A DNA stretch of 28,161 nt, from the IMG/VR virus record IMGVR_UViG_3300031227_000310, positions 1 to 28,161 of that record. One strand, 5' to 3'. The notes under the pieces were generated by a model. The model had not been told where the DNA came from and ran no database searches. It worked only from the letters and a program-made list of their open reading frames with translations. How positions within the stretch are numbered: the first letter of the stretch is position 1; every line of letters begins with the position of its first letter. Made by a program: the position numbers and the translations under genes. Of the stretch, positions 1-28,161 are shown piece by piece. This stretch comes from a virus.

Positions 1-121
1 AGTAAAATACTACTTGCATAAATAAATCAAGAATTTTATCGCATTAATGCAAGGAGTGTGTATTAGTCTTTCCCAGATGGCCAATCCGGCCAGCGTGTGA
101 AACCTAAAAAGAATTGAAGAT
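1..121 (+). other. Leader of the early operon, possibly with the tail of an upstream gene
   Basis: No gene is visible here. Frame 2 stays open from the edge and ends VKYYLHK-stop at 23-25, which could be the last codons of a gene left of the window, but so short a stretch proves nothing. A perfect 10-bp palindrome, GCATTAATGC, lies at 41-50, and a small inverted repeat (TGGCC/GGCCA, 5-nt loop) at 78-92. No convincing sigma70 promoter was found, so the genes that follow may belong to a transcript that starts further upstream. Confidence 0.3.
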
Positions 122-304
122 ATGGCTAATAGTGTGAAGAAGAGAACCAGGGACTGCCCCCCCTATAAAGCAATGTACGAGCAATCGCAGAACGACCTAG
201 ATGTCACGATCGCGAAGCTCTCCTATACCGAGGCTAAGTTGAGTGCGGAGATAAACTACTCAGCGCAACTCAAGAAGCTCTTGAATAGAAAGGAGCGGGT
301 ATAA
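122..304 (+). CDS. Small hypothetical protein, predicted coiled coil
   Basis: This 60-residue protein has no recognised family. Its N-terminus is basic (KKRTRD around residues 6-11). The remainder is charged and helical, with hydrophobic residues spaced as in a short coiled coil (roughly residues 20-55). The start is ATG with only a weak purine stretch (GAAGA) upstream. Its stop overlaps the next start in a TAATG junction, so it is translationally coupled to the following gene. It is the first gene of the early + strand operon in the window. I make no functional claim; the start and reading frame are supported mainly by the tight coupling. Confidence 0.6.
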   Translation: MANSVKKRTRDCPPYKAMYEQSQNDLDVTIAKLSYTEAKLSAEINYSAQLKKLLNRKERV

Positions 305-555
305 TGATAGTGGACATCACAATCGACGGGAAAGACTTCCAAGTTGACTACAACTACACTCCAGCAGCCAGGGGATACCGCGACCCCAACGGCTTTCAAA
401 TGGAACCCGACACTGATGCAGAGTTGGAGATTCTAGCCATCAGGGATGATCAGTTGCGGCAATTGACCAACTTCATCAGAGATTGCCGGACAGATCTTTA
501 CATCGGGATTGAAGCGGAAGTCTTGAGCGTAATAGAGGAGGGGGATGCAGAATGA
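304..555 (+). CDS. Small acidic hypothetical protein
   Basis: This 83-residue acidic protein has no recognised family. It is preceded by a good Shine-Dalgarno sequence (AAAGGAG) inside the end of the previous gene, and its start overlaps that gene's stop (TAATG). The N-terminal third looks like beta strands (IVDITIDGKDFQVDY) and the rest is helical and acidic. It ends in EGDAE-stop, encoded by a sequence that recurs exactly at the end of the next gene. It shares an ATGA overlap with that gene, so it is translated as part of a coupled string of small early proteins. Confidence 0.65.
   Translation: MIVDITIDGKDFQVDYNYTPAARGYRDPNGFQMEPDTDAELEILAIRDDQLRQLTNFIRDCRTDLYIGIEAEVLSVIEEGDAE
538..555 (+). 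repeat. 18-bp direct repeat, copy 1 (translation-coupling junction)
   Basis: GAGGGGGATGCAGAATGA occurs here and again, identically, at 936-953. It carries a strong Shine-Dalgarno sequence, the last codons (EGDAE) of the upstream gene and the ATGA stop/start overlap. The two copies bracket the gene at 552-953 exactly. Confidence 0.85.
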
Positions 556-953
556 CTACAAAAGCAGCAGAAAACCTTTATCTCGCTCAACATCTCTACT
601 CGATGGAGGGTAAGAAATACGCGGTCTACAACCCACTAGAAAAGCCCGTTGAATCGCTTCCCACTATCTGGGGTTTTAATAATGGCGGATCTAGAGATAT
701 GCTTTTGGCGTGCTTGATCTCAGACGACGGAAATTTGCTTGGCGGACATTCATGCTCGCACGAAGGCTACATGCGCGGCGACTTGGGAATACTCGAAGGA
801 ACTCGACCAGATCGCCATGAGACATTTGCAAAGCATTATCCAGACGGATACAAAATGGCATTTGTTGGATATGATGACTTCAAGGAACACGGCGCTCCTA
901 TTACCGCTGCTTTGGCTCTCGCCGCTAAAAAGAAAGAGGGGGATGCAGAATGA
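552..953 (+). CDS. Hypothetical phage protein bracketed by identical junctions
   Basis: This 133-residue soluble protein has no recognised family. It contains aromatic and glycine-rich stretches (IWGFNNGGSRD around 40-50) and a Cys/His cluster (GGHSCSHEGY around 64-73) that could bind a metal, which is inference only. It starts at an ATGA overlap behind a GGAGGGGG ribosome site. It ends with the same EGDAE-stop and the same 18-bp sequence as the preceding gene, then overlaps the YopX-like gene by ATGA. The identical junctions on both sides suggest that it was inserted as a unit, or arose from duplication of the flank. Confidence 0.65.
   Translation: MTTKAAENLYLAQHLYSMEGKKYAVYNPLEKPVESLPTIWGFNNGGSRDMLLACLISDDGNLLGGHSCSHEGYMRGDLGILEGTRPDRHETFAKHYPDGYKMAFVGYDDFKEHGAPITAALALAAKKKEGDAE
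936..953 (+). repeat. 18-bp direct repeat, copy 2
   Basis: Exact second copy of the sequence at 538-555. Again it supplies the Shine-Dalgarno sequence, the EGDAE codons and the ATGA overlap, here joining the 133-residue gene to the YopX-like gene. Confidence 0.85.
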
Positions 954-1384
954 GCAGATTATTTAAATTCAGGGCTTGGCCGAAGAGGATCATTCATGGG
1001 CACAAGAAGAAGCGGATGTACTACAGAATACTACATGAAGATTATTGGTTTAATAAACCAAGTGACGATGGAGAAGACATCAATTGGAATAATGCTGTAA
1101 TATCTGTTAGGGGCTCAGATCCGTATAACCTAGACACGATGGAATACACCGGCCTTCAGGATTCGAAAGGCGTGGATATTTACGAAAGCGACATCTTAGC
1201 ATTCGGAACGGGATTAGAGATGCAACGAGGAGTAGTGATCTACCACAACGGCGGGTTCTGCTTCGATCTCAATCCGCCGTTCTTCGTTATTAGACGGGCT
1301 GTAGCTGCCGTCATTAGACGACCGAGTGCAGACGCCCGGATAATCGGAAACATTTATGAGAACCCTGAACTACTGGAGAAATGA
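950..1384 (+). CDS. YopX-family phage protein
   Basis: This 144-residue protein matches the YopX family, common in the early regions of phages and prophages and of unknown biochemical role. The diagnostic stretch is MEYTGLQDSKGVDIYESD (about residues 64-81), which corresponds to the family signature of 'YTGL-D-G--IYE-D', followed by the beta-strand segment VVIYHNGGFCF. The N-terminus (FKFRAW) is also typical. It starts at an ATGA overlap with a GAGGGGG ribosome site and ends in an ATGA overlap with the next gene. Length and domain layout are normal for the family. Family membership is confident; function remains unknown. Confidence 0.85.
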   Translation: MSRLFKFRAWPKRIIHGHKKKRMYYRILHEDYWFNKPSDDGEDINWNNAVISVRGSDPYNLDTMEYTGLQDSKGVDIYESDILAFGTGLEMQRGVVIYHNGGFCFDLNPPFFVIRRAVAAVIRRPSADARIIGNIYENPELLEK

Positions 1385-1629
1385 TCTGCCTAACCCAACC
1401 AGAAGATTTGTTCGCTAAGTACACGATGAATGTCCATAAGTTCTATGACATCTGCGAAAGCTACTATTCGGGATTCGTCCCGTTTGGCAGACCTAACGAG
1501 CTCATTGAGCTCGCTCAACAATCAGAGGCTCACATCGACGTGCTGGCATCTTTCATTCATTGGATCGCTGAACATAAACAGCATCCTCTTTTAAAACCAA
1601 AACGTCCTTTGTTGGACAAAGAACTCTAA
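1381..1629 (+). CDS. Small hypothetical protein
   Basis: This 82-residue protein has no recognised family. It is mostly helical, with three cysteines or histidines near the start (MICLTQ, HKFYDICESYY) and a basic C-terminus. An ATGA overlap couples it to the YopX-like gene, with GGAG as the ribosome site. It is the last of the small accessory block; after it there is a 19-base gap before the recombination genes, where the start signals change from Shine-Dalgarno to AT-rich. Confidence 0.6.
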   Translation: MICLTQPEDLFAKYTMNVHKFYDICESYYSGFVPFGRPNELIELAQQSEAHIDVLASFIHWIAEHKQHPLLKPKRPLLDKEL

Positions 1630-1648
1630 TCAGAAACCAAATAATAAT

Positions 1649-2302
1649 ATGTCATTAATAGCAAAAGAATCAGGCGGAGCCGTCTCAGAACCAGTTCCTC
1701 AAGGAACTCATAGTGCAGTGTGCGTAGGCATCTACGACATCGGTACTCAGCATTCAGCCAAATATACCTCGTGGTCAGAATCAGTTGTCATAACCTGGCA
1801 GCTTCCAAGTCTTCGCATCGAGATTGATGGGGATGATTTGCCAAGGGTAATCTCCAATACCTACACGTTATCTCTAGGCGAGAAAGCGAACCTTCGCAAG
1901 ATGCTAGAAGGATGGAGAGGTAGGGCGTTTACTCCAGTGGAGTTGCATGGATTTAGTGTGTCCAAGCTGCTTGGAGTTCCATGTATGATGCAAATCATCC
2001 ACAAATCAGGTAAGGGAGCAAATGCTTCTAAGGTGTACGCAAACATCGGCAGCATCATGCCAATAATGAAAGGTAGCCCTACCGTCATTCCTGAAGGCGA
2101 TACAGTCTTGTTCGACATAGATACAAATGGCCCCGGCGGTGTCATCCCTGAAACTTTTCCAAAATGGATTCAGGAAAAAATCAAGGAGTCCAAGGAATAC
2201 GTCGAGGCGGTTGAAACGCATGTTGAGCAACCAACGGCAGGAGTAGCGGATACTCCCAGTGAAGAGAATGCGGATGTTGATGATTCAAATTGTCCTTTTT
2301 AG
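1649..2302 (+). CDS. Phage ssDNA-binding-like protein with SSB-type acidic tail
   Basis: This 217-residue protein resembles a widespread phage early family that starts MSLIAKESGG, continues with 'P-GTH-A-CV-I-D-GTQ' and has the core YTLSLGEKANLRKMLEGWRGR (about 71-91, quoted to show the family signature). It is probably an OB-fold single-stranded DNA-binding protein; the fold is inferred, not seen. The tail after about residue 185 is acidic and low-complexity and ends DVDDSNCPF. That resembles the acidic ...PF tip by which bacterial SSB proteins recruit DNA-repair partners. It lies before an exonuclease gene, which fits a recombination or replication role. The start has no Shine-Dalgarno sequence, only AATAATAAT before ATG. 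Confidence 0.7.
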   Translation: MSLIAKESGGAVSEPVPQGTHSAVCVGIYDIGTQHSAKYTSWSESVVITWQLPSLRIEIDGDDLPRVISNTYTLSLGEKANLRKMLEGWRGRAFTPVELHGFSVSKLLGVPCMMQIIHKSGKGANASKVYANIGSIMPIMKGSPTVIPEGDTVLFDIDTNGPGGVIPETFPKWIQEKIKESKEYVEAVETHVEQPTAGVADTPSEENADVDDSNCPF

Positions 2303-2305
2303 ACA

Positions 2306-2407
2306 ATGTTCGGATACATCCTCGCGTGGATAGCTGGAGCAGCCTTCGGATTCGTCTGGGGGGTGCTTTGGAAGGAGCATCACACTAAAACTGAACCATC
2401 TAAATAA
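2306..2407 (+). CDS. Very small membrane protein
   Basis: A 33-codon reading frame begins four bases after the stop of the SSB-like gene. It encodes one hydrophobic segment (about residues 2-22, MFGYILAWIAGAAFGFVWGV) with small-residue spacing (G, A, A, G, G) like a glycine zipper, then a charged cytoplasmic-type tail ending TEPSK. Small one-helix proteins of this kind are common in phage early regions. No Shine-Dalgarno sequence is visible, but the tight spacing would allow translational coupling. Its last codons lie inside a 22-bp sequence repeated at 2703-2724. Confidence 0.5.
   Translation: MFGYILAWIAGAAFGFVWGVLWKEHHTKTEPSK
2382..2403 (+). repeat. 22-bp direct repeat, copy 1
   Basis: A 22-bp sequence beginning ACACTAAAAC and ending CCATCTAA is found here, encoding the tail of the small membrane protein, and again exactly at 2703-2724, where it is not coding. 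The two copies bracket the DUF7352-like gene. Confidence 0.9.
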
Positions 2408-2428
2408 CCCAGCGTTGGGCAAATAATT

Positions 2429-2695
2429 ATGATAACGATATACAAATACCCGATACAAATAATTGAAGCTCAGACTGTTGAAATGCCGATAGGTGCGCAA
2501 CTATTGCACGTAGGACTAGATCCGTTCGGCAATCCGTGTATCTGGGCCAAGGTCCGAAACGACAGTGATACGGAAGATCGCGAGATACACGTGTATGGAA
2601 CCGGCCACCGAATGAACCACCAATCCTACAACCACGTGGGCTCGTTTAATCAGGGTTCGTTTGTGTGGCATGTGTTCTCACCTGTAAAATACTAG
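2429..2695 (+). CDS. DUF7352-like small protein on a possible inserted unit
   Basis: This 88-residue protein matches, from memory, a small family of unknown function (DUF7352). The family opens with an 'IYKYP' strand, has a central 'GA-LLHVGLDP-GN-CIWA' motif (here residues 23-41), a 'V-GTGH' motif (about 55-60) and ends 'G-FVWHVF'. All four are present. It is a complete, single-domain member of normal length. It lies between two exact 22-bp direct repeats. Just inside these, GTTGGGC (2414-2420) and GCCCAAC (2698-2704) form an inverted pair. The start has only an AT-rich leader. It is probably an accessory gene gained as a unit. Confidence 0.75.
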   Translation: MITIYKYPIQIIEAQTVEMPIGAQLLHVGLDPFGNPCIWAKVRNDSDTEDREIHVYGTGHRMNHQSYNHVGSFNQGSFVWHVFSPVKY

Positions 2696-2702
2696 TCGCC
2701 CA

Positions 2703-2724
2703 ACACTAAAACTGAACCATCTAA
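2703..2724 (+). repeat. 22-bp direct repeat, copy 2
   Basis: Exact second copy of 2382-2403, lying between the stop of the DUF7352-like gene and the start of the exonuclease gene. It looks like a leftover of the 3' end of the small membrane protein gene. Confidence 0.9.
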
Positions 2725-2732
2725 TAAATAAT

Positions 2733-3671
2733 ATGAATCATCTTTTTAACGATGGACTGCCTGAAGCTATTCTTCTTGCGGTCAGCAATGATCAATACGA
2801 TCCAGGAGAGAGCGACTACACGCCTTCTTCCCTGAACTCAGCCGCATACCAACGTAGGCTTGAGAAAGACACTGAGGCTCAACTGAAGCACTTTAAGGAT
2901 TCTAACCAATTAAAACAGTATTCAAATCTCTTGAGGCAGGTCCAGCAGCCAGCTTCAAAGCGGATCTGGGCATTACTCGGTTCAGCCGTTCATTATATGA
3001 TTGAATTGGCGGGAGATAAAGCGGAACACTTGGAATGTGAACATCGTTTCTACGGAACGATCAAAACGCTCTTCGGCGACAGCAAGATAGGCGCTCAGAT
3101 TGACATCTTAGATACGATTAATAATGCGATCTTCGATATGAAGGTCACGTCGACTTACGTATTTGCGGGAGGAATCAAACCGGAGTGGGAGGCTCAGTTG
3201 AATGTTCAACGATGGTGCGTCTGGAAGGAATCCGGGCGAGTAGTCGATTCATTGAACATCGTTGCCATCTGGAAGGATTGGAGTCTATCGCGTAAACATG
3301 GAGTTTACCCGGATTCGCAATGCTCGAACCTGGAAGTGAATGTGTGGCCAATGTATGTGACTGAAGCATGGATTCGCGAGAAAGTCGTTGAACGTGAATC
3401 AGCGATGCAAGCGGATTCATTGGATGAAGTAACGCCTTGTTCCGATGTAGAAGTCTGGGCGAAGCCGACTAAGTACGCAGTCACTAAGCCTGGAGCATCG
3501 AGAGCAATGAAAGTCTTCGATGTAGAAACCGAGGCTATTGAATACTCATCAACCAAAGCTGAAGCATTCGTGAAAACCCGCCCAGGAGCTCGAACCCGTT
3601 GCGAAGGATTTTGCGATGTCGCCTATATTTGCCCCGCATTTAACGCTCACAAAAAGGAGTATTCAGAATGA
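2733..3671 (+). CDS. PD-(D/E)XK exonuclease, RecB/Cas4-like
   Basis: This 312-residue protein is a predicted phage exonuclease of the RecB-like PD-(D/E)XK superfamily. Visible motifs in order are LGSAVH (82-87), GAQIDILD (120-127, with the metal-binding Asp), FDMKVTS (134-140, with the D-x-K pair) and WEAQLNVQRW (152-161, the Q-motif helix). Near the C-terminus Cys290, Cys294 and Cys300 are spaced C-x3-C-x5-C. With an upstream Cys (Cys102), these could hold a 4Fe-4S cluster as in Cas4/AddB nucleases, which is inference. It probably resects phage DNA ends for recombination, working with the SSB-like protein. The start has an AATAAATAAT leader without a Shine-Dalgarno sequence. The end overlaps the next gene by ATGA. 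Confidence 0.85.
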   Translation: MNHLFNDGLPEAILLAVSNDQYDPGESDYTPSSLNSAAYQRRLEKDTEAQLKHFKDSNQLKQYSNLLRQVQQPASKRIWALLGSAVHYMIELAGDKAEHLECEHRFYGTIKTLFGDSKIGAQIDILDTINNAIFDMKVTSTYVFAGGIKPEWEAQLNVQRWCVWKESGRVVDSLNIVAIWKDWSLSRKHGVYPDSQCSNLEVNVWPMYVTEAWIREKVVERESAMQADSLDEVTPCSDVEVWAKPTKYAVTKPGASRAMKVFDVETEAIEYSSTKAEAFVKTRPGARTRCEGFCDVAYICPAFNAHKKEYSE

Positions 3672-4309
3672 CAGTCAAAGAAATAACTGAGAAGATTAAA
3701 CTCCATGTTCTTTGGTCAGAAGGTGATGCAATGGGAGAGATAGCCAACTTCCGTGGAGCCGACCTCCGTAAAGCCGACCTCAGTGGAGCCAACCTCAGTG
3801 AAGCCAACCTCCGTGGAGCCAACCTCAGTGAAGCCGACCTCCTTGGAGCCAACCTCCGTAAAGCCGACCTCCGTGAAGCCGACCTCCGTGAAGCCGACCT
3901 CAGTGGATCCGACCTCCGTGGAGCCGACCTCAGTGGAGCCAACCTCAGTGAAGCCTACCTCCTTGGAGCCAACCTCCGTAAAGCCGACCTCAGTGGAGCC
4001 AACCTCAGTGAAGCCAACCTCCGTGGAGCCGACCTCCGTGAAGCCAACCTCCGTGAATCAGTGATTCACGCATCTGTATGTTGGTCAGATCATGGCGAAT
4101 GTGGGCGAATATTGATGGCTTATAGCATAAGGCCGTTTAAAAAAGTAATATACTCATGTGGATGTTTTTCAGGAGAGATAGAGGATCTGTTAGATTACAT
4201 CGATAAGGGGAGTGATGAATTCTCAAAATCTCGCAAACTAGCCTGCTCTTTCATCAGGGATAGAATTAATGAAATGATTATATCAAGAAAGGAATACTTA
4301 GAAAAATGA
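3668..4309 (+). CDS. Pentapeptide-repeat protein
   Basis: This 213-residue protein has a short N-terminal cap, then about 21 consecutive pentapeptides of the A(D/N)LXX type (residues 26-130), predicted to form a right-handed quadrilateral beta-helix. A non-repetitive C-terminal domain follows (about 131-213) with several cysteines (CWSDHGEC, CGCF). The family includes DNA-mimic proteins that bind gyrase, but most members have no known role, so none is assigned. It lies between the exonuclease and a coiled-coil recombination-module protein, coupled on both sides by ATGA overlaps, with an AAGGAG ribosome site. The C-terminal domain was not recognised. Confidence 0.9.
   Translation: MTVKEITEKIKLHVLWSEGDAMGEIANFRGADLRKADLSGANLSEANLRGANLSEADLLGANLRKADLREADLREADLSGSDLRGADLSGANLSEAYLLGANLRKADLSGANLSEANLRGADLREANLRESVIHASVCWSDHGECGRILMAYSIRPFKKVIYSCGCFSGEIEDLLDYIDKGSDEFSKSRKLACSFIRDRINEMIISRKEYLEK
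3743..4057 (+). repeat. Homogenised 15-bp tandem array inside the pentapeptide gene
   Basis: About 21 copies of a 15-bp unit of the form GCC(A/G)ACCTC(C/A)GTGRA follow without interruption. Larger blocks are also repeated. 3762-3820 recurs at 3972-4030 (offset 210) with no difference seen. 3818-3871 recurs at 3938-3991 (offset 120) with one difference. Synonymous positions are nearly uniform, which points to recent expansion or gene conversion rather than protein-level selection alone. The array opens long false frames on both strands. Confidence 0.95.
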
Positions 4310-5214
4310 CACAAATAATATCAGAACCAGCAGAATCAACTGAACTCATCTCGCTTGAGAAGTTCACTTCGAAGGAAATCTACGATCCCAATACCGGGTT
4401 AATGGAAACACTTCTCCAGAAGCTCGACACCGTATCAGCCGGTATAATCAAAACGATGGAAGGTGATACCAAGGATGGGCGAACCCTCTGTATGCGGAAC
4501 AAGAATAAAGTGGTTGCCCTACAAAAGATTTTCGACACCGCCAAGAAGTTTGAAACGAAGGAATTGAAAGAGCAGACTAATGCGATCGATCGACTTGGGA
4601 AACTCGCAAATGACAAATGCGAGGAGCTTAAAACCGCGATGATGAAACCCCGCAAAGAGTTCGAGGAAAAGCTAGCCGCCCGCCAGGCTGAACATATGAG
4701 CCGACTGAATATGATTACGGAGAAGCGTAATCATACCGGGCAGATACTTGGAAGGCATTTGATCGAACTGAACGCTCGAATCGCTTTTATCTCCGGGATG
4801 ACGATTGGCCCAGCTTGGGAGGAATTCGAAACGAGGGCTCGATCGGAATGGAAGTTGACCAAGGATTATCTCGATAATGAGATAACCACTGTCACTCAGG
4901 CGATTTCGGATAAAGCTCGATTGGATGAACTAGAGGCCGCTGAGGCAAAGCGGAAGGCTGAAACTGCCCAAGCGCCTTCACAGACTACGGAAGCCCCTAC
5001 AGCAGCCACTCAAGGACCGACAAACAACTCAGGCATCGCTACGACGCATGAGTTTGGAGCAGGAAATCAGAACGCTACAGTCGAACACCGACGGGACATC
5101 AACAGGGCGATCCTATCTGATCTAATCGGACTAGGACTCAACGCCGCCACATCGAAGCAGTTGATTCAATTGATAGCCGCTAACAAAATCAATCATCTCA
5201 AAATAGAATACTGA
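4306..5214 (+). CDS. Coiled-coil early protein of the lambdoid recombination neighbourhood
   Basis: This 302-residue protein resembles an uncharacterised family found next to phage exonuclease and annealing genes. Features shared with it are an N-terminal 'GL---L-K' segment (about 30-40), a central long coiled coil with 'LK--M--PRKEFEEKLAAR' (about 112-130), an Ala/Thr/Pro-rich linker (about 215-250) and a conserved C-terminal 'N-AI---L-GL----S-QLI--IA-NKI-HLKIEY' block. Its biochemical role is not established; scaffolding of recombination proteins would be inference. The start overlaps the pentapeptide gene by ATGA, with AAAGGA upstream. The stop is followed one base later by the next ATG. 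Confidence 0.7.
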   Translation: MTQIISEPAESTELISLEKFTSKEIYDPNTGLMETLLQKLDTVSAGIIKTMEGDTKDGRTLCMRNKNKVVALQKIFDTAKKFETKELKEQTNAIDRLGKLANDKCEELKTAMMKPRKEFEEKLAARQAEHMSRLNMITEKRNHTGQILGRHLIELNARIAFISGMTIGPAWEEFETRARSEWKLTKDYLDNEITTVTQAISDKARLDELEAAEAKRKAETAQAPSQTTEAPTAATQGPTNNSGIATTHEFGAGNQNATVEHRRDINRAILSDLIGLGLNAATSKQLIQLIAANKINHLKIEY

Positions 5215-5215
5215 T

Positions 5216-5746
5216 ATGTCACATATAATTAATAAACTAACAATCACCCCAAACTCATTGAAGTTGGAGTTCTCAAACGACTTGAAAGATCCATTCGTTC
5301 ACATTGCCGAAATATCAGGAATGCGAGATGAATCCCTTCAAAGTCACATCGATGCGATTGCCGAACGGGTAATCAGCGAAAAGATGGACAGTTACGAGGA
5401 GGACAAAAATCAGCTTTCAATGTTTGACGATGACGGGGAAGCGAAAGCTCATAAAGCCGCTGAAGAGGATCCTACCAATTTTGCTGACCCGGATGGAGAA
5501 GCGGAAGAAGAAGATTATTCTATGATGGCAGTCCCGCTCATTAACGGAACTCAAATGCCGTCATTTAAGAATATGCTCACCGAGCACGCCGCTTGGTACA
5601 TTCACAACCACTACACAGGGGAGGATGGTGAACCAGGCATAGGCGACCTCATTCAGGACATAAAGCATTCCCTTGACGCTGTTATTGATGACAATCTGAA
5701 TCTATCGGATGCTAAACTTGTCGCCATCGACTACCTGCAATTCTAG
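5216..5746 (+). CDS. Acidic early protein with possible clamp-binding motif
   Basis: This 176-residue protein was not recognised as a family. It has an N-terminal mixed domain (1-60), then QLSMF at residues 66-70 (codons at 5411-5425), a very acidic linker (71-100) and a helical C-terminal domain. QLSMF is close to the QL(S/D)LF motif that binds the bacterial DNA-polymerase sliding clamp, and its position next to a flexible acidic stretch would suit such use; this is inference from sequence. It lies between the coiled-coil protein and the helicase loader and is followed by a strong terminator. The start lacks a Shine-Dalgarno sequence. Confidence 0.6.
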   Translation: MSHIINKLTITPNSLKLEFSNDLKDPFVHIAEISGMRDESLQSHIDAIAERVISEKMDSYEEDKNQLSMFDDDGEAKAHKAAEEDPTNFADPDGEAEEEDYSMMAVPLINGTQMPSFKNMLTEHAAWYIHNHYTGEDGEPGIGDLIQDIKHSLDAVIDDNLNLSDAKLVAIDYLQF

Positions 5747-5764
5747 TTAACCCCAAACCAAAAT

Positions 5765-5804
5765 GGGGGAGTAGTGGAGAGACTGCTCCCCCTCTTTTTT
5801 TTTT
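5765..5804 (+). terminator. Strong intrinsic terminator abutting the helicase-loader start
   Basis: A 10-bp stem (GGGGGAGTAG with CTGCTCCCCC, one G-U pair) and an 8-nt loop occupy 5765-5792. CTC and a run of ten T residues follow at 5795-5804. It lies in the + strand operon only four bases before the ATG at 5809, so read-through or antitermination would be needed for downstream genes. Confidence 0.85.
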
Positions 5805-5808
5805 AATT

Positions 5809-6627
5809 ATGGCATTCCCAATTCGATTAAGCCACATGGCAGCAGCAGGTGAGAACCTCCTAGCTGCCCTAATGCATTGCAATCTAAACATAGACCCAGA
5901 GGAGAAGAGTAAGGTTAAATTCAAATGCCCGAAATGCACCGAGAGCGTCATTGTTCCTCAAAGTCACTTCAATCTATTCGGACCGACAACGGTTTGCGAT
6001 CCATGCACCGCTAAACGGAAAACGGATGTTCGAATGGATGATGCAAAGTTATTCTGGAGTAGAACGTGTCCAATTTCTTTCCGCAATACCGATATTAAGC
6101 ATGAGAAATTCAACCTCAATGCGTACAACCGAGCGAGGCAGATCTCTATGGATTCTGGATACAAGGATTCAATCGTACTCTATGGCGACACAGGTTCATG
6201 CAAGACGCGCATTGCTTGCCAGTTGGCAAAGATGGCATTGGCCAACGGGAAAACGATTGCTCTCCACTTTCCAGAGGATCTAAAGGACCGCCCGCGCTTC
6301 CAAAGCAGAAAGGAAATCCTGGTTAACCTGACTTCACCGGATTTCATTGTTCTCGATGACATCTTCATTGCTGGAGCAGCCAAGGAGGACACCGCGGATT
6401 TCATCAAGGATTTAATTGATCGCCGCTACCGGAATAACAAAGCGACGATTATCACTTCACAATCAACGGCAGAGGACTTCGCAACGGATGCGAGGAAGTT
6501 CGGATCAATGTCGCCGGTCGAGTACCAACGTATTGAGGCAATTGTGAGAAGGGTCAGGGAATCATTCACCTGCATCGATTGCGACAACTTGTCGGAACTG
6601 GAAACTGAAGAAGAGGGGAGATTCTAA
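5809..6627 (+). CDS. DnaC-like helicase loader ATPase
   Basis: This 272-residue protein is a predicted AAA+ ATPase of the DnaC/IstB helicase-loader type. It would bring the host replicative helicase to phage DNA. An N-terminal zinc-finger pair (C40/C43 and C63/C66) precedes the ATPase core. The core has Walker A GDTGSCKT (126-133, with Cys replacing the usual Gly before Lys), Walker B FIVLDDIF (179-186), sensor-like TIITSQS (213-219) and a terminal Arg-rich segment (RRVRE). The chosen ATG at 5809 has no Shine-Dalgarno sequence and follows a T tract directly; ATG 5836 (MAAAGEN) is an alternative that keeps all motifs. Domain order and size are typical for phage loaders. Confidence 0.85.
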   Translation: MAFPIRLSHMAAAGENLLAALMHCNLNIDPEEKSKVKFKCPKCTESVIVPQSHFNLFGPTTVCDPCTAKRKTDVRMDDAKLFWSRTCPISFRNTDIKHEKFNLNAYNRARQISMDSGYKDSIVLYGDTGSCKTRIACQLAKMALANGKTIALHFPEDLKDRPRFQSRKEILVNLTSPDFIVLDDIFIAGAAKEDTADFIKDLIDRRYRNNKATIITSQSTAEDFATDARKFGSMSPVEYQRIEAIVRRVRESFTCIDCDNLSELETEEEGRF

Positions 6628-6629
6628 TC

Positions 6630-6818
6630 ATGAGTGAATCAAAATACAAAATACAGATATGGTCCAAGTGGTCTAAAAGCTACACGACTCCGACCTACAA
6701 GATAACGCTTGTGATCGGGCATCAGTCCTTCGAGCTGGAATATGAAGGCGATACTATGGAAGATGCCAAATGGATGGCAGAGCAGTTGAAGACCGGAATG
6801 GATAGGATAGTGAAATGA
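6630..6818 (+). CDS. Small hypothetical protein
   Basis: This 62-residue protein has no recognised family. It has alternating polar and aromatic residues that suggest two or three beta strands (KIQIWSKW, YKITLVIG, FELEYEG), followed by one helix. It starts three bases after the helicase-loader stop, with a strong AGAGGGGAG ribosome site, and ends in an ATGA overlap with the next gene. It is probably co-translated with the helicase loader. No role is assigned. Confidence 0.6.
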   Translation: MSESKYKIQIWSKWSKSYTTPTYKITLVIGHQSFELEYEGDTMEDAKWMAEQLKTGMDRIVK

Positions 6819-7021
6819 AACGTCTTAAAAAAAAACAGATAGGTCCTTGGTGTAGCTACTGTGAACCAAAGACAACTAAAGCCACTCATCGGCAAGATGG
6901 ATTCGCTGATATATTTTGCTGTCACAATCATAGATATGAGTTGATTCTCAATGAACAGGAAAACCGAAAAATCGATACGCATATGACTGAAGCGGATTAT
7001 GAAACTTGGAATTCCTTATGA
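6815..7021 (+). CDS. Small putative zinc-binding protein
   Basis: This 68-residue protein is basic at the N-terminus and carries CSYC (13-16) and a CCHNH cluster (about 35-39). That Cys/His pattern could form one zinc-binding site, as in small HNH- or ribbon-type phage proteins, but no catalytic motif is clear. An ATGA overlap joins it to the previous gene and another ATGA to the next one. The ribosome site is GATAGGAT. The metal-binding idea is inference; the protein is otherwise unrecognised. Confidence 0.6.
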   Translation: MKRLKKKQIGPWCSYCEPKTTKATHRQDGFADIFCCHNHRYELILNEQENRKIDTHMTEADYETWNSL

Positions 7022-7356
7022 AGAAACCCAAGCCAACACTCCTCAGCCTCCCGGCCAAGCCAAAGAAGGACAATTCCGTTCAGGAGTTGGCCAACTACAT
7101 TCGCTTCATCGAGAAGGACTGTAAACGGAGATGGGTATCGTTCCTGCATCCTATACATGGGAAAGTTACCGGACGCTGCCTACGGGCCTCTCACGCGGGT
7201 CTACAGCAGCCAGGGAACCATTTAGACTTCACTCTAACCATTGAAGGCCGAGCAAAGTCCACACTCAACACGATCGACGTTTCGATGATCGAGACCTACG
7301 CTCAGTTCTTCGACACCAAACAACTAGCCATCAACGATTGTAAATCATATGAATAA
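7018..7356 (+). CDS. Hypothetical early protein before the resolvase
   Basis: I chose the ATG at 7018, which gives 112 residues. It forms a classic ATGA overlap with the previous stop, whereas an in-frame TTG at 7006 would be an unusual start. The protein is basic near the N-terminus (KKPKP, PAKPKK), contains a helix (VQELANYIRFIEK) and then beta-type segments (WVSFLHPIHGKVTG, HLDFTLTI). No family was recognised. Its stop overlaps the RuvC-like gene start by eight bases, so the two are likely translated together and may act in the same DNA-processing step. Confidence 0.6.
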   Translation: MKKPKPTLLSLPAKPKKDNSVQELANYIRFIEKDCKRRWVSFLHPIHGKVTGRCLRASHAGLQQPGNHLDFTLTIEGRAKSTLNTIDVSMIETYAQFFDTKQLAINDCKSYE

Positions 7357-7867
7357 ACGAATCCTAGCCCTAGACATCTCGCTCCATACTGGATGGTCAT
7401 TCCAAGTCGGAGACGGACCAGTCAGTACGGGAAACGAATCATTCACTATCAAACCCAAGGTCCGGGCTACAATGACGAAGGAGCAAATTCTAGGCGAACA
7501 GTGTCTCAGCTTTGCCAAGTGGATGCGGGAAATGCTACGTGACTGGAACCCTGACGAAGTTGCAGTCGAAAAGGGATTCATCAATGTCAGCAATTCAACG
7601 GAGATTCTTTTCATGCTCCAGGGAGTTCTAATGCTCAACACCAGATACCGGGATATAAACGTCTTCAGATACGCTACATCATCACTCAAGGCTTATGCCC
7701 TAGTACCGGGATACGGAAAACGCTACCCGGACCTCTCAGCCCCCCATCGCCGCAAAGCGATCAAGCTGGAAATGCTGGAAGCTGCCAAAGCGAAAGGCGC
7801 CGACGTCGCCAATGATGACGAGGCTGATAGTTATCACTGCTTGTGCCTTCACAAGTCCAAGGCATAA
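7349..7867 (+). CDS. RuvC-like Holliday junction resolvase
   Basis: This 172-residue protein has the RuvC/RNase H-like fold signature: LALDISLHTGW (6-16, first catalytic Asp at 9), VAVEKGF (71-77, catalytic Glu at 74) and an acidic C-terminal motif NDDEADSYHC (155-164) carrying the final carboxylates. Length is close to bacterial RuvC. It would cut four-way junctions left by recombination or branched replication DNA before packaging. It is the last gene of the early operon and is followed by a terminator shared with the converging late operon. The start lies inside the end of the previous gene without a clear Shine-Dalgarno sequence. Confidence 0.9.
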   Translation: MNKRILALDISLHTGWSFQVGDGPVSTGNESFTIKPKVRATMTKEQILGEQCLSFAKWMREMLRDWNPDEVAVEKGFINVSNSTEILFMLQGVLMLNTRYRDINVFRYATSSLKAYALVPGYGKRYPDLSAPHRRKAIKLEMLEAAKAKGADVANDDEADSYHCLCLHKSKA

Positions 7868-7894
7868 AAAAGCGCCATCCAAACGGATAGCGCT
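7866..7894 (-). terminator. Terminator between converging early and late operons
   Basis: An inverted repeat (7871-7880 with 7885-7894, 4-nt loop) lies between the resolvase and the tailspike. Read on the - strand it is a 10-bp stem with one G-U pair followed by TTTTTT, a good end signal for the late transcript. Read on the + strand it has one mismatch and is followed only by CTTTA, so it is a weaker stop there. Confidence 0.8.
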
Positions 7895-7918
7895 CTTTAG
7901 GAATTTGAATAACAAGAC

Positions 7919-9886
7919 CTAAACCGCTATCCAATTGGCGGTGTCATAAGCAGCATAATTAACAGTTGCATTAGCGGCTAAACTAATTGCCGTATTTGCT
8001 CCAGCTCCCAAAGTATCACCACTGGCAGGAAACACGTCACAAGCCGCTGCTCCGCTGTTGATTATAGTAATTATAGTTCCAGCAATTGCGCCAGGAAGCG
8101 TCACGGAGTCACCTGCATTTGCACAAACGGATATTTGATTGATCTTAGAAACAAGAGGACTTCCTCCTTGAGCAGATCCAGTTGAAGCCGTTATCGTTGC
8201 CGTTACGCTAGACAAAGAAGAATCTTGGTACCCTCCAGGAAGTCCATCGGCTGAACAAATGTACCCCCAAGGACCAGTTACGCTACTTGAAACGTAGCGC
8301 TCTCCCTTGTAGTGCCTTTCACCAGTAATATCATTAGGATCTCCATCAATGGTATGAAGCTCTTTTACCCATAGAGTGTTTGTGGGTGTTGTGTTTGGCC
8401 TAACCCACCGAAGCTCAGACGGAGCAGTTCCAAGAACCTCAATAGTGTTCCCTTGAGTTATTAGACTTACATTGCTTGTGCAAAGCAAATCCAAAGCCTT
8501 AAAGAAATCTACATAATAAGATGCGTTTCCTCCGTCTATAATCAATGAGTTTTTTTCAAGCTTAATCCTAGCTGTGTTGGTAGCAGTGGAATAAGTATTA
8601 TTTCCGATAGAGCTTACCGTAAGATTGGCAGATAGATTTCCTCCAACAAGTACATCATTGTGAGAAAATGAAACATTCTTTCCTTGATGCAACCTAAAGA
8701 CTTCTTGAAGGCCAGTTGCGGAAACCAAGTCAAATTGGTTGTGGTGAATGTTTACGTTTTCCAAGAAGTAAGTTCCGCTTGAATCTTGTTCGCCACAACT
8801 AACAGTTGGTACGGCGTTTTTGCTACCGTTTGAAAAACAATTAGTAATCTCTACGTTTCTGCAATCGTTAGTCGGATCGTTAGTGATATGGAAAGCGCCG
8901 TCATAAGCATCATAGGCCCTGCAACCAGACAACTTGCACCCGTTTACGCGAGCTATGTTAAAGGCAGATCTAAACGATGCCGCTGGAAAAGCCAAGTGGT
9001 GATCTATTGAAATACATCCATTGATAAAATGATCCTCACCCTTGGCGGAATAATAAGCATGTCTTCCCGTGTTTATTGCCACGCAGTTGTTAATGCTTAC
9101 GTGTTTTGCGTTTAAGTGATAGCCATATCCGGTTCCTGAATTAACTCCTAAAATGTCTTCCACAATGCAATTATTTATAGAGCTATAGGTTACATCTTGT
9201 GATGTTTCATCTCCCAGCGCCAATCCAAGAGACATAGTGCTAACGGTTATTCCGTTGTATTGAATGTTTTTGTAAGATCCTCCAGATGCGCACTGAATCC
9301 CCCTGTGGCCAACTTCGGCAACTCCAGACCCATCAACGGTTTCATGTCCAACTAATTTACCACCTTGAATTGTTACGCCAACGCACGCTCCAGATAGCTT
9401 GAAACAAGGTATTGTGTTAACCAAATCAGCCGCAGCTCTATTGTCGATAACAGCCCCATCCAATACGATTTTTACGTTTACCATATTGGCCAATTCAATA
9501 CTTGACTCAATCCGGTAACTAAACCCCGCTGGAAAAACAACAGTAGAATTTGTTAGGCCATCAGGAAGTGCCAATTGAATTGCGGGCCTGTCATCAGTGG
9601 CCCCGTCGCCCGTCGCCCCAAACATCTTGACCGAGATACTGCTCTGATCCGTTCGGATAAACCGCCCCGTTGTCGTGTCGGCTAGTTTGACGATTGTCCC
9701 GTTGTCATCGGTAGCCGTACTAGAAGCGTCCCAGAAGAAGCCACCGCCGCCGCTATCGCCCTCGGTAGTGTGACCGGATACATCAGCCGTCTCGTTGTCG
9801 GTAAGCCCTTCACCGGACAATAGACGAAGATTCGCCAAACTGTCGAAGGTGTGTCGGCGTGTGTTGCCTTGGATGGATATGCTCAT
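7919..9886 (-). CDS. Tailspike with beta-helix (pectate-lyase-type) domain
   Basis: This 655-residue protein is the likely receptor-binding tailspike. The N-terminal region (about 1-85) carries the common phage 'head-binding' layout ending in GRFIRTD. Residues ~86-105 show SVKMFGATGDGATDDRPAIQ, the entry motif of pectate-lyase-like right-handed beta-helix enzymes. The middle (about 110-480) is repetitive and Asn/Gly/Ser-rich, as expected for beta-helix coils. The last ~75 residues form a separate beta module (DSVTLPGAIAG...NWIAV) shared by many phage fibres. It may degrade surface polysaccharide; the catalytic residues were not identified. It overlaps the ejection-protein stop (TAATG) and is last in the late operon. 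Confidence 0.9.
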   Translation of the reverse strand: MSISIQGNTRRHTFDSLANLRLLSGEGLTDNETADVSGHTTEGDSGGGGFFWDASSTATDDNGTIVKLADTTTGRFIRTDQSSISVKMFGATGDGATDDRPAIQLALPDGLTNSTVVFPAGFSYRIESSIELANMVNVKIVLDGAVIDNRAAADLVNTIPCFKLSGACVGVTIQGGKLVGHETVDGSGVAEVGHRGIQCASGGSYKNIQYNGITVSTMSLGLALGDETSQDVTYSSINNCIVEDILGVNSGTGYGYHLNAKHVSINNCVAINTGRHAYYSAKGEDHFINGCISIDHHLAFPAASFRSAFNIARVNGCKLSGCRAYDAYDGAFHITNDPTNDCRNVEITNCFSNGSKNAVPTVSCGEQDSSGTYFLENVNIHHNQFDLVSATGLQEVFRLHQGKNVSFSHNDVLVGGNLSANLTVSSIGNNTYSTATNTARIKLEKNSLIIDGGNASYYVDFFKALDLLCTSNVSLITQGNTIEVLGTAPSELRWVRPNTTPTNTLWVKELHTIDGDPNDITGERHYKGERYVSSSVTGPWGYICSADGLPGGYQDSSLSSVTATITASTGSAQGGSPLVSKINQISVCANAGDSVTLPGAIAGTIITIINSGAAACDVFPASGDTLGAGANTAISLAANATVNYAAYDTANWIAV

Positions 9887-12171
9887 TATTCTGCTGTGTT
9901 GTTTAGTCCCACTGCTGCGGATTTACTTAGCGTCTCAATGTCGGATTGTTGTACCGATCTCGCTAATGCTCGTTTCACAAAACTGGATTTGAAAAGTCTA
10001 TCGAGTTCACCGGGAGAAGGTGGCCCCTTTAATGCGCTGCCAAGCTCCTTGGCGAAGTCATCATTGATAGCCGCTTGGAACATAACTGTAGCCCGATCCT
10101 TCAGAGATACGTCTCTTAATGCCTGTTTCGTGCTCTGTCCAAATACGAACATTTTACCGATAGCTGCCTTCCACCCCTTATCCGCTTCTTTGTCGATCGC
10201 TCGTTGAACCGTCGCCTCAAGGCTTATATCCGTTCCTTTTCTATAAGATTCCAAGATCCTTCTAAGTCCTGAGAGTCTAGCCTTTTGCTTGGGACCACTA
10301 GCGAGTTCAATAACGACATTAGCAGTATCCTCGTTCCTGCCGAATACAGCCTTGAATATGTCATTGGCGTTAGCTCCATTCTCAAGGGTTCCTAATTTAG
10401 AAGCGATGTAATTCGAATGAAGATCGTTTGCCACGTTTGGATCGACCTTCCTTAGTTGATCCATGAATCGTTTTGAGTTTTGGATATTCTCAGGTCTCGG
10501 ATTGAATAGCGATGTCTGGAAGTTCTTTAAAGCCGTATCCTTCTTGGAAGCGGCATCGCCAACCGAGCTTTGAAGGATTTTCTCGATATCATCGGACATC
10601 TTGGAGAAATTCTTATCGGCAGCTCCGTACCTGCCTTTAGTGGAGCGATTAAGCGCTGCGGTAACTGACTTCTCAATCTGCTTGGCCTTGTTCTTAACTG
10701 AGCCAAGCGTAGAAGTATCGGCAGTAAGCTTTTGGATATCTCGAAGAACCCAATTGATTTCTTGAAGCAATCCCGCTCTCATCTCTCTCTTTGGCAGTGG
10801 CGGCAAAGCCGTTTTTACCAGATTGCCTCTAGCATCTACTAAATCAGGGGCATCCTTCGCTAGTTGGCTTCTCTTAGCCAAAGCTGCATCGTACTCATCG
10901 GTAGTGAACATGCCCTTGAGCTGTTCGAGTTTCTTTCGCGCTGGCGAATTCTTAACGGTCTTTAATGAAATTAAATTATCAATCTCGTTTCGAATCGGAC
11001 CTAGATCTATCTTGGGAGCTCCAGCGAAAGCCTTGTCATACATTACATCGGCGACCCCTGTGCGAATCTTCCTAGCATCTTCTATAATGCCCTTGGATAC
11101 CGTTCTAGCTCCTTCTAGGGATTCAAGAGATCCGACTTCGGTTGAGATTTCCTTTTGGAGAGCCTTGAGCATAGACCTTGATTGGTCCTCCATCGTTCTA
11201 GTCACTTCGCGAGCTGCCGATTCGTTTACCTTGGCCCCCTCTCGGAGTCCTGCCAATGGGCGCTGAAAATCCGTAGATGCATCGCCAGCGAGCGCTTGGG
11301 CTCCTAGTGGAGTGTCTACATCCAGCTTCTTTGCCAGTTTGCCTTCATCGACGTACCGCTTCAATAGATTGACACCTTGCTCTCTAGGAACTCCTGCATC
11401 GGCAAGATCATCCAGGGTCTTAGCCGATTCGATCGCTTTCCGCTTCGCTGGGGAAAACTTAGCCCAAGCTTTGCCAAACAACGGGCCTACGGCTTCCGCC
11501 CCGGCGCCTAGAGCAACATCCAAAACAACCTCCTCTACGTTGAAATCGCCTCCAAGTCCTTCTTGAGCCTCCTGAACTCCTCCGCTCGTTATTCCTGAGA
11601 ACAAGGAACCTAAACCCATTTTAGACCAGATACCCGCGCCCATTCCTGCGGCCTTTGCGGCTGGAGCGAATAGAGCAATCTGCCCAGCAGTTGAATAGAG
11701 GTCAGTCCGAGACATGCCAGGTTTATTTATAACGAACTCTTGACCGTCCGGAGTTTTGGCAAACTGAAGACCACCTTGATCCTCTACTTCGATACCCATC
11801 GACTTTAGAGCCTTGGCACGTTCCTTGTCATCAGGGATAAGCACCGTTCTCATTGCTATTCCGAAAGCGTTTTTCTGAGATTCCCCCGTAAAAAACTCAT
11901 CTGGTAACGGATTATAGGAAACTAATTCATCGAGACCCTCTGCCCGAGCCTTAGCCTCTTCTGAGAATGCTGAATTGCCTCGACCAACTGGAACCTCGGA
12001 GACCTGAAACGTCTGATTCATAAACGGTCGAGTCTCATTCGTTCCCGTAGATTTGTAAGTTTGAGGCCTCTCTGATTCGGGTACATCCACAGGTGGAGCC
12101 ATCTCGAACTTCTGAGAAGGATCGAATCCCGCAGGAGTGGTCTTGAAGGGTTTATTTGGATCAAAAGCCAT
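9886..12171 (-). CDS. Ejection (internal virion) protein, P22 gp16-position
   Basis: This 761-residue protein sits where P22-type phages encode the third ejection protein (gp16). The N-terminus has the duplicated FDP/PF pattern common in such proteins (MAFDPNKPF, then GFDPSQKFE). Around residues 160-200 is an Ala/Gly-rich, possibly membrane-interacting stretch (IALFAPAAKAAGMGAG). The rest is long charged helices. It would leave the head with the genome and help DNA cross the host envelope; this is inferred from position and composition. No lytic transglycosylase motif was seen. The start overlaps the previous stop (TAATG) with no Shine-Dalgarno sequence. Confidence 0.75.
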   Translation of the reverse strand: MAFDPNKPFKTTPAGFDPSQKFEMAPPVDVPESERPQTYKSTGTNETRPFMNQTFQVSEVPVGRGNSAFSEEAKARAEGLDELVSYNPLPDEFFTGESQKNAFGIAMRTVLIPDDKERAKALKSMGIEVEDQGGLQFAKTPDGQEFVINKPGMSRTDLYSTAGQIALFAPAAKAAGMGAGIWSKMGLGSLFSGITSGGVQEAQEGLGGDFNVEEVVLDVALGAGAEAVGPLFGKAWAKFSPAKRKAIESAKTLDDLADAGVPREQGVNLLKRYVDEGKLAKKLDVDTPLGAQALAGDASTDFQRPLAGLREGAKVNESAAREVTRTMEDQSRSMLKALQKEISTEVGSLESLEGARTVSKGIIEDARKIRTGVADVMYDKAFAGAPKIDLGPIRNEIDNLISLKTVKNSPARKKLEQLKGMFTTDEYDAALAKRSQLAKDAPDLVDARGNLVKTALPPLPKREMRAGLLQEINWVLRDIQKLTADTSTLGSVKNKAKQIEKSVTAALNRSTKGRYGAADKNFSKMSDDIEKILQSSVGDAASKKDTALKNFQTSLFNPRPENIQNSKRFMDQLRKVDPNVANDLHSNYIASKLGTLENGANANDIFKAVFGRNEDTANVVIELASGPKQKARLSGLRRILESYRKGTDISLEATVQRAIDKEADKGWKAAIGKMFVFGQSTKQALRDVSLKDRATVMFQAAINDDFAKELGSALKGPPSPGELDRLFKSSFVKRALARSVQQSDIETLSKSAAVGLNNTAE

Positions 12172-13484
12172 TACTGTACTTCAGTATAGTTCACAGGATC
12201 GCTAGGATTTCCTCCGTTGAATATATATCCAACGCCATTTTGGTAAACAGTTGTACCTTGTTGTATTCCGGAAACATCTGGTTGTGAATCTTCGCCACCA
12301 AGTCCTTCGTAGGATAGAACCTGTCGCTGCGTTTCATCGTTGGTTATCCCAACAGACTCCATTTGCTTGATTCTTCCAGCTAGGGTAGTTGCTGGTGGCT
12401 CTTTGTCCTCTAAGTATTCTAGCTTTAGCAAGCCAGCTAATCGCTCGTAATGCTGAATGACTATTCCGATATTATCCCTGAATTGGTTCTCGGTTTGAGA
12501 AGTCGCTAACTGAGCGATATTATTCTCTAATAGCTTGAGCTCCTTCTCTGATAACTGTCCAAATCCAGTTGATCCAGTAGGAGAGTTCGCTTTCAATTGA
12601 AGCATTGTATCAAGAGCGATCTTGTTCTTTAGAGAATTCGTGAGAGCTTCGAAATCAAAGTTCTTCGTGCCCGGAAACATCTTGAGAACCATCTGACTGA
12701 AACCCGTATTCAGATCCCCGACATTCTCCTTGATCTTATTCGCTACCTTTAACGTATCTTCGAGCTTGAACAGATCCGCTCGCTTAGTTCGAGCAAGTTT
12801 CTTTTCAGCAGATTTTGCCTTTAATGCGTCTCTTCCTTCTGGAGTATTTGGGTCTTTAGCCCTTTCAATCATAGCCTTTGTTTTCGAAGCCTCAACCGCA
12901 TCTTGCTTTAATCCCGCTGCCTTTGCTTCCTCTTCAGGTGTGAGTTGATCGCCTCGCTGTATCTTTTCAAATAGATCCCTATCTTCATTGGAAAGGCTTT
13001 TAACATACTCGTAGGTTTGAATGTCAGCGGGGGGGTTACCCCTAGACGTTCCCGCCGCCCCCGCTCTCAAAAACTCCGAACGATCGACGTTGAATTTAAG
13101 CATTGAACGCAACTGTTCGGGAGTGCCTCCGTTCTCCTGCATCTCTCGAATAATGTCAGGGTATATCTGACTCGTCTGAGAAATCATCTGTTCGTCAGGT
13201 AGCTGCATGAGAGCATACGAATTAGAAGCGATGCTTTGATCCTCTTGAAGCCTCTGGTCTACCTTCGCCTGATTCTGGTCGTTTTGAATCCCCGTTTCTC
13301 GATCGGTAGCAACATTCTTGTTCTGCTGAATCACTTGGTCGTTAATCTCCGAAGTCTGGCGAAGGATGCCCTGCCGTAGCGGAGCCTCGTTTCTAGTGAT
13401 CTGCTGTTGCTGAACCTGACCGCCAACACTGGCAATCGCTCCCATCCGGTCTATCGGACTTACGTATGTGCTGTATCCTGCCAT
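12171..13484 (-). CDS. Ejection protein, P22 gp20-position
   Basis: This 437-residue, Gln-rich, largely helical protein follows the gp7-like gene, as gp20 does in P22. Residues ~20-110 are Q/N-rich coiled coil (GGQVQQQQ). A conserved-looking helical block, GFGQLSEKELKLLENNIAQL (about 308-327), resembles a segment repeatedly seen in phage DNA-injection proteins. The C-terminal 50 residues are Gly/Asn/Tyr-rich. It is expected inside the virion and ejected with DNA. It has a strong AGGAGG ribosome site within the end of the preceding gene. The assignment rests on order, size and composition more than on a defining domain. Confidence 0.7.
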   Translation of the reverse strand: MAGYSTYVSPIDRMGAIASVGGQVQQQQITRNEAPLRQGILRQTSEINDQVIQQNKNVATDRETGIQNDQNQAKVDQRLQEDQSIASNSYALMQLPDEQMISQTSQIYPDIIREMQENGGTPEQLRSMLKFNVDRSEFLRAGAAGTSRGNPPADIQTYEYVKSLSNEDRDLFEKIQRGDQLTPEEEAKAAGLKQDAVEASKTKAMIERAKDPNTPEGRDALKAKSAEKKLARTKRADLFKLEDTLKVANKIKENVGDLNTGFSQMVLKMFPGTKNFDFEALTNSLKNKIALDTMLQLKANSPTGSTGFGQLSEKELKLLENNIAQLATSQTENQFRDNIGIVIQHYERLAGLLKLEYLEDKEPPATTLAGRIKQMESVGITNDETQRQVLSYEGLGGEDSQPDVSGIQQGTTVYQNGVGYIFNGGNPSDPVNYTEVQ

Positions 13485-13485
13485 T

Positions 13486-14169
13486 TTATCGACCTCCTGT
13501 TATTCCAAAGTTCTGCTCTCTAAATCCCTGATTCTGACCACCAGATAAACCGTACCCAGCTATTCCTCCAATATCCGCGAGACCGCTCGAATAGCTCTGC
13601 GCTACTCCTAATCGTCCCTGAGCGTTCGCTGCTCCTCCTTGAGCGACTAGATTGGCCTGAGTGTTCGCCGCGTTTGCCGCAACCCCTCCTGTGGCCGCTG
13701 CCGCTCCGTAGCCTGTATTTACGCCAGTGTCCAATCGGTTGAGATATTGCTGTCCAAAGTCGTACTTGATCCGTTGTAGACGATCGCTTAGAGCTGCCAA
13801 TCGGTTTCCGCTTCTAAGCTGACCCGTTGCCGAAGCTCCTCGGTTCACGTCATCTCGAACAAACTCGTTCTGCTGAGTGAGAACGGGATCGTCGTAAACA
13901 TTGTTCCAAGCGTTTGTCTTGTCCTGCTGAGTGCCTTGAAGCCCTAGCAAGACATTCCTACGGTTTAATGACGGAATCCCTGAATCAGTGTAAGGTTGAA
14001 GCGTCTGCTTGGTGTCCTGGTAATTATCCCTGACAATCTGACCAGCCTCAGCCGTAGCTCCTGCCTGTATCTTAGCAGCAGATTTCGCCCCTTTAGCCGA
14101 AATTGCTCCTCCAGCGATCGATGCTCCACCGACGACCGCTAATGCTCCCCACCCTATTGCGCTAGACAT
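13486..14169 (-). CDS. DNA transfer/ejection protein, P22 gp7-like
   Basis: This 227-residue protein has an N-terminal Ala/Gly-rich hydrophobic helix (about 5-35, WGALAVVGGASIAGGAISAK), then a helical region with 'QPYTDSGIPSL' and a 'RGASATGQLRSGNRLAALSDRLQ' region (about 108-130). These match the gp7/DNA-transfer family pattern of 'PY--AG--AL' followed by 'A-GG--SG---A-L'. The C-terminal third is Gly/Ala/Asn-rich. P22 gp7 is an ejected virion protein. The start has GGAGG and overlaps the end of the SET-domain gene by 16 bases. Order (gp7, gp20, gp16, tailspike) matches P22. Confidence 0.8.
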   Translation of the reverse strand: MSSAIGWGALAVVGGASIAGGAISAKGAKSAAKIQAGATAEAGQIVRDNYQDTKQTLQPYTDSGIPSLNRRNVLLGLQGTQQDKTNAWNNVYDDPVLTQQNEFVRDDVNRGASATGQLRSGNRLAALSDRLQRIKYDFGQQYLNRLDTGVNTGYGAAAATGGVAANAANTQANLVAQGGAANAQGRLGVAQSYSSGLADIGGIAGYGLSGGQNQGFREQNFGITGGR

Positions 14170-15077
14170 TGAAGACCTCCGTTTCCGTTTGTTTTGATGT
14201 AGTTATCCAAGTAATTCATTGTGATTTCGGTCCCCTTGCTGATGTCTTCCAACGCTGTCGCATCGTTACCGACTAGCCAAGCATTAGGTTTAAATGAGTG
14301 ATTCGAGTATCTCGCTAGTATCGTTCGGTTGCCTTCCATGAACACTGGAAATCGTTCTCCCTTTTCGATGTCCCTAGTAGTGAAAGTTCCCATTCCATCT
14401 ATTTCTGATACTCCTAAGTCGATTGATCCGCAAGGAATGCCTTCAGGTTCGCCTTGATCGTTCATGTAGTAGTCGATTGCTTCCTGTGATACTCCTGCTA
14501 TCTTTTTAAAGACTTCGTATTCTCCGAGCTCTGGATGATCCTTGGATGATTCGAAGTAGAGTTGATCTAGCTTCTCTTCATCTCTCTCATTTGTCGGATT
14601 GGCAAAGGTGTTAGTGAATTTCACTCCATCGATCGTTATACCGAGCTTTCGCACACCAGGACTGGAAATGAATACGTCTCCAGCTAGAAAGTAATTTGCC
14701 CCAGTTTCAGTGAAGACAATTACATCTCCCTGAACAACCGAGTTGATTGTTTCAACCTTATGCTCTGCTCCTGTGACGATCGACATAGGAGAAAGAACCA
14801 TTTCCTTAACCGATACTCCGTCCGAGTGTATCCAGCTCATTGAGCATTCTGCCCCGCATAAATCGAACCGTTCACGATTCGCAAGATGGGCTTCTATCTC
14901 ATCCACTGCCGAATCAAAGGTTTCCTTGTCGAACTCACCTACCAAACGAGACACGTTCAAGCCAATGAAATCATCCATCGTCTTGAGGAATGGCGGGATC
15001 TGTTGAATCCCTTCAGCCATTTCAAGCTTCTGCTTCTCGTCTAGTGAATCGTAAATATGAGCTTCGGTATCTGCCAT
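14154..15077 (-). CDS. SET-domain protein in the virion cassette
   Basis: I chose the ATG at 15077 (307 residues), behind AGGA; the frame upstream offers only a TTG. The C-terminus carries a compact SET domain (about 219-290): SEIDGMGTF (224-232), DIEKGE (236-241), the pseudoknot motif RYSNHSFKPN (256-265) and DISKGTEITMNY (278-289) with the catalytic-type Tyr. SET domains use S-adenosylmethionine to methylate lysines. Residues 1-215 were not recognised and contain a mixed alpha/beta region. It lies between small beta-structured proteins and the gp7-like gene, where P22 has gp14. The substrate is unknown; virion, host protein or a non-enzymatic structural role are all possible. Confidence 0.85.
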   Translation of the reverse strand: MADTEAHIYDSLDEKQKLEMAEGIQQIPPFLKTMDDFIGLNVSRLVGEFDKETFDSAVDEIEAHLANRERFDLCGAECSMSWIHSDGVSVKEMVLSPMSIVTGAEHKVETINSVVQGDVIVFTETGANYFLAGDVFISSPGVRKLGITIDGVKFTNTFANPTNERDEEKLDQLYFESSKDHPELGEYEVFKKIAGVSQEAIDYYMNDQGEPEGIPCGSIDLGVSEIDGMGTFTTRDIEKGERFPVFMEGNRTILARYSNHSFKPNAWLVGNDATALEDISKGTEITMNYLDNYIKTNGNGGLQCLAQ

Positions 15078-15088
15078 GTCTCTATTTC

Positions 15089-15457
15089 CTAATTCACTGA
15101 AAACCAATTGCAGGTTTCGCCACTAACTGAGCTGTCTACCCATACCGCGTCAGTGTTTGATATGTCGATGCTGATTAACTCACCAGAAGCTAGAGGGAAG
15201 CCGTTTGAAGCAGCAACCGTACTGTTGCCCACGTAGATAATCCCCGTGTTCGCTGCCGCTGCCTTCACCGTTATCGACTTAGCTGTAGTCGTAGCAAATT
15301 GAACTCTCGTCGTTGCGGTTGTAACCGTTACGAGCGCTGAACTAATCGTTGTTGGCAATGGGAAGTTCCCCACTTGAACGGGTAGCTTCCCGTCTAATGG
15401 ATCGGCGTGAACCGTACCATCGGAATTTCTTAATCTGACTGCTCCAAATTTACTCAT
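15089..15457 (-). CDS. Beta-structured virion protein
   Basis: This 122-residue protein is Thr/Ala/Val-rich and almost wholly beta-strand in pattern. It contains ITVKAAAANTGIIYVGNSTV (about 61-80) and an ending of the type 'SGE-I-ID-SN-DAVWVDSSV-GE', seen in many small phage structural proteins of unknown exact role. It lies right after the gp10-like gene and another beta protein, the place where P22 has the tail needle. It may decorate the head or tail; it does not show the coiled coil of a needle. It is joined to the previous gene by an ATGA overlap. Confidence 0.65.
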   Translation of the reverse strand: MSKFGAVRLRNSDGTVHADPLDGKLPVQVGNFPLPTTISSALVTVTTATTRVQFATTTAKSITVKAAAANTGIIYVGNSTVAASNGFPLASGELISIDISNTDAVWVDSSVSGETCNWFSVN

Positions 15458-15870
15458 GTATATCGATACTCCGTTCCAATAAATGCCAAGTCTGGAGAGT
15501 CGCCGTCAGATATGACGGTTGGATTAACTTCGCCTTCAACCGTTCCTTGAAGTGTGAGAGTGTTGCTTGCTCCGCTTCTGGAAACGTAATGCCGACCAGC
15601 CCCTGGCAATACAATCGTGATGCTTCCCGTACTCATATCGGCCAAAACATACTCGTTATTAGCGATTGAATAAGGGGAATCTGCCGATGTAATGACGTTG
15701 TAGGTTGGTTCGAGCTCTGTCACCCGAGCTCCTAGCGTAACACGATCTGCGTTCGCTCCATTGATCGCCGATTCGATTGTTTCCAGAAAGACCTGAGTAG
15801 GCAAAGAAGCGTACCCGTCTTCGTCGACAAGAACTTCGTCTCTTAGTGGCGCTATTGCTCGCAAACTCAT
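15454..15870 (-). CDS. Fibre-like beta-domain virion protein
   Basis: This 138-residue protein has a short N-terminal arm (APLRDEVLVDEDGYASLPTQ), a helix (about 27-55) with coiled-coil spacing, then a beta domain of the pattern 'YVLADMSTGSITIVLPGAGR...ISDGD' (about 69-138). That domain resembles the modules at the end of the tailspike and in the 152-residue protein further upstream in the operon. The position after the gp10-like gene fits a tail-tip or needle component. The helix-then-beta layout could support a trimeric fibre, which is inference. It is joined on both sides by ATGA overlaps. Confidence 0.65.
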   Translation of the reverse strand: MSLRAIAPLRDEVLVDEDGYASLPTQVFLETIESAINGANADRVTLGARVTELEPTYNVITSADSPYSIANNEYVLADMSTGSITIVLPGAGRHYVSRSGASNTLTLQGTVEGEVNPTVISDGDSPDLAFIGTEYRYT

Positions 15871-17336
15871 TCGAAAGCGTCCTCCAAGGTTACCTTCATC
15901 TCTGTGAAAGCCTGTCGGTTATCCGTGGTAGTCGTGAAACGGAAGATTGCCCGGTCGTTGAATCGGCCAAGTCTGTTCCAGCGGATCTTCGTCTCGAATT
16001 TTCCGATCTTGCCCATAGAGCGCTCGCCCTTGCTTATCCATGTCCGACCCTCGTCTTTGCTGTATTCGAGAAGCACTTGAGGATTCGTGTCGGCTGGAGC
16101 ATCCCAGACCTCCTGAGCTACTCCCGTTTCAGCCTTTAATTCGATCTCGTCTACGAATAGATGATCGCCTTGACCAGACAAGTAACGGCCTGTGAAGATG
16201 CAGGTTCGAGTGTAGCTTTCGTATTCTGAATTGGTGCTTGGATCGAAGTAGCCAATCTTACCTGATCCAGCAAAATCGATTATCTTGTTATAGACCTTTT
16301 TCGGAGTGGTTAGACTACCTGAATTTGTTGAAAACCAAACGGCCTGACCTTTCAATGCCGATGCCGTTATGTTGTAGAAAAGTGCTGTTGGAGGATTGTA
16401 GAAGCCAATTATTAGCTGACCATCCCAAGAATAAGATGTAGCCGAGTTGCTTGCGTAGGTTGCGTCCCTCCAGATGGCGTCTATTGCGTCCGTACTGATC
16501 TTTTGAACAGATCCCGACCCGACACCTCTCCAAGCCGCATTTTTCTCATTTATGCCACCTCCCCAGAAGAAGAACGAATTGTCGAACGAGATCCAACCAC
16601 CGCGAAAGGCCAACCCCTTCTCGATGGTAGCTCCGGGCACTTCCACGAATGCGAAAGGCTCGGTAGCCACGTTTCGTAAAACCTTAATAGTGTCACAGCC
16701 CATTGCCATGAGCTGACCTCTCGCCTTGCCTACGCGAATCAGATCCTCTTTCAGAAATGGTTGAAGAAAAGCCAATGCGTCAAATGTCTGCCCCTTGTTT
16801 ACGACAACCGAAGACGATTGGAAAATGCTTACATCGGTAGACCATAGGAAATATCCGTCTACCTCGACCACGCTGGTTACTCCGCCAGACTCCGCCTCGA
16901 AATCCTGGAAGATCGTATCGGTTATCTGAACAAGCCCATTGGTCGGATCGTAGAAATAAGCCGCAACTCCAGGTATGACGATAGCCATTGTCTCGCCGTT
17001 GTCATCGATGATCGCCCGTTCGGTAGTCGTACCTGTATTGATTGCTCCAATCGTCGTGACAACGCCCGTAGAGCTTATTTTGAACAACGTAGCCCGATCC
17101 ACCGCGTATAACTCATTCGCAAATTCGTGCCTCCCCCAGAATGACTGATCTTGACCATTATTAGGAGTTGTTGCGAATAATGTTACCCCCGGCAAAGAAG
17201 CAAGCATACCCTTCGCTGAACTGCCTTCGCCCTGAGAAACGATGGGAATCAGATCCCGACACTCCTGAGCCGCGAATGGCAGACTAGGACTCTGATAGAA
17301 TCCAAAGTCGATAGGTACTCTAACCATTTTGGACAT
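15867..17336 (-). CDS. Packaged DNA stabilisation protein, P22 gp10-like
   Basis: This 489-residue protein matches the gp10 family, which closes the head after packaging and holds the tail. Typical segments are the N-terminal 'SLPFAAQECRDLIPIV' (about 18-33), an 'ANELYAVDRATLFKISSTG' strand pair (about 72-90), DDNGETMAIVIPG, 'VVEVDGYFLWST' (about 155-166) and 'EPFAFVEVPGATIEKG' (about 226-241), as in beta-propeller-like gp10 repeats. Size is close to P22 gp10 (about 470). It follows the gp4-like gene with one intervening small gene, whereas P22 has gp4 and gp10 adjacent. The start is ATG (MSKMVRVPID) with no strong Shine-Dalgarno sequence. Confidence 0.85.
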   Translation of the reverse strand: MSKMVRVPIDFGFYQSPSLPFAAQECRDLIPIVSQGEGSSAKGMLASLPGVTLFATTPNNGQDQSFWGRHEFANELYAVDRATLFKISSTGVVTTIGAINTGTTTERAIIDDNGETMAIVIPGVAAYFYDPTNGLVQITDTIFQDFEAESGGVTSVVEVDGYFLWSTDVSIFQSSSVVVNKGQTFDALAFLQPFLKEDLIRVGKARGQLMAMGCDTIKVLRNVATEPFAFVEVPGATIEKGLAFRGGWISFDNSFFFWGGGINEKNAAWRGVGSGSVQKISTDAIDAIWRDATYASNSATSYSWDGQLIIGFYNPPTALFYNITASALKGQAVWFSTNSGSLTTPKKVYNKIIDFAGSGKIGYFDPSTNSEYESYTRTCIFTGRYLSGQGDHLFVDEIELKAETGVAQEVWDAPADTNPQVLLEYSKDEGRTWISKGERSMGKIGKFETKIRWNRLGRFNDRAIFRFTTTTDNRQAFTEMKVTLEDAFE

Positions 17337-17337
17337 A

Positions 17338-17796
17338 CTAGGTATTTACCGTGTGGATATTCGACCCGTCGCTGATAAAGGTCGCGCTAGAATCGCTAGT
17401 GAGAAGCACCGAAGACGCCCCATCGATCGTGTTACCCGCTCCAGGGAGAACCGTAAGCGTATTCGACGTATGCGTTATCTGTTTCACCGTGATCGATGCC
17501 GTGTCGGTATCTGCCGCGGCATACATATTTGCCGCCGTGTCCAACGTCACCGAAAACCCGCCTCCTGATGTATCTCCAAGGATTACGTTGTCGGTCGATA
17601 AAGCTGCCGTATTTGCGGTAGCCGTTCGGATCTTCAGACGCTTCGCCCCAGAAGAGACCAGGTTAGTGATTGCCGTTGCGAAGTTGGATACCAATATCTG
17701 TCTGATACTGCCCCCCACGTTCGCCCAGAGCTTGTCCGAGGAAGCAACCGTTGTGACGTTGGTTGCGTTTACTAATTTATTGTCTGCGAAGCTCAT
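17338..17796 (-). CDS. Beta-rich fibre-like virion protein
   Basis: This 152-residue protein has an N-terminal helical stretch (about 1-50) and a C-terminal beta domain with the sequence pattern of phage fibre modules: GGFSVTLDTAA (about 79-89), SITVKQITHTSNTLTVLPG (about 100-118), NTIDG and 'SATFISDGSNIHTV'. It is inserted between the gp4-like and gp10-like genes, which are adjacent in P22. It might be a tail or head decoration protein. It is linked upstream by an ATGA overlap and followed by the gp10-like start with one base between. Role inferred only from fold pattern and location. Confidence 0.65.
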   Translation of the reverse strand: MSFADNKLVNATNVTTVASSDKLWANVGGSIRQILVSNFATAITNLVSSGAKRLKIRTATANTAALSTDNVILGDTSGGGFSVTLDTAANMYAAADTDTASITVKQITHTSNTLTVLPGAGNTIDGASSVLLTSDSSATFISDGSNIHTVNT

Positions 17797-18311
17797 AATG
17801 TTGGTTGTGCGTCCTCTAGTGGGTTTCCGTTCTCGTCATCGATTGTCATGCCGAGTTGGTCGCGAAGATCATCTTTGCCCTCGTCGTAAAAGAAATTAGT
17901 GCCCGTTCCGTAATTGAAACCGTAAGCGCTGTTGCCTTGTCCGGTTGGAAGACCGTCAGGCAATGAAGGTTTGCGAACTCGGATGCAAATCCGTCGTACT
18001 CCCTTCAGATATTCTTGAGCTTTGGCGACCATCGAATCCGTAACCGATTTGCCATACTCGTCGGCAAGCAATAGCGTGAGTTTCGCTTTCATCATACCCT
18101 GAGCCCAATCGGGAACGGTTATGGCGTCAGTCAGGTTCGATACGATCGTGTAGCCAAGGTTTATGCCGTTATGATCGGCAAGGGCTATCATCATGTCATT
18201 CATCTCGTCAATCGCCGTTGTAGCGTCGCTAGTCTGAATGGAATTAACATCAGGATCTTTCACCTTGATACGCTCGAAGGCGCGATAGATTATGTCGCTT
18301 GCTACTGCCAT
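17793..18311 (-). CDS. Tail accessory factor / head completion protein, P22 gp4-like
   Basis: This 172-residue helical protein fits the gp4 family of P22-type phages, which binds below the portal and forms the platform for the tail. The family pattern is visible: an N-terminal 'DIIYRAFERIKV' helix (6-17), 'AIDEMNDMMIALADHNGINLGY' (about 33-54, quoted as the signature helix), VPDWAQGMMKAKLTLLLADEYG (about 66-87, the second) and a Gly/Asn/Tyr-rich C-terminus. Length is near that of P22 gp4 (166). It starts at a TAATG overlap with the gene upstream. Assignment by motif and by its place before the gp10-like gene is good. Confidence 0.85.
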   Translation of the reverse strand: MAVASDIIYRAFERIKVKDPDVNSIQTSDATTAIDEMNDMMIALADHNGINLGYTIVSNLTDAITVPDWAQGMMKAKLTLLLADEYGKSVTDSMVAKAQEYLKGVRRICIRVRKPSLPDGLPTGQGNSAYGFNYGTGTNFFYDEGKDDLRDQLGMTIDDENGNPLEDAQPTL

Positions 18312-18547
18312 TATCTATTGAGCCAGTCGATTGATTTGCGGAGATTGGCTAGAACGATATCTAGTTCTCGCGTTTTATCCCGCAGGCCAAGCTCGTCGAT
18401 TAGAATCTGAATCCTCGCCTGTACGGTTGATGGAGTTGCGTGATCTATGTAAGGGGCTGGTATTTGAGATGGAGAATCAAGTCCGACTACGCGAGTCTCC
18501 TTTTTCGCTGCCACCTTCTTCACTGTCTTTTTCTCTGCCATAATCAT
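18311..18547 (-). CDS. Small helical protein after the capsid genes
   Basis: I chose ATG 18547 (78 residues, MIMAEKK); a second ATG at 18541 gives 76 residues. A GTG at 18586 would place the start inside a terminator hairpin and is unlikely. The N-terminus is Lys/Ala-rich (KKTVKKVAAKKE), followed by a Pro/Ser segment and two predicted helices (VQARIQILIDELG, ELDIVLANLRKSID). The family was not recognised. It lies between the capsid and neck genes and ends in a TAATG overlap with the gp4-like gene. The weak upstream GGTGA is the only ribosome-site candidate. Confidence 0.6.
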   Translation of the reverse strand: MIMAEKKTVKKVAAKKETRVVGLDSPSQIPAPYIDHATPSTVQARIQILIDELGLRDKTRELDIVLANLRKSIDWLNR

Positions 18548-18562
18548 TTTGGTTTTCACCAC

Positions 18563-18590
18563 AAAAGGGAATGGCCCGAAGACCACTCCC
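18563..18590 (-). terminator. UUCG hairpin terminator or attenuator after the capsid genes
   Basis: On the - strand, GGGAGTGGTC and GGCCATTCCC form a 10-bp stem (two G-U pairs) closed by a TTCG tetraloop and followed by TTTTG. It lies between the capsid-proximal gene (ends 18616) and the next gene (starts 18547). With four T residues it may act as a partial stop that keeps capsid mRNA above neck and tail mRNA, or as an RNA end stabiliser. Confidence 0.7.
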
Positions 18591-18615
18591 TAGTGAAATG
18601 TGTTAGAAAAACGGT

Positions 18616-18834
18616 CTAGCCGTTGTCGTTATAGCTCGCTCTCAATACAGCAAGGTCTACGCGCAATGCGTTTACTTGAGCAACTAGAGAGGCTACAGAA
18701 TTGCGAACTTCTGCTTGCACATAAGTTCCGCTGATAGCCGCGAGAGTAGCCGAAGCTGTGCCTCCCGAACTATCGGTGAGAGTAGCGCTCGTTAGAGCTG
18801 CTACATCATCTTCTAGTCTAATTCCTCTAGGCAT
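18616..18834 (-). CDS. Small virion-type protein after major capsid
   Basis: This 72-residue protein has a Thr/Ser/Ala-rich central stretch (about 12-42) that looks like beta strands, and a C-terminal heptad-like helix (ASLVAQVNALRVDLAVLRAS, about 48-67). That layout is frequent in small phage head-fibre or decoration proteins placed next to the coat gene, where the helix forms a trimer. This assignment is inference from pattern. It lies 12 bases after the coat stop and is followed by the UUCG hairpin, so it is probably expressed at capsid level. Confidence 0.65.
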   Translation of the reverse strand: MPRGIRLEDDVAALTSATLTDSSGGTASATLAAISGTYVQAEVRNSVASLVAQVNALRVDLAVLRASYNDNG

Positions 18835-18846
18835 AAGTCAGATTGT

Positions 18847-20142
18847 CTAGTTACCCCAGACTACACCTCCCAAAAGTGGGTTGAAGGTTGAGAAGACAGG
18901 CTGCATATCGATACGTAGAGTAGTCTCAGCAGTAGTCATGTCAGATCCCATGCTCAAACGCATCGAGAACGATCCATCTTTGCTAGTGATAACACGGCTT
19001 TCCTGTCCGTAGAGCTTGCTCAGACGAACAAACGCTAGTCCAAGAGCTTCAGGGTGCATGAACATCGATGGGACGTTCACGCTCGCTTCAGTACCGCCAA
19101 TGATGCTGATTCCGGTAGTGGTTCCGATTGCAGCGCTGATAGTGTTGTACTGACCGGCTGCTTCGTAGATCGCTGGACCTTGAACAACAATATCCATGTC
19201 GCCGCTACCATCTGCCGTATCGCCTGTTACAACGACACACTGATATGGAAGAGGAGCACCATCACGACCAACACTCAAAGTCTTGGTCTTCTGGTTTACC
19301 CAATAGATCGAAGGAATGCTCAAACGATCTCCAGCAACGAGCGTGTCGTTCTCGGCGAATCCGCTGATGTTCATGCTGGTCCGGTACGTATCCTTCGCAG
19401 ACAAGTAAGTCTGAGTTGGAGCGGTTCCATTTACGACCACAGTGGCGCTGTCATACCCAGCTCCGCAAGTATGCGAAGAAAGAGTATCGCACATGCGAGC
19501 GTCTACGTTTCCGAAGTTGCCTGCGATTGCTGCGCGTTCCCATGCCGACGTGACCAGAGCGCCGCTATTACCAGCGAGGCCATTCTGAGCGTTAGCAAGA
19601 CGTTCGATCGAATAAGGATCAAACAGACCCTTGCATTGACCTTCAGGAAAGCCCATCGCAGAAGCGAAAGAACCAATCTGAGCAACGTCGCTCCACTGGC
19701 TGACCGTATTCGTTACGGTTCCCAATGTATGAGCTAGGTTGTTCTTCGCGTAAGTTGCCAAGTTCGTTTCAAACTTAGTAGCCAAGCGAGAAGAAGCCGC
19801 TGCCATGATTGCTCCGAGATCCTCATCGTTCAAGTCCTGAGACTCATCGATTAGATCCCACTGGATAGGAACGGTGATGACGTTCTGAGCGGTAGCCGTT
19901 GCGCGACCACGTTGAAGCGTGTTGATCGTAGATGAAGTAAGATCGCCGCGAGCAGTTTCTACTGCTGCGAAGTCCCAAGGACGGCGCACGTATGCGGTAT
20001 CGCCTGATGCTGGATTCCGAAAGTCGTTGTCCGTAATAACGGAGCGATTGACGCACTTCGAGAATACCATCTGACTGTTCCAAGCTTTAAGAAAGCCTGA
20101 AGCTAGTCGATTAACATAATTGCTGCTTAGTGTAGTTGCCAT
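18847..20142 (-). CDS. Major capsid protein, P22 coat-type
   Basis: This 431-residue protein lies directly after the scaffold gene and has the size of P22 coat protein (430). It has an N-terminal arm with helices (LASGFLKAWNSQMVFSK), a 'GDTAYVRRPWDF' segment (about 47-58), VITVPIQWDLIDESQDLND (about 88-106) typical of HK97-fold coats of this group, and a middle insertion domain. The C-terminus ends FNPLLGGVVWGN. The start at ATG 20142 is behind an AAATAAATAAA leader with no Shine-Dalgarno sequence, odd for what must be the most abundant protein and a hint at host initiation habits. Confidence 0.85.
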   Translation of the reverse strand: MATTLSSNYVNRLASGFLKAWNSQMVFSKCVNRSVITDNDFRNPASGDTAYVRRPWDFAAVETARGDLTSSTINTLQRGRATATAQNVITVPIQWDLIDESQDLNDEDLGAIMAAASSRLATKFETNLATYAKNNLAHTLGTVTNTVSQWSDVAQIGSFASAMGFPEGQCKGLFDPYSIERLANAQNGLAGNSGALVTSAWERAAIAGNFGNVDARMCDTLSSHTCGAGYDSATVVVNGTAPTQTYLSAKDTYRTSMNISGFAENDTLVAGDRLSIPSIYWVNQKTKTLSVGRDGAPLPYQCVVVTGDTADGSGDMDIVVQGPAIYEAAGQYNTISAAIGTTTGISIIGGTEASVNVPSMFMHPEALGLAFVRLSKLYGQESRVITSKDGSFSMRLSMGSDMTTAETTLRIDMQPVFSTFNPLLGGVVWGN

Positions 20143-20179
20143 TTTATTTATTTCTAATGTCTAATTATGACCCTCGCTT

Positions 20180-21067
20180 CTATTCGATGTCGAAGCCGTC
20201 CAGAATTGCCATCGGTCTACCCGATGTTCCTCCAGATGTCTGCTCTATCGGTGGCGGAGCCCCCGTAAGTTTCGGTTTCGCCTTCTTTGCTGGAACAGGA
20301 TTCGCAATACTGTGCTCTATGACGCCTATCGCCATGAGAGCTCTAAGAGGAGGCATTCCAAGAATACGGTTCCTCTCGTCTGCGTTCTTTAGAAGATAAT
20401 GATCGAGAGCTGGTCCTACGTCGGACTCCGAAACTGCATCGTTGACGTGCTTCGGCCATGTCGGATCACCCGCATCTTTGAAGTCATCAACGTATTCTGG
20501 ATGCTCATTCGCATAAGCAACTAGCTTTTGATCGAACGCTTTGGCTTTTTCTTGGGATGCTTGCTGATGAGCTTCCGTCTTTCTCGTATTCTCCGACAAG
20601 GCAATTTGCCTCGCTACTTCATCGCTCTGCCATTTCGACTGAGCAGCTTGAAGCTTTTCAGCATCATAGTCGATGCCCTCATCGGACTCGCTAGGATAGG
20701 GTTTTGCGGTTGGTGCGGTTTTACTCGAATTACGAAACTCTTCAAACTCACGTCTGAGCGTTTCATTGCCCTCGCGTTCCCTTTGAAGTTCCTCTGCGTT
20801 CTTTTTCTTCTTTAGTATTTCCTCGTTCAGTCTTGCCCTAGGAATCATGTCACCAGGCTTGCTGTGACTCTCCTCAACCGGGCTCGCGTTCGTTTCGCCT
20901 TCATCGTCGGATTCACTCTCGGATGAAACACCCTCGACCTCCTGTGTTTCGATTTCCTGCGTAGGAACGATTTCTTCTGCTGGTGTGGACGATTCACCGA
21001 TAGCTTCGCCTTCGACGATTACTTCGTCCAGGTCTAGCGTTACATCCCCTATGGTTTGATTAGACAT
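20180..21067 (-). CDS. Scaffold protein
   Basis: I chose ATG 21067 (295 residues, MSNQTIGDV); the only start further upstream is a TTG. The first ~75 residues are extremely acidic (many E/D, e.g. ESESDDEGE). A long charged coiled coil follows (about 78-190, with KKKKNAEELQREREGNE), and the C-terminal tail is basic with Lys/Pro (VPAKKAKPKLTG). Acidic, helical, with a basic C-terminus and placed just before the coat gene, it fits a P22 gp8-type scaffold that directs coat assembly and leaves the head. There is no catalytic protease motif. No Shine-Dalgarno sequence. Confidence 0.8.
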   Translation of the reverse strand: MSNQTIGDVTLDLDEVIVEGEAIGESSTPAEEIVPTQEIETQEVEGVSSESESDDEGETNASPVEESHSKPGDMIPRARLNEEILKKKKNAEELQREREGNETLRREFEEFRNSSKTAPTAKPYPSESDEGIDYDAEKLQAAQSKWQSDEVARQIALSENTRKTEAHQQASQEKAKAFDQKLVAYANEHPEYVDDFKDAGDPTWPKHVNDAVSESDVGPALDHYLLKNADERNRILGMPPLRALMAIGVIEHSIANPVPAKKAKPKLTGAPPPIEQTSGGTSGRPMAILDGFDIE

Positions 21068-21199
21068 TTTGACAACTTGCTTGTTGAACGCCACTCGGAT
21101 TGAGCGACGTAGGACATTCAAATGTCGTACCCCTATTAACGAAAGGGGAAAATGAGGGCAATGGGGCTGGTTTTAGCCGAAAAACGGCCTAGCCAATTA
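21068..21199 (-). other. Leader between HNH gene and scaffold, with small palindromes
   Basis: This 132-bp spacer contains a perfect palindrome GACATT-CA-AATGTC (21113-21126), a short CCCCT/AGGGG stem (about 21130-21149) and overlapping GGCT/AGCC stems near 21165-21193 with a T-rich loop on the - strand. They may form mRNA hairpins ahead of the scaffold gene. I found no clear promoter. Confidence 0.4.
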
Positions 21200-21751
21200 C
21201 TATTCCATGAATTTGTTCAATGCTTCTGGCATATACCCAAATTCAGTTGCTTTGGCGTTCCAGGCAATAGCGGCCTCTTTTTCTGTGCTGAAAGAACCGA
21301 GATGATACGTCTTTTTGTTAAAAACAGTCTGAGCAACCCATTTTGAATTAATATCACGGCGGCAAACACCTCGATACTTACTCGTCACCCCAGTTTGTGG
21401 TTTTTGGTAACCTCTGAGGTTCTCTTTATTCGTCACCATCCTTAATTGAGATGGCCGATTATCGGTCTTTTTACCTTTTATATGATCTACTTTTAGATCT
21501 TCTGAGTATTCAGGATCGAATGCTCTAGCAACTACTCTAGCAACTAATTTCGTAGACATCAATGAATCCTTATAAAACGAAACCGTTAAGTATCCCTTTT
21601 TATTAGGTGTAAGTTTCATTATCCTAGCATTGCTAAACCATAGCGACTTCACTCGGCCAATGTCGGAAACTTCATAAATACCTTCATATCCAATAATTGG
21701 CTTCCATTGCTCGTCATCAAGTGACACACCTTCTTTGTTGATTTTAACCAT
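21200..21751 (-). CDS. HNH homing endonuclease with NUMOD4 and AP2-like domains
   Basis: This 183-residue protein is a free-standing HNH endonuclease. In order: a NUMOD4-type start (EQWKPIIGYEGIYEVSDIGRV, about 14-34), a short DNA-contact region, the HNH core VDHIKGKKTDNRPSQLRMV (about 87-105) with 'NKENLRG', and an AP2-like DNA-binding domain (YRGVCRRD...KKTYHLGSFSTEKEAAIAWN, about 124-165). It lies between portal and scaffold, where it serves no assembly role, and is flanked by hairpins. It is probably a selfish element that spreads by cutting genomes that lack it. It has no Shine-Dalgarno sequence. Confidence 0.9.
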   Translation of the reverse strand: MVKINKEGVSLDDEQWKPIIGYEGIYEVSDIGRVKSLWFSNARIMKLTPNKKGYLTVSFYKDSLMSTKLVARVVARAFDPEYSEDLKVDHIKGKKTDNRPSQLRMVTNKENLRGYQKPQTGVTSKYRGVCRRDINSKWVAQTVFNKKTYHLGSFSTEKEAAIAWNAKATEFGYMPEALNKFME

Positions 21752-21763
21752 TCAACGATTAAA

Positions 21764-21796
21764 GGCGCTTGGGGCTACGACCTCAAGGGCCTTTTT
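21764..21796 (-). terminator. Hairpin at the end of the portal gene
   Basis: An imperfect 11-bp inverted repeat (21764-21774 with 21781-21791, 6-nt loop) lies just after the portal stop. On the - strand it is followed by TTTAAT. On the + strand it has one mismatch and one G-T pair and is followed by TTTTT, so it may be bidirectional but weak for the late transcript. Confidence 0.5.
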
Positions 21797-21798
21797 CG

Positions 21799-23922
21799 TT
21801 ATACGGCTGGAGGTTGTGGTGATTGTTGACTCTTTTGCTGTGCAGCCTGCTGTTTTTCCGCTGAAGCTTGCTGGGATTCCCTCACCTGAACTTCTACTTG
21901 TCCAATCGCTAATTCAGCAGCAGTGATATCTTTTAATGATCGAATACCTTTATTTTCTATCATCTCCTGAACCTGTGCCCAATTCTCGGCGGTTTCGGAT
22001 CTGATCTTTTCATTCTCAAGTTCGATTTGATCGATCTTTGCTACTCTTTCTTCAAGAGATGCTACCATCATTTCAAAATTCAATTCCTGAATCGGATCAG
22101 GTTTCTGCTTAGACTTCATTTCCTCTTCCTCTTCAGGAGTTGGATCGATGTAGCCTTCTTTGATTCCAAGCTTGCGAGCTCTAGCCGATGCTTCTTTCGA
22201 ACCTGGGAAATCCATGTTCTTCAATACCAAGTCAGTAGTCGTTTGTCCGATGATCGGGCTAGTGCGACCTGCCTCTGTTAAGTAGGCTACGGCTTCTTCG
22301 CGCTTAGTAGCGAACGATGGGCCGACATCGACCTTCATATCGTACTTCCCGACACTGAGGTCGTTTAACACAACCTCTTCGCCCGTCTGCTCATCAATAA
22401 CAACTTGATTGATCTGCACCAGATCGACATCGCCATCTTCCTTCAATATCCGCTCGATTCTAGTGCCGTCGTAAATTGGAGGTATCATACCGATGATGAT
22501 CCGCCCAGTATGCTCGATCATCTTCGCGTGATTATCGGTGATCTCGTAAGTACCGTTGAACCCTTGCCGTTGCTGAGTCTTTAGAGCAATGCCGCTTTGA
22601 TCTCTTGGATTGTCGCCCAGAGAAGGAGCATGGTAGCCCGTAGCTGACATTATATCGCTCTCCGCCTGTCTTATCCGGTTGATTTGAGCTGCTTGAACGG
22701 CTGGAGCTCCCGTTCTCCTCGGCGGTCCCGCATTCTCGGGATCTGGATTGAAAAATTGTACTGGCGCATTGTCGGTAGCCATTCGAGCAAGATCGCCTTC
22801 GTAGCCTTCCGCTTGCTTCGTAGATACCCAATAAGGATCTTTCGGAGCCAATGCCCCTGTTTCTACGCTGCTCGAAGTCTCGTAATTGTAGACACGCTGA
22901 GGATCTTTCGCCTTGCGGATCATTCCGCAGTAGTAATGAACTCCGTCGATCCAAGAGCTGTAGCCGTAGCCAAGAACGATTGGTAGCTCCATGCCGGGAA
23001 TCTCGTGAGGCCCATCAAGAACCTCGCCTCCGGAAAGCTTGTAGTGAAGAACCTTGTGAGACGAAACCACCTTGATCTGACTTTGCGTGATTCCGTTCTG
23101 GGCGAGTTCGTCTTCTATCTTCTCAAAGTCTTCGTTCTTCTCGTAGGTCTGCCCATTCGTCATCAAAACCAAAGTCTTCTTCGTAGGCTCTTTGACGTAA
23201 TAATCCGCTACCTTTATGAAATCCTGCGTTCGCCAGCCCGATCGTACCCCGTTGATTCCAATCAGATTGAAATTGGCCGCCTTGCTTAAAGGCCAACGCT
23301 TCTCAAAGCTCTCAGGACTCCAATTCTTCACAACGCTAATCCATTTCGCGTCCTTGTGACAGTCCTCTACCGATTCTGGATCTACGGAAACAGTAGTAGC
23401 CGCCGAACGAATCGGCTTGAGATAGATTTCCTGATCCCACCCATCGTCTACGGTGTACCGCGTACATACCTCCCATGCACCAATCCCGCCCGTCGCCATT
23501 TCCTTCAATCCGTTGTCTTTCCACGAATCGCCTGAATTATCTCGAATGCTGCGTACAACACCTTCGTAAATCTCCGCAATATCTTGCTTCGCTCCGCCAC
23601 CCTTTGGCCTAACGCGAATCTCTACACGATTCTGAAGCTGATCGCCCAGGAACTGGTTACGCGCAGCAGCAACCCGATTGATCTCGTACATCGGACGCTT
23701 CGCCCTCTTTCGCCCACGAGAAGCTATCTCATCCCACTGAGAACCCGGCTTGTCGCAAAATAACGAATCCTCTACGCATAGCTGTCGCTCGTCCTGCTCG
23801 AATTGCTCAGAAGCCTTGTGCCGATCCATAGCAAGATCGTGAGCCGCTTTATTCGCAGCCGATTGCTCGCTGGTTTTCTGTTTAGAAACCTTACCGGAAC
23901 CGTCAGTAGCCGAATACTCCAT
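21799..23922 (-). CDS. Portal protein, P22-type
   Basis: This 707-residue protein is close in size to P22 portal (725) and shows its pattern. There is an N-terminal helical region, RPMYEINRVAAARNQFLGDQ (about 76-95, the portal entry helix), NRVEIRVRPKGGG (about 98-110), AEIYEGVVRSI, the 'GGIGAWEVCTRY' strand (about 145-156) and a later 'DVDLVQINQVVID' segment. The C-terminus (about 610-707) is a long Glu/Gln-rich coiled coil ending in a Q/S/A/P tail, analogous to the P22 barrel. It forms the dodecameric DNA channel and terminase dock. It has no Shine-Dalgarno sequence. Confidence 0.9.
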   Translation of the reverse strand: MEYSATDGSGKVSKQKTSEQSAANKAAHDLAMDRHKASEQFEQDERQLCVEDSLFCDKPGSQWDEIASRGRKRAKRPMYEINRVAAARNQFLGDQLQNRVEIRVRPKGGGAKQDIAEIYEGVVRSIRDNSGDSWKDNGLKEMATGGIGAWEVCTRYTVDDGWDQEIYLKPIRSAATTVSVDPESVEDCHKDAKWISVVKNWSPESFEKRWPLSKAANFNLIGINGVRSGWRTQDFIKVADYYVKEPTKKTLVLMTNGQTYEKNEDFEKIEDELAQNGITQSQIKVVSSHKVLHYKLSGGEVLDGPHEIPGMELPIVLGYGYSSWIDGVHYYCGMIRKAKDPQRVYNYETSSSVETGALAPKDPYWVSTKQAEGYEGDLARMATDNAPVQFFNPDPENAGPPRRTGAPAVQAAQINRIRQAESDIMSATGYHAPSLGDNPRDQSGIALKTQQRQGFNGTYEITDNHAKMIEHTGRIIIGMIPPIYDGTRIERILKEDGDVDLVQINQVVIDEQTGEEVVLNDLSVGKYDMKVDVGPSFATKREEAVAYLTEAGRTSPIIGQTTTDLVLKNMDFPGSKEASARARKLGIKEGYIDPTPEEEEEMKSKQKPDPIQELNFEMMVASLEERVAKIDQIELENEKIRSETAENWAQVQEMIENKGIRSLKDITAAELAIGQVEVQVRESQQASAEKQQAAQQKSQQSPQPPAV

Positions 23923-23942
23923 TTCTTAGAAGAAGGGTTGAA

Positions 23943-24266
23943 TTAGTAGCCGTGTCCAACTGGGATAATTACCAATTGAGCAATCAAGCTCGAAGCCGAA
24001 GCAATTGTGAAACGAAAAACCGGAGCGCACATCTGAACTTTGTAAGCTCTAGGAGTTGTAGCCGTGATCGTTAATGCCGTTGTACCGTCCTCGGCGTAGA
24101 ACGTGTTTACCGTACCAGCGATCGTTAGAGACTGACCGATCGCATTCATCGTGCCTGTACCGCTCGTGTAAATCAAACCCACGATGTAATTTCGCCCAAG
24201 TATCAATCCCTCAACGTAGTGACTCGCGTTCGCTGTTATTTTGTCCCCGTGTTTTACTTTTGCCAT
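23943..24266 (-). CDS. Small beta-structured virion protein
   Basis: This 107-residue protein shows a beta-strand pattern throughout (IVGLIYTSGTGTM, TIAGTVNTFYAEDGTTALTI, FRFTIASASSLIAQLVIIP). The layout is like small head decoration or cement proteins of phages, but the family was not recognised. It lies between the large terminase cluster and portal. Its leader contains a well-formed 11-bp hairpin (24301-24328). The start has an AT-rich leader (AAAATATC) without a Shine-Dalgarno sequence. Function is inferred only loosely from composition and neighbours. Confidence 0.6.
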   Translation of the reverse strand: MAKVKHGDKITANASHYVEGLILGRNYIVGLIYTSGTGTMNAIGQSLTIAGTVNTFYAEDGTTALTITATTPRAYKVQMCAPVFRFTIASASSLIAQLVIIPVGHGY

Positions 24267-24300
24267 GATATTTTAACCACCAACCACCTGTTTATTGTTC

Positions 24301-24328
24301 AGATGACTTTGAGTAGCCAAAGTCACCT
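24301..24328 (-). promoter_or_regulatory. Hairpin in the leader of the small virion gene
   Basis: On the - strand AGGTGACTTTG and CAAAGTCATCT form an 11-bp stem (one G-U pair) with a 6-nt loop, about 35 bases before the ATG at 24266. No T run follows, so it is more likely an RNA processing or stabilising hairpin than a terminator. Confidence 0.5.
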
Positions 24329-24375
24329 CTTTGTGGCATAAAAATAGGATGGGCCTAATATGGCAAGGAAAATGA

Positions 24376-24567
24376 CTATTCAACGTTTTCAGCCGCAATC
24401 GCTCCTATCGCTTCGAAGATCTGCTTTCCCAAAAGATCGCCGTCCAGCTTATCCAGATCCCCAGCCAGCGTAACAATCTGCTGGTTGCCTGAGCTGTCGA
24501 CGAAAGGAATGCCCTTATTAGGAACCATTAAATCGCCGTATTCTATCGTTATTTTTAGCATCTTCAT
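24376..24567 (-). CDS. Small hypothetical protein after large terminase
   Basis: This 63-residue protein starts MKMLKITIEYGD, with two or three strands, then a helical C-terminus (DGDLLGKQIFEAIGAIAAENVE). The family was not recognised. It begins nine bases after the large terminase stop with no Shine-Dalgarno sequence, so translation may depend on coupling to terminase. It could be a small head or packaging accessory protein; nothing specific supports this. Confidence 0.55.
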   Translation of the reverse strand: MKMLKITIEYGDLMVPNKGIPFVDSSGNQQIVTLAGDLDKLDGDLLGKQIFEAIGAIAAENVE

Positions 24568-24576
24568 GATATCAAT

Positions 24577-26250
24577 TCACGACCATTCTGACTCAAAACG
24601 AATGCGGATCGGCTTACCCGCTTTTACGTTATCCACCGCAAACGCCATATTGGCGGCATCCCACAAATTAGGCGAGGAAACCCCTCTGGAACGCATCTCT
24701 GGCTTGCTCTCAACGAGGATCTTCCCATTCCCCCGATACTTCCGCTGAGGTCGGCTCAACTCCGCAATCAGATTCGTCACACCTTCACACTGACTGCTGA
24801 TAGAGATCAACGTGTCAGGATCTTGATAAACTCCATGCTCGATTGCTTCAAACGTCCTCTCAAATCTCCTACGCAGCGAATACGCAGTCTGGGCCCTGTA
24901 ATTCGCAAACGCATCCCCATTGGTCTTATTCAGATCAACGCACTCGGATTTCTTATCCGCAACCTCTCCAGATCCATGAAAATGAACGATAGGAATCTCC
25001 TTCGCATCGAACTTGTCTTGAATCGAAAGCTTCACAATCGGAGCCCCCATGCCATCAGAGTCATAAACGAAGGCATCAAGACCATCTCCGTTCCTCTTAC
25101 CCATCGCGTAATCGACCACCCAAGGCAAAGCATCACGAATGTCGCCGGTCTTCATCTCCGAGCAATCCATTATTACGCTCCCATGCCGATACAGCCTCGC
25201 TTTCGCATCTCCAACGTCAGCAGGGTCAAACGAAACAACCTTCGTACCGCTAGGCTCGAATCCAAGACGAATATGAGCATCGATTGAAGCCCTTACCCAC
25301 TTCGCAGGGATAAACACGTTCTCAGCACTCGCATTGTAGTCCCGATCGATCTCCTGAGCTACCGTAACCTCGTCAAACGTAGCCTTCATCTTCACGTACC
25401 AAGGATAAACAGCCCCTAATGGAGAATCTCTCCCAACACCCTTCGTAACCTTCTTCGTCTCCTCGTCAACAAGCTCCCACTGGTTCTTCCTCGGATCATC
25501 ACGCCAATCGAACTCGAATACCTTCACCTTCCCAGAATGACGCTTCCGGTAAAACGCATTTCCATTCCCATTCGGTGTGCTAATATCAATCTGACAATTC
25601 GTGTTCTGAGACAGAGCCGCATTTACACGTTCCTGACGCTCAACATAAGCAGCCTCATCCACAAAATAAGCAGACTGTCGACCACCACGACCGATATTGT
25701 CTCCACACTCACCCGTTATCGTGCTCCCGTTCTCAGGGTTGATAAGACGCATCTCAGCCGAATGCTCTCGCTCGTTGAAACCCTCCGGACGGAATTCCTT
25801 CGGTATCATCCGAACCAACGGCCTAATCTTCTCGAAAATGCTCTTGGGATCTCCCTTCTTATCTACCAACTCCTCTTTACGACTACCAAAACCAGCAGCA
25901 AATCCAGGACGAAATAACCACATGCTCACAGACCAACCAACAGCCAGCCAAGTAACGCCCATGTCTCTAGACTTCTCAACCAGACCGCCTTCACCAGCTT
26001 CCCACCTCTGCGTAAGCCACTGCAAAAACTCTATCTGCCTGTCAAATGGTACGAATGGGATCTCAGCAGGCAAACCTCGCTCAACGTTACGCGGGTCGTA
26101 AGTCATGCCCCAATCCTTAACAAAGTCCCACGGAGCGCAGGCATAATGAGCCTTCATCATACCAACCATCTTAGGGTCTTTCCTCAGCTTCATCAAAAGC
26201 TTCGCCCTATTTGAAAGCTCCAACGGGTAATTCGGTTTCAAAAAGTCCAT
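24577..26250 (-). CDS. terL: Terminase large subunit
   Basis: This 557-residue protein is the DNA-packaging motor. The ATPase domain has a Walker A-type KSRDMGVTW (93-101), Walker B YFVDEA (195-200) and a coupling motif STPNGNG (224-230). The RNase H-like nuclease domain has SFDPAD (340-345), VYDSDG (395-400) and a C-terminal 'NLWDAANMAF' motif, giving the acidic triad. Length and order are standard. The start at ATG 26250 is supported by GGAG upstream and an in-frame stop just before it. Unusually, it is separated from the small subunit gene by 688 bases with no convincing gene. Confidence 0.97.
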   Translation of the reverse strand: MDFLKPNYPLELSNRAKLLMKLRKDPKMVGMMKAHYACAPWDFVKDWGMTYDPRNVERGLPAEIPFVPFDRQIEFLQWLTQRWEAGEGGLVEKSRDMGVTWLAVGWSVSMWLFRPGFAAGFGSRKEELVDKKGDPKSIFEKIRPLVRMIPKEFRPEGFNEREHSAEMRLINPENGSTITGECGDNIGRGGRQSAYFVDEAAYVERQERVNAALSQNTNCQIDISTPNGNGNAFYRKRHSGKVKVFEFDWRDDPRKNQWELVDEETKKVTKGVGRDSPLGAVYPWYVKMKATFDEVTVAQEIDRDYNASAENVFIPAKWVRASIDAHIRLGFEPSGTKVVSFDPADVGDAKARLYRHGSVIMDCSEMKTGDIRDALPWVVDYAMGKRNGDGLDAFVYDSDGMGAPIVKLSIQDKFDAKEIPIVHFHGSGEVADKKSECVDLNKTNGDAFANYRAQTAYSLRRRFERTFEAIEHGVYQDPDTLISISSQCEGVTNLIAELSRPQRKYRGNGKILVESKPEMRSRGVSSPNLWDAANMAFAVDNVKAGKPIRIRFESEWS

Positions 26251-26595
26251 ATCATTATCTCCATATCAAAAGTCATACTAGGGATTGTCAGAGCCATTAA
26301 AGCAACCTCGCTATCCAGTGTTACCGCACAGCTCAAGGATATACTCACAAACGCTCAGAAGGATTCGAACACACCAAACATGTCTCTAACACTGAGATAC
26401 AAACATCGGATGTAAATTTATTCATACCACATATACCCATAAACAAACACTGCACACAAAAGCAACCTAATCCGAAATCCCAGAAAATATTCAAAAAAAA
26501 ATGGGGATAAGGAAATAAGGTCTTTATGTTTCTAATCGGGGATTTCCTACACCTGGAGCTACCACCACAACACCCCACCCCATCCTCAAGAAAGC

Positions 26596-26622
26596 GGGAT
26601 AGGGTATCCGGGGGGGTAGGGG
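26596..26622 (+). other. Possible G-quadruplex motif
   Basis: Four G-runs (GGG, GGG, a run of seven G, GGGG) separated by ATA, TATCC and TA meet the usual G3-loop1-7 rule on the + strand. GGATA and TATCC inside it also form a 5-bp inverted repeat. It lies in the inter-terminase spacer, where the late transcript would carry the C-rich complement. Confidence 0.6.
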
Positions 26623-26654
26623 TCGTTTTCCCTGGTTTCCCTGGTGATTCGGTC

Positions 26655-26810
26655 TCAATCTGGCTTGAATCGGTGCCTGAGCTGTCCTCGGCTGTCGTTT
26701 CTCCTCTCGTCCGGCTGGCAGTGGCTTGAAGCAGCCGGGCTTGAAGCAGCCGGGATTGAAGCAGCCGTCATTGCTTCGCTAACCTGCAATGCGTCACTTA
26801 CGATCAGCAT
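26655..26810 (-). CDS. Doubtful small frame in the terminase spacer
   Basis: A 51-codon frame starts at ATG 26810 behind GGAG (nine bases away). It encodes MLIVSDALQVSEAMTAAS and then a PAASS-type low-complexity stretch produced by the 15-bp DNA repeats, ending in a basic tail (RHRFKPD). No family is recognised. The good ribosome site argues for translation; the repeat-driven composition and lack of any domain argue against. I list it as possible only, because it is the only frame in the spacer with a plausible start. Confidence 0.2.
   Translation of the reverse strand: MLIVSDALQVSEAMTAASIPAASSPAASSHCQPDERRNDSRGQLRHRFKPD
26726..26770. repeat. Three 15-bp direct repeats
   Basis: TTGAAGCAGCCGGGC, TTGAAGCAGCCGGGA and TTGAAGCAGCCGTCA follow each other directly (26726-26740, 26741-26755, 26756-26770), the first twelve bases being identical. 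The array lies in the non-coding spacer between terminase genes and could be a protein-binding array, for example for the small terminase. Confidence 0.9.
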
Positions 26811-26938
26811 CCTATGAACTCCGCTCTCTCAGCCGCTCCGCTCCGCTCGTTTGCTCCTTTGGAGATGGTCAGCCGCTCCACTTGCTGCCGCCGATGGCAT
26901 TGCTTTGCTGCTTATCAAGTAGATGGAGAGCCCGGGCA

Positions 26939-27571
26939 TCACCCCATCAGCTGCTTATAGGCTTCGGACGCTGCTTCCGGGCTGAGTGACACATCTAAAT
27001 GAGCCGTGATCACTTTACCGGTAATCTCCGCTTGTATCCTGTCTCCGTAGCGCTTCGGGTCCCACTTGCTGAGCAGCTTCAACCGGGTTTCAACACGTAG
27101 CTTGCTCCGTTGAATCACTTCCGAGTTGGTTCGCTCGTTTCCGTCATCATCGGTGATCAAGTCCTTGCTTGAGTCATCTGCTATCCGAAGACAGTCGATG
27201 GCAATAGTGTCATGGCCTAGAAGACGCGCATGTGCGATGCTTGAGGCGAATGCCTCGTCTTCGTCTCTCCATGCCTTGAGAGTCCATGCGCTGGGTAGTT
27301 CTGCGATGTCTCTACAAACTACCGCTTCGGGAGTCCCGGTTGAAATTGCTTGAATCACTTTGCGCTTAACTTCTGCTTTCTGCTCTGGGGTGAAGTAGCG
27401 TGATCTTCCGTCTGGCTCTTTTTTCGCTCTGGTTGCTACGATTTCGAGAGGCTTGGCTTCTTGCTTGGCAATAGACTTGAGTAGGTTTCTGCGTAGTGTC
27501 TTCTGCCTTGTGGGTTTGCGTGCGGCTGGCTTTGTCTTGGGTTGCTTTGTCTTGGGTTGCGTCTGTTTCAT
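26939..27571 (-). CDS. terS: Terminase small subunit
   Basis: This 210-residue protein is the DNA-recognition part of the packaging machine. It has a very basic N-terminal tail (about 1-50, with a KQPKTK repeat encoded by a duplicated 15-bp unit), a helix-turn-helix-like region (about 65-105: 'VIQAISTGTPEAVVCRDIAELPSAWTLKAW', split here as two helices) and an oligomerisation region with 'IADDSS' and 'LRVETRLKLLSKWDPKRYGDR' (about 150-176). The last two are characteristic of small terminases of this type. It is the first late gene, about 220 bases downstream of a good - strand promoter. No Shine-Dalgarno sequence precedes its ATG. Confidence 0.85.
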   Translation of the reverse strand: MKQTQPKTKQPKTKPAARKPTRQKTLRRNLLKSIAKQEAKPLEIVATRAKKEPDGRSRYFTPEQKAEVKRKVIQAISTGTPEAVVCRDIAELPSAWTLKAWRDEDEAFASSIAHARLLGHDTIAIDCLRIADDSSKDLITDDDGNERTNSEVIQRSKLRVETRLKLLSKWDPKRYGDRIQAEITGKVITAHLDVSLSPEAASEAYKQLMG

Positions 27572-27649
27572 GCTGGTATGTTGTGGTTAGGTTGTGGAAG
27601 TGGGCAATGGGATTAGGTATCGCGGTACGTCTGTGGATTGTTTGGGTGA

Positions 27650-27750
27650 TTGTGACGGCGTGGACGGCACAATGGTGTTGGATTGGCTGTGATGTCGAGA
27701 GAATAGGGTGGGGGTGGAGGGTTAGGCGGTTGTGACGGCGTTAGACGGCG
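27650..27750. repeat. GACGGCG repeats in the late leader
   Basis: TTGTGACGGCGT occurs at 27650-27661 and again at 27730-27741, exactly 80 bases apart. A further GACGGCG follows ten bases after the second copy (27744-27750), and GGACGGCA is at 27662-27669. The spacing of about one and eight helical turns would suit a binding protein. They lie downstream of the late promoter, in its mRNA leader. Confidence 0.6.
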
Positions 27751-27793
27751 TTAGACTGCTGCAGTTGATGAGGATACCGGGCGAGGGGTGAGA

Positions 27794-27821
27794 CATATAC
27801 TCAAACGGGAGTGAATGTCAA
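27794..27821 (-). promoter_or_regulatory. Candidate late promoter
   Basis: On the - strand TTGACA (perfect sigma70 -35) is followed after 16 bases by TATATG (4 of 6 for the -10). It would start transcription about 215 bases before the small terminase ATG and could drive the whole late operon. It is the best promoter match found in the window. Confidence 0.55.
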
Positions 27822-27870
27822 ATCGAGTTTTTGTAGGTGTGTGAGTGGGGTTGAGATGGGGGTAAGCGGG

Positions 27871-27931
27871 TAGGCAATTATTGCCCCTTTTGGATAGTAC
27901 CTAGACTAGGTAGGTAGGCAATATTTGCCTA
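27871..27931. promoter_or_regulatory. Operator-like palindrome cluster
   Basis: Two copies of TAGGCAA-N3-TTGCC (27871-27885 and 27915-27931, the second extended to TTGCCTA) flank a perfect 15-bp palindrome TACCTAG-A-CTAGGTA (27898-27912). Paired symmetric sites between divergent promoters are typical of repressor binding. The binding protein is not in the window. Confidence 0.65.
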
Positions 27932-27938
27932 GTAGAGC

Positions 27939-27954
27939 TGGGAAGGATTTCCCA
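27939..27954. promoter_or_regulatory. TGGGAA/TTCCCA inverted repeat
   Basis: TGGGAA and TTCCCA form a perfect 6-bp inverted repeat with a 4-base centre, eight bases past the palindrome cluster and upstream of a + strand promoter candidate. It could be another operator or a small hairpin. Confidence 0.45.
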
Positions 27955-27979
27955 ATGTTTAGTTTATTGAACATATTGA

Positions 27980-28007
27980 TTGACTCGTTGCAGTAGTGTG
28001 CTAGTTT
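27980..28007 (+). promoter_or_regulatory. Candidate early promoter, extended -10 type
   Basis: TTGACT (5 of 6) is followed after 16 bases by TAGTTT, with TGC directly before it as in extended -10 promoters. The -10 is poor (3 of 6), so this is a weak call, but it faces the + strand gene at 28077 and lies next to operator-like palindromes. Confidence 0.35.
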
Positions 28008-28029
28008 TTGGTTGTTGGCTGAGTTATAG

Positions 28030-28064
28030 CTGACACGGGCCGAGACGATCTCGGTAATTTTACC
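28030..28064 (+). promoter_or_regulatory. Candidate promoter with palindromic operators over the spacer and -10
   Basis: CTGACA (5 of 6) and GGTAAT (4 of 6) are 17 bases apart, pointing towards the gene at 28077. A perfect palindrome CCGAGA-CGA-TCTCGG (28040-28054) sits in the spacer and touches the -10. A second one, GGTAA-TT-TTACC (28053-28064), covers the -10 itself. Such placement is what a repressor operator needs. The resulting leader would be only about a dozen bases. Confidence 0.45.
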
Positions 28065-28076
28065 CTCTTATATCTT

Positions 28077-28161
28077 ATGCAGACCGACACCAAAACCACC
28101 TACCGCATCAAGGCCGAATTTAGCTATTACCCAGGGACATGCTACGCTCCTGTTGATGGGT
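28077..28161 (+). CDS. Start of a + strand gene cut by the window edge
   Basis: An ATG frame is open for 28 codons to the right edge (MQTDTKTTYRIKAEFSYYPG and on). Its composition is normal and it begins right after the palindrome-covered promoter candidate, with no Shine-Dalgarno sequence and an AT-rich leader (TATATCTT) as in other genes here. It is likely the first gene of a + strand early operon continuing beyond the window. Too short to identify. Confidence 0.5.
   Translation, partial: MQTDTKTTYRIKAEFSYYPGTCYAPVDG

Follow-up and report, generated by a model that had tools for sequence, protein, structure and literature searches.

A probable divergent control region upstream of the terminase genes of an uncultured P22-like phage, and a paired palindromic motif recurrent in phages

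The 505 bp that separate the small terminase gene from the last, rightward reading frame of an uncultured phage very probably form a cis-regulatory region, in which dimer-type sites lying between back-to-back promoters control two divergent units, the leftward terS-terL-structural block and a rightward one. Two of the sites share the core GGCAA-N3-TTGCC, and paired sites of this kind are a recurrent phage motif, reported here as new. The stretch analysed, called the window below, is the entire IMG/VR virus record IMGVR_UViG_3300031227_000310 (28,161 bp), which is classified as linear and as a probable fragment; judged by its gene content, it is a 28-kb piece of a P22-like podophage. Genes for the small and large terminase subunits, portal (PHROG 156, E 5e-124), scaffold, major head protein and head closure occupy the − strand from 27571 to 7919, and the + strand carries replication genes from 122 to 7867 (exonuclease, DnaC-like loader, RuvC-like resolvase). 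The features of the control region and its flanking genes are collected in Table 1.

Table 1. Control region of the window and the genes that flank it
Feature	Positions	Strand	Basis
terL, terminase large subunit	24577..26250	-	PHROG 5989, E 1.2e-15; 88% aa identity in L017
terS, terminase small subunit, heads leftward structural block	26939..27571	-	PHROG 1482, E 1.5e-23; Pfam Sf6_terminase, 80 bits
Intergenic control region, terS to rightward gene, 505 bp	27572..28076	.	G+T rich on + strand
Leftward sigma-70-like promoter candidate TTGACA-16-TATATG (TTGACA 27821-27816, TATATG 27799-27794)	27794..27821	-	matrix score 10.0, rank 11 of window, both strands
Palindromic site 1 (TAGGCAATTATTGCC 27871-27885; core GGCAA-TTA-TTGCC 27873-27885), class GGCAA-N3-TTGCC (candidate UAS/operator)	27871..27887	.	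sequence and motif class
Palindrome TACCTAG-A-CTAGGTA, close to the region's axis	27898..27912	.	sequence
Palindromic site 2 TAGGCAA-TAT-TTGCCTA, perfect, 7-base arms, class GGCAA-N3-TTGCC	27915..27931	.	sequence and motif class
Palindrome TGGGAA-GGAT-TTCCCA (TGGGAAGGATTTCCCA)	27939..27954	.	sequence
Rightward sigma-70-like promoter candidate TTGACT-16-(TGC)TAGTTT	27980..28007	+	matrix score 9.9, rank 13 of window
13-mer TTGCAGTAGTGTG, exact half of the sibling's 47-bp palindromic repeat, in spacer of rightward promoter candidate	27988..28000	+	sequence match
Weak sigma-54-like -24/-12 element TTGGCTGAGTTATAGCT, GG-N10-GC kept, TAGC for TTGC	28015..28031	+	9.6 bits, rank 7 of window
Block adjoining rightward gene, partly kept in L002 (GGGCCGRGNCGAT...CTCGG..AATT.TTAC), includes CCGAGA-CGA-TCTCGG	28036..28062	.	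local alignment
Palindrome CCGAGA-CGA-TCTCGG	28040..28054	.	sequence
Palindrome GGTAA-TT-TTACC	28053..28064	.	sequence
Rightward ORF start, ATG 28077 (MQTDTKTTYRIKAEFSYYPGTCYAPVDG...), cut by contig end	28077..28161	+	sequence

The sequence-only reading of this DNA had seen in it a transcription switch with paired palindromes between divergent operons. The palindromes that it named are all present and exceed chance. Counting arms of 6 bases or more and loops of up to 4 bases, 27794-28077 holds five, whereas dinucleotide shuffles average 0.24 and none of 500 reached five; nowhere else in the window do 200 bp hold as many palindromes. The two GGCAA-N3-TTGCC cores (the second at 27917-27929) lie 44 bp apart in non-coding DNA, an arrangement of at least two dyads within about 60 bp such as was used to define membership in the motif group. 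The perfect TTGACA described on the − strand was likewise recovered and belongs to the top promoter-like site of that strand in the region. The promoter placed on the + strand over GGTAATTTTACC fared worse, being weak (CTGACA-17-GGTAAT, 28030-28058, rank 181) in comparison with the TTGACT-16-TAGTTT candidate upstream of it. The two best sigma-70-like sites of the region are thus divergent, with most palindromic sites lying between them rather than over them. The outer edges of the two -35 boxes and the centres of the TAGGCAA sites (27879 and 27923) are separated by 58 and 57 bp, and the midpoint of the pair agrees to half a base with that of the promoter-like sites, a mirror symmetry noticed post hoc. 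The sigma-70 and sigma-54 matrices used here are approximations of the consensus sequences, and a stricter consensus scan found no promoter.

Searches with the intergenic DNA against isolated phages and with the control region against Rfam gave no match, and no family was matched by the rightward ORF from 28077. Sulfitobacter phage pCB2047-A has one gene in common with the window and carries no mismatch-free GGCAA-N3-TTGCC site. The + strand is about 71% G+T over 450 bp within 27400-27900 (4.4 sd above the mean), so biased that a leftward leader RNA would be C+A rich. The leader of the late operon (27642-27757) contains repeats of GACGGCGT, two copies of a TTGTGACGGCGT-like element and two tandem copies of GACGGCGTTA. 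Elsewhere in the window, inspection by eye pointed to a pentapeptide-repeat-like protein with many A(D/N)L(R/S) repeats within the replication block (3668-4309) and, in the structural block, to an ORF (14154-15107) whose C-terminal part resembles a SET-domain methyltransferase (N-H-S...N-A...Y motifs).

Only one close relative in terS-terL was found, a 13.9-kb contig (L002/L178) with 78-80% nucleotide identity over long stretches and a TerS 56% identical in amino acids. Its intergenic region shows a similar strand bias (G+T 68%). The palindromes TAGGCAA, TACCTAG and TGGGAA are absent from that region, and its alignment with the window is weak except directly before the rightward gene, where a local alignment of about 95-110 bp around the block at 28036-28062 scores 58 (best of 1000 shuffles, 52.5); among viral contigs the block is matched by L002 only. 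Loss of the palindromes beside conserved flanking genes had been named beforehand as an outcome that would count against a switch. L002 did lose them while keeping terS, terL and portal, but its first rightward gene, which matches no family and is unlike the short readable start of the window's ORF, seems to be a different one. The absence of the palindromes in L002 therefore speaks, not decisively, against an essential conserved switch.

A sibling contig (L175, L176), whose identity with the window is mostly 98-99.8%, reaches 9.4 kb further left than position 1. It carries twice, 289 bp apart (L176:8121-8167 and 8410-8456), a 47-bp element that forms a long imperfect palindrome (ACTACTGCAAACATTGTTTGCAGTAGT) in a 1.4-kb divergent control region between a leftward operon and the rightward replication operon. 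The leftward operon starts with a 57-aa ribbon-helix-helix-like ORF. Half of the 47-bp element recurs exactly in the window as the 13-mer of Table 1, a match with E about 0.8 over the searched 51 kb that counts only by virtue of its place in control DNA; it hints that the two control regions may share a regulator. The part of the sibling that is missing from the window also encodes a peptide deformylase, an MT-A70 methylase, an N6/N4 DNA methylase and a tRNA-Thr (L176:4070-4534, 6083-6670, 6941-7870 and 9012-9087, respectively). Within the otherwise ~99% identical part, window positions 21199-21954 are swapped for other sequence in the sibling; an HNH/NUMOD-like ORF recognised by eye at 21200-21751 makes this stretch likely to be a mobile insertion of homing-endonuclease type.

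When viral contigs were scanned for pairs of GGCAA-N3-TTGCC sites with 10-40 bases between them, 87 loci came up; two controls with rearranged arms yielded 21 and 24, and for pairs outside ORFs of at least 120 aa the counts were 43 against 2 and 7. Four related phages (L091, L106, L108, L159) differ in much of their intergenic DNA, yet all keep three sites unchanged at 21-bp steps, and equally invariant is CTGGCAT-N3-AGTTGCA, a sigma-54 -24/-12 promoter sequence with GG-N10-GC. Among these viral loci, which were picked by the motif itself, strong sigma-54 sites occurred at 1.33 per kb within 250 bp of non-coding pairs (30 sites) and at 0.059 per kb elsewhere (21 sites), counted before dereplication. 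After dereplication, 10 of the 32 non-coding clusters had a sigma-54 promoter of at least 14 bits directed away from the sites, in most cases at a distance of 40-70 bp, compared with a frequency of 0.003 at random places. The 22 clusters lacking a strong promoter in that orientation score at most 8.4 bits, so the motif may have other users; the flanking bases (TA versus CG) did not clearly split sites with and without sigma-54 promoters. Three further strong-promoter cases (L114, L144, L173) had initially been filed as coding since an ORF of at least 120 aa covers their sites. The order of leftward terL-terS, sites and rightward sigma-54 promoter recurs in the L091 family, L102, L138 and L114, and the window matches it with its leftward terL-terS, sites and rightward gene. 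Two arrays (L094:10597-10652, L144:6167-6221) are flanked on either side by strong sigma-54 promoters that point away, and one enhancer array may there serve two divergent transcripts. Three proteins adjoining the sites in L138 and L114 matched nothing in isolated phages, leaving the arrangement with no cultured example. Palindromes before terS are not a general feature: this idea was rejected, as in terminase-fetched relatives palindromes upstream of the terminase were only mildly above shuffles (55 against 31) and mostly A+T-rich.

In bacterial chromosomes, searched with one genome per species for GGCAA-N3-TTGCC together with a -24/-12 promoter, at least 119 stretches were found where plain base arithmetic expects about 15. 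The matches listed include many from Alphaproteobacteria and some from Gammaproteobacteria, and 25 of 92 downstream ORFs among them are Flg_bb_rod; others encode flagellin, FlgH, FlgI, FlgK, FliK or FlgA. Since the motif-promoter pair often precedes flagellar genes in bacteria, the motif most likely serves a flagellar enhancer-binding protein as its upstream site, and the host activator that uses it is probably of the FlbD/FlrC class. A few Bacillales matches among those listed precede NMT1-like binding-protein genes, so here, too, the motif may be used by more than one regulator. Fourteen downstream ORFs among the matches listed (L226-L344) have GGDEF domains, many of these loci being alphaproteobacterial, which suggests that diguanylate cyclases belong to the same sigma-54 regulon.

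For the window, these observations lead to the tentative proposal, held at somewhat less than even likelihood, that a host flagellar-type regulator acts at the paired TAGGCAA-N3-TTGCC sites. The pair would serve as upstream activating sites for host sigma-54 flagellar activators of the FlbD/FlrC class; we infer that the host has such an activator and that it binds there. Bound to the pair and brought round by looping, it would switch on the rightward genes, possibly through the -24/-12-like element at 28015-28031 as promoter. Alternatively, the activator could tune the sigma-70 promoters, a possibility that arises because FlbD is also reported to repress: it binds ftr sites and activates some flagellar genes and represses others (PMC3930126). 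In favour of a host activator, the window pair has the same core as the sigma-54-linked phage sites and is centred between the two divergent promoter-like sites. Against it, the nearest relative, L002, is without TAGGCAA sites, and the element lies 85 bp from the sites with 9.6 bits, when all clear cases score at least 14 and the other clusters at most 8.4; its score falls in the gap of an otherwise two-humped distribution and is reached by 4.8% of random places in the window and sibling and by 8.6% in the viral loci. A strong -24/-12 element of at least 14 bits pointing away from the sites was not found in the window. With so weak and distant an element, membership of the window in the sigma-54 class is not established; it is a candidate, not a proven member, of the phages that combine GGCAA-N3-TTGCC with sigma-54 promoters. 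A Sigma54_activat domain was not recognised in 31 phage records, many of them fragments, including the window, the sibling and L002. The proposal in its widest form is that diverse uncultured phages, this one included, carry enhancer sites of a host flagellar sigma-54 activator, often by their terminase genes, which would confine part of the phage programme to times at which the flagellum is being built, with the degenerate element at 28015-28031 acting as the promoter here; in that form we consider it rather unlikely.

A divergent control region with several dimer-type sites remains the best description of this DNA, given palindromes beyond chance, back-to-back promoter-like sites and a 13-mer shared with the sibling. 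What could not be upheld of the earlier reading is, besides the + strand promoter, its suggestion of a lysis-lysogeny or early-late switch run by phage regulators. It had stated that the window holds no regulator gene, and none was recognised; apart from a weakly ribbon-helix-helix-like ORF in the sibling, neither a recognised repressor nor an integrase was present among the scanned ORFs of the window and the sibling's extra 9.4 kb, with part of the genome missing from both. It is nevertheless possible, at well under even likelihood, that small dimeric repressors or activators of the phage's own occupy the palindromes and decide between the leftward late genes and the rightward ones. Several different palindromes between back-to-back promoter-like sites favour such operators, half of a repeat present twice beside the sibling's 57-aa ORF occurs in the window, and the loss of sites in L002 fits a fast turnover of operators. 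The recurrence of GGCAA-N3-TTGCC in unrelated phages would be odd for operators that evolve fast, and the 57-aa ORF is not claimed here as a regulator: its Pfam match is weak and below the cut-off, and its model, which has two helices, found no match in the PDB.

The other functions that might explain the palindromes have little to recommend them. Recognition or cutting by the small terminase (a pac or cos site) was an early idea, favoured by sites that lie directly upstream of terS (start 27571) and by the many non-coding GGCAA pairs that adjoin terS-terL in other phages; it was dropped after the enrichment of sigma-54 sites near non-coding pairs had been seen. The same sites accompany sigma-54 promoters in the phages with clear cases, they are lost in L002 despite its similar TerS, and controls with other palindromes near terL are few, which makes a packaging site clearly improbable. 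On whole contigs, the position of the motif relative to terL shows only moderate bias. An origin of replication with iterons bound by an initiator is very improbable as well. Twelve pattern matches do lie within winged-helix replication-initiator-like genes, as the lambda iterons do, and one strand of the region has a strong G+T skew; yet the neighbourhood has no initiator gene, 20 kb of the fragment separate the region from the replication genes, the main site has two copies only and the skew also extends over the 5' end of terS. Pairs or arrays in such initiator-like genes (L089, L097, L100, L111, L135, L141, L166, L171) are apparently a different use of a similar motif. Transcription terminators, or inverted repeats without function that arose by chance, have only the slightest probability: the hairpins at 27868-27886 and 27939-27954 score as weakly terminator-like on the + strand and the palindromes are not kept in L002, but their number is far beyond that in shuffles, a U-run of typical length is lacking, and terminators would be unexpected between divergent promoters.

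For the window alone the result is more modest, a control region that is very probably real. If the wider proposal holds, infection would be tied to motility through a phage promoter that answers to the host's flagellar sigma-54 network, and the motif-promoter pattern offers a testable link between phage timing and flagellar assembly. The pattern is short and searchable, and may help to predict the hosts and the regulation of uncultured phages.

Temperate phages of the lambda and P22 type have operator regions in which several dimer sites lie between divergent promoters. The window resembles them in its divergent promoter candidates with several dimer-type sites in between, and differs in that no repressor gene was found, the palindromes are of unlike types and most sites lie between the promoters, not over them. 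Flagellar sigma-54 promoters with FlbD ftr or FlrC/FleR sites (PMC3930126) share with it dyad sites upstream of a -24/-12 element, and the combination of GGCAA-N3-TTGCC with a sigma-54 pattern precedes bacterial rod, hook and ring genes; the differences are that the window's element is weak and its motif a presumed equivalent of ftr. The nearest precedent in phages is that of CtrA, whose sites in alphaproteobacterial phages were proposed to defer lysis ('lytic deferment'), in a study that also tested GcrA, SciP and DnaA sites and whose text contains neither 'FlbD' nor 'sigma54' (PMC9437464). There, as is proposed here, unrelated phages have sites of a host motility-linked regulator and control their own genes through them, but the regulator and the motif are others: CtrA sites (TTAA-N7-TTAA) were absent from the window, the sibling L176, L002 and 11 tested motif-bearing loci. 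The coupling to motility would resemble that through host CtrA in some alphaproteobacterial phages, but would use a type of promoter, sigma-54, that depends on an ATP-driven activator to fire. A search of the open-access literature found nothing on phage promoters using FlbD-type sites, nor on this motif. CtrA thus already provides a case of phages with sites for a host motility regulator, and FlbD-type sites coupled to sigma-54 promoters in phages would be new.
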